The position numbers and the translations under genes were made by a program. Below are positions 1 through 64,000 of a stretch of DNA of 64,000 bases, piece by piece. Location of the stretch: positions 124,001-188,000 of the forward strand of contig VGGR01000001.1 of NCBI GenBank assembly GCA_016868585.1, in the 5' to 3' direction. Under the pieces are notes generated by a model that did no database searches, was not told the origin of the DNA, and saw nothing but the letters and a program-made list of their open reading frames with translations. Position 1 is the first letter of the stretch; each line of letters opens with the position of its first letter. The DNA is from Bacteroidota bacterium. GTDB lineage: Bacteria > Bacteroidota > Bacteroidia > Chitinophagales > Chitinophagaceae.

Positions 1-189
1 CTGAATCTCAGCCAATATTTTTTTAATGCCTATATCTTCAATCAGATCATGGCAGAGTCCCAAATAAGAATTTAACTCATCGACCGTTCCGTAGGATTCA
101 ATGCGAAGATGTGATTTGGAAACCTTGGTTCCCCCAATCAAAGAGGTGGTTCCGCTGTCGCCTGTTTTGGTATAAATTCTGAATGCCAT
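1..189 (-). CDS. PduO-type cob(I)yrinic acid a,c-diamide adenosyltransferase (N-terminal 63 residues; partial)
   Basis: Reverse-strand gene whose 5' end is inside the window and whose C-terminus runs off the left edge. The visible N-terminus starts [17 protein letters not shown], the ATP-binding signature (T-K-x-G-D-x-G-x-T) of PduO/MMAB-type ATP:corrinoid adenosyltransferases, followed by a conserved V-D-E-L-N-S helix. By family knowledge the enzyme transfers the 5'-deoxyadenosyl group of ATP to cob(I)alamin to make coenzyme B12, used by enzymes such as methylmalonyl-CoA mutase. It lies 72 bp downstream of the ABC ATPase on the same strand but has its own good promoter (TTTG-N18-TACTTTTG) in the gap, so it can be transcribed alone. 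Start chosen at ATG 189-187; nothing upstream in frame resembles family sequence. Confidence 0.9.
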
Positions 190-209
190 TTTATTGTTTC
201 TGTAGACTG

Positions 210-239
210 CAAAAGTAGTGCAACATTGGCGTAAGCAAA
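210..239 (-). promoter_or_regulatory. Bacteroidota-type promoter of the adenosyltransferase
   Basis: Read on the - strand, TTTG (239-236), an 18-nt spacer and TACTTTTG (217-210) match the Bacteroidota sigma factor consensus TTTG / TAnnTTTG. Predicted transcription start is a few bases after 210, giving a leader of about 18 nt before ATG 189. Confidence 0.65.
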
Positions 240-261
240 AGGTTCGGATAGGCTTAATAAA

Positions 262-978
262 TTAAGCAGTAGTCGCAGACTTGGCAAACAAGGGGTTTGG
301 CTTGTCTGTTTCTATGGCTCCATCTCTCAGCCGCACAATACGTCGGGTATGATTGGCAATGTTTTCCTCGTGTGTAACCACCACGATGGTATTTCCGTTT
401 TGATAGATTTCTTCAAAGATATCCATGATCTCACCTGAAGTACGGCTATCCAAATTTCCGGTTGGCTCGTCTGCTAAAATAATTGAAGGATCGTTTACCA
501 GGGCTCTGGCTATTGCCACACGCTGACACTGCCCGCCAGATAATTCATTGGGTCGGTGATGGCTGCGATCAGTAAGTTTTACCAGGTCCAACATTTGCAT
601 GGCTTTCTCCAACCTCTCTTTCTTTTTCATACCTGCATAGACCAGGGGAAGGGCTACATTTTCTGCTGCAGTTAAACGGGGCAGTAAATTGAACTGCTGA
701 AACACAAATCCAATTTCTTTATTTCTAATGGTTGCCAAAGCATCGTCCTCCGTTTTACTTACGTCCTTGTTATTGAGAATGTAACGTCCTGCAGTAGGCG
801 TGTCTAAGCAACCAATGATATTCATGAGCGTACTTTTCCCGGAACCTGAGGGTCCCATGAGCGCTACGTATTGGTTCTTGCAAATATCCAGTGACAGCCC
901 ATTCAATACAGGCAACTCCTGTTTGCCCATGAAGTAGCTTTTCTTGATTTCTTCCAAATGAATGATGCTGGCTGCCAT
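262..978 (-). CDS. ABC transporter ATP-binding protein, LolD/MacB-type
   Basis: 238-residue stand-alone nucleotide-binding subunit. Visible motifs in order: Walker [10 protein letters not shown] (about residues 43-51), Q-loop FVFQQFNLL, signature LSGGQ followed by [10 protein letters not shown] (a Cys where most relatives have Gln), Walker [13 protein letters not shown], and the switch His in VVVTHE. The NLD-x(n)-SGE pattern after Walker B is typical of the LolD/MacB/FtsE group that drives mechanotransmission-type transporters (lipoprotein release, macrolide/peptide export, cell division) rather than importers. No permease gene is adjacent in the window, so the substrate and membrane partner cannot be assigned. 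The gene is divergent from trpS with only about 60 bp between the starts. The product should act at the inner face of the inner membrane. Confidence 0.85.
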
Positions 979-1023
979 ATGCTGTTTTTGTAACCTGAGT
1001 CAAAGATAACTGATCCCTTTTGC

Positions 1024-1031
1024 TATCTTCG
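1024..1031 (+). promoter_or_regulatory. -7 promoter element of trpS
   Basis: TATCTTCG, a TAnnTT(T/C)G match, ends 6 nt before ATG 1038. No TTTG at the usual 17-20 nt distance upstream. It implies a leader of only a few bases and argues against the TTG start at 1020, which would precede the promoter element. Confidence 0.5.
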
Positions 1032-1037
1032 TCCCCA

Positions 1038-2042
1038 ATGGACAAACAAAAGCAAATTGTGATGAGTGGTATACGCCCCACAGGGTACTTGCACCTTGGA
1101 AATTATTTCGGTGCACTGCGTAATTATGTAAAAATGCAGGAAGTATATCCCTGTTTTTTTATGGTGGCGGATCTGCATTCGTTGACCACACACCCTGAAA
1201 CATCTTTCCTCAAAGAAAATGTGCATCGTATTTTGGCAGAACATATTGCTTGTGGTCTCGATCCAGACCTTGTGGTTCTTTATTGTCAGAGCCACGTTCC
1301 TGAAACGGCCGAGCTTTACCTCTATTTGAATATGTTGGCTTATAAGGGTGAACTTGAAAAAACCGTAACATTTAAAGACAAAGCTCGTCTGCGCTCGGAA
1401 AACGTAAACGCGGGGTTACTGACGTATCCGGTTCTACAAACTGCGGATATTATTCTACACCGAGCCTCATTGGTTCCGGTTGGAAAAGATCAGGAGCAGC
1501 ATTTGGAGATGGCCAGAAACTTTGTACAGCGGTTCAACCATCGGTATGGCCAAGTTTTTCCGGAACCCCAGGCTTTCAATTTCGGCAAGGAGTTGGTTAG
1601 CGTACCCAGTCTGGACGGTGCGGGTAAAATGAGCAAAAGCGAAAATAACCTGGCTACACTATACCTGGCTGATTGTGATGATACCATTCGTAAAAAAGTA
1701 ATGAAGGCAAAAACGGATGCAGGGCCCACAGCACCCAATACGCCTAAGCCTGACTATATCGAGAATCTATTTTTTTTAATGGGATTGGTCAGCGATTCGT
1801 CTACTATCCATTTGTTTGAAGAGGCTTATCGCAGTTGTACCATTCGGTATGGTGATATGAAAAAACAATTGGCCGAGGATATGATTCGGTTCCTGGCTCC
1901 CATTCGAGACAAAGCATCACGGCTGCAAAAAGATAAAAGCTATATAGAAAAAATCATGAGGCAAGGTGCTGAAAAGGCAGGTGCCAGCGCTGCTGCTACA
2001 ATGGAGATTGTACGAAAAGCGATGGGACTCAACTATTATTGA
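1038..2042 (+). CDS. trpS: tryptophanyl-tRNA synthetase
   Basis: Class I aminoacyl-tRNA synthetase, 334 residues, the usual length of bacterial TrpRS. It charges tRNA-Trp with tryptophan in the cytosol. The HIGH-type signature is seen as YLHLGNYFG (residues 17-25) inside the family start SGIRPTGYLHLG; the second ATP-binding signature is KMSKS (residues 197-201). The chain also has the specificity region QTADIILHRASLVPVGKDQEQHLE and a C-terminal helical anticodon-binding part. ATG 1038 is chosen because the family core begins right after it and a -7 promoter element ends at 1031; an in-frame TTG at 1020 lies before that element. The next gene starts 48 bp downstream on the same strand. Confidence 0.97.
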   Translation: MDKQKQIVMSGIRPTGYLHLGNYFGALRNYVKMQEVYPCFFMVADLHSLTTHPETSFLKENVHRILAEHIACGLDPDLVVLYCQSHVPETAELYLYLNMLAYKGELEKTVTFKDKARLRSENVNAGLLTYPVLQTADIILHRASLVPVGKDQEQHLEMARNFVQRFNHRYGQVFPEPQAFNFGKELVSVPSLDGAGKMSKSENNLATLYLADCDDTIRKKVMKAKTDAGPTAPNTPKPDYIENLFFLMGLVSDSSTIHLFEEAYRSCTIRYGDMKKQLAEDMIRFLAPIRDKASRLQKDKSYIEKIMRQGAEKAGASAAATMEIVRKAMGLNYY

Positions 2043-2090
2043 TTTTTCCTACTTTTAACCCCCACCTAAAATTGGCTTCGGCCCCTCGGC

Positions 2091-2726
2091 ATGGCAAAGG
2101 CAAAAAAACCCAAACATATTGCAGTAGCTGGCAACATTGGAGCAGGTAAAACAACCCTCACCGAGTTGCTCAGTAAACATTACAAATGGATTCCTCATTT
2201 TGAAGACGTGGATCACAATCCGTACCTCATGGATTTTTATGAGGACATGCCCCGATGGAGTTTCAATTTGCAGATATACTTTTTGAATAGCCGACTGAAG
2301 CAGTTGGTTGAAATTCAGCAAGGCACTGAAACCGTAATTCAAGATCGTACAATCTATGAGGATGCCAACATCTTTGCCCCCAATTTGCATGAAATGGGCT
2401 TGATGAGCAAACGTGATTTTGTCAATTATTATAATTTTTTTCAAACACTAAAGACCTTGGTGCAGCCTCCTGATCTGTTAATTTTTTTACAGGCTTCCGT
2501 GCCAACCTTGGTTGGACAAATTCAAAAGAGAGGGCGCGATTACGAGGAGAACATTCGGTTGGATTATTTAAAGAAGTTAAATGAGTACTACAACAAGTGG
2601 ATCGCTAACTATAAAGAGGGTAAGCTGTTGATAATTGATGTAGATAAGATCAAGTTTGCTGAACGCGAAGAAGACCTGGGGGAAATCATCAGCAAAGTGG
2701 ATAGTGCGCTGTACGGCTTATTCTAG
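2091..2726 (+). CDS. deoxynucleoside kinase (dAK/dGK-like)
   Basis: 211-residue P-loop kinase of the deoxynucleoside kinase family, which phosphorylates deoxyadenosine, deoxyguanosine or deoxycytidine with ATP for dNTP salvage. Seen: P-loop GNIGAGKTT (residues 14-22), the nucleoside-binding segment with FEDVDHNPYL and the helix WSFNLQIYFLNSRLKQ, the catalytic/base-specificity ERS-like motif as QDRTIYEDANIF, and the LID arginines in QKRGRDYEENIRLDYL. Substrate preference cannot be read from sequence. It follows trpS on the same strand at 48 bp; TACTTTTA at 2050-2057 may be a weak promoter. A TTG/ATG frame inside its 3' end is only a shadow. Confidence 0.9.
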   Translation: MAKAKKPKHIAVAGNIGAGKTTLTELLSKHYKWIPHFEDVDHNPYLMDFYEDMPRWSFNLQIYFLNSRLKQLVEIQQGTETVIQDRTIYEDANIFAPNLHEMGLMSKRDFVNYYNFFQTLKTLVQPPDLLIFLQASVPTLVGQIQKRGRDYEENIRLDYLKKLNEYYNKWIANYKEGKLLIIDVDKIKFAEREEDLGEIISKVDSALYGLF

Positions 2727-2791
2727 CACTTTTAGCAGTGAGGTTCATTATCACTTGCGAAAGCAGTTTTCTGTCTTGATTAATTTTTTGT

Positions 2792-4081
2792 ATGAAATAT
2801 CATCCACTCGATCCGGCGTTATTTACGGAAAACAGACATCGTTTTGCTCAAGCACTACCCTCCGGTACGCTGGCCATTTTTGTAAGCAACGATGCCTTTC
2901 CCTCCAATGGAGATGCCTTGCATGCGTTCAAACAGAACAGTGATCTATACTGGTTAACGGGTATTGAGCAGGAAGAAACCATGGTGGTGTTGTTCCCTGA
3001 CAATCCAGATCCACAATATCGTGAGGTGTTGGTATTGGTTCGTCCCAATGAATTGAAAGAAAAATGGGATGGCCGACAATTCCGTGCAAAAGAAGCACAG
3101 GCAATCAGTGGCATTCAGACCGTTGTCTGGCTAGATAGCATCGATGCTTTATTGCAAACCTGGATTCATTTAGCGGATACGATTTGTTTGGATAGCAACG
3201 AAAATGACAGAAAAGCCGGTTTTTTCAAAACGCGTGAGTATCGCTTCATTGAGGAAATGCAGCAGCGTTACCCCTTACACCAGTACTGCAGGGCGGCAAA
3301 AATCATGCGCGAATTACGCGCTATTAAAACTCCGCTGGAGGTTGAGGTGATCGGCAAGGCCATCCACATAACGGAGCAAACATTTCGGCACCTGCTTGGT
3401 TTTGTAAAACCTGGAGTTATGGAATATCAGATCGAAGCAGCCATCTGGCATTCGTTTTTAACTCAACGCGCAACGGGACCTGCCTACCACAGTATTATTG
3501 CAAGCGGGGATAGCGCAAGAACATTGCATTATATAGCTAATAACCAGGAATGTAAAGCCGGGGAATTATTATTGATGGATTTTGGCGCTGAGTACGGAGG
3601 CTATTGCGCAGATCTTACCCGTACTATTCCAGTCAGTGGAAAGTTTACGCGTCGGCAAAAGAATGTATACAATGCTTGCCTGCATTTGCACAATTTCGCA
3701 AAGCATATTTTAAAGCCGGGGATTTCTATTGTCAACTACACGGATAAAATTGGTGAAGAAGCTACACAGCAATTTTTGAAACTAGGGTTGTTGCGAAAGT
3801 CTGATATAAAAAATGAAGATCCTGAGAATCGGGCTTATCGCAAGTATCTTTACCACGGTATTTCTCATCATCTGGGAATCGACGTGCATGACCTGGGTAC
3901 CCGAACTGAGCCTGTCAAAGCGGGCATGGTATTTACTATTGAACCGGGTATTTATATTGAAGAGGAACAAATGGGTATCCGAATTGAAAACAATGTTTGG
4001 ATCACCAAGTCAGGTAACAAAGATTTGATGAAAAATATTCCTATTGAGGCCGATGCAATTGAAGCATTGATGAAAAAATGA
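2792..4081 (+). CDS. pepP: Xaa-Pro aminopeptidase (M24B)
   Basis: 429 residues, matching aminopeptidase P, which removes the N-terminal residue when proline is second. N-terminal creatinase-like domain (about 1-170) and C-terminal pita-bread M24 domain (about 185-425). Dinuclear Mn ligands are visible: Asp263 and Asp274 in MDFGAEYGGYCADLTRT, His in HHLGIDVHD, Glu in FTIEPGIYI and Glu in IRIENN. No signal peptide, so cytosolic. Its last bases overlap the pssA start by 4 nt (ATGA), so translation is probably coupled. Confidence 0.93.
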   Translation: MKYHPLDPALFTENRHRFAQALPSGTLAIFVSNDAFPSNGDALHAFKQNSDLYWLTGIEQEETMVVLFPDNPDPQYREVLVLVRPNELKEKWDGRQFRAKEAQAISGIQTVVWLDSIDALLQTWIHLADTICLDSNENDRKAGFFKTREYRFIEEMQQRYPLHQYCRAAKIMRELRAIKTPLEVEVIGKAIHITEQTFRHLLGFVKPGVMEYQIEAAIWHSFLTQRATGPAYHSIIASGDSARTLHYIANNQECKAGELLLMDFGAEYGGYCADLTRTIPVSGKFTRRQKNVYNACLHLHNFAKHILKPGISIVNYTDKIGEEATQQFLKLGLLRKSDIKNEDPENRAYRKYLYHGISHHLGIDVHDLGTRTEPVKAGMVFTIEPGIYIEEEQMGIRIENNVWITKSGNKDLMKNIPIEADAIEALMKK

Positions 4082-4857
4082 ATATGGTGAAGCAAATCCC
4101 TAATCTGTTTACGTTGTTGAACCTTGTTTTTGGTTGCATGGCTTGCGTAGCCGCATTGCAACCCGGCATCATTATGACAGCGGACAACAATGGTCAACTT
4201 TATTACGACGTACCTGAACAGATTTGGTTGGCGTCTGTTTTTATCCTGGCGGCTGCTGTTGTTGATTATTTGGACGGATTCCTGGCTCGTTTGCTAAGGG
4301 CAAACTCTGCAATGGGACGTGAGTTAGATTCTCTTTCAGATCTGGTGAGTTTTGGCGTCGCACCCTCCTTGATCCTGTATCAATTCTTACGATTGTCTTG
4401 GGCACAAGGAGAGCAAGGGCTGCATCAATCTGTTATGGTATTGTGGCCAGCCTTTTTATTACCCGTAGCGGCGGCTTGGCGTTTGGCTAGATTCAATTTG
4501 TATCAAGCAACCAATCCTTCTTCACATTTTAAGGGGTTGCCCGCGCCTGCAGCAGGTCTTTTTGTGGCATCGCTTCCACTGGTGTACTGGCAGACAAACC
4601 AAGCATGGGTTACAGCCTTGTTGCTCAACGCACTTTTTTTATATAGTGTACTGCTGATTTTATCCGGACTCATGCTGTCACAACTCCCCATTCTTGCATT
4701 TAAATTTAATTCGTTGGCCTGGAAGGAAAATAAACTTCGTTATGGAATTTTAGCAATGGCAATTTTACTGCTTTTGTTTCTGCAATGGCTGGCTATTCCG
4801 CTAATTATTATCTGCTATGTTCTCTTATCTTTGTTTTTTAAAAAGCTGTTTGCATGA
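4078..4857 (+). CDS. pssA: CDP-diacylglycerol--serine O-phosphatidyltransferase
   Basis: 259-residue integral membrane enzyme that makes phosphatidylserine from CDP-diacylglycerol and serine, precursor of phosphatidylethanolamine. The CDP-alcohol phosphotransferase motif D-x2-D-G-x2-A-R-x8-G-x3-D-x3-D is complete: DYLDGFLARLL followed by GRELDSLSD (about residues 62-90). Several hydrophobic segments, including a C-terminal pair. N-terminus IPNLFTLLNLVFGCMA is typical of the PssA rather than PgsA branch. It overlaps the upstream pepP and the downstream purS by 4 nt each, forming a coupled run. Confidence 0.92.
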   Translation: MNMVKQIPNLFTLLNLVFGCMACVAALQPGIIMTADNNGQLYYDVPEQIWLASVFILAAAVVDYLDGFLARLLRANSAMGRELDSLSDLVSFGVAPSLILYQFLRLSWAQGEQGLHQSVMVLWPAFLLPVAAAWRLARFNLYQATNPSSHFKGLPAPAAGLFVASLPLVYWQTNQAWVTALLLNALFLYSVLLILSGLMLSQLPILAFKFNSLAWKENKLRYGILAMAILLLLFLQWLAIPLIIICYVLLSLFFKKLFA

Positions 4858-5105
4858 GTTATATAGCCGAAATAAAGGTAATGCCCCATAAAGAACTCCT
4901 GGACCCGCAGGGAAAAGCGGTATTGGGTGGTCTGTCTAATTTAGGATTGGCGGGTGTTGACGATGTACGGGTTGGAAAAAATATAACATTGCATATTGAA
5001 GCTGAGTCTGTGGCAGCAGCTGAAGCGATTGCTCGAGAAGCCGCGCAGAAATTATTGGCTAATCCGGTAATGGAATATTTTGAATTGCACTGCCAACAAG
5101 CCTGA
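4854..5105 (+). CDS. purS: phosphoribosylformylglycinamidine synthase subunit PurS
   Basis: 83-residue protein with the PurS pattern: Y-x-A-E-I-K-V-M-P at the start, LLDPQGKAV then GLxNLGL, and VRVGKNITL. PurS bridges the small-type PurL and PurQ in the FGAM synthase complex of purine synthesis. Neither purQ nor purL is beside it here; it sits in a four-gene coupled run between pssA and rsmI. Its presence implies that this organism has the three-subunit FGAM synthase rather than (or besides) the long single-chain PurL. Confidence 0.9.
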   Translation: MSYIAEIKVMPHKELLDPQGKAVLGGLSNLGLAGVDDVRVGKNITLHIEAESVAAAEAIAREAAQKLLANPVMEYFELHCQQA

Positions 5106-5127
5106 TTAAATCAAAAAACCACGGCGT

Positions 5128-5847
5128 TTGTCGGTTATCAAGCATACTGATTCTGGTCCGTCCAATTTATCTCCCACCACAGCCCTGTATTTGGTGCCAA
5201 CTCCCATTGGAAATTTACGCGACATAACATTGCGTGCATTGGATGTATTGCAGGCCGTTGATGTTATACTGGCAGAGGATACACGCACCAGTACCATATT
5301 GCTAAAGCAGTATCATATTCACAAACCCATAAGTCCTTATCATCAACACAACGAACACAAGGTGTTGCCGCATCTGGTTGATCAGCTCAAAAATGGCAAA
5401 AGGATGGCATTGATCACTGATGCCGGCACTCCGGGAATTTCTGATCCTGCCTTTTTATTAGTAAGGGCATGTGTACAAGCCGGCGTTCAAGTAGAAACCT
5501 TGCCAGGGGCTACCGCTTTTGTTCCTGCATTGGTGAATAGTAGCCTACCCGCCACACGATTTTGTTTTGAAGGATTTCTTCCGCTTAAAAAGGGTAGACA
5601 AACCTTGTTCAAGTCACTTGCTGGAGAAGAACGAACCATCATTTTATATGAGTCGCCCCAGCGACTGATAAAAACGTTGGAAGAATGCAGCACTTATTTT
5701 GGCGAAGACCGGCGCTGTAGCGTAAGCCGAGAACTGTCCAAGCGGTTTGAAGAAAATTTTAGAGGAAGTATACGAGATTGCATCAATCATTTTTCTGCGG
5801 GGACCATCAAAGGTGAATTAGTGATTGTGCTGGCGGGAAGATCTTAA
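5128..5847 (+). CDS. rsmI: 16S rRNA (cytidine(1402)-2'-O)-methyltransferase
   Basis: SAM-dependent ribose methyltransferase of the tetrapyrrole-methylase fold that methylates C1402 in the ribosomal P site. Motifs seen: LYLVPTPIGNLRDITLRAL near the N-terminus, AEDTRTS, ITDAGTPGISDP, LPGATAFVPALV and FEGFLP. About 239 residues; typical members are 220-290. The start is uncertain: no ATG or GTG lies between the preceding stop (5107) and the conserved core; the first usable codon is TTG 5128, which adds about 15 non-conserved residues. It follows purS by 22 bp and precedes the M1 peptidase by 17 bp on the same strand. Confidence 0.93.
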   Translation: MSVIKHTDSGPSNLSPTTALYLVPTPIGNLRDITLRALDVLQAVDVILAEDTRTSTILLKQYHIHKPISPYHQHNEHKVLPHLVDQLKNGKRMALITDAGTPGISDPAFLLVRACVQAGVQVETLPGATAFVPALVNSSLPATRFCFEGFLPLKKGRQTLFKSLAGEERTIILYESPQRLIKTLEECSTYFGEDRRCSVSRELSKRFEENFRGSIRDCINHFSAGTIKGELVIVLAGRS

Positions 5848-5864
5848 TTAATAACTTATTCAAG

Positions 5865-7766
5865 ATGACTAGACTTTTCAGTACACTGACTTTTATGATC
5901 TGCTCCTATTTTGCTGTTGCGCAAGCAGGAAACTGGCAACAACGTGTTGCCTATAAGATGGAGGTGGATATGAATGTAAATACCAATCGTTTTACAGGTA
6001 CCCAGCGCTTAGCGTATTGGAATAATTCTCCAGATACGTTACAGCGTGTGTTTTTTCATCTTTATTTCAATGCTTTTCGTCCAGGTAGTATGATGGATGT
6101 CAGAAGTCGTAGGCAGGGAACTATGCAAGTGGGCCGAGGCGTGGACTGGGATGGAAGGGTGAAGGATCGCATCATTAATTTAAAACCCGAGGAATATGGA
6201 GAGCAAACCGTAAAAGTGCTTAAGATGAACGGCAGGGTGCAACAACTAATAGCGCATGAAACAATTTTAGAAGTGATATTGAATCATCCAATCCTTCCAA
6301 AGAGTAAAGTGGTTTTTGATCTGCAATTCGAAGGACAGGTTCCCTTGCAAGTTAGACGCAGTGGCCGCGATAACCCAACTTCTGGGGTACGATATTCAAT
6401 GAGTCAGTGGTATCCCAAAATTTGTGCCTATGATGAAGCTGGATGGCATCCCACTCCATACGTGGGAAGAGAATTTTATGGCGTATGGGGAAACTTTGAT
6501 GTAAAAATCAGTATCGATAAACGATATATACTTGGGGGCACCGGCTATTTACAGAATCCACAACAGATTGGATACGGTTATGAGTTACCCGGACAAATAG
6601 TAGAAAGGCCAGCCGGAGAGAAATTAACCTGGCATTTTGTGGCGCCGCAAGTACATGACTTTATGTGGGCAGCTGATCCGGAGTATATTCATCGGACACT
6701 TAAGATCCGGGATAGCATTCCTGCAACTAAAACTTCATCGGCTATTCCTGCCCTTACGCTTCACTTGTTGTACAAGGCTACCAATGAGAAAGCAGAAAAT
6801 TGGGAAAAAATATTATCTGATGCGGCACGTGCTTTGCCATTTATTGAAAAACATTTTGGTCGCTATCCGTACAAGCAATATTCATTTATCCATGGAGGTG
6901 ATGGTGGAATGGAATATCCTATGTCAACTTTGTTAATTGGACCCGGAGCCTGGTTGCATGAATGGATGCATAATTGGTATCAGGGTGTGTTGGCTACCAA
7001 TGAATCGCTTTATGCTTGGATGGATGAAGGGTTCACCACGTTTGCAGAAGACCGGATCAGCGCATTTCTGGAGTCTGACCAGTCCTTTGCGCATGCAGGT
7101 TCTTATCGCGGCTACCTGAGTCTGGCCAAGAGTGGTCGTGAGGAGCCGCTCACCACACATGCCGATCATTTTAATACCAATTCAGCTTATAGCGCCGCCG
7201 CTTATGCTAAGGGAGCCGTATTCATGGAACAACTGGGCTACATTACCGGTGCTTCAGTGCGTGATCAAATTTTATTGGATTATTATGATAAGTGGAAATT
7301 CAGGCATCCAACCGTTCAGGATCTAGTTCGTATATCCGAAAAAAGAAGTGGATTAAAATTGGATTGGTACAAAGAATATTGGGTTAACTCAGTTAAAACA
7401 ATTGACTACGCCATTGATAGTCTTTGGGAAGAGAAGGGATCAACTCAAGTTCGGCTGAAGCGTATCGGACTGATGCCAATGCCAATTGACCTGCTGCTGA
7501 CCTTTACGGATGGGACAAAAGAATTACACTATATACCACTTGATCTGCAATATGGCCATAAACCAGTAGAGGATAGTGCCCTTACCCGTATTGTTTATCC
7601 GGCTTGGAAATGGACAAATGGGACATACACGATTAACACAACTCGAAAAATAACCGCCTTACAGGTGGTGGAAATTGACCCCTCACAACGGTTGGCAGAT
7701 TTGGATCGGAAAAATAATCAGCTGAAATTAAACTGGGAACAGCCCGGTACTTTATCAGTCCAATAA
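5865..7766 (+). CDS. secreted M1 family zinc metallopeptidase
   Basis: 633 residues with an N-terminal signal peptide (about 1-20, ending ...YFAVAQA), so periplasmic or exported. The gluzincin zinc site is complete: HEWMH at residues 365-369 and the third ligand Glu388 in MDEGF (HExxH-x18-E). The exopeptidase substrate motif appears as GGMEYPM instead of the classical GAMEN. Lacks the ERAP1-like C-terminal domain of long M1 aminopeptidases; the tail after the catalytic domain is beta-rich. By family it cleaves N-terminal residues from peptides; specificity unknown. Last gene of the + strand run and convergent with rsmG, with one base between the stops. Confidence 0.9.
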   Translation: MTRLFSTLTFMICSYFAVAQAGNWQQRVAYKMEVDMNVNTNRFTGTQRLAYWNNSPDTLQRVFFHLYFNAFRPGSMMDVRSRRQGTMQVGRGVDWDGRVKDRIINLKPEEYGEQTVKVLKMNGRVQQLIAHETILEVILNHPILPKSKVVFDLQFEGQVPLQVRRSGRDNPTSGVRYSMSQWYPKICAYDEAGWHPTPYVGREFYGVWGNFDVKISIDKRYILGGTGYLQNPQQIGYGYELPGQIVERPAGEKLTWHFVAPQVHDFMWAADPEYIHRTLKIRDSIPATKTSSAIPALTLHLLYKATNEKAENWEKILSDAARALPFIEKHFGRYPYKQYSFIHGGDGGMEYPMSTLLIGPGAWLHEWMHNWYQGVLATNESLYAWMDEGFTTFAEDRISAFLESDQSFAHAGSYRGYLSLAKSGREEPLTTHADHFNTNSAYSAAAYAKGAVFMEQLGYITGASVRDQILLDYYDKWKFRHPTVQDLVRISEKRSGLKLDWYKEYWVNSVKTIDYAIDSLWEEKGSTQVRLKRIGLMPMPIDLLLTFTDGTKELHYIPLDLQYGHKPVEDSALTRIVYPAWKWTNGTYTINTTRKITALQVVEIDPSQRLADLDRKNNQLKLNWEQPGTLSVQ

Positions 7767-7767
7767 A

Positions 7768-8433
7768 CTAGCGGGGAACGTAGAGTAAAAATTTCTTTTC
7801 AAAAAAAGGCAGTGGAAATAACGCGGAAAGGGAAAGTTGTTTTGGCTTGGTTCCGCTGACTTGAATTTCTGCCGCTAAGTCACCACCTTTTAAACAAAGC
7901 AAAGCGGGAGCAAGTTCATTTCCTGCTGTCCGATTTTTATGTTGAAGAAGCGGCTTGCTCCAACCCCACAACTCTTTTAGGGGGGCTACAGCTCTGGAAA
8001 CAGCAAAGTCGAACTTTTTGTTGTTGATCTCTTCAGCACGTGTATGTTGTGTGGTGAGATTAGTAAGGCCTATGGTTTTTGCAATTGCGTCAACCACTTT
8101 TAGTTTTTTAGCAATACTGTCAACTAAATGAAAGGTTACTTCAGGGAAAAAAATGGCAAGCGGTAACCCGGGAAAACCACCTCCTGTGCCAATATCGATT
8201 ATTGCGCTGCCTTTTGCAAAATTGCCAACGGCAGCAATACTGAGTGAATGCAATATATGTCTTTCATAAAGGGCATCGATATCCTTGCGAGAGATAACAT
8301 TGATCTTTTCATTCCATTCGGCATATAAAGGCCCCAGTTGTTCAAATTGCGCAAGCTGTACAGGAGTGAATGCAGTAAAATACTGTTGAAGAAGTTCTAC
8401 TCCAGATGGCGTTGGATCAGGGGCTGCTGTCAT
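7768..8433 (-). CDS. rsmG: 16S rRNA (guanine(527)-N(7))-methyltransferase
   Basis: 221 residues; GidB/RsmG family, methylates N7 of G527 in the 530 loop of 16S rRNA; loss gives low-level streptomycin resistance in other bacteria. Seen: N-terminal EWNEKINVISRKD and ERHILHSL, SAM-binding motif I IIDIGTGGGFPGLPLA, then HLVDSIAKKLKVV and SRAVAPL, all diagnostic. Second gene after the glycosyltransferase on the - strand, one base after its stop codon, so co-transcription is likely. Confidence 0.96.
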   Translation of the reverse strand: MTAAPDPTPSGVELLQQYFTAFTPVQLAQFEQLGPLYAEWNEKINVISRKDIDALYERHILHSLSIAAVGNFAKGSAIIDIGTGGGFPGLPLAIFFPEVTFHLVDSIAKKLKVVDAIAKTIGLTNLTTQHTRAEEINNKKFDFAVSRAVAPLKELWGWSKPLLQHKNRTAGNELAPALLCLKGGDLAAEIQVSGTKPKQLSLSALFPLPFFEKKFLLYVPR

Positions 8434-8434
8434 A

Positions 8435-9556
8435 TCAATTCCAGTTTTTTGTGGGCCTTTTCCAAAGGGCAGGAAAGAAAAACAGGTAATAGAAAAACAT
8501 CCACATGTCTAAAAGAATAAACCAAGGCCAGAGGTCTTTCTCGTCTAATTTATTCATTGCTTTATAGAGAATAACAGCCTGGGGAAGCAACTTTATTATT
8601 GCAACGCCAGCCACCCATTGCCAATTGCAAAAGGTAAGGGCCAGCCCCAATAATGGATAAAATAAAAATTGAGCAATGAAGTAGAGTCCTAATAGAAATT
8701 TATGCAGTGTCTTGTAATATTTAGCAGTAGTGTAATGCCGAGACTTTTGGTTTAGCCAGCTTCCCCAGGTTGTTTTAGGAATAGATCTGGTGAGCGCATC
8801 CCGGTCAATTACCACGGCTGTATTATGCTTATTGGCCAGTTTATTGATAAACAGATCATCGTCTCCGCTTGGAATATGATTAATAGAGGAGAAGCCTTTA
8901 TTGCGCAAGAAAAGATCTTTCCGGTAAGAAAGATTACGACCCACTCCCATATAGGGGATCCCCGCTAATGCATAGGAAAGATATTGCAGTGCAGTGTGAA
9001 AAGTTTCAAAGCGTATTAATTTATTTAACAATCCTTTTTTGCGATGGTAACCTCCATAGCCCAATACAATCTCCGTATCCTCTCCATAGGCCTCTTGCAT
9101 TTTTTGCATCCAGTGTTCGCTGGAAGGCACGCAGTCGGCGTCGGTGAGCAAGAGAATCTCATGATTGGCTTCCCGGATCCCAATGGAAAGTGGATATTTT
9201 TTACCTGCGATCAATTTTGCCTCCTGGGTTAACTCAACAATATGCAGATTTTTAAAAGTGCGTTTTAATTCCTGTAAAATAAATTTTGAGTCATCAACGG
9301 AGTTGTCATTGATGACTACTACTTCTTTACTGCTTGGATATTGCTGCAACAGCACACCGGGAAGATTACGCGCCAGATTCTCATCTTCATCTCTGGCGCA
9401 AATCACTACGGATACCGGGTGTTGACGTTGTGTGGGTTTTTCTTTCTTAATAAAAAATGCCACCCGACTAAAAAACCAAGTGTAGTAGAATAATTGAACC
9501 AAGGCTGCGGCTGAAAACGCATAGAAAAGCAATTCTCTCCAATCTATCATCAACAT
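8435..9556 (-). CDS. membrane-anchored family 2 glycosyltransferase
   Basis: 373 residues. One N-terminal membrane segment (about 8-35), a cytosolic GT-A domain with VSVVICARDEDENLARNL (about 48-65), the NDNSVDDS nucleotide-sugar motif, the DxD-like LLTDADC, and a GDDDLF acceptor-site motif, then three C-terminal membrane segments. This layout is shared by inverting GT2 enzymes that act on lipid-linked or surface glycans; the sugar and acceptor cannot be inferred. ATG 9556 and ATG 9550 are both possible starts. Divergent from tgt with about 40 bp between starts, and probably co-transcribed with rsmG. Confidence 0.85.
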   Translation of the reverse strand: MLMIDWRELLFYAFSAAALVQLFYYTWFFSRVAFFIKKEKPTQRQHPVSVVICARDEDENLARNLPGVLLQQYPSSKEVVVINDNSVDDSKFILQELKRTFKNLHIVELTQEAKLIAGKKYPLSIGIREANHEILLLTDADCVPSSEHWMQKMQEAYGEDTEIVLGYGGYHRKKGLLNKLIRFETFHTALQYLSYALAGIPYMGVGRNLSYRKDLFLRNKGFSSINHIPSGDDDLFINKLANKHNTAVVIDRDALTRSIPKTTWGSWLNQKSRHYTTAKYYKTLHKFLLGLYFIAQFLFYPLLGLALTFCNWQWVAGVAIIKLLPQAVILYKAMNKLDEKDLWPWFILLDMWMFFYYLFFFPALWKRPTKNWN

Positions 9557-9581
9557 AGCGGCGAAGATAATAAGATACTTG

Positions 9582-9589
9582 TATCTTGC
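9582..9589 (+). promoter_or_regulatory. -7 promoter element of tgt
   Basis: TATCTTGC, a near match to TAnnTTTG, ends 7 nt before ATG 9597. It overlaps the alternative TTG start at 9579 and so supports ATG 9597 with a leader of about 4 nt. Confidence 0.45.
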
Positions 9590-9596
9590 GCTAACT

Positions 9597-10736
9597 ATGG
9601 CGGCCTTACAATTTTCATTGGGAAAAACGGATATTGATTCAAAAGCCCGGGTGGGACTTATCCAAACTGATCACGGTACAATTGCTACCCCCATTTTTAT
9701 GCCAGTTGGTACTGCTGGAAGTGTAAAGGCAGTATCACAGCAACAATTACGCGAATCCGTACAGGCTCAAATTATTTTAGGCAATACCTATCATCTTTAT
9801 CTCCGCCCGGGAGTGAGCGTTTTGGAGCGTGCCGGCGGTTTGCATCAGTTTATTGGATGGGATAGGCCTATCCTGACCGACAGTGGGGGATATCAGGTTT
9901 TTTCTTTATCCGGTACGCGTAAGATCAATGAAGAGGGAGTGACCTTTCAATCTCATATAGATGGAAGCCGACATTTATTTTCGCCGGAGTCGGTGATGGA
10001 TATTCAACGAAGTATTGGCGCCGATATCATAATGGCTTTTGACGAGTGTCCACCCGGCGATTGTGATTATCAGTATGCTAAGCAGTCGTTGGAACTAACG
10101 CACCGATGGCTGGATCGTTGCTTTAAGCGATTTGAAGAAACTGATGCTCGTTACGGATACACACAAAATTTATTCCCTATTGTTCAAGGGGCTTCATTTA
10201 AGGACCTTCGAAAACAATCCTGTGACCATAGCATAGCAAAGGATGCGACTGGTTATGCTATTGGTGGAGTGAGTGTGGGCGAACCGGAAGCGGTGCTATA
10301 CGATATCTGTGGATGGTGCTGCGAGCACTTGCCTGCACAAAAACCCCGCTACCTGATGGGAGTAGGCACCCCTTGGAATATTTTGGAGTGTATCAGTTTG
10401 GGGATTGATATGTTTGACTGTGTCATGCCTACTCGCAATGGAAGAAATGCCATGCTATTTACAAGTGAGGGGGTGGTCAATATTGATAATAAAAAATGGG
10501 AGACAGATTTTTCTCCACTGGATACCGGCATTGATTCGCCCATTAGTGAATACTATAGCAGAGCCTATCTCCACCACTTAATTAAGTCCAAAGAATTTTT
10601 GGGATACACGATTGCCAGTATACATAACCTGGCCTTTTACCGATGGCTGGTTACCGAAGCCAGAAGAAGGATTATTGCTGGAGACTTTACTCCTTGGAAA
10701 AAGGAAATGATAATCAAACTTCAACAGCGTTGCTGA
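9597..10736 (+). CDS. tgt: tRNA-guanine(34) transglycosylase
   Basis: Swaps guanine 34 of GUN-anticodon tRNAs for preQ1 in queuosine synthesis. 379 residues. TIM-barrel enzyme with ILGNTYHLYLRPG, the nucleophile region TDSGGYQVFSL, the GGVSVGEP recognition loop and the specificity patch VMPTRNGRNAMLF. The usual C-terminal zinc site C-x-C-x2-C-x(n)-H is not evident: where other TGTs have Cys ligands this protein has DIDNKKWETDFSPLDTG, so the zinc subdomain seems to lack its cysteines. ATG 9597 is preferred over TTG 9579 because a promoter element separates them. Followed by the LptF/G gene after 21 bp. Confidence 0.95.
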   Translation: MAALQFSLGKTDIDSKARVGLIQTDHGTIATPIFMPVGTAGSVKAVSQQQLRESVQAQIILGNTYHLYLRPGVSVLERAGGLHQFIGWDRPILTDSGGYQVFSLSGTRKINEEGVTFQSHIDGSRHLFSPESVMDIQRSIGADIIMAFDECPPGDCDYQYAKQSLELTHRWLDRCFKRFEETDARYGYTQNLFPIVQGASFKDLRKQSCDHSIAKDATGYAIGGVSVGEPEAVLYDICGWCCEHLPAQKPRYLMGVGTPWNILECISLGIDMFDCVMPTRNGRNAMLFTSEGVVNIDNKKWETDFSPLDTGIDSPISEYYSRAYLHHLIKSKEFLGYTIASIHNLAFYRWLVTEARRRIIAGDFTPWKKEMIIKLQQRC

Positions 10737-10746
10737 TTACTTTGCC

Positions 10747-10754
10747 TACTTTTG
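10747..10754 (+). promoter_or_regulatory. -7 promoter element of the LptF/LptG gene
   Basis: TACTTTTG, an exact TAnnTTTG, ends only 3 nt before ATG 10758, which would put the transcription start at or next to the A of the start codon (leaderless). It also overlaps the alternative TTG start 10752. Confidence 0.5.
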
Positions 10755-10757
10755 ATT

Positions 10758-11855
10758 ATGCAGCAGCTTGACCGCTATATTCTTAAAAAGTTTCTGGTAA
10801 CGTTTGTATTCTGCATGCTTTTATTTACGGCAGTGGCAGTAGCGGTAGACATTAGTGAAAAGACAGACGACTTTGTACAATCAGGACTCACTTCACAACA
10901 ACTTTTTGATCAGTACTATATTGGATTTATACCACATATCTGGAGTTTACTTTTTCCGCTTTTTGTTTTTATTGCGGTAATTTTCTTTACGTCAAAAATG
11001 GCAACACAGTCTGAGATCATTGCCATTTTATCAAGTGGAGTCAGTTATAATCGGTTTTTAAGGCCGTATCTCGTTGGGGGAACTTTATTGGCGTTGTTCT
11101 GGTGGGTGGGAAATCGGTATTGGATTCCCAAAGCCAATGTAATAAGAGGACAGTTTCAATCCACCTATCTGGATCGAAACGATCCTTCCCGATATATGAC
11201 CTACACCAATTGTATGAATTGTTTTTATTTACGTGTTGATACCAATGCATTTGTGGGTATTCGTGATTATGACACGGTCAGTAAAAGCGCAAGAGGTGTT
11301 TTTTTAGAACGAACAAAAAACGGGCAATTAGTCTATAATCTTCGCGCGGATCACATGATGTGGGATACATTGACCAAGCGATGGAAATTATTCAGGGTTA
11401 CGGAAAGGCATCTTGATTCCGTAGGAGAACGAGTGGGTTTTTATGACACACTGTTGCTTCAATTAAATCTAAACCCGGAGGAATTGCGAAGGGACGAGTA
11501 TCTCAAGGATAAGCTGAGCACCCCTATGCTGGTAGCTCATATTCGCAGGGAGGAATTAAGAGGTACCGAAGGGCTGAACACGCTTAAGGTGGAGCGCTAC
11601 AAACGCACAGCTGGTGCTTTTAGCGTAGTGTTGCTAACCTTGATTGGGGTAACCATTGCCAGTCGAAAAACCCGCGGTGGCAGCGGGATGCATATGGCCT
11701 TGGGTATAGTAATTGCTTCCCTGTTTATAATGTCAGACCGATTTTCTACCGTGTTTGCCATAAAAGGAAACCTGTATCCCTTACTGGCAGCCTGGTTGCC
11801 TAACCTGGTTTTTTCCCTGGTGGCCCTCAGGCTATACCGTACTACTCCAAAATAA
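10758..11855 (+). CDS. LptF/LptG family LPS export permease
   Basis: 365-residue inner-membrane protein of the YjgP/YjgQ family. N-terminal LDRYILKKFLVTF with two transmembrane segments, a third near residues 98-118, a central periplasmic beta-jellyroll region (about 120-270) and three C-terminal transmembrane segments; the pattern 3 TM / beta domain / 3 TM is diagnostic. With LptB and its partner permease it extracts lipopolysaccharide from the inner membrane and passes it to LptC. Sequence alone does not separate LptF from LptG. The adjacent lpxB and surE further along fit an envelope-rich region. Starts at ATG 10758. Confidence 0.9.
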   Translation: MQQLDRYILKKFLVTFVFCMLLFTAVAVAVDISEKTDDFVQSGLTSQQLFDQYYIGFIPHIWSLLFPLFVFIAVIFFTSKMATQSEIIAILSSGVSYNRFLRPYLVGGTLLALFWWVGNRYWIPKANVIRGQFQSTYLDRNDPSRYMTYTNCMNCFYLRVDTNAFVGIRDYDTVSKSARGVFLERTKNGQLVYNLRADHMMWDTLTKRWKLFRVTERHLDSVGERVGFYDTLLLQLNLNPEELRRDEYLKDKLSTPMLVAHIRREELRGTEGLNTLKVERYKRTAGAFSVVLLTLIGVTIASRKTRGGSGMHMALGIVIASLFIMSDRFSTVFAIKGNLYPLLAAWLPNLVFSLVALRLYRTTPK

Positions 11856-11887
11856 ACAGCCTTATCCTTTTTATAACCAGGTTAATT

Positions 11888-11918
11888 TTTGTCCGGCACC
11901 TGCCCTGACTTAACTTTG
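11888..11918 (+). promoter_or_regulatory. Bacteroidota-type promoter of the citrate synthase gene
   Basis: TTTG (11888-11891), 19-nt spacer, TAACTTTG (11911-11918): full match to the Bacteroidota consensus. Predicted start about 11922, leader about 30 nt. Confidence 0.75.
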
Positions 11919-11953
11919 CGCATCTCATTTTCACGTTTAAAAAGGGTTGCTAT

Positions 11954-13279
11954 ATGGGTATTATGAAGGACAGATTTATAGAAAAGTCAACAACTGTTTC
12001 TGCTGAGATCAAGGAATTGCTCAAAGAACACGGCAACAAAGTAATTGGAGAAGTAACACTCTCTCAGATATACCAGGGAATGCGTGGTATTACAGGGTTA
12101 GTAACAGAAACTTCGCTGCTGGATGCGCAGGAGGGTATTCGTTTTAGAGGATATTCTATTTCTGAGTTACAAGCTCAATTACCGAAGGCCCCCGGAGGTA
12201 GCGAGCCTTTGCCGGAAGGATTATTTTATTTAATGATGATTGGCGAATTGCCCTCTGAGGAGGAAGTCAATCATGTGACCAATATTTTGCAACGCCGTAG
12301 TCATGTGCCTTCTCACGTGTTCGCGGCGATCGATGCATTGCCACTCAATACACATCCTATGACCATGTTTGTAGTAGGGGTGATGGCACTACAGACAGAA
12401 AGTTATTTTCAGAAAAGATATGCAGAGGGGATAAATAAAAAAGATTACTGGTTACCTGTATACGATGACAGTATTGTACTGCTGTCTCGCTTACCTCGTA
12501 TTGCAGCGTATATCTATCGCCGGAAATACAAGAACGGAGAGCATATTCAACCGAATGGTCTATTGGATTGGGCTGGCAATTTTGCGCACATGCTCGGTTA
12601 CCCGGACGAAAGCTTTAAAGAACTCATGCGTTTATACCTGACCATACACGCAGATCATGAAGGAGGAAATGTTTCGGCTCATACTACACACTTGGTGGGT
12701 TCTGCATTGAGTGACTCTTATCTGGCTTATGCAGCCGGGATGAATGGACTGGCAGGTCCCTTGCATGGTCTGGCTAATCAGGAGGTGATCAAGTGGATTT
12801 TTGAAATGCAAAATCAGCTCAACACGGATGCACCAACCAAAGAGCAGATAGTCGAGTATGTCAAAGGCACCATTAGCGCTGGCAAAGTGGTACCCGGCTA
12901 TGGTCACGCTGTGCTCCGTAAAACGGACCCTCGGTTTGCGGCACTAATGGAATTTGGGAAAAAGCATATGCCCAACGATAAGTTGGTAAACACGGTTTGG
13001 AATATTTACGAAGTGGTGCCTCCTATTTTACAACAATTGGGAAAAATAAAAAATCCTTGGCCTAATGTGGATGCACATAGCGGGGCCCTGTTAGTTCATT
13101 ATGGTATGGTGGAGTACGAATTTTATACCGTGCTGTTTGCCCTGAGCCGTGCGTTAGGTGTATTAACTAGCTTGTGTTGGGATCGTGCACTGGGTTTTTC
13201 CATCGAGCGTCCGAAATCTGTTACAACCGATGCAGTCAAAAAATGGCTGGATGGTAAGGAGCAGATCTGGGGAGAATAA
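11954..13279 (+). CDS. gltA: citrate synthase (eukaryotic/mitochondrial-like type)
   Basis: 441 residues. Condenses acetyl-CoA and oxaloacetate at the entry to the TCA cycle. Catalytic residues are visible: His in GLAGPLHGLANQEV, His in VPGYGHAVLRKTDPR and Asp in PNVDAHSGALL. The overall arrangement, including LSQIYQGMRGITGL and RFRGYSI near the N-terminus, is that of the mitochondrial-like synthases common in Bacteroidota rather than the NADH-regulated hexameric type. Starts could be ATG 11954 or ATG 11963. Strong separate promoter; tRNA-Ala follows 26 bp after the stop. Confidence 0.95.
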   Translation: MGIMKDRFIEKSTTVSAEIKELLKEHGNKVIGEVTLSQIYQGMRGITGLVTETSLLDAQEGIRFRGYSISELQAQLPKAPGGSEPLPEGLFYLMMIGELPSEEEVNHVTNILQRRSHVPSHVFAAIDALPLNTHPMTMFVVGVMALQTESYFQKRYAEGINKKDYWLPVYDDSIVLLSRLPRIAAYIYRRKYKNGEHIQPNGLLDWAGNFAHMLGYPDESFKELMRLYLTIHADHEGGNVSAHTTHLVGSALSDSYLAYAAGMNGLAGPLHGLANQEVIKWIFEMQNQLNTDAPTKEQIVEYVKGTISAGKVVPGYGHAVLRKTDPRFAALMEFGKKHMPNDKLVNTVWNIYEVVPPILQQLGKIKNPWPNVDAHSGALLVHYGMVEYEFYTVLFALSRALGVLTSLCWDRALGFSIERPKSVTTDAVKKWLDGKEQIWGE

Positions 13280-13305
13280 GGATTATCGATATACTTGCCG
13301 CCCTC

Positions 13306-13381
<76 letters not shown>

Positions 13382-13400
13382 ACTATTTCTCACTTTGCTC

Positions 13401-13562
13401 ATGCGTGTTTTACATCAATTAGCTGAATACCTTTACCTGCGCAAGAAAGATCCTTCCCGGCCTAAATCTGCTTGGGTAGGTTACATGCACGGGATCAATC
13501 GCATCAGCCTCTTTATTTTTATTCTTTGCCTGGTAATCCTGGCCATTAAACTTATTTTCTAG
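13401..13562 (+). CDS. 53-residue single-pass membrane protein, conserved Bacteroidota type
   Basis: Small protein with a charged N-terminal half (QLAEYLYLRKKDPSRPK) followed by GYMHGINRIS and one C-terminal transmembrane helix of about 20 residues ending IKLIF. I associate the motif Y-L-x-x-R-K-x-D-P plus H-G-I-N-R-I with a small uncharacterised Bacteroidota family (possibly DUF6728; from memory, uncertain). Function unknown. ATG 13401 is chosen: upstream in-frame codons fall inside tRNA-Ala, and a -7-like box (TCACTTTG, 13390-13397) ends 3 nt before the ATG. Its stop overlaps the 3' end of lpxB by 11 bp (convergent). Confidence 0.75.
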   Translation: MRVLHQLAEYLYLRKKDPSRPKSAWVGYMHGINRISLFIFILCLVILAIKLIF

Positions 13563-14661
13563 CTAAGGCCAGAATTAATGTAGCGGCTTTCTTGGAAGCA
13601 GGCTCTTCTTGCTGTAAAAGTGTGCGTAACCTGGCATAACCATCCAGTATAGTATTTCGGGCTGCAGAATCTGCAATAATCTTTTCCAAGGAAGTGACCA
13701 GCGCAGGAACGGTCAGTTTGTACTGGATCAGTTCTTCAACCAGTGGCTGGTCCAATATTAGATTTACCAATGAGATGTATTTAATTTTTACCAATCTTTT
13801 GCCAATCTCATAGGACAGGGTAGAGCCTTTGTAGCAAACCACTTGTGGTATTTGGAGTAATGCGGTTTCCAGGGTGGCGGTTCCTGAAGTAACCAATGCA
13901 GCCTTTGATTGACGTAACAAGTCATATGTTTTTCCCGCTACGAATAACACATTTGGATATTGCTGTTGCCATGTATAATAAAATGACTCGGGAAGTCCGG
14001 GTGCTTTAGCCACCACAAATTGGTAGTCTTTAAAATGGCTACTCACCTCTAACATGATTGGAAGCTTTTGGCTGATTTCTTGTTTTCTACTACCCGGTAA
14101 CAGGGCTACAATGGGTTGTGTGGTTGGTAGTGGAATTGGAAGGTGCAGAAGGGCCTGATCGATAGCCTCCAGTAAGGGATGGCCAACATATTCAATTTTC
14201 CAATTCCAGCGTTTGAGAAAATATTCTTTTTCAAATGGGAGTATTGCCATCAACTGGTCAATACAGGACTTCATTTTTTTTACGCGACCTTCCTTCCAGG
14301 CCCAAACCTGTGGCGAAATATAGTAGGCAACTTTATAGCCCTTCTTTTTTGCCCAAGGGGCGATGGTCAAATTAAATCCCGGGTAATCGATCAGCACCAG
14401 CACATCGGGATGGAAGGCTTGAATATCTTTTCTGCAAAATTGAATATTCCGAAAAATAGCAGGTAGGTTTTTCGCTACTTCTGCAAACCCCATAAATGCT
14501 AATTCTCTATAATGCTTTACAAGGCTAGCTCCAGCCTGTTGCATTTCTTGGCCTCCCCAGGCTTGGATGATTGCCTCGGTATCTAACTCCCGAATAACTT
14601 TTACTAACCTACCTCCATGTAAATCACCAGAGGGCTCTCCGGCTATGATGTAATAGCGCAT
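13552..14661 (-). CDS. lpxB: lipid-A-disaccharide synthase
   Basis: 369 residues; GT19 enzyme that joins UDP-2,3-diacylglucosamine to lipid X to form the lipid A disaccharide on the inner face of the inner membrane. Seen: N-terminal IIAGEPSGDLHGGRLV, AWGGQEM, GFAEV, PDVLVLIDYPGFN, YYISPQVWAWKEGR, the GHPL motif and LLPGSRKQEI, and VTSGTATLETAL. Third gene of the surE / small membrane protein / lpxB unit, 4 bp after the small gene. Product can feed the LPS export system that includes the LptF/G protein at 10.8 kb. Confidence 0.97.
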   Translation of the reverse strand: MRYYIIAGEPSGDLHGGRLVKVIRELDTEAIIQAWGGQEMQQAGASLVKHYRELAFMGFAEVAKNLPAIFRNIQFCRKDIQAFHPDVLVLIDYPGFNLTIAPWAKKKGYKVAYYISPQVWAWKEGRVKKMKSCIDQLMAILPFEKEYFLKRWNWKIEYVGHPLLEAIDQALLHLPIPLPTTQPIVALLPGSRKQEISQKLPIMLEVSSHFKDYQFVVAKAPGLPESFYYTWQQQYPNVLFVAGKTYDLLRQSKAALVTSGTATLETALLQIPQVVCYKGSTLSYEIGKRLVKIKYISLVNLILDQPLVEELIQYKLTVPALVTSLEKIIADSAARNTILDGYARLRTLLQQEEPASKKAATLILALARK

Positions 14662-14665
14662 GCAA

Positions 14666-14971
14666 TTAATTAAACATCTTTAGCAGTAGAATTCCAATGC
14701 CATAAAAAACAGTGATGATAAAAATACCTTTGGCAGTTTGATCACGTTGTGTATTTACATAAACAGTAAAAAGAATGGCGTTGACCAGCAAGCTGAGTGA
14801 CCCAATAGAGGTCAGCAATCTGTTTTCATGAAAAAAGGAATCCAAAAACTCCAATAACGTAAAAGAAGGATACAAATAGTAATAAAGAAAAAGGAGTCCT
14901 AAAAGGGGACCTCCAAAACCCAATGCCAATCCTAGCTTTATATTGTCTTTTTTAAAAATCATTTTTTCCAT
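14666..14971 (-). CDS. small multi-pass membrane protein between surE and lpxB
   Basis: About 101 residues, not recognised as a named family. Three or four hydrophobic segments: about 14-32 (LALGFGGPLLGLLFLYYYL), 55-72 and 80-99. No catalytic motif visible. Two starts are possible: ATG 14971 (overlaps surE by 13 nt, with AAAGG about 5 nt upstream) and ATG 14962 (overlaps surE by 4 nt as ATGA). Either implies translational coupling to surE; lpxB follows after 4 bp. Position suggests an envelope role, but this is only context. Confidence 0.75.
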   Translation of the reverse strand: MEKMIFKKDNIKLGLALGFGGPLLGLLFLYYYLYPSFTLLEFLDSFFHENRLLTSIGSLSLLVNAILFTVYVNTQRDQTAKGIFIITVFYGIGILLLKMFN

Positions 14972-15783
14972 CTAGCCTTTAATTGTTTTAGATAAGTGGT
15001 ATGCGTTAAATCATATTGAACGGGCACTACACTAACGTAGTTGTTGGCCAACGCCCAAACATCGGTGTCTTTTCCTTTGTCAAAATTCTGAAACTCGCCG
15101 GTTAGCCAATAATATTGACGCCCATGCGGGTCATTTCGCTGCACATAGTTCTCCTGATATTTTGCATAGGCCTGTCTGCACAGCTTAATTCCCTTCAAAA
15201 GTTCCAATGGTTGGGCAGGGATATTCACGTTAAGCACGGTATGCTTACCTAATTTAGTTTTAAGCATCAACTCAACAACTTGTCTGGCAAAATGGCGTGC
15301 TCCTGAAAAATCGGCTTCAATGCTAAAGTCCAATAAGGAAAATCCCGCGGAGGGTATGTCTTCGATAGCCGCTTCAACAGCAGCGGACATTGTGCCGGAG
15401 TAGATCACATTAATACTATGATTGGCGCCGTGGTTGATTCCGCTCACACAGAGATCTGGTTTGCGATGAAGGACTTTGTCCACTGCCAGCTTCACGCAAT
15501 CCACAGGTGTGCCTGAACAGGAATACGATTCGATGCCTTCGAAATGATGTGTTTTATGCAAGCGAAGGGGTTCTCCAGTAGTTATGGCATGTCCCATACC
15601 CGATTGCGGCCTGTCGGGTGCCACCACCACAATTTTCCCAATGTCTTTTATGGCTTCCATCAGGTTGCGAATTCCGGGGGCACTTATACCATCGTCGTTG
15701 GTGATCAGAATAACAGGTTTATTTTTTTCAACTACTCTCGCAGATTGGGTTTTAGGACGGGCGTTTGATTTTTTTGTGCGCAT
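14959..15783 (-). CDS. surE: 5'-nucleotidase SurE
   Basis: Metal-dependent nucleoside monophosphatase (also acts on 3'-nucleotides and short polyphosphate in other species). Core motifs: VILITNDDGISAPGI with the metal-binding DD pair, VVAPDRPQSGMGHAIT, SGTPVDCVKLA, and SGINHGANHSINVIYSGTMSAAVEA. 274 residues from ATG 15783. A longer open frame reaches 15870, but the extra residues are not family-like and would enter the promoter region of the divergent regulator, so ATG 15783 is preferred; the residues before KPVILITNDD (about 25, Lys/Arg-rich) are not conserved either. Confidence 0.94.
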   Translation of the reverse strand: MRTKKSNARPKTQSARVVEKNKPVILITNDDGISAPGIRNLMEAIKDIGKIVVVAPDRPQSGMGHAITTGEPLRLHKTHHFEGIESYSCSGTPVDCVKLAVDKVLHRKPDLCVSGINHGANHSINVIYSGTMSAAVEAAIEDIPSAGFSLLDFSIEADFSGARHFARQVVELMLKTKLGKHTVLNVNIPAQPLELLKGIKLCRQAYAKYQENYVQRNDPHGRQYYWLTGEFQNFDKGKDTDVWALANNYVSVVPVQYDLTHTTYLKQLKARWKK

Positions 15784-15850
15784 AACGATGTAAAACTCCC
15801 ATTTTTTTGGGCGAAGTCCAAGATGGGGACTAAAAAATTTGGAAAATCTA

Positions 15851-15866
15851 AAAATATTAGTATTTT
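15851..15866. promoter_or_regulatory. inverted repeat in the surE / S24 regulator divergent region
   Basis: AAAATA-TTAG-TATTTT, perfect 6-bp arms with a 4-bp centre, lying 24 bp before the regulator's ATG and overlapping its likely -7 box (TATTTTGC, 15861-15868). Could be an autoregulatory operator (inference). Confidence 0.35.
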
Positions 15867-15889
15867 GCAACTAAATAAATTAGAATCAT

Positions 15890-16639
15890 ATGTCCTACTC
15901 GAATCAAAATCTAAAGTACCTCCGCAAGCAGCGGGGCTGGACACAAGAAGAATTTGCCAACCGACTTAACATCAAAAGATCCTTGTTGGGCGCTTATGAA
16001 GAAGAAAGAGCCGAACCTCGCTATGAGGTATTGGAGGGTGTTTGTGATTTATTCAAATTGACCATGGACGATTTGCTTCGGAAAGACCTGAGTGATCAAA
16101 AAGCCAATTACTTGAGTCAACGCAGAGCAATTAAAATGGCTTTAGGTCCTGCAGAAATTCCTTTTGTTCCAGTTAAGGCGGCAGCGGGATATTTGGCTGG
16201 TTATGCGGATCCCGAATTCATCGACGAACTAAACACGTTCACCCTTCCGATGTTAACTGGTGGAAACTTCAGGGCTTTTGAAATTATTGGAGATTCCATG
16301 TTGCCTACTCCCAGCGGCTCTGTTATAGTCGGAGAAAAAGTGAATGATCTGGAGGGAGTAAAAAACCATACGCCTTGTATAGTGGTCTCTCGCAATGAGG
16401 GGATAGTGTATAAACGCATTCAAAAAAATAGTAAGCAGAAAGATAAACTCACGCTGGTGAGTGACAATCCTGTATTTCATCCCTACACGGTGAATACCGA
16501 GGAGGTGATTGAAATGTGGCAGGCACAGGTGGTTATTTCAAAGGCAAATGCTCAACACCGCTGGGATATGAACCAGCTTGCAAATGTGGTATCAGATCTG
16601 CAGCAGCAAGTATCCAGTTTGCAGAAAAAATTGCATTAG
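15890..16639 (+). CDS. LexA-like transcriptional regulator: XRE helix-turn-helix + S24 peptidase
   Basis: 249 residues. N-terminal XRE-type HTH (about 6-60: LKYLRKQRGWTQEEFANRLN then RSLLGAYEEERAEPRYEVL) and C-terminal S24/LexA peptidase domain (about 95-215). The probable self-cleavage Ala-Gly is in VKAAAGYLAGY; the Ser nucleophile is in GDSMLP and the Lys general base in GIVYKRI. Such proteins repress until RecA* or another signal stimulates autocleavage. Although similar to phage repressors, there are no phage genes nearby and this domain pair is common as a chromosomal gene in Bacteroidota. Ends with a short coiled-coil-like tail. Convergent with the gene at 16654. Confidence 0.9.
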   Translation: MSYSNQNLKYLRKQRGWTQEEFANRLNIKRSLLGAYEEERAEPRYEVLEGVCDLFKLTMDDLLRKDLSDQKANYLSQRRAIKMALGPAEIPFVPVKAAAGYLAGYADPEFIDELNTFTLPMLTGGNFRAFEIIGDSMLPTPSGSVIVGEKVNDLEGVKNHTPCIVVSRNEGIVYKRIQKNSKQKDKLTLVSDNPVFHPYTVNTEEVIEMWQAQVVISKANAQHRWDMNQLANVVSDLQQQVSSLQKKLH

Positions 16640-16653
16640 GGATCAGCCGGAAA

Positions 16654-17835
16654 TCAGGAAACCAGTTTAAGTATCCCATCCTGCCATTTGAGAAAGTAAA
16701 GTTTTTTATTCTCGAAATAATCCAGCTTTTTTTCTTTTCCAAAAACGCGTTTGATCTGAAGTTCCCTGAATAATTCAAATTCGCTTGAGTCTAATTGGGT
16801 TGCAATATTGTTATTGTACTTAAGCAGGAGATTGGCGTATTTCCAAACCGCTTCAAAACCGCGTAGCACCATATCGCTTGGGCGAGCATAGAGATAAGTA
16901 GTAAAAAAACGTTGTACCTGCTGACTCACTGAATCAGTCAGTGCATTATAATAAGGAGTGCAGTAGGTGATCTCTATGCCTCTGTATTCTGGTTTTGAAA
17001 AGTCTTTACTATCGTCCCAGGTGGGCAACCCGAATAAACTGGCCTTATATCGTTGTTTGGAAAGGATAGCTAACTGCGCAGCCATTCGTTTTCCAAAGTC
17101 TTCATCTAAAGTGCCTGCTACGCAAATAGTAGGCCTGAGGGTATCCAATTTGGAGCTAAGTTGATTTAGGGAAAAACTATCTGGTAGATCCACATAGGTC
17201 CATTTGATATTTTTTATTGTTTGATTATGTTCTTCCCAATAACTGCGTATCCGATCCTCCAAGACTCCCATTTTACGAAAAACCACCACTTGTTGTTTTG
17301 GGTATTGAAATTGAAGGTGATCTGCCAGGGCAACACATTGCGTGCGGAGTGTGGAGTTGAGTAATACTAAAAATGGATTTTCAGTGATCCCTGCATCGTT
17401 TGGCAGGTTTACATTGACTACAGGGATATTTTTCTTTAACCCATAGGAAGCAATAATTCTTAGCTCAGTTGCATTACAATGGGTAATTAGCAGATCAAGC
17501 GGAGGCCCTGCTAACTCTTCAAGTTGCTGTTGTATATTTTGTTTGGCAGCACGTATATCCAATACCACCAATTGAACGGACGCTCTTTTTTTATTGAGTG
17601 AGTCCAGGGCTAGTAGCGCTCCCTCGTAAAACTCCAACCCGGGTAATAAATACTTTGGAAAAGTTTTTGGTGGAAACTTGAAATTATTATCCTGATCAAT
17701 GGCGGAGTCCAATAATAAAGGCAAGAGGAGCCCTACTCGAATTGATTTTTTTGGCACATTGATTTGTGCAGACAGAGGCTGTGCAAAAAGGATGCCGGTA
17801 AGCAACAGTGCCCAAAAAATGCGAATGACTTTCAT
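16654..17835 (-). CDS. periplasmic-binding-protein fold (type 1) protein, orphan
   Basis: 393 residues with a signal peptide (about 1-24, ending QPLSAQ). The mature chain begins KSIRVGLLLPLLLDSA and continues with LEFYEGALLALDSLNKK and DLLITHCNATEL, the pattern of type 1 periplasmic-binding folds (Peripla_BP_6/LppC-like amino-acid receptors). No transporter permease or ATPase is adjacent. It lies 15 bp downstream of guaA on the same strand, so probably co-transcribed. In Bacteroidota such stand-alone domains are often fused to LysM repeats; no LysM is seen here. Ligand unknown; a role as sensor or cell-wall accessory is possible. Confidence 0.75.
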   Translation of the reverse strand: MKVIRIFWALLLTGILFAQPLSAQINVPKKSIRVGLLLPLLLDSAIDQDNNFKFPPKTFPKYLLPGLEFYEGALLALDSLNKKRASVQLVVLDIRAAKQNIQQQLEELAGPPLDLLITHCNATELRIIASYGLKKNIPVVNVNLPNDAGITENPFLVLLNSTLRTQCVALADHLQFQYPKQQVVVFRKMGVLEDRIRSYWEEHNQTIKNIKWTYVDLPDSFSLNQLSSKLDTLRPTICVAGTLDEDFGKRMAAQLAILSKQRYKASLFGLPTWDDSKDFSKPEYRGIEITYCTPYYNALTDSVSQQVQRFFTTYLYARPSDMVLRGFEAVWKYANLLLKYNNNIATQLDSSEFELFRELQIKRVFGKEKKLDYFENKKLYFLKWQDGILKLVS

Positions 17836-17850
17836 ACAATTCCAAGCAAA

Positions 17851-19383
17851 TTATTCCCACTCGATTGTAGCGGGTGGCTTACTGCTGATATCGTAAACAA
17901 CTCTATTGATACCCTTTACGTGATTGATGATCTCATTGGAAACCTGGGCTAAAAAATCATAGGGTAAGTGAGCCCAATCTGCAGTCATTCCATCAACGCT
18001 GGTTACGGCTCTGAGTGCCACGGTATATTCGTAAGTTCGTTCGTCTCCCATTACACCCACACTTTTAACGGGAAGTAGCATTACACCGGCTTGCCAAACT
18101 GAGTCATACAATCCTTTTTCTCTTAACGCCTGTATAAATACTTGGTCAGCTGCTTGCAGCAATTGCACGCGCGAGTCTGTTACTTCCCCTATGATCCGAA
18201 TGGCTAATCCCGGACCTGGGAAAGGGTGTCTACTAATCATTGCCAGAGGAAGGCCTAATTCCAATCCGATCTTTCTTACTTCATCCTTGAATAATAATCG
18301 GAGTGGTTCTACTAGTTCAAGGTGCAAGTGGGCAGGCAGTCCTCCCACATTATGGTGAGATTTGATGGTAGCGGAGGGACCATGAACAGAAACGCTTTCA
18401 ATCACATCGGGATAAATGGTACCCTGACCCAATAATTCAATATTTTCTAATTGTGCGGCCTCTTTCTGGAATACATCAATAAATAACGAACCGATCGCTT
18501 TTCGTTTTGCTTCGGGATCTGTTTTGCCCGCTAATTTTTTGTAAAAGCGTTCGCTGGCATTAACACCTTTTACCGGTAATCCTATTTCCCGGTACATTTT
18601 CAGTACTGAATTGAATTCATCTTTCCGAAGCACCCCATTATCCACAAAGATTCCGGTTAGTTGATCACCAATGGCGCGATGAATAAGTGTTGCAGCTACG
18701 GTTGAATCTACTCCACCGCTAAGTGCCATTATTACATGCCGTTTTCCGATTTGATTGCGTAAGGCGTTCACCGTATCTGTGATAAAATGGGCAGGAGTCC
18801 AGTCCTGGGTACATCCGCAGATCTCCAGTAAGAAATTCTTTAAAAATGTTTTTCCTTGGGTAGAGTGATAAACCTCAGGATGAAATTGTACACCGTACAA
18901 TGGTTGGTTGTTATCTTGCTTTTTAAAGGCAGCTACTGGAATACTGCTTGTATCGGCCAGTAACTCATAACCTGCAGGAAGTGTTTTGATCGAATCGCTA
19001 TGGCTCATCCAGACCTGCGATTGCAAGTCCATCCCTTTAAAGATCAGGTCTTCTTTAATTCTTCTTAGTTGGGCACGTCCGTATTCACGTTGATTACTTT
19101 TGGCAACCAGGCCGCCAAAACATTTGGCTGAGAGTTGGGCTCCGTAGCAAATTCCCAAAACCGGAACTTGTGCATTAAGCGCAGCAATATCCACTGACGG
19201 AGCATTTTCATCATTAACAGAAGCCGGAGAACCTGAAAGGATGATGCCTTTTAGAGTAGGCTCAACTTGCGCAACCTGATGATAGGGTATAATCTCGCAA
19301 TAAACATTTGCTTCGCGTACAGCCCTTGCAATCAACTGTGTATACTGTGATCCAAAATCCAGGATCAGAATTTTTTCGATCAT
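17851..19383 (-). CDS. guaA: GMP synthase (glutamine-hydrolysing)
   Basis: 510 residues, full length. Converts XMP to GMP with ATP and glutamine. N-terminal class I amidotransferase domain: nucleophile Cys in LGICYGAQL and His/Glu in [10 protein letters not shown]; central ATP pyrophosphatase domain with P-loop [13 protein letters not shown]-terminal dimerisation domain with [16 protein letters not shown] and ending PPATIEWE. guaB, the preceding pathway step, is also in this window at 61.6 kb but not linked. Promoter box TACCTTCG lies 7 nt before the ATG. Confidence 0.98.
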
Positions 19384-19390
19384 TTCAGTG

Positions 19391-19398
19391 CGAAGGTA
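19391..19398 (-). promoter_or_regulatory. -7 promoter element of guaA
   Basis: TACCTTCG on the - strand (19398 to 19391), TAnnTTcG type, 7 nt before ATG 19383. It begins just after the terminator of the RRM gene, so the end of one unit abuts the promoter of the next. Confidence 0.5.
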
Positions 19399-19400
19399 AC

Positions 19401-19430
19401 AAAAAAAAGTCCGGCCATTAAGCCCGGACT
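19401..19430 (-). terminator. intrinsic terminator after the RRM gene
   Basis: On the - strand AGTCCGG (19430-19424 side) pairs with CCGGACT (19414-19408), 9-nt loop, followed by eight T. Perfect 7-bp GC-rich stem; lies 40 bp after the RRM stop codon. Confidence 0.85.
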
Positions 19431-19469
19431 ATAGGAGTAAATTGAATCGACGGATCAACCGTCAGTGAT

Positions 19470-19823
19470 TTAGAAGTCTCCGTTTTTGAAGCTGTCGCGA
19501 TTGAAGTCGCCACCGCCACGGTTGCTACGATAGCCACCGCCGCTGCGCTTCTTGAAGCCACCACCGCCACCACTGCCTTCAGGCTTAGGACGGCTTTCGT
19601 TTACAACCACATTACGACCATCCACCGCTGTTCCGTTAAGGGCAGCGATAGCAGCTTGTGCTTGATCATCGTTTGGCATTTCCACAAAACCGAAGCCTTT
19701 GCTACGGCCAGTGAATTTGTCATTAATGATTTTAGCTGTGGTTACTTCACCATGGGCTGCAAAAAGATTGAGCAGATCCTGATCTTTAAGGTTCCAGCTC
19801 AGATTTCCTACATAAATGTTCAT
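19470..19823 (-). CDS. RRM-type RNA-binding protein with Gly/Arg-rich tail
   Basis: 117 residues: a single RNA recognition motif (about 1-80) and a glycine-rich tail with Arg/Phe repeats (about 85-117). RNP2 is IYVGNLSW (residues 3-10) and RNP1 is RSKGFGFVEM (about 40-49). Resembles small cyanobacterial/Bacteroidota Rbp proteins, which bind single-stranded RNA and are often cold-induced. Monocistronic: a terminator follows and about 250 bp of non-coding sequence precedes it. A possible -7 box TACCTTTC on the - strand (19942-19935) would give a leader of about 110 nt, consistent with post-transcriptional control (tentative). Confidence 0.92.
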   Translation of the reverse strand: MNIYVGNLSWNLKDQDLLNLFAAHGEVTTAKIINDKFTGRSKGFGFVEMPNDDQAQAAIAALNGTAVDGRNVVVNESRPKPEGSGGGGGFKKRSGGGYRSNRGGGDFNRDSFKNGDF

Positions 19824-20030
19824 CTTGTTAGGTTTTAAGAAATAAACAGTGTCAACAGTAAACAGTACCTAAAGAACATTCTACGTATTCGAATCGTTCT
19901 GGACATGTGAAACTGAAAGAGCACTAATAACCAGGAAAGGTAACGATTTTTCAGTTTGCTAGGGTCACTTTGTATAGGTTGTCCAACAAAATTCTTGCAA
20001 CGTATTGACTGGCATAGAATTAGGGAAATA

Positions 20031-20055
20031 AAAAAAGTCCTCCGAAGAGGACTTT
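20031..20055 (-). terminator. intrinsic terminator of the rpsF-rpsR-rplI operon
   Basis: AAAGTCCTC / GAGGACTTT, perfect 9-bp stem with a 4-nt loop (on the - strand TTCG, an extra-stable tetraloop), followed by T-rich sequence; 23 bp after the rplI stop. The rest of 19824-20030 shows no gene, only the RRM gene's upstream region. Confidence 0.9.
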
Positions 20056-20077
20056 GCAGTTGGGTTTGGATAATTAT

Positions 20078-20524
20078 TTATTCAGCTACTACATCAAAGC
20101 TTACTTCTGCTGACTTACCGTTGCCAAAGTCGATAACGGCTTTGTAACTTCCCAGCTCCTTTACTTCCTCGACAATAGAGATTTTTTTACGGTCAATCTC
20201 ATATCCTTTTTGCTCACGAATGGCTCTGCCGATTTGCAGACTGGTTATCCTTCCGAAGATCTTTCCGCTAGTGCCTGATTTAGCTCCTAAGCGAAGAGGT
20301 CCTTCATTGAATTTAGCAATTACACTATTGATTTGCGCCAACAGGAGAGCTTCTTTCTTTTGATATTGCTTTAAACGCTCTTCCAATTGCTTTTGATTGC
20401 TGGGACTGTTCTCTACTGCCAGCTTGCGAGGGATCAAAAAGTTACGGGCATATCCATTTTTTACTTTTACTACCTCGTTAGCAGCACCCAGATTATCTAC
20501 ATCCTTGATTAAAATGACTTCCAT
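20078..20524 (-). CDS. rplI: 50S ribosomal protein L9
   Basis: 148 residues from ATG 20524. N-terminal domain MEVILIKDVDNLGAANEVVKVKNGYARNFLIP is the L9 signature (given here as separate parts: EVILIKDVDNLG, VVKVKNGYARNFLIP), followed by the long connecting helix (Lys/Gln/Leu-rich, about 45-75) and the C-terminal RNA-binding domain. A six-residue upstream extension (MNKRKK) is possible but not family-like. Last gene of the rpsF-rpsR-rplI operon, 69 bp after rpsR, ended by a strong terminator. Confidence 0.97.
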   Translation of the reverse strand: MEVILIKDVDNLGAANEVVKVKNGYARNFLIPRKLAVENSPSNQKQLEERLKQYQKKEALLLAQINSVIAKFNEGPLRLGAKSGTSGKIFGRITSLQIGRAIREQKGYEIDRKKISIVEEVKELGSYKAVIDFGNGKSAEVSFDVVAE

Positions 20525-20593
20525 TTTTTTTCTTTTGTTCACCAGCCCAGTGCTTTTGCACTGTCTTCCTTGTTATAAGGAGTTAGGGTGAGG

Positions 20594-20857
20594 TTATTGT
20601 AAAAGATCAGTTACATAAGGCAACAGCGCCATTTGACGTGCTTTTTTCACGGCATCGGAAACTTTACGCTGAAATTTCAAGCTGTTTCCTGTAAGGCGAC
20701 GTGGTAAAAGTTTGCCTTGTTCATTGAGGAACTTTTTAAGAAACGCTACATCCTTGTAGTCAATATAACGGATGCCATATTTTTTGAATCGGCAGAACTT
20801 CTTGACGCGCTTATCGGTTTTGATGGCCGTCAGGTATTTGATTTCATTCTTTGCCAT
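20594..20857 (-). CDS. rpsR: 30S ribosomal protein S18
   Basis: 87 residues, usual length. Core seen as [23 protein letters not shown] and ILPRRLTG-like [32 protein letters not shown] in parts ([11 protein letters not shown] is the S18 C-terminal signature). A single Cys (CRFK) remains, typical of zinc-free S18. S18 binds S6 on the small-subunit platform. Starts 4 bp after the rpsF stop. Confidence 0.97.
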
Positions 20858-20861
20858 ACCA

Positions 20862-21218
20862 TTAGGCCTCCATTGCTTTTTGTTGACTAGATTTTACACC
20901 ACTTCTCTTACGGGCATTGTACTTGACGGCGTATTTGTCAAGTTTTGTGCACAAGTGACGGAGTACTGTTTCGTCACGCAACAACTGAATTTTCAATTTT
21001 TCAACGAAGTCAGCAGCGGCACTGTACTCAAGGACCCAATAAAGACCAGTGGTCTTTTTTTGAATCGGGTAGGCCAGAGATTTAAGGCCCCAGGCGTTCT
21101 CTGCAACAACGATGCCACCAGCATCGGTGGTCATATTAGCAATCTTTTTTTGCTGGGATTTGAACTCGTCGTCACTCAGAACAGGGGTGAAGATCACCAT
21201 CAGTTCATAGTTGTTCAT
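20862..21218 (-). CDS. rpsF: 30S ribosomal protein S6
   Basis: 118 residues from ATG 21218: [18 protein letters not shown], then [18 protein letters not shown] and [18 protein letters not shown], the S6 ferredoxin-like fold and its conserved GxxxLAYPI motif. A longer open frame to 21293 reads through the structured leader and is rejected as start. First gene of the operon; S6 and S18 form a heterodimer that, in other phyla, binds its own mRNA leader. Confidence 0.97.
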
Positions 21219-21327
21219 GTACCAATTTTTGTTTTCGGCATAATGCCGAAAAAGGTTAATAATTCGGTTTATCCCATTGGACAATTTCACCAAAGTGAAA
21301 AAGAATCTGCGAATCCAGATTTGGGGG
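21219..21327 (-). promoter_or_regulatory. structured 5' leader of rpsF (candidate S6:S18-responsive leader)
   Basis: About 109 nt between the predicted start and the rpsF ATG contain three hairpins: AATCTG/CAGATT (21304-21321, 6-nt loop), TTTCAC/GTGAAA (21285-21300, 4-nt loop) and TTTTCGGCA/TGCCGAAAA (21232-21252, 9-bp stem, 3-nt loop) ending 13 nt before the ATG. The last one contains CCG; S6:S18-binding rpsF leaders of other bacteria carry a conserved CCG beside a hairpin. Assignment is inference. Confidence 0.55.
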
Positions 21328-21330
21328 CGG

Positions 21331-21362
21331 CAAAAATACGGGAAATCTAATTATTACGCAAG
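21331..21362 (-). promoter_or_regulatory. promoter of the rpsF-rpsR-rplI operon
   Basis: On the - strand CTTG (21362-21359), 20-nt spacer, TATTTTTG (21338-21331), an exact TAnnTTTG. Start predicted near 21327. Confidence 0.7.
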
Positions 21363-21392
21363 CCGATACTCTTGGAAAGGGGCAATAAAGAA

Positions 21393-22436
21393 TTATTTAC
21401 CTAACTGTTTGATTATCAATAAGTAAGTTGGAAAGTGATCGCTGTAGCCACCCCGGTAGCTATTTCCATCCCAGGTTCGCATGGGATAACCTTTATAGGG
21501 TCCTTTGTTTTCGACCAGGAATTCTTCATTAAATATCTGGGGCTGATATAAAAAGAAACCGTTTTGTTCTTTGTCTAGCCAGGACTTTGAAACAATTATT
21601 TGATCAAAAAGTCCCCAGGCATCCTGGTAAGCCAAAGTGCCAAAACCCTTTTTGTAGAGGTCCAACCAGGGATTGAATAAGGTACCTTGTTGATGTAGCT
21701 GGTCTTTATCCACTGCTCTCAGCACTTTTTCTACACTTTTATTGATTGGGTCATCGTTGAGGTCTCCCATGACAATAATCTTTGCCTCTGGCTCCTTTAA
21801 CAGAATGCTGTCAATGTGTTTTCGGCATACAGTGGCAGCTGCAATTCTTCCTGGTTCACTTCTTTTTTCACCTCCACTTCTGCTTGGCCAATGGTTCACA
21901 TACACGTGAATGGTTTCAGCAATCAATTTTCCTTTGACCCATAGTATGTCTCGGGTGTAATAAGCATCTTTTGAGCCTGCGGGTAGGGAAACAAATAACT
22001 TGTCGCTGGAAAGCACAGAAAAATAACTTGGGTTGTAAAGTAACCCCACATCCACCCCACGGGCGTCCTTGGAGTCGTAGTGAACGTACTGATAGTTTCT
22101 TTTTTGAATCAGCGGCTCTTTAACAAGGTCATTGAGGACTGTGTCGTTCTCAATTTCAGCTATACCCAGGAGGGCAGGACCATCGGGAGTATGTGCAGTA
22201 CCAATTTGTGCAATTACAGCGGCTAATTTAGTGAGTTTATCTCTGTAAATGGCGGTATTATAATTTCTGATTCCTGAAGGCAGAAATTCCTCATCATTGA
22301 TTGACGTGTTATCTGTGGTGTCAAATAAATTCTCCAAATTATAAAACCCTATAATCGCTGACTTGTATTGTTTTTTTTGGGCGTTTAAGGACAAGCAGGT
22401 AATGGAAATTGCCAGCACAAGCAGGTGTTTTTGCAT
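21393..22436 (-). CDS. secreted endonuclease/exonuclease/phosphatase (DNase I-like) family protein
   Basis: 347 residues with an N-terminal signal peptide (about 1-19, ending LSLNA). DNase I-like fold with the expected active-site set: Asn33/Glu35 in FYNLENLF, Glu in LLGIAEIEN, His in NHWPSRSGG, Asp/Asn in VMGDLNDDP, and the terminal Asp-His in YSDHFPTY. The family hydrolyses phosphodiester or phosphomonoester bonds (DNA, RNA, inositol phosphates, sphingomyelin); the N-terminal FYNLENLFD and NHWPSR patterns are those of the Bacteroidota group related to the catalytic domain of extracellular nucleases. Divergent from the TonB receptor operon (135 bp apart), which also encodes DUF5689 and lamin-tail proteins. 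Exported to periplasm or surface; substrate not proven. Confidence 0.88.
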   Translation of the reverse strand: MQKHLLVLAISITCLSLNAQKKQYKSAIIGFYNLENLFDTTDNTSINDEEFLPSGIRNYNTAIYRDKLTKLAAVIAQIGTAHTPDGPALLGIAEIENDTVLNDLVKEPLIQKRNYQYVHYDSKDARGVDVGLLYNPSYFSVLSSDKLFVSLPAGSKDAYYTRDILWVKGKLIAETIHVYVNHWPSRSGGEKRSEPGRIAAATVCRKHIDSILLKEPEAKIIVMGDLNDDPINKSVEKVLRAVDKDQLHQQGTLFNPWLDLYKKGFGTLAYQDAWGLFDQIIVSKSWLDKEQNGFFLYQPQIFNEEFLVENKGPYKGYPMRTWDGNSYRGGYSDHFPTYLLIIKQLGK

Positions 22437-22541
22437 GGGAAGATCTAAGAGGCCATAAAACTAAACATTATTGGTACTGCTCTGTAAAAATTTATCTTTA
22501 AAATGTGTTTAATTTTTAATGTTCTTTATATGTTCAGGCAA

Positions 22542-22549
22542 TAACTTCG
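22542..22549 (+). promoter_or_regulatory. -7 promoter element of the TonB receptor operon
   Basis: TAACTTCG (TAnnTTcG) 22 nt before ATG 22572. No clear TTTG at the expected upstream distance. The other side of this 135-bp divergent region has TAGTTTTA on the - strand (22463-22456) 19 nt before the nuclease ATG, a weaker candidate. Confidence 0.4.
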
Positions 22550-22571
22550 TTCCACCATTAAACTACATTGC

Positions 22572-25163
22572 ATGCGTATTGTGGTCTTATTCTTATTCCT
22601 GCTCTGTTTTCAACTTACTTCAATTGCACAACCTGACTCCACGGCTAGTAAAGACACCGCGATCCTGGATGAGGTAAAAGATGCTTTGTTGGATAATATT
22701 CCAACCATTACTTTGGATGAGGGAGATATAGGCAATGCAGGCGGGCAAAATGTTTCTTCGTTGCTTACTGCAGGGCGAGACCCATTTTTCTCAGCGGCCT
22801 CATTCAATTTCAGTGCGGTTCGTTTCAGGATACGCGGGTATGAAAATGATCATTTCAGTACTTTTTTGAATGGGATCCCCATGGATAATTTGGATAATGG
22901 GTTTACTCCTTTTGGTTTGTGGGGCGGTTTGAATGATGTGATGCGTAACCGGGATATCTCCTGGGGTTTACGCACCAATACTTTCACGTTCGGCGATATT
23001 GGGGGTAACACAAATATTGATGCGCGCGCCAGCAAACAGCGTGCACAAACACAATTTAGTTACGCGGCCTCTAATCGCAATTACAATAACCGTATTATGC
23101 TCACGCACGCAACGGGCCTAAGTAAAAAGGGTTGGGCTTTTGCGCTAAGTGGAAGCCGCAGATGGGCTGAGGAAGGGTATGTGCCGGGCACTTATTATGA
23201 TGGCTGGGCTTTTTTTGCAGGCATCGATAAAAAAATTAATCGACGCCACCTGCTTTCGTTCACTGTGTTTGATGCACCTACTGAAAATGGCAGACAAGGT
23301 GCTTCTGTGCAAGAAATGATAGACCTGGCAGGAACTTCTTACTATAACCCCAATTGGGGATATCAAAATGGCAAAAAGCGCAATGTAAGCATAGGAAGAA
23401 CACATCAACCTGTAGCCATTTTTAACCACGAGTTTACGATCAGGAATAATACCAGCCTGACCACGGCATTGAGCATTTCAACGGGCAATCGTTCAGTTAC
23501 AGGATTTGATTGGTACAATGCGGCAGATCCAAGACCGGATTATTATCGCTATTTACCCAGTTATACCGGCATATGGTCCAGCTCTCCTGATAAAGCGCAG
23601 GCAGATCGACTTGCTGCACTTATGCGGTCACACATTAATCTTCGCCAAATTAACTGGTCACGTCTTTATAATGTGAATGGCGCTAGCTATACCACTATTA
23701 AAGATGCAAATGGTATCATAGGCAATGATATTAGCGGGAATCGTTCCCGGTATATTATCGAGAACCGCATTATCACTACCACACGATTCAATTTCAATAG
23801 TGTATTAAATTCTCGCGTTGGTGATCACTTAGATTTGACCGTTGGCGTTTCTTATCAGACACAGCAAAATCATTATTTCAAAAAAGTTGAGGATCTGTTG
23901 GGAGGAGATTTTTATGTAAATGTGAACCAATTTGCTGAACGTGATTTTGGCGTGGGCAACGGAGTGAATCAATTTGATGTAGATAGACCCAATAGAATTT
24001 TAAAAGCAGGAGATCGTTTTGGGTATGACTATAATTTGAATATTTCACGTGCAGCTTCTTGGGCGCAGGGGGTATTTAAATTTAACAAGCTCGATTTTTT
24101 CCTGGCCGGCAATCTGTATGCCACTTCTTTCTATCGTCAGGGGAATGTTCGTAATGGGATTTTTCCCAATGAGTCTCTTGGAAAAGGTACCACTAATAAT
24201 TTCTTAGACTATGCAGGAAAAGCGGGTGTAACCTACAAAATCAATGGACGTAATTATGTAACGGTAAACGGCGCCTATTTAACTCGCGCTCCATATTTCG
24301 AGAATGTATACATTTCCCCGCGCACGCGCAACGCGCAACAAACTGACTTGCAAAGTGAGAAGATTCTGTCAGGAGAAGTTGCCTATATGCTTAATGCTCC
24401 CAAGATAAAGGCAAGGATCGGAGGCTACTATACACAATTTAAAAAAGGAATGGACATCATGGTTTTCTATCATGACTTCTATCAGAATTTTGTCAACTAT
24501 GCAATTCGTGGAATAGACCGTTTGCATTTTGGTGGCGAATTTGGAGTAGAAGTAAAGCTGTCTCCTACCTTAACGCTCAATGCCGCTGCCGCCGTTGGGC
24601 GTTATTACTTTGATAGCCGTCAACAAGCCGTAATAACCGTTGATAATAATGCGGCAATACTCGGCAGAGATATCATTTACATGGAAAACTTCAAGGTTCC
24701 TTCCACTCCCATGGATGCCCATAGCGTTTCCTTGAATTACCGGTCTCCCAAATTTTGGTTCGTTAGTTTAATGGGTAGTTATTTCGATCAATCCTATTTG
24801 AGCATGAATCCGCTCAGGCGTACATGGGATGCGCTTCAATATTTAACACCTGGTTCCGCTGACTATAAAGCTGTTTTTGATCAAACAAAATTTGATGCGC
24901 AGTACACTATAGATTTTTTTGGTGGATACTCTTGGAAATTACCCAAAACCTATGAAGTAAACAGCAAATCTACTTTCCTGGTATTGAATGTGGGAATTAA
25001 TAATCTGTTGAATAATAAAAAAATTATTACTGGCGGATTTGAACAACTTCGCTTTGATCAACAATTGATTGCGGCTGACCCTGTTGAAGTTGGCAAGTTT
25101 CCTCCTCGTTTGTTTTATGCGTACGGATTAAACTTTTTTGCTAGTGCTACTCTTCGTTTTTAA
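22572..25163 (+). CDS. TonB-dependent outer membrane receptor
   Basis: 863 residues. Signal peptide about 1-19 (ending TSIA), short linker, plug domain (about 45-190: FRIRGYENDHFSTFLNGIPMDNLDNG), then a 22-strand-type beta-barrel ending in the aromatic-terminal strand FFASATLRF. It lacks the N-terminal CarboxypepD_reg domain of SusC-type receptors and there is no SusD partner, so it is not a glycan-utilisation SusCD pair. Imports a ligand using TonB energy; the ligand is unknown. First gene of a four-gene operon: 3, 10 and 13 bp separate it and the following genes, which encode surface lipoproteins and a T9SS cargo. The divergent DNase I-like enzyme is probably part of the same system (inference). 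Confidence 0.92.
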   Translation: MRIVVLFLFLLCFQLTSIAQPDSTASKDTAILDEVKDALLDNIPTITLDEGDIGNAGGQNVSSLLTAGRDPFFSAASFNFSAVRFRIRGYENDHFSTFLNGIPMDNLDNGFTPFGLWGGLNDVMRNRDISWGLRTNTFTFGDIGGNTNIDARASKQRAQTQFSYAASNRNYNNRIMLTHATGLSKKGWAFALSGSRRWAEEGYVPGTYYDGWAFFAGIDKKINRRHLLSFTVFDAPTENGRQGASVQEMIDLAGTSYYNPNWGYQNGKKRNVSIGRTHQPVAIFNHEFTIRNNTSLTTALSISTGNRSVTGFDWYNAADPRPDYYRYLPSYTGIWSSSPDKAQADRLAALMRSHINLRQINWSRLYNVNGASYTTIKDANGIIGNDISGNRSRYIIENRIITTTRFNFNSVLNSRVGDHLDLTVGVSYQTQQNHYFKKVEDLLGGDFYVNVNQFAERDFGVGNGVNQFDVDRPNRILKAGDRFGYDYNLNISRAASWAQGVFKFNKLDFFLAGNLYATSFYRQGNVRNGIFPNESLGKGTTNNFLDYAGKAGVTYKINGRNYVTVNGAYLTRAPYFENVYISPRTRNAQQTDLQSEKILSGEVAYMLNAPKIKARIGGYYTQFKKGMDIMVFYHDFYQNFVNYAIRGIDRLHFGGEFGVEVKLSPTLTLNAAAAVGRYYFDSRQQAVITVDNNAAILGRDIIYMENFKVPSTPMDAHSVSLNYRSPKFWFVSLMGSYFDQSYLSMNPLRRTWDALQYLTPGSADYKAVFDQTKFDAQYTIDFFGGYSWKLPKTYEVNSKSTFLVLNVGINNLLNNKKIITGGFEQLRFDQQLIAADPVEVGKFPPRLFYAYGLNFFASATLRF

Positions 25164-25166
25164 TAC

Positions 25167-25922
25167 ATGAATCAACGATTAACTATGTCAGTGCCAATAA
25201 AAAAATCATTGCTTCCCCTCTGGCTCCTTTGGTTTGCTACTACAGTAGTTTCCTGCGATAAACAACCCATTGGTCCAGCGGGTCCTGACCCCATTGTTCC
25301 CAGTCCGGCCAGCGAATTGATGAAAATTGCTGATTTCCGTGCCCTGTATTCCGGCACCGGAACAGTGCTAGTACCTACGGGAACTAAAAAGATCAGGGGA
25401 GTGGTTATATCCAATAGTGCAAACGAAGCAGTTGGGAACTTTAGATTGCAGGATGAAAATGGGGGTGGAATTTACCTTTACACGGTTGTGGGTTCACCCG
25501 TATATCCTATTGGGTCGGTGCTGGAAATTGATGCGGCAGGCGTTGGACAGTTACTACTTTACAATGGTGATCTGGAATTAAAGAGTGTACCCATGGACAA
25601 AATTGTTATAGTACCACTCACACTTTCTATTACTCCTCGCCTAACAACCTGCGCTGAAATAATTGCTAACCGAAATACTTGGGCCTCTACATTGGTCAAG
25701 ATTAACAACTTAACCAATATTACACAGTCTTCCACCAACAGCACCGGGGCTACGTATACCATAACTGATGCTACAGGGAGTTTAACCCTTTTTGTAAGGA
25801 CTGCAGCCGCTATTACTGTTAACACGGCTGGTCGCTCGATCACCGGATATGTTTCTATCTATAAAACAACAACGCAGGATGCTACACAAATTGGCATTCG
25901 AAGTGCAGCTGATATACAATAA
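25167..25922 (+). CDS. DUF5689-domain lipoprotein (single domain)
   Basis: 251 residues. Lipoprotein signal with lipobox VVSC (Cys30). One DUF5689 module (about 50-250): IADFRALYSG, then RGVVISN, FRLQDENGGGIYLY, PIGSVLEIDAAG and LLYNGDLEL. The order G-V-V / Q-D-x-x-G-G-I / G-x-x-L / Y-N-G strongly recalls the OB-fold domains of secreted nucleases such as YhcR, in which the OB fold binds nucleic acid; that relation is my inference from pattern. A likely surface or periplasmic binding partner of the receptor three bases upstream. Confidence 0.8.
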   Translation: MNQRLTMSVPIKKSLLPLWLLWFATTVVSCDKQPIGPAGPDPIVPSPASELMKIADFRALYSGTGTVLVPTGTKKIRGVVISNSANEAVGNFRLQDENGGGIYLYTVVGSPVYPIGSVLEIDAAGVGQLLLYNGDLELKSVPMDKIVIVPLTLSITPRLTTCAEIIANRNTWASTLVKINNLTNITQSSTNSTGATYTITDATGSLTLFVRTAAAITVNTAGRSITGYVSIYKTTTQDATQIGIRSAADIQ

Positions 25923-25932
25923 ATACTTGCCC

Positions 25933-28050
25933 ATGTTAAGCGTAAAATATTCGATCTTGTCTGTAGTAGGGGCTGCCTTAGTGGTTTTTAGTGTGCTTGC
26001 CTGTAAAAAAAGTTACGACCAACCTGCTCCCGAAGGTGAACCTGGCTCAGTAGCCACTATCAGTATCAAAGATTTAAAAACCAGGTATACTGCGGGTGCA
26101 GCAATAGGCATTACAGACGATCATGTTATTGAAGGAGTGGTTGCCTGTGATGACCGTAGCGGAAATTATTATCAGCAGATTGCAGTTCAAGATGCAACAG
26201 GTGGAATTTTGTTGCGCTTGGGAAGCGCCAATCTATTTAATAGATACCCGGTCGGACGAAAATTATTCATCAAAGTAAAAGGATTGTACCTGGGCCAGTA
26301 TAATGGCACACTTCAATTGGGTGGAGGAATTGACTCTGCCTATTTAAGCCAGGGAGGAGTTACCTTGTTAGCCTATAATTTATTTGATGAGCATCTAATC
26401 AAAGGAGCGTTAAATCAAACAATTGTTCCACTTGAAGTTTCGGCCACGCAGCTTACTACTACCCTGCAAGATCGCTATATCAGTACCTTGATCCGTCTTA
26501 AGGATATGGAATTTGCTGTGACCGATACGGGAAAATCATTTGCTGATGCGGGGCAGTCTGGTAATAGAATTATACAGGGTTGTTCGGCTCCTTCGGCAAA
26601 CCGGATAACATTACGCACCAGTAACTATTCAAATTTTGCTGATGTGAAAGTGCCTGGAGGCAATGGATCAATTGTTGGGGTGTATTCCTATTTTGGCTCT
26701 ACTCGCCAATTAACAATCCGAGACACGGCAGATGTACGGTTTAATTCCTCTCGATGTGGAACGGGCCCTACTACATTACTTCCTATTGCTGAACTTCGCT
26801 CACAGTATAATGGCAGTACCCTGTTTGCGCCCAACAATAAAAGAATTACGGGTGTTGTTATCAGCGATAGAGCTACCAGTAATCTGAATGCGCAGAATAT
26901 TTACTTACAACAGGGTGCGGGGTTGGCTGGTATTTGTGTTCGTTTTTCCAGTGCTCATACTTTTGATCTGGGTGATTCAATAGATATCAATGTGTCGGGG
27001 CAGGAGTTATCTGAGTTTAATGGTTTGCTTCAATTAAATAATGTTCCACTTGGTTATGCCACGCGTGTTTCTACCGGAAAATCGATCATGCCGCGTACAG
27101 TAACTTTTGCTGCTATTCAAACCAATTTCAGGACATGGGAATCTACCTTGGTGAAAATTATTAACATTACCTCCTTGGTTGGTGGTACTGCTGGACGTTG
27201 GGGCGGTAGTGTAACGATGACTGATGCAACAGGTACGCTTATTGCGTTTACTTCCACAACTGCTTCATTTGCCAATAATAGTTTTCCAAGTACGGCAGAC
27301 TCCTTTGTTGGTTACCTGACACCTTTTAATACAGTAAAGCAAATATCTTTTCGTGGTTTGTCTGATGTAGTTGCCGGAGCAGGTCCGCCACCCGGTCCTA
27401 GTGGAATACCTTTGACCAGTTCGCCCTATATTCAAAATTTTGATGGAATCGCAACGGGATTGCTGCAGGGTATTTCTGTAAAAATTGGAGCTACTGCTAC
27501 TTCCCTTGGCACGGGGGATATGCCTTTTTATCCCGCTACTGGTTTAGGTAGTCCAACGGCCTGGAATCAGACCAGTGCGGGTTTGAAAAATTTTGCTTCT
27601 TTTACAGGTATGACAGCTAGCAGTAATGCTGCTGAGCAAGGCGCGCATGCCAACCGCGCTTTGGGAATCCGTCAGACCAGTGCCGTAGGGTATGATCCAG
27701 GTGCTGCCTATGTGTTTTTGTTAGATAATACTACGGGCAAAGCAAATTTTCAACTTAGTTTTTTACTGCAATCATTAGATGCAACACCAGGTGGTCGAAC
27801 AACCACTTGGCGTGTAGAATATGGTTTGGGTGACAACCCTTCAAGTTTTACTGCAGTTACTACTAGCCCTACAACACTCGCTACGAATTTGGGGACTTTT
27901 AGCAGTACGCCAGTTACAGTAAGTTTCGGTACGGCTTTGAATAACTCAAATCAGAAAATTTGGATTCGCATAGTTACTCTATCTGCCACCACCGGGAGTG
28001 GTAACCGCCCCTCTTCTGCAATCGATGATGTTCAATTGTCTTGGAATTAA
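25933..28050 (+). CDS. large lipoprotein with two DUF5689 domains and a C-terminal beta domain
   Basis: 705 residues from ATG 25933; upstream in-frame codons overlap the previous gene. Lipobox VLAC (Cys24). First DUF5689 module about 43-280 (SIKDLKTRYTAG, EGVVACDD, AVQDATGGILLRL, YNGTLQLGG); second about 285-490 (IAELRSQYNGS, TGVVISD, IYLQQGAGLAGICVRF, FNGLLQL); then a Gly/Pro linker and a C-terminal beta-rich domain (about 500-705) beginning SSPYIQNFDGI and ending IDDVQLSWN, a pattern seen in Bacteroidota secreted esterase/nuclease-associated proteins. With the previous gene the operon carries three DUF5689 copies that look OB-fold-like. Surface-exposed lipoprotein likely; ligand unknown. 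Confidence 0.8.
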   Translation: MLSVKYSILSVVGAALVVFSVLACKKSYDQPAPEGEPGSVATISIKDLKTRYTAGAAIGITDDHVIEGVVACDDRSGNYYQQIAVQDATGGILLRLGSANLFNRYPVGRKLFIKVKGLYLGQYNGTLQLGGGIDSAYLSQGGVTLLAYNLFDEHLIKGALNQTIVPLEVSATQLTTTLQDRYISTLIRLKDMEFAVTDTGKSFADAGQSGNRIIQGCSAPSANRITLRTSNYSNFADVKVPGGNGSIVGVYSYFGSTRQLTIRDTADVRFNSSRCGTGPTTLLPIAELRSQYNGSTLFAPNNKRITGVVISDRATSNLNAQNIYLQQGAGLAGICVRFSSAHTFDLGDSIDINVSGQELSEFNGLLQLNNVPLGYATRVSTGKSIMPRTVTFAAIQTNFRTWESTLVKIINITSLVGGTAGRWGGSVTMTDATGTLIAFTSTTASFANNSFPSTADSFVGYLTPFNTVKQISFRGLSDVVAGAGPPPGPSGIPLTSSPYIQNFDGIATGLLQGISVKIGATATSLGTGDMPFYPATGLGSPTAWNQTSAGLKNFASFTGMTASSNAAEQGAHANRALGIRQTSAVGYDPGAAYVFLLDNTTGKANFQLSFLLQSLDATPGGRTTTWRVEYGLGDNPSSFTAVTTSPTTLATNLGTFSSTPVTVSFGTALNNSNQKIWIRIVTLSATTGSGNRPSSAIDDVQLSWN

Positions 28051-28063
28051 TAAAAATGATTTT

Positions 28064-31000
28064 ATGAAGAAGCTCCTCTTTTTAATTCTTTGGTTTTGTT
28101 GTGCGTATGCACATTCTCAAACGGTTGTAATAAGTCAGGTGTATGGTGGTGGAGGCAATACCGGTGCAACCTATAATCAGGATTTTGTTGAGCTCTTTAA
28201 TGCCTCATCTGCCTCTGTTGATATTAGTGGGTGGAGTATTCAATACGCTTCTGCAACCGGTCCCTCAGGTACTGGCAACTGGGCAGTTGCGGCAATTCCA
28301 GCAAACACCACGCTTGCTGGAGGTAAATATTTTTTGATTGCGTTGGCTACCGGTTCAACAGGTAATGCATTACCCACTCCCGATTTAACAAATACTACCA
28401 TCAATTTAAGTGGAACAACTGGTAAAATTGCGTTGGTCAATAACGGCACTGCACTTAACGGAACAACTGCCTGCTCTGCCTCATCTGTTGTTGATGTTTT
28501 GGGTTATGGGGCAAGCCCTACTTGTAGTGAAACTAGCCCATTTACAGCCTCAGGAATTGATAACACCAAGTCAATGTTCAGAAAAAATGGGGGCTGTCTG
28601 GATGCAAATAATAACAGTACTGATTTTGAGTTATTATCAGTTTCACCAAGAAACAGTGCAACAGCTCCAAATTCTTGCAGTACCGCTTCTCCCTCATTGA
28701 CTATTGCTGCTTATACTGCATTCTCCAGCACAACCGTGGGTACTACCTCTGCCTCACAAGCTGCAAATCTTTCTGGTGCTAATCTCACTGGGGCTCCGGG
28801 AACTATTACTGTTACCTCCTCTTCTACTGATTTTGAAGTTTCTTCCAACAACTCTATTTGGGGGGCTAGTGCAACCATTGCTTATAGTGCTGCTACATTG
28901 GCTGCCACTCCTGTTTATGTTCGATTCAAACCGCAAGCAGTTGGAGCAAGATCTGGTAACCTGAATTTTTCAGGCGGTGGTGCAACTACAAGTACTGCTT
29001 TGTCCGGTACGGGTGTTGCAATTACTGCACCAGTAGCCACTGCAGGTACAGCTGTTAGTGGAACTGGATTCACGGCCAATTGGAATGCCGTGACGGGTGC
29101 AGCTGGCTATTACCTGGATGTTTATTCTCAATCAACTGGACAAGTAACCAGCATATTGGCTGGGTGGAATTTTACCACAGCCGCTGCTATCGCCCAAACT
29201 GCTGATGCGGGAAATGCAAATAATATTTCAATTCAAACCTTAACTCCTCAGGGATTTACAGGCAACACCATTTCTTGGCCTGGAGGTCCTACAGTAACTA
29301 CCGGGGCAAATCCATATGCTGTTTCTACTAATGGGTGGGATAACGGCGCAGATACCAAGTACTGGATTGCTGATGTAAACACTACCGGTGCAACTTCAAT
29401 TACTGTTTCCTCATTACAGGGTTCCTCCAATACCGGACCCAAAGACTTCAAGCTTCAATACCGAGTGGGTACCAGTGGTACCTGGACTGATGTAATGGGT
29501 GGCACTGTATCATTAACCACCGCTGTGATTGCGGGTAACGTTTCTACTTGGGGTGCGCTTACTGATGTAGCCTTACCGGCTGATGCAGCAAATAAACCAC
29601 TGGTCTCTGTCCGGTGGTTACAAACCAGCAACAATAGTGTAGGGGGTGCAACGGTTGCGTCCGGGGGTACCAGCCGAATATCTGCTGTTTATGTGAAAGG
29701 GAGTACAACGGGGACTGTAAATAATTACATCCTTCAAAATCAAAATGTGGGTAATGTTACGTCTTATGGGGTTACCGGGTTAACAGCTGGGGCAACTTAT
29801 TACTATGTGGTAAGGGCTATAGCGGGTGGTGTTACCTCTGTAAATTCCAATGAGATTGCCGTGACAACCAGTTCCAGTACGCCTACAATTACTCCAAGTA
29901 CCTTGACTGCATTTGGAAATGTGTGCATTAATACCACAGCAGGTCCTCACTCATTTACGATTACTGGAACAAATTTAACTAGTGGCAATTTGGCAGTGGC
30001 CTCATTGACCGGCTTCAGTTATGCTACCGCTGCTAACGGAACTTACGCTGGTTCATTATCTATTCCTGTAACTGGTGGCTCTCTTTCGCAGGAGGTTTTT
30101 GTAAAATTCAATCCCACTGCAGTTCAATCTTACAATGGCAACATTTCACTAACGGGTGCGGGGTTAAGTGCAGCTGTTACGGTGGCAGCAGCCGGAGCAG
30201 GAGTGAATACACCTGCAACCACTACAACGGGAGCTGCCAGTTCCGTGACGCAAACTTCTGCAACAGTAGCAGGAACAATTACCGCTATCGGATGTAGTAC
30301 TGTTTCTGCTTATGGAATTGAATATAGCACAACAAATGGATTTACAAATGGGACTGGCACAAGGGTGGCCTCTTCAAACTTAGCTAGCGGAAACTTCAGT
30401 GTTGCGTTAAGTGGATTGAGTGCAGCGGCCATCTACTATTACAAAGCCTATGCAACCAATAGTGGGGGTACTTCCTATGGGGGTCAACAATCTTTCACCA
30501 CGGCGGCTCCTCCTCCTGCACAATTAACAATATCTGCGCTGGCCCCATTTGGAGAGGTTTGCGTGGGGGCCATTGGTGGCCCCAACTCGTTCACTATATT
30601 GGGTACTAACCTGACCAATCAATCAATTTCAGTGGGGCCATTGGCTGGGTTCACATTTAGTCAAACGTCCGGCGGTTCTTATAGCGATGTTGTTGGACTA
30701 TCCCATTCGGGAGGCACGCAGTCTTTGACAGTATATGTACGTTTTGTTCCTACTGCTGTTCAAACTTACACAGGATCTATCCCGGTGAGTGGGGGCGGAA
30801 CTACAGCAAGTATTGTAGCAACCGGCACTGGCGTCAATACCCCGCCTTCGATAACAACAGGAACTGCATCGGCTATTACCACAAGTGCCGCTACATTGGC
30901 CAGTTTGTTTGGAAGCGGAGGATGTACCATGCCTTCTGGTTATGGAGTTGAATACAGTACTATTAATGGGTTTGCAAACGGAACAGGAACCCGTGTGGCT

Positions 31001-31405
31001 GCAACAGTAAATACCAATGGAAATTTTACAGTTTCCCTTTCCGGGTTGCAACAGGGAACTACCTATTACTTTAAAGGGTATGTAACTGCTGCGGGTGCCA
31101 TCAGTTACGGAGCGCAACAGAACTTCACCACACTTCGAATTGGTGATGGATTTAAGCTATTCCCAAGTCCGGCAGAGCGCGGTGTAGTAATCCGTATTAC
31201 ACATTCTTCTCTCACAGCGGGTAACTATACATTGCTATTATACAGTCAACAAGGACAATGTGTTTGGCAAAAACAATTAAATGTTCAGGGAACGTATATC
31301 AATGAATTCATCTCCTTGCCTGCCAATCTAGCATTTGGAATTTATCGAGTTGTATTGGCTAAGGAAAGTATACGGGTAGGGGTTCAACAACTAGTAATTC
31401 AATAG
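28064..31405 (+). CDS. lamin-tail-domain, T9SS type A-sorted secreted protein
   Basis: 1113 residues from ATG 28064. Signal peptide (about 1-19, ending AHS). Lamin tail domain about 20-165 (VVISQVYGGGGNTGAT, DFVELFNAS, ISGWSIQY, KYFLIAL). Then an Ig/ASH-like module (about 205-325), a fibronectin III-like module containing a long insert (about 330-600), a tandem pair of about 210-residue ASH+Fn3 units (about 606-818 and 819-1024), and a C-terminal T9SS type A sorting domain (about 1026-1113: FKLFPSPAERG ... GIYRVVLAKE ... QQLVIQ) that directs export through the SprA translocon. In ExeM-like extracellular nucleases a lamin tail domain precedes OB-fold and catalytic domains; here no catalytic domain is on the same chain. 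Last gene of the operon. Confidence 0.88.
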   Translation: MKKLLFLILWFCCAYAHSQTVVISQVYGGGGNTGATYNQDFVELFNASSASVDISGWSIQYASATGPSGTGNWAVAAIPANTTLAGGKYFLIALATGSTGNALPTPDLTNTTINLSGTTGKIALVNNGTALNGTTACSASSVVDVLGYGASPTCSETSPFTASGIDNTKSMFRKNGGCLDANNNSTDFELLSVSPRNSATAPNSCSTASPSLTIAAYTAFSSTTVGTTSASQAANLSGANLTGAPGTITVTSSSTDFEVSSNNSIWGASATIAYSAATLAATPVYVRFKPQAVGARSGNLNFSGGGATTSTALSGTGVAITAPVATAGTAVSGTGFTANWNAVTGAAGYYLDVYSQSTGQVTSILAGWNFTTAAAIAQTADAGNANNISIQTLTPQGFTGNTISWPGGPTVTTGANPYAVSTNGWDNGADTKYWIADVNTTGATSITVSSLQGSSNTGPKDFKLQYRVGTSGTWTDVMGGTVSLTTAVIAGNVSTWGALTDVALPADAANKPLVSVRWLQTSNNSVGGATVASGGTSRISAVYVKGSTTGTVNNYILQNQNVGNVTSYGVTGLTAGATYYYVVRAIAGGVTSVNSNEIAVTTSSSTPTITPSTLTAFGNVCINTTAGPHSFTITGTNLTSGNLAVASLTGFSYATAANGTYAGSLSIPVTGGSLSQEVFVKFNPTAVQSYNGNISLTGAGLSAAVTVAAAGAGVNTPATTTTGAASSVTQTSATVAGTITAIGCSTVSAYGIEYSTTNGFTNGTGTRVASSNLASGNFSVALSGLSAAAIYYYKAYATNSGGTSYGGQQSFTTAAPPPAQLTISALAPFGEVCVGAIGGPNSFTILGTNLTNQSISVGPLAGFTFSQTSGGSYSDVVGLSHSGGTQSLTVYVRFVPTAVQTYTGSIPVSGGGTTASIVATGTGVNTPPSITTGTASAITTSAATLASLFGSGGCTMPSGYGVEYSTINGFANGTGTRVAATVNTNGNFTVSLSGLQQGTTYYFKGYVTAAGAISYGAQQNFTTLRIGDGFKLFPSPAERGVVIRITHSSLTAGNYTLLLYSQQGQCVWQKQLNVQGTYINEFISLPANLAFGIYRVVLAKESIRVGVQQLVIQ
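29879..31131 (+). repeat. internal tandem duplication of an about 630-bp ASH+Fn3 unit
   Basis: Two adjacent coding units, about 29879-30517 and 30518-31131. Shared landmarks in order: LTAFGNVCINTTAGPHSF / LAPFGEVCVGAIGGPNSF; FVKFNPTAVQSYNG / YVRFVPTAVQTYTG; GIEYSTTNGFTNGTGTRVA / GVEYSTINGFANGTGTRVA; SYGGQQSFTT / SYGAQQNFTT. Diverged enough not to be a recent copy. Confidence 0.85.
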
Positions 31406-31427
31406 TTTTACACTGGAAATAATAGGC

Positions 31428-31461
31428 ATACCCGGTTGCTTAGGCGGCCGGGTATTTTTTT
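31428..31461 (+). terminator. intrinsic terminator of the TonB receptor/DUF5689 operon
   Basis: ATACCCGG / CCGGGTAT, perfect 8-bp stem, 12-nt loop, then seven T. The T-tract overlaps the stop codon of the convergent recJ (31460-31462). Confidence 0.85.
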
Positions 31462-33163
31462 ACGACGGAAGGTGCTTCCTGATATCGATCACACGCATTT
31501 GTAAGGTGCGTTGGTGATTAAAATCATTTTCATCTAAGGTAAATGCAAGATCAATGAATTGTTGTTGCAGCAGCAAGTTGAATTTTTTGGCTAAACCAAA
31601 ACCAATTCCATTGAAGGTGTGTTGCCCGTCGGTTATGGAAAAACGAATATGTTCGTCCTTGACAATTTTTGAATAGCCCGTGTTCCAAACACGACGGAGT
31701 AAAAATACAGGACGAAAATTATCAGGGCCAAAAGGTTCCATCTGCCCAATTAATTTATAGAGATTCCAATTTATTTCCTGCATGCCAATTTCTAAATCAA
31801 TTTCAATTAGGGGAACTTTTTGCTCTGGTAGAATGGTGTCTGCGACTATTTGCTCAAAGGCTGCAGCAAATGCGTGTACGTTTTTTTCCTCCAGGGTCAT
31901 CCCGGCTGCTGCAAAATGCCCCCCATATCCCAATAGATGTTCTTTGCAGGCATGTATGGCTTCATAAAGATTAAATCCAATAACGCTTCTGGCACTACCC
32001 GCTACTATGTCTCCGGATTTTGTCAGGACCACCGTTGGACGGTAATAATGATGCGTTAATCGGGACGCTACAATTCCAACCACTCCTTTGTGCCAATGCG
32101 GTTGATATACCACCGTTGCGTTTTTATTACGTATGTTGGCGTCTGATGCTAGCATTTCCAGCGCTTCTTGAGTAATCAGCCGATCGGCTTCACGCCTGTC
32201 CGAATTGTCACTATGAAGTTGCGATGCAAAATGGAGTGCAGCTGATTTATCATTTGCTATAAAAAGTTCCACGGCCTTGCCGGCCTCATCCATTCTTCCG
32301 GCTGCATTGATTCGCGGAGCTATGATAAAAACCAGCTTTTGCATATCAAGCTTTTGTTTCAGATTACTTCCTTCCCAAAGTGCTGCAATGCCTGGATTTG
32401 GATTGTTGTTGGCTTTACGCAAACCGTGAAAAGCTAATATTCTGTTTTCCCCTGTCAGGGGAACAATATCTGCTGCAATGGCTGTGGCTAATAAATCAAG
32501 TTGTTCGAATGCTCTCTTGTCAGTGATCTGTAATTTCTCCTCCAATGCACACATTAACTTAAAACCCACTCCACAACCACATAACTCTTTGTATGGGTAA
32601 GGGCAATCGGGTTGCTTGGCATTGAGAATTGCTATGGCAGCAGGAAGCTCAGGATCTGGCAGATGGTGGTCGCATATGATAAAGTCAATTCCCAAGGACT
32701 TTGCATAGAAAACCAGGTCCACTGATTTTATTCCACAATCCAGCGAGATGATCAGCTTAATTCCATTTTCCGCTGCATAGTCAATTCCTGCTTTGCTGAT
32801 TCCATAACCTTCTTTGTATCGGTGGGGGATGTAATAACTTACTTTTGGATGAAGAGGGCGAAGAAATAAATAAAAGATTGCCACTGCTGTGGTGCCATCC
32901 ACATCATAGTCTCCGTAGATCAATATTTTTTCTTGATGGGTAATTGCTTTTTCGATCCTGTTTACAGCCTTGTCCATGTCCTTAAAAAGCCAGGGGCTGT
33001 GTAAATCTTCTAATCGGGGACGAAAATAGGCGCGTGCTTGCTCAAAATCCTCTATGCCTCTTTGCAGCAATAGAGTGGAGAGCGCCTGATGCACTTGCAA
33101 GGTCTCCTGCAGTGCATTGACTTTTTCCTGGTCAACAGATTTAATGATCCACCTTTTTTCCAA
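31460..33163 (-). CDS. recJ: single-stranded-DNA-specific 5'-3' exonuclease RecJ
   Basis: 567 residues. DHH/DHHA1 phosphoesterase of RecFOR recombination, mismatch and base excision repair. Motifs seen: I YGDYDVDGTTAVAI, II SLDCGIKS, III DFIICDHHLP with the DHH triad, IV ADIVPLTGENR, V INAAGRMDEA and the DHHA1-region GSARSVIGFNLYEAI and GGHFAAAGMTL, then the C-terminal OB-fold. Cytosolic. It follows the polyprenyl synthase gene after 4 bp on the same strand, so co-transcribed. Confidence 0.97.
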   Translation of the reverse strand: MEKRWIIKSVDQEKVNALQETLQVHQALSTLLLQRGIEDFEQARAYFRPRLEDLHSPWLFKDMDKAVNRIEKAITHQEKILIYGDYDVDGTTAVAIFYLFLRPLHPKVSYYIPHRYKEGYGISKAGIDYAAENGIKLIISLDCGIKSVDLVFYAKSLGIDFIICDHHLPDPELPAAIAILNAKQPDCPYPYKELCGCGVGFKLMCALEEKLQITDKRAFEQLDLLATAIAADIVPLTGENRILAFHGLRKANNNPNPGIAALWEGSNLKQKLDMQKLVFIIAPRINAAGRMDEAGKAVELFIANDKSAALHFASQLHSDNSDRREADRLITQEALEMLASDANIRNKNATVVYQPHWHKGVVGIVASRLTHHYYRPTVVLTKSGDIVAGSARSVIGFNLYEAIHACKEHLLGYGGHFAAAGMTLEEKNVHAFAAAFEQIVADTILPEQKVPLIEIDLEIGMQEINWNLYKLIGQMEPFGPDNFRPVFLLRRVWNTGYSKIVKDEHIRFSITDGQHTFNGIGFGLAKKFNLLLQQQFIDLAFTLDENDFNHQRTLQMRVIDIRKHLPS

Positions 33164-33167
33164 CGCT

Positions 33168-34130
33168 TCAATATTTTCTATCCGTTACAAACCTGACCAT
33201 GTCTTCCAGACCTTTTCGGATTGGATTATCAGGGAAGTGATATAATTCTTGTATGGCCATTTCCTTGAATGCATTCATCTTTTGGATGGAATAATCAATT
33301 CCTCCTGCTTTGATGACTTCGCCAATCACCCAATTCAGTTCCTCTTTATTTTCTTTTTTATTCTTAACTATGTAAATTATTTTTCTTCGTGTTGAACGGT
33401 CCACTTTGTTAAGTGTGTAGATCAATGGTAGGGTTAGTTTTTTTTCTTTGATGTCATTGCCCGTAGGTTTTCCGATGTCCTCACTTGTATAATCGAACAG
33501 ATCGTCCTTGAGCTGAAAAGCCATTCCGGTGAGTTCGCCAAATTGTTGCAGCCTGTTGCTGAATTCCTCATTTTGACTGGTGGCCCAGGCTCCGGCTGCA
33601 CAGGCCGATGCCAATAAAGAAGCTGTTTTGTTTCGTATGATCTCATAGTAAACCTCTTCCTGCAAATTAAGGTTACGTGCTTTTTCAAGTTGTAACAGTT
33701 CGCCCTCGCTTATTTTTTTTACCGCTTCAGAGAGGATGTGTAATAATTTATAATCTTGATGTTCCAGGGTAAGCAATAAGCCTTTTGCCAGCAAATAATC
33801 ACCAATTAATACACTGGCCTTGGTTTTCCAAAGGGCATAAGTTGAAAAAAATCCCCTTCGCTCGCTGGAATCATCAACCACATCATCATGTACCAAGGTG
33901 GCAGTATGCAAGATCTCAACTAAAGAGGCGGCCCGATAGGCAGAATCATTGATGGCGCCACAGAGTTTTGCGGAGAGTAACACAAAAAGCGGCCTTAACT
34001 GTTTGCCTTTGCGTTTTACGATGTAACGCATGATTCGATCGAGCAGTGGGGCTTGGCTTTGGACAGCTTCCTTGAACTTCGACTCAAAAATTTCTAATTC
34101 TTCTTTTACCAGGTGGGTGGGCAGGTTCAT
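33168..34130 (-). CDS. all-trans long-chain polyprenyl diphosphate synthase
   Basis: 320 residues. Condenses isopentenyl diphosphate onto an allylic primer to make the quinone side chain. First Asp-rich motif LVHDDVVDDSSERRG (about 85-99), second LKDDLFDYTSE (about 216-226), plus GKQLRPLFVLL near the N-terminus and GNDIKEKKLTLPLIY. Small residues (Thr, Ala) at the chain-length positions just before the first motif (LHTATLVHDD) point to a long-chain product such as hepta- or octaprenyl. Natural partner of the futalosine pathway (mqnB/mqnD at 43-44 kb) for menaquinone. Exact -7 box 8 nt before the ATG. Confidence 0.92.
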   Translation of the reverse strand: MNLPTHLVKEELEIFESKFKEAVQSQAPLLDRIMRYIVKRKGKQLRPLFVLLSAKLCGAINDSAYRAASLVEILHTATLVHDDVVDDSSERRGFFSTYALWKTKASVLIGDYLLAKGLLLTLEHQDYKLLHILSEAVKKISEGELLQLEKARNLNLQEEVYYEIIRNKTASLLASACAAGAWATSQNEEFSNRLQQFGELTGMAFQLKDDLFDYTSEDIGKPTGNDIKEKKLTLPLIYTLNKVDRSTRRKIIYIVKNKKENKEELNWVIGEVIKAGGIDYSIQKMNAFKEMAIQELYHFPDNPIRKGLEDMVRFVTDRKY

Positions 34131-34138
34131 GCAAGGGA

Positions 34139-34146
34139 CAAAATTA
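34139..34146 (-). promoter_or_regulatory. -7 promoter element of the polyprenyl synthase-recJ unit
   Basis: TAATTTTG on the - strand (34146 to 34139), exact TAnnTTTG, 8 nt before ATG 34130; the upstream position 19 nt away reads TTTT rather than TTTG. Confidence 0.55.
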
Positions 34147-34247
34147 GGGGGTTACCGGGTTGTATAAAACGAGATTAAAATCAATAGGAAAAACAGGTAA
34201 GTGATTGAAAAATAGCATGAAACGAAAGATTAATACAGGATAAAAAT

Positions 34248-34278
34248 TTTGAAATTTCCCATTTTTTGTCTACCTTCG
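34248..34278 (+). promoter_or_regulatory. promoter of the OmpA-family gene
   Basis: TTTG (34248-34251), 19-nt spacer, TACCTTCG (34271-34278). Predicted leader about 37 nt, AU-rich. Same spacing as the citrate synthase promoter. Confidence 0.7.
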
Positions 34279-34318
34279 TGCATATTTTTCTTTTAACTAA
34301 TTCATTAACCCCTTCATT

Positions 34319-36040
34319 ATGAGAAGTAATGCATACGTTTTGGCGTTTCTTTTGAGCTTGTCGGTATCTTATGGATTTTCGCAAAAAGTAGGTAACACCT
34401 ACGACTTGAGAGATTCTTCCTTGATCCCTACAAAGCTAATGCCTCAACACACAGAGTTCCTAAACGGAACTTACAATTATCCTGCAAAACCCCGTAGCCA
34501 GTGGGAACTAGGTGTTAAAGCTGGCTTATTCCAAATCAGAGGTGATGTTTCTGCTCAATTTCTATCGCCGGGATTTGGATTCCATGTGCGTAAATCACTT
34601 GGATATGCCATCTCTGCCAGAGTGGAATACATGTACGGGATTGGTAAAGGGTATAGCTACCGTGAATTCAGAAATTTTGCAAAAAATACTGCTTGGGGAT
34701 CCGGCATAGCTAGTCCAGCACAGCGTTACTCAGCTCCTCGCGCACTTCAAATCACCACACCGGCAGGTACAACCGTTACCTATGTTTCTTCAAAAGATGG
34801 AGTGGCTTCCACGCCGCTGGAGAAAATATTCTATAACTACAAAGCCAAAGTACAGGACTTAACTGTGCAGGCATTGTTGACTATCAACAACATTCAATTT
34901 CATAAAACAAATAGCTCACTCAATACTTACGCTATTGCAGGTGTGGGTGCCGCTATCTATGAAACACGGGTAAACGCATTGAATGGCGATGTGAAATATA
35001 ATTTCAATTCACTTACCCAGCCAACCTACAAAGACCGTCAGAATTTCCTGAAGAATTTGAAGAATAACATTCTTGATGGAAGCTTTGAAACACCTGCTGA
35101 AAGTTATGGTACCACTCGTGCTCAGTTAGGAGACAAAACCCTGAGACCTGTTGCAACATTTGGATTTGGAGTTGCTTTCAAGTTAAATAATCGTATCAAT
35201 CTGGCCATAGAAGATCGTTGGACCATTACCCGCGATGATTTATTGGACGGACAGCGTTGGCAGGAGTTTGCCTGGGGTGATGCTGCATTGACACCTGATT
35301 TTGATACGTATAACTACATGACTGTTGGCTTGAACATCAACTTGGGGAAAAACGCAGTTCAGCCCTTGTATTGGTTGAATCCATTGGACTATGCCTATAG
35401 TGAGTTGCGTAATCCCCGGATGATGAATATACCTAAGCCAGTTCTGTTGGATACCGACGGTGATGGTGTAACTGATCAGTTTGATCGTGAACAAACACCT
35501 GCTGGATGCCCGGTGGATACGCATGGGGTAAGCCTGGATACTGATGGAGATGGTGTTCCTGATTGTAAGGATAAAGAATTAATCACACCTACTCGTTGCC
35601 AGCCTGTTGATGTTGACGGAGTGGGTAATTGCAAATGCCCGGATGATTGTAAAGTAGCTGTGGCTCCTCCTCCTACTTGTGAGCAAAAATTAGAGGCACT
35701 TCCAAGTGTTGCCTTTAAAGCGGGGTCCAATAAACTTTCTGACGATGCAATGGCTGTATTGGCAGCTGCAGCCTCTCGTATTCGTAATAGCCCCGGTTGT
35801 AACGTGGTGGTAGTTGGATACTGCGCTGCAGATAAGCGTGAGCAACAAATGAGCTGGGATCGTGTTAATGCCATCATCACTTATATGGTGGATAAGGAAG
35901 GTATTAGCCAGTATCGCTTTATCTTCAATTACGGTCAACAAGGTGGTGATTGCAATACGGTAGATCTTCGTGCTGCTGCCGATGGAGAGGTTGGACCAAA
36001 CCGTGTTGATCCTCCTCATCCAAATCTTCATAAGAACTAA
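34319..36040 (+). CDS. OmpA-family outer membrane protein with TSP3 repeats
   Basis: 573 residues. Signal peptide (about 1-21, ending GFSQ), N-terminal beta-barrel-like region (about 50-345), two calcium-binding thrombospondin type 3-like repeats (LDTDGDGVTDQFD and LDTDGDGVPDCKD, about 378-425), a Cys-rich/Pro linker, and a C-terminal OmpA-like domain (about 455-560). The OmpA domain is divergent: the peptidoglycan-binding G-x-T-D motif reads GYCA, while SWDRVNAIITYMV keeps the helix with its Arg. Strong promoter and strong terminator suggest a monocistronic, highly expressed envelope protein. Role likely structural linkage between outer membrane and cell wall, but the altered motif leaves this open. 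Confidence 0.85.
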   Translation: MRSNAYVLAFLLSLSVSYGFSQKVGNTYDLRDSSLIPTKLMPQHTEFLNGTYNYPAKPRSQWELGVKAGLFQIRGDVSAQFLSPGFGFHVRKSLGYAISARVEYMYGIGKGYSYREFRNFAKNTAWGSGIASPAQRYSAPRALQITTPAGTTVTYVSSKDGVASTPLEKIFYNYKAKVQDLTVQALLTINNIQFHKTNSSLNTYAIAGVGAAIYETRVNALNGDVKYNFNSLTQPTYKDRQNFLKNLKNNILDGSFETPAESYGTTRAQLGDKTLRPVATFGFGVAFKLNNRINLAIEDRWTITRDDLLDGQRWQEFAWGDAALTPDFDTYNYMTVGLNINLGKNAVQPLYWLNPLDYAYSELRNPRMMNIPKPVLLDTDGDGVTDQFDREQTPAGCPVDTHGVSLDTDGDGVPDCKDKELITPTRCQPVDVDGVGNCKCPDDCKVAVAPPPTCEQKLEALPSVAFKAGSNKLSDDAMAVLAAAASRIRNSPGCNVVVVGYCAADKREQQMSWDRVNAIITYMVDKEGISQYRFIFNYGQQGGDCNTVDLRAAADGEVGPNRVDPPHPNLHKN

Positions 36041-36061
36041 TAGTTGCTTTTTAAGAATGTT

Positions 36062-36098
36062 CAAAGAACCCCGGACCATCCGGGGTTCTTTGTTTTTT
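36062..36098 (+). terminator. strong intrinsic terminator of the OmpA-family gene
   Basis: CAAAGAACCCCGG / CCGGGGTTCTTTG, perfect 13-bp stem with loop ACCAT, followed by TTTTTT. 21 bp after the stop codon. Nothing else recognisable in 36041-36188. Confidence 0.95.
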
Positions 36099-36188
36099 CC
36101 TTTTGACTGACTATCATAGCTTTAGGCAATTATTAACGCTATAACCTTGGTAGTTCATCTTTTTTGCTTAAGATTTGTTGCTTCATCG

Positions 36189-36196
36189 TAATTTTG
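36189..36196 (+). promoter_or_regulatory. -7 promoter element of bamD
   Basis: TAATTTTG, exact TAnnTTTG, 7 nt before ATG 36204; a TTTG lies 22 nt upstream (36163-36166), a slightly long spacing. Confidence 0.55.
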
Positions 36197-36203
36197 CTCC
36201 CCC

Positions 36204-37040
36204 ATGTCCATCCTATTGCGATTCAGTGTGTTGTCATTGATTTTCTTTTCGGTTGGAATGTTGTCTGGTTGTGGTAAAAGTTTGAGTAAACTTTTAAAAA
36301 ATCCAGATGCGGCCTACAAACTGAAAATGGCCGAACAGTTCTTTGCAAAAAAGTCTTACACAAAGGCCCAACAGGTTTACGAGGATATCATGCCCTTTTA
36401 TAAAACCAGCAAGGAGTTTGAGGATATATATTACAAGTATGCTTATTGTGCTTACAATCTCTACGATTTCATGAACGCAGAGAATCTTTTTAAAAGTTAT
36501 CTGGAGATTTTTCCTGCCAGTGCTCGAGCGGAGGAAATAGATTATATGCGAGCATATTGTTATTACCAACAATCTCCCAAAGCTGCACTAGATCAAACCA
36601 ATACAGTGAAGGCGATGGGGATGATGCAGGTTTTCATTAACACGCACCCAGGTTCGCCTCGCAATAAAGAGGCTTCTGAAATCATTGATCAGTGTAGGGC
36701 AAAACTCGAATCAAAAGAATTCATGAGCGCACAGCTTTATTTTGATCTGGGTCAATTTCGTGCTGCGGGGGTTGCATTCAATTCACTATTGAATGCATTT
36801 CCTGAATCTGTTCGTGCTGATGAGTATAAGTTAATGGCCATTCGTTCATATTATCAATATGCAGAAATGAGCATTGAGGAAAAGCGAATTGAACGCTTTG
36901 AGCAAGTGATTAACGAATGTTATGAATTTGCCGATCGATATCCGGAGAGTAAGTTGAAAAAAGAGATTGACACCATTTTAAATAATTCACAGACTAATAT
37001 AAAAACACTAAAAAATGAGCAAGTTAAGACGACATCTTAG
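36204..37040 (+). CDS. bamD: outer membrane protein assembly factor BamD
   Basis: 278 residues. Lipoprotein signal, lipobox LSGC (Cys23). The mature part is a set of about five TPR-like helical repeats; landmarks YKLKMAEQFFAKKSYTKAQQVYEDI, YKYAYCAYNLYDFMNAENLFKSYLEIFPASARAEE (as separate helices) and the final DRYPESKLKKEID. BamD is the essential TPR lipoprotein of the BAM complex that inserts beta-barrels into the outer membrane. The gene order bamD-rpoZ-DUF4835 is characteristic of Bacteroidota. Its 3' end overlaps the rpoZ start by 26 nt. Confidence 0.92.
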   Translation: MSILLRFSVLSLIFFSVGMLSGCGKSLSKLLKNPDAAYKLKMAEQFFAKKSYTKAQQVYEDIMPFYKTSKEFEDIYYKYAYCAYNLYDFMNAENLFKSYLEIFPASARAEEIDYMRAYCYYQQSPKAALDQTNTVKAMGMMQVFINTHPGSPRNKEASEIIDQCRAKLESKEFMSAQLYFDLGQFRAAGVAFNSLLNAFPESVRADEYKLMAIRSYYQYAEMSIEEKRIERFEQVINECYEFADRYPESKLKKEIDTILNNSQTNIKTLKNEQVKTTS

Positions 37041-37356
37041 CGCAGGCATTGCCAGTAATGTAGAAACGCGTAATCTTCAGGATATACGCGCCAAGACGGG
37101 AAATGTTTACGAGTCCATCTCTATTGTAGCCAAGCGGGCAGGACAGATTAATATTTCATTGAAGGAAGAATTGCACACTAAGCTGGAAGAATTTGCTTCT
37201 CACACCGATAGTTTGGAAGAAATCCATGAGAATAAAGAGCAAATTGAGATTTCACGCGCCTATGAACGTATGCCAAATCCTGCGTTATTAGCAACACAGG
37301 AGTTCATGGACGATAAGATTTATTTCCGCAAACAAGAGGATGAACTGTTCAGCTAA
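37015..37356 (+). CDS. rpoZ: RNA polymerase omega/Rpb6-like subunit
   Basis: 113 residues. Bacteroidota-type omega: a basic N-terminus (SKLRRHLSAGIASNVETRN), the conserved helix KTGNVYESISIVAKRAGQI and a long acidic C-terminal helix region ending in ERMPNPALLATQEFMDD. Assists folding and assembly of the beta' subunit. Overlaps the bamD 3' end by 26 nt, the usual arrangement in this phylum. Confidence 0.85.
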   Translation: MSKLRRHLSAGIASNVETRNLQDIRAKTGNVYESISIVAKRAGQINISLKEELHTKLEEFASHTDSLEEIHENKEQIEISRAYERMPNPALLATQEFMDDKIYFRKQEDELFS

Positions 37357-37367
37357 TAACTGCTGAA

Positions 37368-38279
37368 ATGAGACGCACGGTACTTTACTTATTTCTTTGC
37401 TTGCTACCAGGTTTGGTAAGCAGTCAGGAAATACAGGCACGTGTAGAAATACTTACCAATAAAATCAGTTCTCAAATAGATCGCAGGGTATTCCAAACCC
37501 TTCAAAACGGGCTCACTAATTTTATTAGCTCTCGCAAATGGACCACTGATGTATTTCAGCCTGCTGAGCGGATCCAGTGTAGTTTTTTATTGACCCTGTC
37601 GCAGGATCTCGGTAACAATACTTATCGGGGTGGTATTACCATTCAAGCTGCACGTCCTGCTTATAATACCTCCTATGTCAGTCCACTATTAAATTTCCAT
37701 GACGATAATCTTGTTTTTAAGTATGTGGAATTTCAACCCATAGAATTTAATGAAAATCGGGTTCAGGGTAGTGACCCATATGTGTCCAATTTAACGGCAA
37801 CAATTGCTTATTATATCAACATTATTTTAGGGTTAGACTATTCTTCTTATAGCCTTCGTGGTGGAGACGTTTATTTTCAAAAAGCCTGGAACATAGTAAA
37901 TAATGCACCTGACTCAAAAGATATTTCAGGTTGGAAATCGTTCGACGGGCTTCGGAATCGATATTGGTTGGCTGAAAATCTAAATAATAATCGATACACG
38001 CTCTTTCACGATGCACTATTTGCGTATTACCGAACTGGCATTGACGTGCTTTTTGAAAATGAAGAAGCCGCTCGCAATGGGATCCTTAACGCCCTGAGCT
38101 ATTTGAATACGGTTAGTACGGAGAACCTGAATTCAATGATTGTTTCGGTGTTTTTTCAAGGGAAGGGCAATGAATTGTTTAAGATCTTCAGTAAAGGAAC
38201 TGGTGAACAGAAGGGGCGTGCAAAAGAGTTGCTTTCAAAATTAGACATCACTAATCTTTCACTTTATCGCACGCTATGA
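37368..38279 (+). CDS. DUF4835 family exported protein (PorD-like)
   Basis: 303 residues with a signal peptide (about 1-19, ending GLVSS). Sequence matches the Bacteroidota DUF4835 family: QEIQARVEI at the mature N-terminus, RIQCSFLLTLSQ, GGITIQAARPAYN, YVEFQPIEFNEN and NLTATIAYYINIILGLDYSSYS. Some databases name the family PorD in connection with type IX secretion; I recall this only loosely. Cell location probably periplasm or outer membrane. Fourth-position synteny after bamD-rpoZ is conserved in the phylum; here no coaBC intervenes. Overlaps the next gene by 4 nt. Confidence 0.82.
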   Translation: MRRTVLYLFLCLLPGLVSSQEIQARVEILTNKISSQIDRRVFQTLQNGLTNFISSRKWTTDVFQPAERIQCSFLLTLSQDLGNNTYRGGITIQAARPAYNTSYVSPLLNFHDDNLVFKYVEFQPIEFNENRVQGSDPYVSNLTATIAYYINIILGLDYSSYSLRGGDVYFQKAWNIVNNAPDSKDISGWKSFDGLRNRYWLAENLNNNRYTLFHDALFAYYRTGIDVLFENEEAARNGILNALSYLNTVSTENLNSMIVSVFFQGKGNELFKIFSKGTGEQKGRAKELLSKLDITNLSLYRTL

Positions 38280-38650
38280 GAGGCTTTCCGGCTTTATTTT
38301 TTATTGCCATTGTTTTATGGGGGTGTCAATCCAGACAAAATGTGCCCGCCGGAATAATTGGCCCCGACAAAATGGAAGCTGTACTATTTGATATGCTGCG
38401 AAGTGGCAATTTGATCAATAATTTCCTCTTGGCCAAGGACTCCAGTTTGCCTAAAGAGCAGACTCATATTGACTGGATCAATAAGGTCTTAATCTTTCAT
38501 TCAATTTCTGAACAGCAATTCAAAGAAAGTTTTGCGTATTACCAAAATCATCCTGCATTGATGGTTCAGATAATGGATTCAATCTCTAAAATAGAGGAGG
38601 ATCCCCTGATCAAAATCACTAAGCCAGGTATGACATTACCTGCTCAGTAA
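38276..38650 (+). CDS. DUF4296 lipoprotein
   Basis: 124 residues. Lipobox LWGC (Cys17). Mature part fits DUF4296: PDKMEAVLFDMLRSG, then the helix with KVLIFHSISEQQFKESFAYYQNHPALM. Unknown function; short helical lipoprotein. Starts by ATGA overlap with the DUF4835 gene, so translationally coupled. Last gene of the bamD unit. Confidence 0.8.
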   Translation: MRGFPALFFIAIVLWGCQSRQNVPAGIIGPDKMEAVLFDMLRSGNLINNFLLAKDSSLPKEQTHIDWINKVLIFHSISEQQFKESFAYYQNHPALMVQIMDSISKIEEDPLIKITKPGMTLPAQ

Positions 38651-38679
38651 GTGCTAATTTTAGCTATTATTAATAGGCT

Positions 38680-39375
38680 ATGAATAAAGTTGTAACAGGT
38701 CCAGACGAGGCCATCTACGATATCAATGATGGTGCCACACTTATGCTTGGTGGCTTTGGGCTATGTGGGATACCTGAAAACTGTATTGCTGCTTTGGTCA
38801 AAAAAGGGGTTAAGGATCTTACCTGTATCTCTAACAACGCCGGGGTTGACGACTTTGGAATAGGATTGTTGCTGCAACAAAAACAGGTGCGTAAAATGAT
38901 CTCCTCTTATGTTGGTGAAAATGCTGAATTTGAGCGACAATTATTAAGTGGTGAGTTGCTGGTAGATCTTATTCCACAAGGAACGCTGGCCACACGCTGC
39001 TTGGCAGCCGGGTACGGAATGCCTGCCATTTATACCCCTGCAGGGGTAGGCACTGAAGTGGCGGAGGGAAAGGAGGTTAGAAACTTTAGGGGTAAAGATT
39101 ATTTATTGGAGTATGCCTTTGATGCAGATTTTGCCATTGTAAAAGCCTGGAAAGGGGACACAATGGGAAATTTAGTTTTTCATGCAACGGCCCGAAATTT
39201 TAATCCTTTAATGGCTATGGCTGGAAAAATTACTATTGCCGAAGTGGAAGAACTAGTTCCTGCAGGCAGCCTGGACCCCGATTCTATTCACACAGCAGGG
39301 ATCTATGTGCATAGAATTTTTGAGGGAAAGAGTTTTCAAAAAAGAATTGAACAACTTACTATTAGTCAATCTTGA
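38680..39375 (+). CDS. scoA: 3-oxoacid CoA-transferase subunit A
   Basis: 231 residues. Alpha subunit of succinyl-CoA:3-ketoacid CoA-transferase: [22 protein letters not shown], then [19 protein letters not shown] and [29 protein letters not shown] (seen as separate parts). With subunit B it moves CoA between succinyl-CoA and acetoacetate in ketone-body or leucine/butanoate metabolism. The subunit B gene starts 14 bp after this stop codon. Confidence 0.95.
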
Positions 39376-39389
39376 TTTATACCAGTAGT

Positions 39390-40046
39390 ATGCCACTTAC
39401 AAAAGAACAAATAGCGCAACGTATTGCCCGCGAATTAAAGCATGGGTTTTATGTAAATCTGGGTATAGGTATTCCTACGTTGGTCGCTAATTATATCCCA
39501 CCAGGAGTTGACGTAGTGTTGCAGAGTGAAAATGGGTTGTTGGGAATGGGCCCGTTTCCCACTGCAGATAAAGTTGATCCTGATTTAATCAATGCAGGAA
39601 AGCAGATCATCACAACAATAAAGGGTTCCGTTTTTTTTGATTCTGCGGTTAGTTTTGGAATGATACGGGCTGGTAAAGTAGATCTTACCGTGTTAGGAGC
39701 TATGGAAGTAAACGACCAAGGGGATATTGCAAATTGGAAAATACCTGGAAAAATGGTTAAAGGAATGGGCGGAGCTATGGATCTGGTTGCCAGCGCACGT
39801 AATATCATAGTAGCTATGATGCACACCAATCCGAGGGGAGCATCCAAGCTGCTATCTCGCTGCGAACTTCCGCTTACCGGAGTGCGATGCGTAAAAAAAG
39901 TAGTTACTGATTTAGCAGTATTGGATATTACTCCCGATGGTTTTTTATTACGTGAACGTGCTCCCGGCGTGACAGTTGAAGAAATTCAATCTAAAACGGC
40001 CGGCAAACTGGTTATTCCATCCGAAGTGCCTGAGATAGTGCTCTAA
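39390..40046 (+). CDS. scoB: 3-oxoacid CoA-transferase subunit B
   Basis: 218 residues from ATG 39390 (an upstream TTG at 39372 overlaps scoA and adds only non-conserved residues). Catalytic Glu lies in LQSENGLLGMGPFP, whose carboxylate forms the CoA thioester intermediate; also FDSAVSFGMIRAGKVDLTVLGAM and PGKMVKGMGGAMDLV in parts. Forms the (alpha-beta) enzyme with scoA. Its 3' end overlaps the 3' end of the convergent response-regulator gene by 4 bp. Confidence 0.95.
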   Translation: MPLTKEQIAQRIARELKHGFYVNLGIGIPTLVANYIPPGVDVVLQSENGLLGMGPFPTADKVDPDLINAGKQIITTIKGSVFFDSAVSFGMIRAGKVDLTVLGAMEVNDQGDIANWKIPGKMVKGMGGAMDLVASARNIIVAMMHTNPRGASKLLSRCELPLTGVRCVKKVVTDLAVLDITPDGFLLRERAPGVTVEEIQSKTAGKLVIPSEVPEIVL

Positions 40047-40690
40047 AGGGAAACAATTCCATTTCGAATTGCCACCATGGCTAGGCCCACACGACTTTTT
40101 ACGTCCAGCTTGATAAACAATTGGTCTCGAATTGAATCAACCGTTCTTGGGTTTAGTTTCATTCGTTGGGCTACCTCTTTGTAAGTCATATCCGAACAAG
40201 CCAATTGTAAGAAAAAGATCTCTTCGTCGTTCAATAAAGACTTTTGCAAACGTTTTGTCCCATCCTCTTTGCTATTGACCATATTGACCAATTTTGTAGT
40301 AGTGTGATTGGAATAATATTGGCCTTCGGTGGCAATGGTAGAAATAGCGGCTTTCAAGTCTGAAGGATTAGCTGATTTGTGCAGCATCCCTTTTACACCC
40401 AATTGAAGTAATTGAATAAGCGTGAGATCGGAGTCATACATAGTAAGCATTAGCACTTTGATGGAAGGTCGGTTTTTTTTCAACCATTGGGCCGTTTCCA
40501 TTCCATTCATTTCCTTCATGTTTAGGTCCAGCAGTACCAGATCGGGTTCAGGGTTTGATTTTAGTGATTGGATAAGCTCCTTGCCATGACTGCATTGATC
40601 AACTACTTTAAAGTTTTCAAATTCATTAATGCGGGTGGCTAGGGCGTTACGTAACATGACATGGTCGTCAACAAGGATAATTCGTATCAT
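40043..40690 (-). CDS. LuxR/NarL-type response regulator
   Basis: 215 residues from ATG 40690. Receiver domain (about 1-120) with acidic pair Asp8-Asp9, phospho-acceptor Asp55 in LVLLDLNM and Lys in MLHKSA; C-terminal GerE/LuxR helix-turn-helix (about 150-210) with TYKEVAQRMKLNPRTVDSIRDQL. The longer frame to 40732 overlaps the kinase and is not preferred: ATG 40690 overlaps the kinase stop by 4 nt (ATGA). It is the cognate partner of the kinase; target genes unknown, though the operon's own upstream region contains a paired direct repeat. Confidence 0.93.
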   Translation of the reverse strand: MIRIILVDDHVMLRNALATRINEFENFKVVDQCSHGKELIQSLKSNPEPDLVLLDLNMKEMNGMETAQWLKKNRPSIKVLMLTMYDSDLTLIQLLQLGVKGMLHKSANPSDLKAAISTIATEGQYYSNHTTTKLVNMVNSKEDGTKRLQKSLLNDEEIFFLQLACSDMTYKEVAQRMKLNPRTVDSIRDQLFIKLDVKSRVGLAMVAIRNGIVSL

Positions 40691-41343
40691 AGGTTGGTTT
40701 TTAAGCAAGGGATTTGAAGGGTGAGACAACAACCCTGATTGGGCGTGCTGTCTATTTTTAATTTTCCATGCAGCGACTCCGCTCTAAAATTCATATTGCG
40801 CAGACCAGCGGATTCAACTTTCCCAGACCTTTGGTTGAATCCTCTCCCATTGTCAATTACTTTGACGCATAGTTCCTGCTCCAAAAAGTTCATCACGATA
40901 TCTACACGAGTGGCCTTTGCATGTTTTAGCACATTGTTCAAGGCCTCCTGAACAATCCGGTAAATAATCAATTCCATTTCCTCACTGAGGTGTTGTTGCT
41001 TTCCCTGAATAACAAATGATGTTTGCATCCCGCAGACATCACGCATTCGGTCCAATTGTTTTTTCAGGGCTGCATGCAATCCAATAGAAAGAATTAACTC
41101 GCCATTTAATGATCGAGAGAGATGATGGATTTCCCGCAGGGTTTCCTCTAATAATTCAATGGTATCACTGACTTTAATGGCCGGATTATTTTTTTCTATC
41201 CGTTGTAAATTAATAATGGCTAATAAAATTGTTTGGCAAGCATTATCATGTAATTCAGAGGATATTTGCTGATAGGATTCTTCCTGAATGGCAATCTGCC
41301 AGCTAAGCCATATGCTTTTTTTGTTTTTACTGCGTATTTCCAT
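40687..41343 (-). CDS. small soluble histidine kinase (HisKA_3/HATPase), no sensor domain
   Basis: Only 218 residues. HisKA_3 dimerisation domain starts almost at the N-terminus: phospho-acceptor His32 in SSELHDNACQTILLA; HATPase_c follows with N-box EALNNVLKHAKA, G1 VIDNGRGFN and a GLRNM helix. There is no transmembrane segment and no PAS, GAF, TPR or other input domain; only about 25 residues precede the H-box. It must sense through its core, through a partner protein, or act as a shared phosphodonor. A -7-like TAGTTTTA lies 4 nt before the ATG. Divergent from photolyase. Confidence 0.9.
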   Translation of the reverse strand: MEIRSKNKKSIWLSWQIAIQEESYQQISSELHDNACQTILLAIINLQRIEKNNPAIKVSDTIELLEETLREIHHLSRSLNGELILSIGLHAALKKQLDRMRDVCGMQTSFVIQGKQQHLSEEMELIIYRIVQEALNNVLKHAKATRVDIVMNFLEQELCVKVIDNGRGFNQRSGKVESAGLRNMNFRAESLHGKLKIDSTPNQGCCLTLQIPCLKTNL

Positions 41344-41388
41344 GTGGTAAAACTAAAATTCGGTTTACTAAATTTTCAATTTGAAGTA

Positions 41389-41421
41389 TCCGTATTTTTA
41401 CTGAAAAATCTCCGTATTTTT
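41389..41421. repeat. 11-bp direct repeat, two copies 22 bp apart, in the kinase/photolyase divergent region
   Basis: TCCGTATTTTT at 41389-41399 and 41411-41421, start-to-start distance 22 bp (about two helical turns). Located 46-78 bp upstream of the kinase ATG and 82-114 bp upstream of the photolyase ATG. A candidate regulator site (inference). The remaining part of 41344-41503 is AT-rich, with TAACTTTT (41449-41456) as a possible photolyase -7 box. Confidence 0.6.
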
Positions 41422-41503
41422 CGCAATTTTATGAGGACTAAATGTGACTAACTTTTAAAAATTTCTTTCAACTATCCGTTAATTTATTTGTTATCAATAT
41501 GTA

Positions 41504-42808
41504 ATGCAACCAATTTCTATTTTCTGGTTTAGAAGGGATTTGCGAATTGAAGACAATCGTGGTTTTCACGAAGCGCTTGTTAGTGGCCTCCCTGTACAGC
41601 CTATTTTCATTTTTGATACCAATATTTTAAACGACTTAGCAGACAAATCGGATCGCCGAGTAGAGTTTATCCATCAGGCTTTGTATAAGATGCATTTGCA
41701 ATTACAACAAGTGGGAGCTGGAATCGCTGTTAGATTGGGCGATCCCCTAAAAATATTTGCTGATTTGTTGCGTGACTACTCAATCAATACTGTATTTACA
41801 AATCATGATTACGAACCTTACGCAATTCGGCGGGATGCCGCAGTAAAGACTTTCTTAGAGGCCAATGGAGTTGTATATAAAAGTTATAAGGATCAGGTTT
41901 TACTTGAGAAGCAAGAGGTTGTAAAAGAGGATGGTAAGCCGTATACGGTTTTTACTCCTTATGCTCGTCGCTGGAAGGCAACATTGCAAAAAAAAGATTT
42001 ACAATCCTATCCTTCTGAGCAACTACTGAATGCGGGTGCTCCATTTGTTGGTGACGATTTTCCTACATTGGCCAACGTTGGTTTTAAGGCAACAGGTATT
42101 TTATTCCCACCTGCTGCTTGGCAAAGTGATACAATCAAGCGGTATAAAGAAAGGAGAGACCTGCCGGCTGTTAAAGGAACCACTCAATTGGGCGTTCATC
42201 TTCGCTTTGGGACAATCAGTGTTCGTTCGTTGGCGCGGCAAGCCGGGTCTTTAAATGAGACCTTCCTCAATGAATTAATTTGGCGTGATTTTTATCATAT
42301 GATCTTATGGCATTTCCCACACGTAGTGGGGCATTCTTTTAAACCTGCTTATGAGGCTATTCAGTGGCGGAATAAGCAAGAGGAGTTTCAGTCCTGGTGT
42401 GAGGGTCAGACAGGTTATCCTATTGTAGATGCGGGTATGCGGGAGTTAAATACAACGGGGTATATGCACAACAGGGTTCGTATGATTGTGGCTTCTTTTT
42501 TAACTAAGCATTTGTTAATTGATTGGCGTTGGGGTGAAGCTTATTTTGCGAAGAAGTTACTAGACTTTGATTTAGCTGCCAATAATGGGGGGTGGCAATG
42601 GGCCGCTGGCTCTGGCTGTGATGCGGCTCCATACTTCCGTGTATTCAATCCTTATTTGCAGACACAAAAATTTGATCCAGAGTTGCAGTATATACGCAAA
42701 TGGGTTCCAACGTTTGAGGAACTGACCTATGCGCGGCCAATTGTAGCGCATGAATTTGCAAGAAAGCGTTGTTTGGAAGTATATGCAAAAGCCCTCAAGC
42801 CAGCCTGA
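41504..42808 (+). CDS. phr: deoxyribodipyrimidine photolyase (cryptochrome/photolyase family)
   Basis: 434 residues. Repairs UV-induced pyrimidine dimers using light and FADH-. N-terminal alpha/beta antenna domain from ISIFWFRRDLRIEDNRGF; C-terminal FAD domain with LIWRDFYHMILWHFP, GYPIVDAGMRELNTTGYMHNR, RMIVASFLTKHLLIDWRWGE and NGGWQWAAGSGCDAAPYFRVFNP (in parts). This last motif is that of class I CPD-type enzymes, with CDAAPYF where many have TDAAPYF. Divergent from the two-component operon; convergent with mqnD, stops 10 bp apart. Confidence 0.93.
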   Translation: MQPISIFWFRRDLRIEDNRGFHEALVSGLPVQPIFIFDTNILNDLADKSDRRVEFIHQALYKMHLQLQQVGAGIAVRLGDPLKIFADLLRDYSINTVFTNHDYEPYAIRRDAAVKTFLEANGVVYKSYKDQVLLEKQEVVKEDGKPYTVFTPYARRWKATLQKKDLQSYPSEQLLNAGAPFVGDDFPTLANVGFKATGILFPPAAWQSDTIKRYKERRDLPAVKGTTQLGVHLRFGTISVRSLARQAGSLNETFLNELIWRDFYHMILWHFPHVVGHSFKPAYEAIQWRNKQEEFQSWCEGQTGYPIVDAGMRELNTTGYMHNRVRMIVASFLTKHLLIDWRWGEAYFAKKLLDFDLAANNGGWQWAAGSGCDAAPYFRVFNPYLQTQKFDPELQYIRKWVPTFEELTYARPIVAHEFARKRCLEVYAKALKPA

Positions 42809-42818
42809 CAAATAGCCA

Positions 42819-43658
42819 TTATACAAAAAGGGAAAGTGGGGGATCTGTTGGAGATTGTTTTTGCAACGCTAAATATTTTTCGAAAAGTACTTGTATAGCA
42901 TGCTTGCCCTCTTGACCTAATGAATGGGTGTACTCATTCACATAAAGTTCAATGTGCTTTCGCATGATTTCTTCTTCCATTTCCTGCGCGTGGCTTTGAA
43001 CAAATAAGGAAAGTAGCGGGTAGTTTGCCCAGGAATAGGCAAGGCTATTGCGAATCCATTCTTCTAACTGTTTTTTCAAGGGTTGCGCGTAGGAACGTTT
43101 TATTGCAATCCCTCCCAGTGGTATTGGAACCTTGAAGCGCTCCTCCCAATAATTTCCCAGGTCCATTATTTTGGTCAACCCTTTTCTATCATAGGTAAAT
43201 CTGTTCTCATGGATCAGCACGCCCAGCAGCTGGTTGTTTTGTAATAATGCCTCTTCGATTTCGGAGAAAACAATAAATTCTTTTTTTGTAGCAGTGGGGA
43301 ATGCTAATGAAAACAGCAAATGAGCAGTAGTATTACTGCCGGGTAATAAAACTTTACGCTGGCTTACATCGATTGCGGATAATGAACATTTTTCCTTTGT
43401 TACCAACAATGGGCCAACCCCTTTTCCCAGCGCACTTCCTGCATCAATCAGCTGATAGTGATTACGGGCGCTAAAAAAAGCCGGAAAGCTCAATTTGGTA
43501 ATATCTAATTTACCTTCTTGCGCCCATTGGTTTAGCGTTTCAACATCTTCCAGCACGGGTTCAAATTGAAAATTCCCGGTATCAATATGGTTATGAACCA
43601 GGGCGTCAAAAATAAATGTATCGTTTGGACAAGGTGAAAAACCAATCCGCAGCTTCAT
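42819..43658 (-). CDS. mqnD: 1,4-dihydroxy-6-naphthoate synthase (menaquinone, futalosine route)
   Basis: 279 residues. Converts cyclic dehypoxanthine futalosine to 1,4-dihydroxy-6-naphthoate. Periplasmic-binding-like fold; start signature LRIGFSPCPNDTFIFDALV, then DITKLSFPAFF, the family motif GAGSALG-like as DAGSALGKGVGPLLV, LPGSNTTAHLLF and IHENRFTYDRKGL. Cytosolic. Start overlaps the mqnB stop by 4 nt, so the pair is coupled. Confidence 0.94.
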   Translation of the reverse strand: MKLRIGFSPCPNDTFIFDALVHNHIDTGNFQFEPVLEDVETLNQWAQEGKLDITKLSFPAFFSARNHYQLIDAGSALGKGVGPLLVTKEKCSLSAIDVSQRKVLLPGSNTTAHLLFSLAFPTATKKEFIVFSEIEEALLQNNQLLGVLIHENRFTYDRKGLTKIMDLGNYWEERFKVPIPLGGIAIKRSYAQPLKKQLEEWIRNSLAYSWANYPLLSLFVQSHAQEMEEEIMRKHIELYVNEYTHSLGQEGKHAIQVLFEKYLALQKQSPTDPPLSLFV

Positions 43659-44308
43659 AATTCTTGCAATAAGGTTAGTAAGGATTGATTAAGCGAAGCG
43701 ATGGCAGCAGGCATATTCCAGTTTTTCTTGTTTCGTTCAGCTATGTAGTTGCTGCTGCTGCGCAGTTGTAGGAATGGAATTTTTTCTTGAAGAGCAATAT
43801 AATGAAGAGCAGCTCCTTCCATTGACTCAATGATTGGATTAAATTGTTTTTTGTAAAAACGAACTTTTTGTGGTTGCGTGGTTATTTCGTTTACGGATAT
43901 GCCTGTTACTTTTGGCAGCCTAAGTTTTTTCACAATGGAGTGGGGGTTTACCAGCCAGCCTTTTTGAGAGGGGGGTTGATTAGCAGGCACCAGATTAAGA
44001 TCAAACAATGTTTTCAATTTTTTTAACTCTACCACGCTTTGGTCGGCAACAGCCTCTTTTTGAATAACAAATACTTGACCCAGTTTCAGCTTTTTGTCAA
44101 AGCAACCACCTACACCGGCTTGTATGATCATATCCGGTCTTTTGAGTTGAATCTGTTTTAGCAAAGCGTAAGAAGTTGCCAACAAGCCAATGCCGGAAAT
44201 GAGCACATCAAGCTCAATGGATGTAGCGGTCAAAGCGTTTCCTTCTTGAAGTTTTTTTAAAAAAGGTTGAATCTCTATTGGTGTTGCTGCTATGACCAGA
44301 CAATTCAT
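43655..44308 (-). CDS. mqnB: futalosine hydrolase
   Basis: 217 residues. Nucleoside phosphorylase-fold enzyme cleaving futalosine to hypoxanthine and dehypoxanthine futalosine. Seen: VIAATPIEIQPFL at the start, VLISGIGLLATSYAL, IQAGVGGCFDKKLKLGQVFVI and ESMEGAALHYIAL with the catalytic Glu/Met region. Together with mqnD this places the organism on the futalosine menaquinone pathway; mqnA and mqnC are not in the window. Confidence 0.92.
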   Translation of the reverse strand: MNCLVIAATPIEIQPFLKKLQEGNALTATSIELDVLISGIGLLATSYALLKQIQLKRPDMIIQAGVGGCFDKKLKLGQVFVIQKEAVADQSVVELKKLKTLFDLNLVPANQPPSQKGWLVNPHSIVKKLRLPKVTGISVNEITTQPQKVRFYKKQFNPIIESMEGAALHYIALQEKIPFLQLRSSSNYIAERNKKNWNMPAAIASLNQSLLTLLQEL

Positions 44309-44332
44309 GCGTTAAAATTAATTAAATAGGGT

Positions 44333-44340
44333 TAATTTCG
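44333..44340 (+). promoter_or_regulatory. -7 promoter element of the PTPS-folE-fabD run
   Basis: TAATTTCG (TAnnTTcG) 51 nt before ATG 44392. The only candidate upstream of this tightly packed four-gene run. Confidence 0.4.
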
Positions 44341-44391
44341 CCCTTCATCCTTCCCTTCGCCCAATGCTGGCGGGAAGAAAAAAAGTAAAGC

Positions 44392-44802
44392 ATGGTTTAC
44401 TTGACTCGGATTGAACATTTTAATGCGGCACATCGTTTGTTCAATCCCAACTGGACCCTGGATAAGAACGAATCAGTCTTCGGTAAGTGTGCAAACAAAA
44501 ACTGGCACGGCCATAATTTTGAGCTCGCTGTTACTATTAAAGGCATGCCTGACCCCGACACCGGATTTATATTTGATGCGAAGAAACTATCGGTTATTAT
44601 TCGGGATCGTGTGGTAGATAAATTAGACCATCGCAACTTGAATTTGGATGTAGATTTCTTGAGGGATAAAATGTGTTCGATTGAAAATTTAGTGCTGGGG
44701 ATCTGGAAAGAAATAGCGCCGGCTTTACCTGCATTTGTAAAATTGCATTGCATCAAATTGATTGAGACGCCTCATATTAATGTAGAGTATTATGGCGAAT
44801 AA
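44392..44802 (+). CDS. 6-pyruvoyl-tetrahydropterin synthase-like protein, copy 1
   Basis: 136 residues, T-fold. Converts 7,8-dihydroneopterin triphosphate (PTPS) or makes 6-carboxytetrahydropterin (QueD). Zinc ligands His14, His39 and His41 (FNAAHR and WHGHN), nucleophile Cys33 in VFGKC, Asp-His of the triad in LDHRNLN and Glu in LIETPHINVEYYGE. The spacing Cys-x5-HGH equals animal PTPS and differs from the Cys-x3-HGH of E. coli QueD. Overlaps the second copy by 11 nt. Confidence 0.88.
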   Translation: MVYLTRIEHFNAAHRLFNPNWTLDKNESVFGKCANKNWHGHNFELAVTIKGMPDPDTGFIFDAKKLSVIIRDRVVDKLDHRNLNLDVDFLRDKMCSIENLVLGIWKEIAPALPAFVKLHCIKLIETPHINVEYYGE

Positions 44803-45205
44803 GGTTGCTGTTCATAGAAAGGAACATTTTAATGCGGCGCATCGCCTGGCCAATCCTACGTGGACAGATGCAGAGAACGCGCGGGTATTTGGCAAGTGTG
44901 CCTTGCCGCATTACCATGGACATAATTACGAATTGATTGTAAAAGTTTCAGGTTTCCCTGATCCGGCAACAGGGTATGTAATTGATATGAAGCTTTTGAG
45001 TGATTTGATTCAACGAGAAATTGTGGAACGATTTGATCATCGGAATTTAAATTTGGATACCCTTGAATTTGCCAGCCTCAATCCTACTGCTGAAAATATT
45101 GCTATTGTAATATTTGACTTGTTACGTCCTCATTTGGAGAACAAATTGGATCTTCAGATACGTCTCTATGAAACACCCCGCAATTTTGTAGAATATCCTG
45201 CCTAA
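44792..45205 (+). CDS. 6-pyruvoyl-tetrahydropterin synthase-like protein, copy 2
   Basis: 137 residues, a diverged tandem paralogue of the previous gene (same order HFNAAHRL, VFGKCA, HGHN, FPDPATGYVIDMK, FDHRNLNLD, LYETPRNFVEY). Zinc ligands His17, His42, His44; Cys36; Asp-His in FDHRNLN. All catalytic positions are kept in both copies, so neither looks like a pseudogene. Again Cys-x5-HGH as in PTPS. Followed after 9 bp by folE, which makes the dihydroneopterin triphosphate substrate. Whether the two form a hetero-oligomer or split roles (pterin versus queuosine) is open. Confidence 0.88.
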   Translation: MANKVAVHRKEHFNAAHRLANPTWTDAENARVFGKCALPHYHGHNYELIVKVSGFPDPATGYVIDMKLLSDLIQREIVERFDHRNLNLDTLEFASLNPTAENIAIVIFDLLRPHLENKLDLQIRLYETPRNFVEYPA

Positions 45206-45214
45206 AACCATTTT

Positions 45215-45811
45215 ATGGCCTATAAAAACACTGAACACTACGATGAAACTGTCACCGAGGCACTCGTCAATATTTATAAAGAGGTCATTGCTTTATTGGG
45301 GGAGGATCCTGGGCGTGAGGGGATCATTAAAACTCCCGAACGTGTTGCTAAAAGCTTGCAGTATTTGACACAAGGCTATCATTTAGACCCGCATGCATTA
45401 CTTGATTCTACGAAATTTCATGAAAATGTGAGTGAAATGATAGTGGTAAAGGATATTGAAGTGTATAGTATATGCGAGCATCATATGCTTCCCTTTTTTG
45501 GAAAGGCACATGTGGCGTATATTCCCAATGGATGGATTACGGGGTTGAGTAAAGTGGCACGTGTGGTGGATGTATATGCAAGGCGTTTGCAAGTGCAAGA
45601 GCGGTTGACCATTCAGATCAAAGACGCCATCAAGCAGGCCCTCAATCCGTTAGGTGTAGCTGTGGTGGTAGAAGCGCAACATTTGTGCATGATGATGCGA
45701 GGTGTTCAAAAGCAAAATTCTGTCACTACTACATCGGCATTTGATGGGGAGTTCCATAAAAATTCAACAAGAAGTGAATTCATGCGTTTAATTGGCGCTA
45801 AATTAAGCTGA
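45215..45811 (+). CDS. folE: GTP cyclohydrolase I
   Basis: 198 residues. Converts GTP to 7,8-dihydroneopterin triphosphate, the shared precursor of folate, queuosine and tetrahydropterins. Zinc ligands in [10 protein letters not shown] and in [37 protein letters not shown] is the type IA signature (in parts), and the C-terminus EFMRLI is typical. Sits directly downstream of two PTPS-like genes that can use its product and 15 bp upstream of fabD. Confidence 0.96.
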
Positions 45812-45826
45812 TCTAATTTCTACTAT

Positions 45827-46705
45827 ATGAAACATGCTTATGTATTTCCTGGTCAGGGATCACAATTTCCAGGAATGGGAAAAGCTTTAGTCGAACAAAA
45901 TGAGTCTGCAAAAAAATTAGTTGACCAGGCCAATACGCAATTGGGATTTGATTTAGCGGCCATCATGTTTTCCGGAACTGCAGTAGAGCTTCGTCGAACA
46001 GCTGTAACTCAGCCTGCCATTTTTTTACATTCGCTCTTAGCTTATGCAACCTTAAACAGCCCACAACCTGCCATGGTTGCGGGGCACTCCTTAGGAGAAT
46101 TTTCTGCGTTGGTTGCAGCTGGAGTACTTTCCTTTGAGGATGGGCTTCGCTTGGTTTCGGTTCGTGCCAGTGCCATGCAAAAAGCTTGTGAGTCAGCACC
46201 AGGCACTATGGCAGCGGTATTAGGACTGGAGGATCAAGAAGTGGAGTTGATCTGTTCCGGTATCGCAGATGTAGTGGTACCTGCAAATTATAATTGTCCT
46301 GGACAACTGGTCATTAGTGGTTCTGTAAGCGGTATCGAGAAAGCCTGTATCGCATTGAAAGAGGCTGGTGCAAAACGAGCGTTGGTGTTGCCAGTAGGAG
46401 GTGCTTTTCATTCGCCATTGATGAAAGCTGCTGAGGAGGAACTAAAAGAGGCCATTCAATCCAGTGCATTTAACACGCCCACTTGTCCGGTGTATCAAAA
46501 TGTGGTGGCTAGGCCCATTACAGACCCCGTTACGATCAAACAAAACCTGATTAACCAGCTAACAGGTCCTGTTAAATGGACGCAATGCGTGCAAGCCATG
46601 ATTGCGGATGGCGCTACTGAATTTACTGAAGTGGGTCCGGGAAAAGTTTTACAGGGGTTGATTCAAAAAATTAAGACAGCGATATTGGTAAATGGTGTTT
46701 CTTAA
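45827..46705 (+). CDS. fabD: malonyl-CoA--ACP transacylase
   Basis: 292 residues. Loads malonyl onto acyl carrier protein for fatty acid synthesis. Start AYVFPGQGSQFPGMG; nucleophile Ser in VAGHSLGEFSALVAAG; Arg in SVRASAMQ; His in GGAFHSPLM; C-terminal TEVGPGKVLQGLI. Last gene of the PTPS-folE-fabD run, convergent with the acetyltransferase gene. Confidence 0.96.
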   Translation: MKHAYVFPGQGSQFPGMGKALVEQNESAKKLVDQANTQLGFDLAAIMFSGTAVELRRTAVTQPAIFLHSLLAYATLNSPQPAMVAGHSLGEFSALVAAGVLSFEDGLRLVSVRASAMQKACESAPGTMAAVLGLEDQEVELICSGIADVVVPANYNCPGQLVISGSVSGIEKACIALKEAGAKRALVLPVGGAFHSPLMKAAEEELKEAIQSSAFNTPTCPVYQNVVARPITDPVTIKQNLINQLTGPVKWTQCVQAMIADGATEFTEVGPGKVLQGLIQKIKTAILVNGVS

Positions 46706-46714
46706 AGGATAAGC

Positions 46715-47176
46715 TTAGGGGGCCACGGGTATTTCAATGGCCCCATTGATCCACTCAGGATCTAAAGTGGCATTATATTTTTTATAGAAATGAATGGCAG
46801 GCTCATTCCACTCCAAAACCTGCCACACTACACGGGCTAATTTTCTTTCCTTTGCTTCTTCCAATATTCTTTCAAAAAGTTTTGCGCCAATTCCCTTCCC
46901 TCTCATTTTTTCTGTCATTACTATATCTTCAAGATATAGGCATTGTCCTTTCCAGGTTGAATATCGAATATAGTAGAGCGCAAAGCCGTGAATTACTTGT
47001 TCCTCTTCAGCAACAAAAGCCCACCAAACAGGGCTAACGCCAAACCCACTTTCTGTGAAATGCTGAATGGATACAGTAACTTCATTGGGTGCTTTTTCAT
47101 ATAGCGCTAATTCCTGAATCAACTCCAATAAGCGGGGGCAATCAGTAGCTGTAGCACGACGTATAGTAATAGCCAT
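46715..47176 (-). CDS. GNAT family N-acetyltransferase (SSAT-like)
   Basis: 153 residues from ATG 47176 (a longer frame to 47233 overlaps the upstream gene). N-terminal ITIRRATATDCPRLLELIQELA, acetyl-CoA loop MTEKMRGKGIGAKLFERIL (Q/R-x2-G-x-G/A), and C-terminal WNEPAIHFYKKYNA. Pattern fits diamine/spermidine-type (SSAT) acetyltransferases, which acetylate polyamines, thialysine or related amines; substrate not certain. Follows the PLP enzyme gene after 7 bp. Confidence 0.85.
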   Translation of the reverse strand: MAITIRRATATDCPRLLELIQELALYEKAPNEVTVSIQHFTESGFGVSPVWWAFVAEEEQVIHGFALYYIRYSTWKGQCLYLEDIVMTEKMRGKGIGAKLFERILEEAKERKLARVVWQVLEWNEPAIHFYKKYNATLDPEWINGAIEIPVAP

Positions 47177-47183
47177 TTTAGCT

Positions 47184-48386
47184 TTATTGTAAGGCTTGCT
47201 CCAGATCAGCAATGATGTCCTCAACTGTTTCAATGCCTACGTGCATCCTGATCAATCCTTCGGTGATGCCATATTCTTCTTTTTCTTCCTTGGGTACACT
47301 GAAATGAGTCATGGAGGCAGGATGGGAGAGAAGGGTATCGCAGGTTCCTAATGAAACGGCACGGGTACAAAAATTCAATTTGTTCATAAAGCTGATGCCA
47401 TCTTGCAGTCCTCCTTTTACTTCAAATGAAAGTAAAGCACCGGCATGTCTCATTTGTTTTGCAGCTACTGCAAAATCTGGATGTTGGGGAAGCCCTGTAT
47501 AGTTCACTTTTGCAACCTTCTTATGCGTCGATAGGAATGTGGCTACCCTTGCTGCATTGGTACAGTGACGATCCATTCTTAACTCTAGTGTTTTCATTCC
47601 TTGCACTAATAAAAAGGCATCAAACGCATTGGAGTTAGCGCCTGTGGTTTTATGAAATTTAAAAACAGGGCCTTGCATTCTATCAATATCAGTGCCCACC
47701 AACACTCCGCCTATTGCCGTTCCATGCCCATTCAAAAATTTTGTAGTTGAATGGACAATAAAATCAGCACCTAAGGCAAAGGGCTGTTGTAAATAAGGTG
47801 TAGCAAACGTGTTATCGCAAGCCACCATACACTTGTATTTTTTTGCCAATGCGCTGAGTGCGGCAATATCTACACATTGAATGGTGGGATTTGCAGGTGT
47901 TTCCAGATAAACCATTTTGATTTGCTTATCTGCACGCAAAGCATCCTCTGCTTTTTCCAAGTCTCTTAGGTCTACTATAGTGGCACTAAATCCAAAGCGT
48001 GGTAGTATGCGTTGTATTAGTTCGTCTGTGCCTCCATACAATGAAAAATGAGAAAGAATCTTATCGCCTTGGCTCAACGTACTCATCATCAGCGTGGTAA
48101 TTGCAGCCATTCCGGAAGCATGTAAAATTGCTGTTGCTTCCTTTCCTGTTTCGAATGTTTCCAGTGCTGCAATTTTTTCTTGGGCCTCAGTTATGGTTGG
48201 GTTTCCCCATCTGGAGTAGATATAGCCTTCCTCCTGACCAGTGAATCGACGCATGCCTTGTTCGGCTGAATCAAAAATATAGGTGCTGCTGGCATACAAT
48301 GGTGTAAGGTGCGCGTGTGAAGGATCTTTTTTATGCCCTCCATGTACGGCCACGGAACCCCATCCGGACAGTTTTTGTTTTTTCAT
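47184..48386 (-). CDS. PLP-dependent transsulfuration enzyme (methionine gamma-lyase / cystathionine gamma-synthase family)
   Basis: 400 residues from ATG 48386 (TTG 48392 also in frame). Cys/Met-metabolism PLP fold: AVHGGHKKDPSHAHLTPLYASSTY, EGYIYSRWGNPT, SGMAAITTLMM with phosphate-binding loop, YLETPANPT, DNTFATPYLQQP and the Schiff-base Lys in VHSTTKFLNGHGT. A C-terminal HVGIETVEDIIADLEQAL is usual. The pattern best fits methionine gamma-lyase or cystathionine gamma-lyase; related O-acetylhomoserine enzymes cannot be excluded. Upstream is a TATTTTTG box and about 85 nt of leader. Confidence 0.88.
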   Translation of the reverse strand: MKKQKLSGWGSVAVHGGHKKDPSHAHLTPLYASSTYIFDSAEQGMRRFTGQEEGYIYSRWGNPTITEAQEKIAALETFETGKEATAILHASGMAAITTLMMSTLSQGDKILSHFSLYGGTDELIQRILPRFGFSATIVDLRDLEKAEDALRADKQIKMVYLETPANPTIQCVDIAALSALAKKYKCMVACDNTFATPYLQQPFALGADFIVHSTTKFLNGHGTAIGGVLVGTDIDRMQGPVFKFHKTTGANSNAFDAFLLVQGMKTLELRMDRHCTNAARVATFLSTHKKVAKVNYTGLPQHPDFAVAAKQMRHAGALLSFEVKGGLQDGISFMNKLNFCTRAVSLGTCDTLLSHPASMTHFSVPKEEKEEYGITEGLIRMHVGIETVEDIIADLEQALQ

Positions 48387-48472
48387 AGACAAGTGTTAAT
48401 TGACAAGTTACGTTATTTAGTATCGTATGCCCAGTTTACCCAAATGGCATGCTACAGGGGTTAAAAAGTGGC

Positions 48473-48480
48473 CAAAAATA
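48473..48480 (-). promoter_or_regulatory. -7 promoter element of the transsulfuration gene
   Basis: TATTTTTG on the - strand (48480 to 48473), exact TAnnTTTG; predicted leader about 83 nt containing a GTATGCC/GGCATGC hairpin (48425-48452). Confidence 0.45.
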
Positions 48481-48502
48481 AGGTAAACCCCAAGTCGCCC
48501 CT

Positions 48503-48510
48503 TAACTTGC
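48503..48510 (+). promoter_or_regulatory. -7 promoter element of ruvA
   Basis: TAACTTGC ends 3 nt before ATG 48514. As in the guaB and LptF/G genes, the start of transcription would fall on or beside the start codon. Confidence 0.45.
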
Positions 48511-48513
48511 GTT

Positions 48514-49095
48514 ATGATCAGTTTCTTACGAGGCCATTTTATTGAAAAAACCCCTACTCATGTTTGGTTGGACGTAAATGGGGTGGGGTATGAAGTCCAT
48601 ATCAGTCTGAACACCTACTCAAAAATTCAGCAAAAAGATGAAGGGCTTCTTTACACTATTTTATTGATTCGGGAAGATGCTCATTTGTTATATGGTTTTG
48701 GTGACCTGTCAGAAAGAGATCTATTTCAACAACTTATAAGCGTTTCGGGGGTGGGTGCCAGCACAGCTCGCGTGATGCTTTCCTACTTAAAACCGGAGGA
48801 ATTGATACAAGCCATTGTGCAAGGCAATGTTAGGGTCCTGGAATCCATCAAAGGAATTGGGAAAAAAACAGCGGAACGCCTGATCCTGGAGCTCAAGGAT
48901 AAACTGGCCAAAATTGCTCTCAATTCAAATAATTTTCCTCTGATAAACAATAGTTTGCAGCAGGATGCGTTAAATGCACTGACTGCTCTGGGCATTCCTA
49001 AACAGGCTGCTTCAGCAGCTGTCGAAAAAACGCTTAAAGCAAACCCCGAGATGGGCGTGGAGGATTTGGTTAAAACAGCCCTTCGCTCACTCTAA
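48514..49095 (+). CDS. ruvA: Holliday junction branch migration protein RuvA
   Basis: 193 residues. Binds four-way junctions and loads RuvB for branch migration. OB-fold N-terminal domain (MISFLRGHFIEKTPTHVWLDVNGVGYEV in parts), HhH motifs LISVSGVGASTARVML and LESIKGIGKKTAERLILELK, and C-terminal RuvB-interacting domain with ALTALGIPKQAASAAV. The pair ruvA-sprA is conserved in Bacteroidota; the sprA ATG lies 49 bp downstream. Confidence 0.97.
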   Translation: MISFLRGHFIEKTPTHVWLDVNGVGYEVHISLNTYSKIQQKDEGLLYTILLIREDAHLLYGFGDLSERDLFQQLISVSGVGASTARVMLSYLKPEELIQAIVQGNVRVLESIKGIGKKTAERLILELKDKLAKIALNSNNFPLINNSLQQDALNALTALGIPKQAASAAVEKTLKANPEMGVEDLVKTALRSL

Positions 49096-49144
49096 ATCGC
49101 CCAAACTAACCTTTCGAGAAAGATTGAACTGCGTTTTTGCAAAT

Positions 49145-52100
49145 ATGGGACGGCATTTTTTGTCGATGGTCCTTTCCTTGATGTCATTTTCTGTAAGCGG
49201 AGCAGGATTCTTTGTTGCTCAATCGGACACCATTCGATTCCCTCTCGTTGATCGTTATGGGAGCTATTACACGGCAGGTCGCTCACATTCCTTCGATTTG
49301 CGCGATACCGGATTTATCCGACGCCGGATTGAATACGATCCACTTACAAGGCAATATACCGTGAGTGAACAGATCGGGGATCGTGCATATCGGGCTCCGG
49401 CTACTTTTTCAATGAGTGAGTTTCTGCGATTACAAGCCAGACAGGATGAGAATGAATATTTCCGCAGAAGAGCTGCGATGTTGACCACCATGAATCGCAA
49501 ACCCAAAGGACCTCAATTTCGAGTGAACAATGATTGGTTCAATCGGATTATGGGAGTGGGGCCTGATGGAAAAGTACGCATTGAAGTGAAACCTGCCGGG
49601 TATGTTGATTTTTTAGCGGGTTATCAAGGACAAAACATCAAGAACCCTACTTTACCAGAGCGCGCAAGAAGGAACGGAGGATTAGATTTTAATATGAACT
49701 CCCAATTGCAAATGGATGCGCAAATAGGAGAAAAATTAAAGCTTCCGATCAACTACAACACATTAGCCAATTTCAATTTTGACAATCAACTGAAGTTGGA
49801 CTTTAAGGGGAAGGATGATGATATTGTCAAGCAATTTGAGGCAGGTAACACCAGTTTTGCTTCAAAAGGCACATTGATACCGGGTGCACAATCTTTATTT
49901 GGAGTCAAGACGCAATTACAATTTGGAAAACTTTTTGTAACTACTGTATTGGCTAACCAACGATCACAGCGACAGACCATGGGCGTTCAAGGGGGTACTA
50001 CTGCACAACGTTTTAGTTTGAAGGCAGACGAGTATGACGAGAATCGGCATTTCTTAATGGCACAGTATTTCCGTTCCAATTACAATACGGCTATGAAAAA
50101 ATTGCCTGTTGTCAATTCAAAGGTTCAAATACTGCGAATGGAAGTATGGGTAACCAACCGAAATGGAACCACTACGGACATTCGGGATGTGATAGCTTTT
50201 ATGGATCTGGGCGAACGGAGACCTTACAACCCCACACTTTCTGCAGGGGGTAATGAGCTTCCGCGAAACGATGCGAATAATTTATATGGCTTACTGATTG
50301 GTAATTCCGCCTATCGTAATTCTTCTCAAGCGCAAAGCGCATTGGCGGCTTTGGGGCTGACCCCTGTTCAGGATTTTGAAAAAACATTCGCCAGAAAATT
50401 ACAACCTGCAGAGTACTATTTCAATCCTCAAATTGGATTTGTTTCACTGAATCAACCCTTGCAGCCGGATGAAGTGTTAGGTGTTGCATTTCAATACACC
50501 TACAATGGAAAGGTATTCCAGGTGGGTGAATTTTCGCAGGATGTGCCGCCTGATACAACCGGGAATGCACAACGTGTGCTTTTTTTGAAATTATTAAAAG
50601 CTACTTCACAAAGAACACAGCTTCCTATTTGGGACTTGATGATGAAGAATGTTTACTCCGTGGGATTTGGTCAACTGGAAAGACAGGATTTTAGTCTGGA
50701 CCTTTTATATGAGGAACCCAGTTTAGGGGAAAAACGTTATCTCCCACCCACGCATGTGGTTGACCCTTATAAAGGGATGCCTATCATTGCACAGGTAAAC
50801 TTAGATCGGCTGAATAATCAGAACGATCCTCAGCCTGATGGAGTATTTGACTTTATTGAAGGGTTTACGGTGATCTCCTCTCAAAGTCGAATAATTTTTC
50901 CGGTATTAGAGCCATTCGGGCATGATCTGGATTACTTATATAGCGACCAAACAATGCGCAATAAGTATTTGTATTATCCTTTGTACGATACTATCAAAGC
51001 CATTGCGCAGACCTATGCCAACTTAAATCGTTTTAGGATATCCGGACGTTCGCGTTCAGCAGGCTTTGGAACTGGCGCTAACGGATCTGGCGGAGGCATA
51101 CCAGGGCAAGGAGGTGCCAGCGAGTATCAATTAGGGTATAACATACCCAGGGGATCGGTTACTGTAACTGCTGGTGGACAACAACTGATTGAGAATGTTG
51201 ATTATGAAATCAACTATGATCTTGGAACCTTACGAGTGGTCAATCAAGCTATCATCAATTCGGGTGTACCGGTTAACATCAATTATGAAAACAATCAGGC
51301 ATTTGGTTTTCAGCAACGAAATTTTATAGGGGTTCGATTGGATTATTTAGCCAATAAACGTTTGTCACTTGGTGGTACCATTGTGCGACTAGGTGAACGT
51401 CCCTTTTTCATCAAGCAATCCTATGGAGAAGATCCCATAAGAAATACCATGTTTGGACTGGATCTTGATTACCGTAACGATCTTCCCCGACTAACAAAAT
51501 TGATAGACCGTTTACCCTTTTATTCCTCCAAAGCTAATTCAACTATCACCACTTATGCAGAAGCAGCCATTCTGCAACCTGGGCATGCTAAGCAAATAAA
51601 TGGTACCAATTACGATGGTTCCAGACAAAACACCGGACAGGTTTATGTGGATGATTTCGAAGGGGCACGCGCTGCTATTGATCTTCGCTTTCCCTTACTC
51701 AGCTGGGCCTTAGCTTCAGTGCCACAAGGAAATGGGTTATTTCCAGAATCTTCGCTCAACAACGATTTGCGAAGCGGGCGAAACCGAGCCAAGTTGGCCT
51801 GGTATAATATTGAGCCAGTATTACAAGAAAAAAGAAACACCAATAATCCGATAAGTGATCTAAACGAACTTTCCGATCCACGCGTAAGACAAGTATTGCA
51901 ACGTGAAATATTTCCTCGCCGAAGCACACAGTTTGGTGAAGGCCTGTTGACCACCTTCGATATGGCTTTTTATCCAAGAGATAAAGGTCCTTACAACTAT
52001 GAAACAGATCCCAATCGCATGGATGCCAATGGCCGATTGAGAAATCCACGTAATGCCTGGGGCGGCTTAATCCGTAATATTGATCAAACCGATTTTGAAA

Positions 52101-55100
52101 CAGGAAATATTGAGTTCATTGAGTTTTGGTTGCAGGACCCTTTTTTAAACAACGCTACCAATCCATTTGGAGGACAACTTTATTTCAATCTGGGTAACAT
52201 CTCCGAAGATGTATTGAGAGATGGTAAGCGGCAATACGAAAACGGATTGGCCACGCCTACCAATAATGCCCGAGAGGATAGTTCAACCGTTTGGGGTAAA
52301 GTCCCTTCCATTCCTTTACAGTTGACAAATGCTTTCAGCAATACGCCATCTGACCGCGGATATCAGGATGTTGGGTTTGATGGATTAACCGATGAGGAGG
52401 AACAATTAAAATTCAAGGACTATCTTTCATTATTGCGAACTAATTTTGGAACAAGTTCTCCGGTTTATCAACTTGCCTTATTGGATCCATCGGGTGATAA
52501 TTTTAAACCGTATAGGGATCAACAATTTGATCAGGAGCGTGCGGGAATACTTAGGCGTTACAAGCATATTAATAATCCACACGGCAATTCTCCGATAGCC
52601 GGGAACAATTCGCAATTTGTAACCGCTTTCACTCAATATCCTGATGCGGAAGAACTCAATCGGGATAATACCATGAATGAAGCCGAGGAGTACTTTCAAT
52701 ATCGTGTGGATATCCTTCCAAACATGGGCGTTGGAACTAATTTTATTACGGACATACGCATGCCTACCGTCACATTGGCTAATGGACAAACCCGATCTGA
52801 GCGTTGGTATTTGTTCAGAATTCCGGTAGAACAATTTCAACAGAAGGTGGGCAATATCCCCGACTTCAAATCCATTCGGTTTATTCGAATGTTCATGACG
52901 GGTTTTCAAGATTCTATTGTGCTTCGTTTTGGAAAGCTTGAGTTAATTAGGAACCAATGGAGAAGGTTCCGCAATCGGCTTGACACTACGGGTAATTATA
53001 CTAACCTGCCTATTCCTGATCACGCAACGGTAAATATACTTTCGGTAAATGTGGAGGAGAACGACCAGCGACAACCTATAGTTTACAGGATTCCTCCGGG
53101 AATAGAACGTCAACAGCAGCTCAGCAATAACAATGTCCCTTTATTAATGAATGAACAGTCCATGAGCATGCAGGTTTGTGGATTACCCCAACATGAAGCC
53201 CGTGGGGTTTTTAAAACCATGAACATGGATATGCGTCAGTATGGGAAACTTGAGATGTTCATACACGCAGAATCAGTAGCTGGTGCTGAGCCCCTTCGTC
53301 CAGGAGATGTCAATGCGGTTATTCGAATAGGGAATGACTTCAATGGAAATTATTACGAAGTTAAAATACCGCTCAAGCGAACAGAATTTGGAGAGCGTGA
53401 TAGTGCTCGGATCTGGCCATTGGAAAATAATTTGGATCTGTCACTTCAGGATCTGATGGAATTAAAAATCCGAAGAAATCGGGCCGGAATTCAGCCCTCC
53501 CGTTATTATCGAGAAATACTCCCCAATGGCAGGAGCTATGCCATTATAGGAAACCCCAATCTGGGTGAGGTGCGCGGCGTTTTATTGGGTGTAGAGAATG
53601 TATTGCAGGAGGCGTTATGCGCAGAGGTTTGGTTCAATGAACTTCGTTTGCAGCAACTTGATGAAAAGGGTGGTTGGGCAGCACTGGCACGAACAGATGT
53701 TAAGTTAGCTGATCTGGGAACAGTTTCGGTTTCTGGTGCTGCAAGATCACGTGGGTTTGGAACGCTGGAACAACGGGTGAATGAAAGAAGCCGTGAGGAT
53801 GTATTTACGGCTGATGCATCTTTGACGATTGAAGCGGGTAAACTACTTCCTAAGCAGTGGGGAATTCAAATACCTGTATTTGCAAGTATTAGCCATCGAA
53901 GCAGTACGCCAGAGTACGATCCCTATGACCTTGACATAGACTTGAAACAAAAACTCAGAGAGACGCCCTCAGATAAAAAGGACTCCATCAAAAACGATGC
54001 GCAGGATATAACCACCATTAAAACAATCAATCTTACCAATGTCAAAAAGCTAAGACCCGATGGCAAGAAAATAATGCCTTGGAGCGTAAGCAATCTTGAC
54101 TTTTCTTACTCTTACATTCAAACACGTTCTCATAATCCGTTGATAGAACAGGATGAATTGAGACGGACTAGAGGAGTTGTTGGTTATACTTATGCCCCTC
54201 TGTCAAAGTCAGTTGAACCCTTCAAACGATTATTTAGATCCAACTCCAAATGGTTGTCGCTGATTCGGGATTTTAATTTTAATTACGCGCCTTCACAGAT
54301 TTCGGCACGGGCGGATGTGTTTCGTCAATTTGGCGCTACGCTACCGCGTAATGTGGGAGGGGGGCCATATAAGATCCCTGAAACTTATAATAAGTTTTTC
54401 ACATTTGACAGGTACTATGTAATGCAATGGAATTTGACGCGCTCATTGGCAATGGATTTTTCTGCTACCAATAATGCGCGTATTGATGAGCCGCCTGGCA
54501 GAATTGATAACAGCATAAAAAAAGATTCTATTCGTTCTAATTTTTTCCGTGGGGGAAGAACTACAAATTATCAACAGGATTTCACCCTTAATTATAATGT
54601 TCCCACTAATAAAATTCCATTGTTGGATTGGACCTCTCTCCGCGCAGGGTATAATTCAACATATAATTGGCTGGCTGCTTCTTTATTGGCAAGAGAACTA
54701 GGAAATAAACTTACAAATACACAAAAACGCACGCTGAATGGAGAACTGAAGTGGGAGGAGCTTTACAATAAGGATAAAACCATTCGTGCACTGCAGAATG
54801 GCATGGGAGCTGCCCGTAAAACAGGGGGGGCGCAAAAAAATGGAACACCAGATTCGCGAAAAGATAAAGTGCGTTCACAGACATCACGTGGCAGGGGTAA
54901 CGCGGACCAACGGAGGCCCACCCCGGATGCATTCGGCCAACGCGCCAATACTGCGGATACTACCCGGGATAATACCTATGTGGACGGTCGGCAAAAAGAG
55001 AAAGAGGTGGTTGCCCCTTCAGCCTTTGCGCCTACCACGCTGCGGTATCGATATGATACTATTCGCGCAAAAGATGGCACCATCAGTAAGATCAAAAAGC

Positions 55101-56587
55101 GAAAGATCAAAACAGTAAAGGAGCCAACCATTAAATTGCCCAAGGGTCCTCGTGAGGTGGGCGGATTTGCAGGAGTGGCATTAAATTTTGCAACCGCTTT
55201 GAAGCGTACCGCTATTCAATATACGGAGGACTTTGGTACAACATTGCCAGGATATATGGACAGCACCCAAATTATGGGGCTTAACCTTAGAAGCACACAG
55301 CCTGGTTTTGGATACCTTTTCGGATACCAACCTGATACCAATTGGATCAACCGATTTGGACAAAAGGGTTTATTGTCCAGAGATTCTTTAGTGAGTGCCA
55401 TGATTCAGCAACGTTATAATCAACGTCTTTCTATCACTGCGCAAGTAAGTCCCTTTAAAGATTTTAATATTGATCTTAGCTTGGATAAAAATTTCGATAA
55501 GCAGTATAGCGAACTATATAAGGATACTACGGGAGTAGCGGGCCTGACTCGCCTCAATCCCTATGCGTTGGGAAGTTTTAGCATTAGTTATATTTCGTAC
55601 CAAACATTATTCACGGCCTTTGATCCCAACGTTGTTTCGGCAACGTTCAAACAATTTGAATCCAATCGAAAAATATTATCGTCCAAGCTTGGCGTTGTCA
55701 ATCCTTATCAGGCGGGTGGGGTTGATGCGGATGGGTACCATAAAGGATATGGTCGGTATGCTCAAGATGTAGTTGTCCCCTCCTTTATTGCTGCGTACAC
55801 CAATAAGGACCCGACTTCCATCAAGCTGTTTGATAATACCAATCCTACTATTCGGCATAATCCCTTCCGCTCGCTGGTGCCCAAGCCAAATTGGACCATT
55901 ACTTACAATGGACTTTCCAAATTAGCGGGGCTTGATAAGATATTTACCAACTTCTCCATCAGGCATGGCTATAAGAGTACTTTTTCGATGAATAGCTTTA
56001 ATACCGCTTTGCTATTTACCGATCCGTTACGAGTTGGCTATCCCTCCTTCCGGGATACGCTCACAGGGAATTTCATTCCTTATTTCTTGATTCCCAATAT
56101 CACTATTCAAGAGGCATTTGAACCATTGATTGAGGTGGATATGACCTTTACCAATCAACTGCAAACAAGGTTTGAATTACGCAAAAGCAGGCAGTTGAGT
56201 CTCAGTTTGATTGATTACCAATTGGCGGAGAATAGATCAACCGAAATTACATTTGGATTAAACTGGCGCAAGAAAGGAATGCCACTGATTAAAAATATTC
56301 GCATTGGTAAAAATGGCATGAAGCTTGATAACGATGTAACCGTACGTGTAGACTTTAGCCTGCGCGATGATGCAACGGCTAATTCAAAACTGGATCAAGG
56401 AACGGCCTTTGGTACAGGAGGACAACGAGTGATACGATTTGCTCCTTCCATCGACTACGTGCTGAATAATAAGGTCAGCATGAAGTTATACTTTGAGCAA
56501 AACAGAAATATTCCTAAGATCAGCAGTGCCTTTCCCATCACCAACACCAGGGCCGGATTGCAAGTACGTGTTTCACTTGCGCAATAG
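49145..56587 (+). CDS. sprA: T9SS outer membrane translocon SprA (Sov)
   Basis: 2480 residues from ATG 49145 (an earlier TTG 49124 adds seven residues). Signal peptide about 1-25. The giant single-chain beta-barrel through which T9SS cargo leaves the cell; in gliding Bacteroidota also required for motility. Family landmarks: GIPGQGGASEYQLGYNIPRGSV, GGQQLIENVDYEINYDLGTL, FVDDFEGA-type VYVDDFEGARAAIDL, and the final VRVSLAQ strand. A long Gly/Arg/Lys/Pro-rich low-complexity insert occupies about residues 1880-1990 between barrel segments. Cargo with type A (28 kb) and type B (57, 63 kb) sorting domains is encoded in the same window. Other T9SS core genes are not present. Confidence 0.96.
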   Translation: MGRHFLSMVLSLMSFSVSGAGFFVAQSDTIRFPLVDRYGSYYTAGRSHSFDLRDTGFIRRRIEYDPLTRQYTVSEQIGDRAYRAPATFSMSEFLRLQARQDENEYFRRRAAMLTTMNRKPKGPQFRVNNDWFNRIMGVGPDGKVRIEVKPAGYVDFLAGYQGQNIKNPTLPERARRNGGLDFNMNSQLQMDAQIGEKLKLPINYNTLANFNFDNQLKLDFKGKDDDIVKQFEAGNTSFASKGTLIPGAQSLFGVKTQLQFGKLFVTTVLANQRSQRQTMGVQGGTTAQRFSLKADEYDENRHFLMAQYFRSNYNTAMKKLPVVNSKVQILRMEVWVTNRNGTTTDIRDVIAFMDLGERRPYNPTLSAGGNELPRNDANNLYGLLIGNSAYRNSSQAQSALAALGLTPVQDFEKTFARKLQPAEYYFNPQIGFVSLNQPLQPDEVLGVAFQYTYNGKVFQVGEFSQDVPPDTTGNAQRVLFLKLLKATSQRTQLPIWDLMMKNVYSVGFGQLERQDFSLDLLYEEPSLGEKRYLPPTHVVDPYKGMPIIAQVNLDRLNNQNDPQPDGVFDFIEGFTVISSQSRIIFPVLEPFGHDLDYLYSDQTMRNKYLYYPLYDTIKAIAQTYANLNRFRISGRSRSAGFGTGANGSGGGIPGQGGASEYQLGYNIPRGSVTVTAGGQQLIENVDYEINYDLGTLRVVNQAIINSGVPVNINYENNQAFGFQQRNFIGVRLDYLANKRLSLGGTIVRLGERPFFIKQSYGEDPIRNTMFGLDLDYRNDLPRLTKLIDRLPFYSSKANSTITTYAEAAILQPGHAKQINGTNYDGSRQNTGQVYVDDFEGARAAIDLRFPLLSWALASVPQGNGLFPESSLNNDLRSGRNRAKLAWYNIEPVLQEKRNTNNPISDLNELSDPRVRQVLQREIFPRRSTQFGEGLLTTFDMAFYPRDKGPYNYETDPNRMDANGRLRNPRNAWGGLIRNIDQTDFETGNIEFIEFWLQDPFLNNATNPFGGQLYFNLGNISEDVLRDGKRQYENGLATPTNNAREDSSTVWGKVPSIPLQLTNAFSNTPSDRGYQDVGFDGLTDEEEQLKFKDYLSLLRTNFGTSSPVYQLALLDPSGDNFKPYRDQQFDQERAGILRRYKHINNPHGNSPIAGNNSQFVTAFTQYPDAEELNRDNTMNEAEEYFQYRVDILPNMGVGTNFITDIRMPTVTLANGQTRSERWYLFRIPVEQFQQKVGNIPDFKSIRFIRMFMTGFQDSIVLRFGKLELIRNQWRRFRNRLDTTGNYTNLPIPDHATVNILSVNVEENDQRQPIVYRIPPGIERQQQLSNNNVPLLMNEQSMSMQVCGLPQHEARGVFKTMNMDMRQYGKLEMFIHAESVAGAEPLRPGDVNAVIRIGNDFNGNYYEVKIPLKRTEFGERDSARIWPLENNLDLSLQDLMELKIRRNRAGIQPSRYYREILPNGRSYAIIGNPNLGEVRGVLLGVENVLQEALCAEVWFNELRLQQLDEKGGWAALARTDVKLADLGTVSVSGAARSRGFGTLEQRVNERSREDVFTADASLTIEAGKLLPKQWGIQIPVFASISHRSSTPEYDPYDLDIDLKQKLRETPSDKKDSIKNDAQDITTIKTINLTNVKKLRPDGKKIMPWSVSNLDFSYSYIQTRSHNPLIEQDELRRTRGVVGYTYAPLSKSVEPFKRLFRSNSKWLSLIRDFNFNYAPSQISARADVFRQFGATLPRNVGGGPYKIPETYNKFFTFDRYYVMQWNLTRSLAMDFSATNNARIDEPPGRIDNSIKKDSIRSNFFRGGRTTNYQQDFTLNYNVPTNKIPLLDWTSLRAGYNSTYNWLAASLLARELGNKLTNTQKRTLNGELKWEELYNKDKTIRALQNGMGAARKTGGAQKNGTPDSRKDKVRSQTSRGRGNADQRRPTPDAFGQRANTADTTRDNTYVDGRQKEKEVVAPSAFAPTTLRYRYDTIRAKDGTISKIKKRKIKTVKEPTIKLPKGPREVGGFAGVALNFATALKRTAIQYTEDFGTTLPGYMDSTQIMGLNLRSTQPGFGYLFGYQPDTNWINRFGQKGLLSRDSLVSAMIQQRYNQRLSITAQVSPFKDFNIDLSLDKNFDKQYSELYKDTTGVAGLTRLNPYALGSFSISYISYQTLFTAFDPNVVSATFKQFESNRKILSSKLGVVNPYQAGGVDADGYHKGYGRYAQDVVVPSFIAAYTNKDPTSIKLFDNTNPTIRHNPFRSLVPKPNWTITYNGLSKLAGLDKIFTNFSIRHGYKSTFSMNSFNTALLFTDPLRVGYPSFRDTLTGNFIPYFLIPNITIQEAFEPLIEVDMTFTNQLQTRFELRKSRQLSLSLIDYQLAENRSTEITFGLNWRKKGMPLIKNIRIGKNGMKLDNDVTVRVDFSLRDDATANSKLDQGTAFGTGGQRVIRFAPSIDYVLNNKVSMKLYFEQNRNIPKISSAFPITNTRAGLQVRVSLAQ
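54785..55120 (+). other. low-complexity basic insert in sprA with G7 and A7 tracts
   Basis: Codes for about 110 residues rich in Gly, Arg, Lys, Asp and Thr (GAARKTGGAQKNGTPDSRK, SRGRGNADQRRPTPD, SKIKKRKIKTVKEPTIK in parts). Contains a run of seven G at 54824-54830 and seven A at 54834-54840, three bases apart. Frame is intact. Probably a disordered loop of the SprA barrel. Confidence 0.7.
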
Positions 56588-56596
56588 TAGAAGGGG

Positions 56597-57355
56597 TTAT
56601 TTACGGCGAATGTAAATCGAGTCTGCTTGTTGTAAGCAGGTAATAGTTAGATCATTGATACAAACATGAGCGGGAAGGGTAGTTGTATAATAAATAATTT
56701 CAGCAACGTCCTCCGGTGTCAATGGCTTCATACCAGTATACACGCTTGCGGCTGTTTCCTGATCTCCCTTAAAACGTACTAATGAAAACTCAGTTTCTGC
56801 TGCGCCAGGGTTGATTGCGGTTACTTTAATGCCATGTCTTAATAGATCAATGCGCATCGATTGATTCAGCGCATCTACCGCGTATTTTGTAGCGCAATAG
56901 GCATTCCCCTTTTCATAGACCACTCTCCCCGCTATAGAGCCAATATTAATGATATGTCCTTTTTTACGCGTTGCCATTCCTTTTGCGACGGCCTGCGAAA
57001 CATAGAGAAATCCTTTGACATTGGTATCAATCATTTCATTCCAATCCTCCAGCTTTGCTTCTTCAAAATAATCTCTTCCAGCTGCGAGCCCCGCATTGTT
57101 GATTAGTATGGCAACATCTTGCCAGGAGCTAGGTAAATTACTAATACCGGTAGTGATGGCTTCCTGATTGCGTACATCAATGGGTAGTAGATAAGATTCG
57201 GTGTTATAGGACTGCCTAAATGTGGCTGCCAATTTTTCAAGTCGGTCAGCTCTTCTACCGATTAAAATTAGCCGATGTCCTTTTTCGGCAAATAGCTGCG
57301 CACAGGATTTTCCAAAACCTGAAGTGGCTCCAGTGATTAATACTATTGATGACAT
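56597..57355 (-). CDS. short-chain dehydrogenase/reductase (YdfG-like)
   Basis: 252 residues. Classical SDR: NADP-binding TGATSGFGKSCA with Arg pair GRRADRLEKL, NNAG motif NNAGLAAGRDYFEE, catalytic Ser in NIGSIAGRVVYEKG and Y-x3-K in YCATKYAVDALN. The pattern fits the YdfG group, NADP-dependent 3-hydroxy acid dehydrogenases (serine, 3-hydroxyisobutyrate, malonic semialdehyde). Physiological substrate unknown. Convergent with sprA (9 bp between stops). Confidence 0.9.
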   Translation of the reverse strand: MSSIVLITGATSGFGKSCAQLFAEKGHRLILIGRRADRLEKLAATFRQSYNTESYLLPIDVRNQEAITTGISNLPSSWQDVAILINNAGLAAGRDYFEEAKLEDWNEMIDTNVKGFLYVSQAVAKGMATRKKGHIINIGSIAGRVVYEKGNAYCATKYAVDALNQSMRIDLLRHGIKVTAINPGAAETEFSLVRFKGDQETAASVYTGMKPLTPEDVAEIIYYTTTLPAHVCINDLTITCLQQADSIYIRRK

Positions 57356-57385
57356 GTTGTAAAGTTAGGATAAGATGCTGCTTAT

Positions 57386-60007
57386 TTACCGTATCAAGGT
57401 AATCAGCCCTTTCGCAAAATAAGGCTGGCCTAAATAGTCAATAGCATTAACAGTCCACACAAAAACGTGGGTGCCCTGCAGCTGTCCGTTTACTTTACCA
57501 TCCCAAGCATCTCCTTCTTGATTTGATTCGTAAACAAGTTGACCCCATCGGTTGAAAATGCGAAAATAGTTTAACTCTTTAATGCCGGCCATAATGGGGC
57601 GTATCACATCATTTTTACCATCATTATTTGGCGTAAATGCAGTGGGTACAAAGATGCTGGGTGCTGTTTGAAATACACGAACATTCAAATAGGCTGTATC
57701 AGCGCAATTGGCTGCATCCCGTGTAATCATTCTATAGCGAATTTGATTTGTTCCGGTTGTATAGCGAGCAATGGGGTTAGGAATGTTAGTAGAGGATAAG
57801 CCTGTTCCAGGACTCCAATTATAGGTTAATCCCCCACTGGCGTTAAGTTGCAGGGGTTGTCCTATTACAACGGTGGTGTCTCTTCCTGCAAAGGCAATTA
57901 CCTCAGGGAGTACAACTACCAAAACGGTATCTAAACCCGGTTTTGGACATCCCTGTGTATCAAAGACGGCCAGGATATATTGTTGAGTTGCCGGTGGACG
58001 AGCTATCGGAAATAAACTGAATGGATTATTTAAGTATAAGGGTGGTCGCCATACAAAACTTCTGCCATTGCTACTTCCTCGAAGCTGTGCCGCACTATTG
58101 AAACAGATGGTCGTATCTGGAGAGGCAATGGCAATGGGGTAGGGTACCGTTCGTACTAAAATTTGCTTGGTTTCCGTGCAACTTCCGATCACTCCGGTTA
58201 CTTGGTAAGTAGTGGTGCTGTTAGTGACGGCAAGTGGGGATTGAATGGTGGCACTATCCAAATTACTTGCCGGGGTCCAATTATACTGAAGCCCATTGGA
58301 GCTAATTCGAAGTCGAATGGTGTCACCTTGACAAATAGTAGTATCGCCCATTGGGTTGATATAGACCCCTGTGACTACATTTACTTTCACTGAATCTCGG
58401 TTGACACAACCACTGTTCTCTAAATGCACATAATACCAGGTAGTACTCATGGGAAACACGGTTGGATTGGAGGTATTACTGTTCAGCATGGCAGTAGTGG
58501 GAGACCAGCTAAAATTTCCAACGCCATTTGCGTTCAATCGCACAGAATCGAATTGACAAATTAGCGTATCCGTAAAACCCAACGTAATGAGAGGCTTGTC
58601 TAAAATAGTAATGGTATGCTGTATGGTATCTCTGCAGCCCTTGCTCGATTGAACAATCAGCGTAACTATTGCCGTTCCGGGACCTGGATAACTATATTGT
58701 GGATTTCGAATACGAGAGGTGTCTGCCAGTGTTGTGTTATCGCCAAAATTCCAATGCCAGTAATCCACTACACCATAATTTACGCGGGTGGTATCTGTAA
58801 ATTGATAAGGGGTTAGCACGCAGATTCCACTTGTTGTGAAACCTGGATAAAAGCCGGGCCATACGCGAACCACTGTAATGGTGCTATCCGAGCAGAGTCC
58901 CTGCAGGGTAACTCTCAGCTTTACATTGTAATCTCCGGGTGCAGAAAAAGTATGGGTGACGAAAGCAAGCGTAGAAGTGTTATTGGCCCCACTTGCAGGA
59001 TCGCCAAAATCCCAGAAATAATCAGTATTGGGGGGATTGCCTGTGGCATCGTTTTGAAAACTGACCGTTAAATTATCGCAGAAAGCAGGCCGAGGGTTTA
59101 GTTGCGCACGCAATGGACTACAGTCACTCACTTCGAGGTGTAATTCTTTTCGTGTAGTGGCAATCAGTACGCCATTTCTGTATTCATTCACACAAACACA
59201 TACTACGTATTGCCCAATCATAGTTGGAGCTATTCCACTAATTAAACCTGTAACGGGGTTGATAGTAACATCACTTCCCAAGGGGGTGCCTCCGCTAAAA
59301 AGTGGAGCATAAGGAACGGTATTATAGGGTGGGGCAGAGGCAATGTCTGGAGAAGGTGCCGATTGACTGGCTCCTTCGTATGCTTCACAAAACTGGTAGC
59401 TCAGCGAATCACTATTTGGATCGGTGGCCGAAAAGTTTAATTGAAAATAATTGTTTTGACAAACCACTGCCGTATCATTGACCAAAAACTGAGGACTGCT
59501 ATTTGTTTGCGCATTTTGTCCGGTGCTGCTTCCCGGGATTTTAATGGAAAATGTATTCCCGACAGCACCACTATTAACTAAGTTGTTAATGCCTGCAATG
59601 CGACAACAGCGTTGGTAAGAAACAATATAGCCCTCTGGAAGTGCAGGCAATTCTACTGTGGCAAGATCATAGATCACAATAGTGTATTTACAACCTACTT
59701 CATTACCTGTAATGCAAGGTTCATCATAGGTTTTGCTCAGTGTGTATTGGCTGGTGATTGCTACGCTTTCGTTACGGATAAATTGGTTGGTGGCTGCATT
59801 GAAAAATGAAAAATTAATGGGGTTGGAAAGTTGTCCGGGAATGGGATTGCAGATCATATAGACGGTCAACGTAACCCGGTAGCGCAAGTTTGTTCCACTT
59901 CCGGCACCTAAATATTGGTACGTGAAAAACCCTCCCTTGATGTGCGCAGCAAAAAGTGGTGGACACAGGAGCAGTGTCAATAAAAAAACAAGCAGGTACT
60001 TTTTCAT
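57386..60007 (-). CDS. PKD-domain protein with T9SS type B sorting domain (gliding motility-associated C-terminal domain)
   Basis: 873 residues from ATG 60007 (upstream in-frame codons reach 60043, next to lnt). Signal peptide ending LFAA. N-terminal domain begins HIKGGFFTYQYLG and contains YQRCCR, a conserved module of Bacteroidota surface proteins; then PKD-like beta-sandwiches (about 300-560; YFWDFGDPASG, YWHWNFGDNTT), Ig-like repeats with ICQFDS, ICQGDT, CFNSA Cys pairs and two NWTP/NWSPGTGLSS units, and a type B sorting domain about 790-873 (FVPTAFTPNNDGKNDV, YFRIFNRWGQLVYESN, WDGKVNG, KGLITLIR). Exported by SprA and retained at the surface or released. Ligand unknown. Confidence 0.9.
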   Translation of the reverse strand: MKKYLLVFLLTLLLCPPLFAAHIKGGFFTYQYLGAGSGTNLRYRVTLTVYMICNPIPGQLSNPINFSFFNAATNQFIRNESVAITSQYTLSKTYDEPCITGNEVGCKYTIVIYDLATVELPALPEGYIVSYQRCCRIAGINNLVNSGAVGNTFSIKIPGSSTGQNAQTNSSPQFLVNDTAVVCQNNYFQLNFSATDPNSDSLSYQFCEAYEGASQSAPSPDIASAPPYNTVPYAPLFSGGTPLGSDVTINPVTGLISGIAPTMIGQYVVCVCVNEYRNGVLIATTRKELHLEVSDCSPLRAQLNPRPAFCDNLTVSFQNDATGNPPNTDYFWDFGDPASGANNTSTLAFVTHTFSAPGDYNVKLRVTLQGLCSDSTITVVRVWPGFYPGFTTSGICVLTPYQFTDTTRVNYGVVDYWHWNFGDNTTLADTSRIRNPQYSYPGPGTAIVTLIVQSSKGCRDTIQHTITILDKPLITLGFTDTLICQFDSVRLNANGVGNFSWSPTTAMLNSNTSNPTVFPMSTTWYYVHLENSGCVNRDSVKVNVVTGVYINPMGDTTICQGDTIRLRISSNGLQYNWTPASNLDSATIQSPLAVTNSTTTYQVTGVIGSCTETKQILVRTVPYPIAIASPDTTICFNSAAQLRGSSNGRSFVWRPPLYLNNPFSLFPIARPPATQQYILAVFDTQGCPKPGLDTVLVVVLPEVIAFAGRDTTVVIGQPLQLNASGGLTYNWSPGTGLSSTNIPNPIARYTTGTNQIRYRMITRDAANCADTAYLNVRVFQTAPSIFVPTAFTPNNDGKNDVIRPIMAGIKELNYFRIFNRWGQLVYESNQEGDAWDGKVNGQLQGTHVFVWTVNAIDYLGQPYFAKGLITLIR

Positions 60008-60043
60008 CAAGCCAGATAAAATTACGAACAGGATTGCAACCAA

Positions 60044-61615
60044 TCATTTTTCCGATTGGAACCTTGCCCAGAACGATTTTAGTAGCACTATTATTGCTAC
60101 CAGGCAAAAGAGCTGAAATAGCCAGTCTCCATACCTGACATAAAAAGTTAATTTGTTTTGCTGAGGTGCAATGGTTGTTTTTAAAATTCCCCTTTTGTTG
60201 TAATCCAAGAGTGAAATGAGATTGCCTGCCGGATCAATAAAGGCACTGATCCCTGTATTAGCACTTCTTGCCACCCAACTACCTGTTTCAACTGCTCTTA
60301 GTCGGGCATAGTGTAAATGTTGCCGATGTCCCGGCGTATTTTTCCACCAGCCGTCGTTGGTGATAATGGTTAATAGATTAGCTCCCTTTTTAATATACTG
60401 TCGCATAAGGTTGCCGTATATGCTTTCGTAGCAAATGGCTGGTGCTAATTTGAATCCATTTTTTTCCTCAAGTATTACTCTTTCTTCTTGTTTGGCGTAA
60501 CCGGCAGTTACTCCGCCAAATTTTTCAAACCAAGTATCTAAAAATCTAAGAAACCAGGGTAATGTTTCAACTCCTGGCACCAACCTTGATTTATGATACG
60601 TTGCCTGCACCCCTTTATTATCAAGCAAAACGGCTCCATTGTAGGCCTCAAAATGAGTGGTAGTGCCTGAGATTAAACGACTATAGGGTGTTGGCTGCTT
60701 CAACAATGCATAACTTTCGATTCCGGTAAATAGCGTTACACGCGGACTAGCTGTTAAGTACTGAAAAACTGGAGCTAAATTTATTTCTGCCTCCAAGGCA
60801 GCTTCATTGTATCCATAGCGGCTATACAAGGCTGTCTCTGGCCAGAGCACCAATGCGGTGTTGTTGCTGGTAGCTTTTGCAGTTAATTCGAGTAAGTCAA
60901 TTAGTTGCGTTTGCTCAGTACCTGCGGCAATTTTTTTATAGGGGTCAATATTGGGTTGCACTATTGCTACTTCCTGTTGCGGTTGAATGATTTCTTTTTG
61001 TTTCGCCGCAAAAGCGAATGAAATCAGCAACGGACTTAATAACACAATGGCGCTGTAAAATAAAAGCTGGAATCGCTTGCCATCTTTATGGATGGTTGAT
61101 TTGATATAAGAAAATAAAAAAAGGTTGGTTACTAATACCCAAAGGGTGCCCCCGGCTACACCTGTAAAAGCATACCACTGTACCCATTCAATTTGTTTGG
61201 CAAAAACATTTCCTAATGTTAGCCAAGGCCAGCTCAGTCCCCAATCCTGCAAATGAATGTATTCGAAACAAAGCCAAAAGGCAATCAGTGATAAACCGCT
61301 AAACCGAAATGATTTTTTTTGTTGAATTCGGTGATAAGCCAACCAGGGGATGCACATTAGCAAACTATTGGCTAACCAAGCAGCCACTGCTCCTGGCGCG
61401 GTGGCATTCCATATCCACCATGTAGTTCCAATATTCCACATAAGCAGGCTTATATAACAAAGCAGGAAAAACTTTTTATGAGAGTGGGTTTCCTCAGCTA
61501 AAAAAAGCAAGGGTATCCAGGCAAAAAAAATGAGAAACGTCAGCGAACTATCTGGCCAGGCCAACCAGGCTAAAACGCTGGTGGCTAAGGATAAAAAAAA
61601 GGAACGATAGTGCAT
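60044..61615 (-). CDS. lnt: apolipoprotein N-acyltransferase
   Basis: 523 residues. Adds the third acyl chain to the N-terminal Cys of lipoproteins (such as BamD and the DUF5689 lipoproteins here) in the inner membrane. Six to seven N-terminal membrane segments, then a nitrilase-like domain with the catalytic triad: Glu in VLWPETALY, Lys in TYHKSRLVPGVE and Cys in APAICYESIYG; a last membrane segment precedes the C-terminus. Its 3' end lies 36 bp before the start of the PKD gene, and guaB ends 26 bp upstream on the same strand. Confidence 0.95.
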   Translation of the reverse strand: MHYRSFFLSLATSVLAWLAWPDSSLTFLIFFAWIPLLFLAEETHSHKKFFLLCYISLLMWNIGTTWWIWNATAPGAVAAWLANSLLMCIPWLAYHRIQQKKSFRFSGLSLIAFWLCFEYIHLQDWGLSWPWLTLGNVFAKQIEWVQWYAFTGVAGGTLWVLVTNLFLFSYIKSTIHKDGKRFQLLFYSAIVLLSPLLISFAFAAKQKEIIQPQQEVAIVQPNIDPYKKIAAGTEQTQLIDLLELTAKATSNNTALVLWPETALYSRYGYNEAALEAEINLAPVFQYLTASPRVTLFTGIESYALLKQPTPYSRLISGTTTHFEAYNGAVLLDNKGVQATYHKSRLVPGVETLPWFLRFLDTWFEKFGGVTAGYAKQEERVILEEKNGFKLAPAICYESIYGNLMRQYIKKGANLLTIITNDGWWKNTPGHRQHLHYARLRAVETGSWVARSANTGISAFIDPAGNLISLLDYNKRGILKTTIAPQQNKLTFYVRYGDWLFQLFCLVAIIVLLKSFWARFQSEK

Positions 61616-61641
61616 GAAACCTGATTCAGCAGTAAAGCTAT

Positions 61642-63132
61642 TTACTTTCTGCTGTAATTTGGAGCCTCCTTTGTAATGTCTATATCGTGGGCATGACTCT
61701 CGTGCATGCCTGCGTCGGTAATTTTAATCAACTTTGCTTTTTGAAGTGCTGCTATATTTTTAGCTCCACAATAGCCCATACCGGCACGTAAACCTCCGGT
61801 ATATTGATAGACTACTTCCTTTAAAAAACCTTTATAAGCCACACGACCCTCAATACCTTCGGGAACAAACTTTTTTACATCATGCTCTGCATCCTGAAAA
61901 TAACGATCACTACTTCCCGTAACCATGGCGCCTAAGGAACCCATTCCGCGATAGGTTTTGAATTTTCTTCCCTCGTAAATAATGGTTTCGCCAGGACTTT
62001 CTTCAGTGCCGGCAAATACACTTCCCATCATTACACAATTTGCTCCAGCTGCAAGGGCTTTGACCATATCCCCTGTGTATCGAATACCTCCATCTGCAAT
62101 AACCGGTATATTTTTTTGTTTCAGGGCCTGAGCAGCTTCCAATATGGCCGTTAATTGTGGTACGCCTGTTCCTGCTACAATACGAGTTGTACAGATTGAA
62201 CCAGGCCCAATGCCAACTTTTACAGCGTCCGCCCCGGCCTCTGCCAATGCTCTAGCGCCGGCAGCCGTTCCAACATTTCCGGCTATGACCTGTAAATCTT
62301 TGAATTCTTTTTTTATTTTTTTCAACGCCTCTATTACTCCCTTGCTATGTCCGTGTGCGCTATCCATAGCAATCACATCCACACCCACCTGGTAGAGCGC
62401 AGCTACTCGATCCAATAAATCCTTAGTGATGCCTATACCCGCTCCCACTAACAGTCGGCCAAAACTGTCTTTAACAGCATTTGGATTACTTTTTAATTTT
62501 AAAATGTCGCTGTAGGTAAAGAGCCCAACCAGTTTTCCTTTTTTATCAATGATAGGCAGTTTTTCTACTTTAGTTTTTTTGAAGAGTTGCTCAGCTTTTT
62601 TAAGATCAGTTCCTGCAGGAGCAGTATAAAGGTCTTTGGATGTCATGACCTCACTTACTTTTCTTTTAGGGTCTATTTCAAATCGTAAGTCCCGGTTGGT
62701 GAGTATGCCAACTAACTTGAAGGCATGATCAACAATGGGGATGCCTCCAATTTTATTTTCCTGCATCATTCGAAGAGCTTGACCTATTGTTGCGTCCGCA
62801 GGTAAAGTCAATGGGTCAATGATCATGCCACTTTCACTCCTCTTCACTTTTCTGACTTGCTCTGCTTGCCTTTCAATACTCATATTTTTATGCAGAATAC
62901 CTAGGCCGCCCTCTCTGGCAATGGCTATGGCGAGGGAGGCTTCGGTTACGGTATCCATTGCGGCAGATATCAGGGGTACATGTAAGGTAATGGTACGAGT
63001 CAGCTGGCTGCGTATATCTACTTCTTTGGGAAGTACTTTACTGTAGCCGGGCATAAGAAGAACATCGTCGAACGTAAGTCCTTCGCCAAAGAAACGATCA
63101 GTAAATGTGGGGGAAGATTTCTTTGTTGCCAT
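61642..63132 (-). CDS. guaB: IMP dehydrogenase
   Basis: 496 residues from ATG 63132. Oxidises IMP to XMP with NAD+, the rate-limiting step to GMP; guaA is also in the window. TIM barrel with two inserted CBS domains (about 95-210). Substrate motif [16 protein letters not shown], catalytic Cys in [18 protein letters not shown], flap region [10 protein letters not shown] and GVEGRV-type [11 protein letters not shown]. Three bases before the ATG ends an exact promoter box, so translation probably starts on a leaderless message. Confidence 0.98.
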
Positions 63133-63135
63133 GTG

Positions 63136-63167
63136 CAAAGATAGGCCGCCAAACTATTTGTGCCAAA
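63136..63167 (-). promoter_or_regulatory. Bacteroidota-type promoter of guaB
   Basis: On the - strand TTTG (63167-63164), 20-nt spacer, TATCTTTG (63143-63136), exact match. The -7 box ends 3 nt before ATG 63132, predicting transcription to begin on or beside the ATG. Confidence 0.75.
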
Positions 63168-63180
63168 TCAAAAATTTAGC

Positions 63181-64000
63181 TTATTTGATTAGCGTAACGG
63201 TGCCTTTGCGGAATATTGATTGTCCTGTGTCCCTATGCGTATAGGATAATATCCAGACGTAAACGCCTGTATCCTGTGTTTGCCCGTTGGTTTTGCCATC
63301 CCATTTTTCCATCCAGTTACGACTTTCAAAAACAAGTTGCCCCCATCTGTTAAATACCCGGAAATGATAATTGATGGCCTTTAAGGCGTTATGTGGTCTA
63401 AACAGATCGTTGAGGCCGTCATTGTTTGGAGTAAATGCGGTGGGAACTTCAATCAAACAATGGTTTAACACTTTAATGATACGCTCTGCACTATCGCTGC
63501 ATCTCATCGATTGATTTCGGGCAATCAGTTTTACCCGATAGCTCCTTTCCAGATTCAGGTTTGGAAACTGGTATGGAAGGGGATCTTTTAACGAACTGCT
63601 GCCTAAGATATCATATTGCCATTGCCAACCGTCTACCGCACCCGTGCTGGTGTTACTAATTAGTAATTTGTCCTCAGGGCAAAGAATACTATCCTGTACG
63701 GTAAAGGCGGCTTTAACCTGGTTGTTGATAACCAAGTCTAGTCTTGACGAATCCACGCAAATCCCGTTGCTTACTAAAAGTGAAATAGCATTGGTAGAGC
63801 TGGATGCAAACTCAATGGTATGCGAGGCTGTGGTTACTTGAGTCCCGTTGAATAGCCAATTCCAATTATTGACGCCGTTTCCTCCCGGATGGGTAAACTG
63901 ATATACATTTCGCTGACAACCTAAGGTGGCAGTATAGTTGAATGCTGCATTAACCGTATCGGCAACGGGGAAAGAAATGGTTTGAACCGGAGTGGCTAGC
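63181..64000 (-). CDS. PKD-type surface protein with T9SS type B sorting domain (C-terminal part; 5' end outside window)
   Basis: About 273 residues visible; the frame stays open to the right edge, so the N-terminus lies beyond 64000. An internal GTG at 63756 is not the real start: the frame continues upstream with PKD-like sequence (NNWNWLFNGTQVT, IEFASSSTNAI). It ends in a type B sorting domain: VPTAFTPNNDGLNDLF, FRVFNRWGQLVFES, WDGKTNGQTQDTGVYVW and KGTVTLIK. Related in its last domain to the 57.4-60 kb protein, though the genes are separated by lnt and guaB. Expected SprA client. Confidence 0.9.
   Translation of the reverse strand, partial: LATPVQTISFPVADTVNAAFNYTATLGCQRNVYQFTHPGGNGVNNWNWLFNGTQVTTASHTIEFASSSTNAISLLVSNGICVDSSRLDLVINNQVKAAFTVQDSILCPEDKLLISNTSTGAVDGWQWQYDILGSSSLKDPLPYQFPNLNLERSYRVKLIARNQSMRCSDSAERIIKVLNHCLIEVPTAFTPNNDGLNDLFRPHNALKAINYHFRVFNRWGQLVFESRNWMEKWDGKTNGQTQDTGVYVWILSYTHRDTGQSIFRKGTVTLIK

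What the first reader, a model, noticed from the sequence alone, without database searches (positions are those of the whole stretch)
21393..31405. Split ExeM/YhcR-like locus: DNase I-like enzyme, DUF5689 lipoproteins and lamin-tail T9SS protein around a TonB receptor
Seen: a divergent pair with a secreted DNase I-like protein on one side and, on the other, a four-gene operon (gaps 3, 10, 13 bp) of TonB receptor, DUF5689 lipoprotein, larger double-DUF5689 lipoprotein and a lamin-tail T9SS-sorted protein. Known: extracellular nucleases such as ExeM and YhcR combine lamin tail and/or OB-fold nucleic-acid-binding domains with a DNase I-like or other nuclease domain in one chain. Inference: here the same parts are separate proteins at the cell surface, joined by an importer, so the locus may capture and degrade extracellular DNA or another phosphodiester and take up the products. 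There is no SusD and the receptor lacks the CarboxypepD_reg domain, so it is not a SusCD system.
Basis: partly seen in the sequence, partly recalled or inferred. Interest (0 to 1): 0.8.

Follow-up and report, generated by a model that had tools for sequence, protein, structure and literature searches.

The report
Likely DNA-uptake locus of Bacteroidota
This gene cluster is related to two genes that a duck bacterium needs to take up DNA, and it includes a DNA-cutting type of enzyme and surface proteins with a DNA-binding type of fold, so it may show how many Bacteroidota bring DNA through their outer membrane.

Summary
In detail: a DNase I-like gene lies divergent from a tight operon of TonB receptor, DUF5689 lipoprotein, double-DUF5689 lipoprotein and lamin-tail T9SS protein. 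The "split ExeM/YhcR" reading is only partly right: the lamin tail is not shared even by the same-genus relative, while nuclease, receptor and DUF5689 stay together across families. The receptor groups (100/100) with the receptor beside DUF5689 in Riemerella and was found in 90 of 395 genomes of the class. In Riemerella the order ComEC, two ORFs, nuclease, receptor, DUF5689 fits RA0C_RS04895 to RS04920. RS04915 and RS04920 are published as essential for natural transformation; RS04910 would be the nuclease, unstudied as far as searched. The first DUF5689 domain models as two OB folds, nearest to HIN-200, LysRS, MCM10 and MCM structures. The host has ComEC, DprA and a helix-hairpin-helix protein, and no secretin match. 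Most likely this is a TonB-powered outer-membrane DNA importer for transformation, perhaps also for scavenging. Against: ComEC is nearly universal (376 of 395) and so does not discriminate; many DUF5689 regions are acidic; the fold match is moderate; F. johnsoniae was not transformable in the published test; nothing has been assayed.

The parts
21393..22436 (-). DNase I-like (Exo_endo_phos_3, EEP superfamily) enzyme, 347 aa, Sec-type leader by eye; counterpart of the gene at the presumed place of RA0C_RS04910
   Evidence: PF19580 E 1.8e-115; 36% identity over 390 columns to the R. anatipestifer neighbour; N33, E94, H182, D225, N227, D333, H334 at least 97% conserved in 53 rows (their role in catalysis is recalled from the EEP superfamily)
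22437..22571 (.). 135 bp divergent intergenic region; promoter-like TTG-N19-TATCTTTA at 22471-22500 (+) (Bacteroidota consensus recalled)
   Evidence: read; pattern count in the window is not above chance: 2 found, 2.86 expected
22572..25163 (+). TonB-dependent receptor, 863 aa, 22 barrel strands by my count on the model, no CarboxypepD_reg; orthologue of the receptor at the presumed place of RA0C_RS04915
   Evidence: (one clade, 100/100)
25167..25922 (+). small DUF5689 lipoprotein, 251 aa, lipobox VVS-C
   Evidence: PF18942 E 2.1e-12; 32% identity to the same-genus counterpart; lipobox pattern
25933..28050 (+). large lipoprotein, 705 aa, two DUF5689 domains plus an unassigned C-terminal part, lipobox VLA-C; first DUF5689 domain (aa 41-275) modelled as two OB folds
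28064..31405 (+). 1113 aa lamin-tail / fn3 protein with weak T9SS sorting tail; last gene of the operon, its lamin tail lineage-specific

Best explanation
The locus encodes an outer-membrane DNA-uptake machine of the kind used in Riemerella natural transformation. Surface lipoproteins with tandem OB folds (DUF5689) catch extracellular DNA and hand it to a dedicated single-copy TonB-dependent receptor. The receptor moves the DNA across the outer membrane with TonB energy. In the periplasm, helix-hairpin-helix (ComEA-like) proteins hold it and ComEC passes one strand into the cell. The divergent DNase I-like enzyme, probably periplasmic, trims or degrades incoming DNA: it may be the missing enzyme that makes single strands, or a brake that turns excess DNA into nutrient. 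The lamin-tail T9SS protein is a lineage-specific surface accessory. Shown here or in print: gene order, orthology of the receptor, OB folds by model, presence of ComEC, DprA and HHH, and essentiality of two orthologues in R. anatipestifer. Inferred: DNA binding by DUF5689, DNA passage through the receptor, site and role of the nuclease, and that the window's organism is transformable.
For: (a) RA0C_RS04915 (outer-membrane protein with carboxypeptidase regulatory-like domain) and RS04920 (DUF5689): clean deletions fall below detection for transformation (PMC8459023). (b) The Riemerella locus has ComEC, two ORFs, PF19580 nuclease, receptor, DUF5689, which fits the tags RS04895-RS04920 (G557 locus L085; named R. 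anatipestifer CCUG25054, L123 = L086). DprA and the presumed RS02645 lie where the tag numbers predict. (c) Orthology: 30% identity over 883 columns, E 2e-127; 365 bits against 106 for the next receptor in G557; one clade with 100/100 support apart from 15 paralogues. (d) Conserved divergent nuclease / receptor / DUF5689 order. (e) Tandem OB folds; nearest solved structures are HIN-200 (Foldseek) and LysRS, MCM10, MCM and CST (VIA-align). (f) tonBA and tonBB mutants lower transformation (PMC8383284). (g) Host genome has ComEC, DprA and an HHH protein with a membrane anchor by eye, and no secretin match (17 of 20 receptor-bearing genomes that I chose lack one). (h) In three of four f52 loci fetched (the fourth, L114, was not scanned) the third gene is a PLD-type nuclease with its own DUF5689 and T9SS tail, which ties DUF5689 to a nuclease again.
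Confidence: 0.62

Rival explanations
1. Nutrient scavenging only: the lipoproteins catch extracellular DNA or RNA, the nuclease cuts it, and the receptor imports oligonucleotides or phosphate-rich fragments. Loss of transformation in Riemerella mutants is a by-product.
For: A nuclease is the usual neighbour; PLD-nuclease/DUF5689/T9SS proteins occur in the same operon in three f52 loci; transformation of R. columbina responds to phosphate and peptone (abstract); a review passage says that P. gingivalis may scavenge DNA as food.
Against: Each of the two Riemerella genes is as essential for transformation as ComEC, which needs long DNA to enter. The nuclease has no surface-sorting signal by eye, so it would act after import.
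Confidence: 0.22
2. The receptor and lipoproteins maintain the cell surface or import another nutrient (for example a metal complex or glycan); competence needs them indirectly, and the nuclease is a general phosphodiesterase.
For: The nearest solved receptors by fold are siderophore, metal and PQQ receptors; the DUF5689 surface is not basic; iron limitation lowers transformation (abstract); a gene of the M949_1556 family has been reported as an antigenicity and pathogenicity gene (review passage).
Against: Rank among TonB receptors says little on substrate. A tandem OB fold plus a recurring nuclease partner fits nucleic acid better.
Confidence: 0.12
3. Split ExeM/YhcR nuclease system: lamin tail, OB domain and nuclease divided over separate surface proteins that degrade DNA outside the cell.
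For: Lamin-tail and nuclease domains are in the window and DUF5689 models as OB folds.
Against: The lamin tail is not shared within the genus; the nuclease lacks a surface-sorting signal by eye; the receptor and DUF5689 are the constant parts.
Confidence: 0.04

Closest known systems
Riemerella anatipestifer transformation genes RA0C_RS04915 / RA0C_RS04920 (PMC8459023)
   Same: Orthologous receptor followed by a DUF5689 lipoprotein gene, same order, divergent PF19580 nuclease (at the presumed place of RS04910), ComEC, DprA and an HHH protein in the genome.
   Different: The window has an extra small DUF5689 lipoprotein, a second DUF5689 domain in the large one, a lamin-tail T9SS protein, no CarboxypepD_reg on the receptor and no DUF5017 hit. 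The paper names RS04910 once and does not discuss it; it says RS04915 homologues are widely distributed in Bacteroidetes in one sentence and only found in Flavobacteriaceae in another.
NCBIfam NF052645, M949_1556 family lipoprotein
   Same: The first DUF5689 region of the large lipoprotein matches it (E 2.4e-33); the single match in G557 is the gene beside the receptor.
   Different: The window protein scores 116 bits against a cut-off of 475, so it is not a member of that subfamily.
HIN-200 domains (IFI16, p204, p202)
   Same: Two OB folds in tandem (recalled for HIN-200); the six Foldseek matches with E <= 0.001 are five p204 or IFI16 HIN chains and 4qgu, whose title says only a protein domain with ssDNA.
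   Different: rmsd 7.5 A or more over both OBs, so the mutual placement differs or is badly modelled; TM-score by target at most 0.40 among these; identity about 10%; no shared function shown.
SusCD importers
   Same: TonB-dependent receptor plus surface-type lipoprotein in one operon.
   Different: No SusD; tandem-OB lipoprotein instead; one copy per genome at the threshold used; recurring nuclease partner.
ExeM / YhcR extracellular nucleases (recalled)
   Same: Lamin tail, OB and nuclease domain types.
   Different: Separate chains, lamin tail not conserved, nuclease probably periplasmic, receptor central.
Type IV pilus / secretin competence machines (recalled)
   Same: Would feed the same ComEA-like / ComEC / DprA pathway.
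   Different: No secretin match in the host genome or in the two Riemerella genomes searched, G557 and G571.

Membership tests
Riemerella-type transformation locus (RS04915/RS04920) | Receptor orthologous to that beside DUF5689 in Riemerella (taken as RS04915) | tested here: met
Riemerella-type transformation locus (RS04915/RS04920) | DUF5689 lipoprotein gene directly downstream on the same strand | tested here: met
   conserved in relatives
Riemerella-type transformation locus (RS04915/RS04920) | CarboxypepD_reg domain on the receptor (a described trait of RS04915, not shared by all orthologues) | tested here: not met
   no hit in the window; present in L123 and L051
Riemerella-type transformation locus (RS04915/RS04920) | DUF5017-type C-terminal domain on the DUF5689 protein | tested here: inconclusive
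   no hit in the window protein; 27 of 52 members of A2 match DUF5017 at E <= 1
Riemerella-type transformation locus (RS04915/RS04920) | ComEC, DprA and HHH protein in the genome | tested here: met
   not discriminating for ComEC
Riemerella-type transformation locus (RS04915/RS04920) | Genes needed for transformation of this organism | not testable with these tools
   published only for R. anatipestifer
SusCD | SusD-family lipoprotein beside the receptor | tested here: not met
   no SusD family among the Pfam hits of the operon proteins
ExeM/YhcR nucleases | Lamin tail/OB and nuclease domain in one chain | tested here: not met
   separate genes
OB fold (DUF5689) | OB-type barrels in the model, OB proteins as best matches | tested here: met
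   aa 41-275 only, the second DUF5689 domain was not modelled with confidence
HIN-200 | Same double-OB arrangement and sequence family | tested here: inconclusive
   rmsd 7.5 A or more, about 10% identity
EEP (DNase I-like) nuclease | Conserved N, E, H, D/N, D-H residues | tested here: met
   substrate not testable here
Secretin-based competence machine | PF00263 secretin | tested here: not met
   no match in G000 at E <= 0.001

The most novel reading that the evidence does not exclude
A TonB-dependent receptor that carries polymeric DNA across the outer membrane: a pilus- and secretin-free transformation pore general to many Bacteroidota, with a HIN-like tandem-OB lipoprotein as its DNA lid (in the place SusD takes for sugars) and a co-conserved DNase I-like enzyme that processes the strand.
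Probability: 0.42. Interest if true: 0.9.

Novelty: new variant of a known kind. Interest (0 to 1): 0.72.

Why it matters
How DNA crosses the outer membrane of Bacteroidota that lack a type IV pilus is, to my knowledge, open. The 2021 Riemerella paper offered a speculative receptor model. This work finds the same locus in 17 families of the class (21 counting fragments and one weak hit), adds a recurring nuclease partner that the paper did not discuss, gives DUF5689 a fold that fits nucleic-acid binding, and links the transformation gene to the M949_1556 antigen family. That makes the question directly testable with three proteins.

Tried and rejected
ComEC as a phylogenetic marker: nearly universal (376 of 395), no power. 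Viral contigs for relatives of the large lipoprotein: four pattern matches, none confirmed. Solved-structure sequence searches: none for the nuclease at E <= 0.1; the receptor profile matched only NOMO2 and an 85-residue SusC-homologue chain, both over its N-terminal positions 20-98; the DUF5689 profile matched only cystatins and other weak hits at E 0.04 and above, outside the OB region; the small DUF5689 protein one chance hit. Weak Pfam matches of single A2 members to families that I recall as OB folds (CcmE, DUF3221, NigD_N) were not used as proof. Repeat of the two DUF5689 halves by hhalign: not detected, so the two OB folds rest on the model alone. Uptake-sequence search in the window: nothing stands out. 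Promoter pattern: not above chance. Lamin tail as a core part: rejected. Of the 23 neighbour proteins scanned as third-gene candidates, 12 had a T9SS tail above cut-off; I chose them by length and place, so this is no random sample.

Papers: PMC8459023 abstract, Results and Discussion; PMC8383284 abstract and one section; PMC7965970 abstract and one section; PMC12566107 and PMC5907639 passages; all others as search listings. In the open-access library searched, DUF5689 is named in one paper and RA0C_RS04910 in one; searches on DNA uptake, TonB and Bacteroidetes gave no later mechanism paper among the rows listed. Subscription papers and preprints are not covered.

Full report
What is there. 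Two starts need care: the large lipoprotein most likely begins at the ATG at 25933 (a lipobox VLA-C follows) and the last gene at the ATG at 28064; the longer ORFs listed for both look like over-extensions.

Who its relatives are. The window lies in a 1.77 Mb genome (99% complete) whose DUF5689 matches all lie in this operon and whose one PF19580 match is this nuclease. A search with the receptor in 148 genomes of the phylum gave 21 other genomes with matches of 200 bits or more, against 107 bits or less for the remaining receptors (one further piece of the G107 receptor scores 156). Stretches around those 21 (L035-L055), around 15 weaker hits (L056-L070) and around 40 hits of the DUF5689 family NF052645 (L083-L122) were compared with the window's proteins. 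DUF5689 follows the receptor in 20 of 21 and 38 of 39 scorable loci, and the nuclease is the divergent neighbour in 14 of 21 and 33 of 39; in 57 scorable named loci the numbers are 57 and 56 (80 named loci were fetched, the others lack a whole receptor or enough upstream sequence). The second and third sets were chosen by DUF5689, so their DUF5689 counts are biased; the nuclease counts are not biased in that way, but the named set is mostly Flavobacterium. In three genomes without the neighbouring nuclease that were searched, one lies elsewhere (G021, G335, G037). Among the 15 weaker loci one (L056) has a nuclease three ORFs away.

How wide it is. A receptor profile (24 rows) finds 90 of 395 genomes of the class at E <= 1e-100, one match per genome except G489, which is split over two contigs, in 49 of 196 genera. 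The matches fall in 21 families; in four of these (f38, f65, f93, f99) they are fragments or one weak hit (G372, 359 bits).

The link to transformation. In PMC8459023 (abstract, Results and Discussion read) markerless deletion of RA0C_RS04915 or RA0C_RS04920 abolished natural transformation of R. anatipestifer. RS04915 is described with a carboxypeptidase regulatory-like domain, RS04920 with DUF5689. G557, a single contig of 2,164,087 bases (a length that I recall as that of ATCC 11845), has ComEC, two ORFs, nuclease, receptor, DUF5689 (L085), which fits tags RS04895 (ComEC in the paper), 04900, 04905, 04910, 04915, 04920. From there DprA (RS05130 in the paper) and the presumed HHH gene RS02645 lie at 1,064.9 kb and 528.2 kb, the distances expected from the tags at about 1.1 kb per gene. 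So RS04910 should be the nuclease; the paper names it once, as the upstream gene whose transcription did not change. This assignment is an inference from gene order, strong but not read from a record. G557 has one match to the M949_1556 lipoprotein family, and it is this DUF5689 gene, so the gene reported elsewhere for antigenicity and pathogenicity (review passage and cited title) is probably the same gene.

Orthology. The window receptor aligns to the L123 receptor over its whole length at 30%, has its best match in G557 there by 365 against 106 bits, and groups with 25 receptors from such loci in one clade with 100/100 support apart from 15 paralogues (41 rows, two of them identical). The nuclease is 36% identical and the first DUF5689 region 30%.

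Host pathway. ComEC, DprA and a 271-aa tandem-HHH protein with a membrane anchor by eye are present; no secretin match. The T9SS pore protein SprA is encoded in the window itself, so T9SS sorting of the last gene is plausible.

Third gene. It varies: 12 of 23 scanned candidates have a T9SS tail, among them three with PLD-type nuclease plus DUF5689. The lamin tail of the window is not shared by the same-genus relative.

Judgement. The best reading is a TonB-driven outer-membrane DNA importer serving transformation, possibly also nutrition (0.62). It rests on orthology to two experimentally essential genes plus fold and neighbourhood. The weak points are the lack of any biochemical test, the acidic make-up of many DUF5689 regions, the negative transformation test of F. 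johnsoniae, the moderate fold match, and the lack of discrimination by ComEC.

Noticed in passing
49124-56587 (+): 2487-aa SprA (T9SS pore/motility protein, PF14349 E 1e-166) with a TTG start in the ORF list.
   Followed up: partly
L096:11148-13376, L107:11156-13375, L121:10621-12834: In three f52 genomes the third operon gene is DUF5689 + PLD-type nuclease + T9SS tail in one chain, a fused relative of the parts seen here.
   Followed up: partly
G115 C3:48805-49411 (same-genus genome): DprA matches in two overlapping pieces, one with a stop inside: a broken gene or a sequencing error in a genome that keeps the uptake locus.
   Followed up: no
L127, L129, L133 and other Flavobacterium loci: A small (about 190-214 aa) protein, matched by the local DUF5689 profile in many, sits between receptor and main DUF5689 gene, like the window's 25167-25922 gene; the one scanned with Pfam (L127) gave no family.
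   Followed up: partly
L037:1705-3594, L118:7058-8974: An HSP90-like protein gene lies on the same strand just downstream of the operon in two relatives of the same family.
   Followed up: no
L119:10114-11733: Operon neighbour with a weak OB-fold nucleic-acid-binding (PF01336, E 0.0043, below cut-off) match.
   Followed up: no
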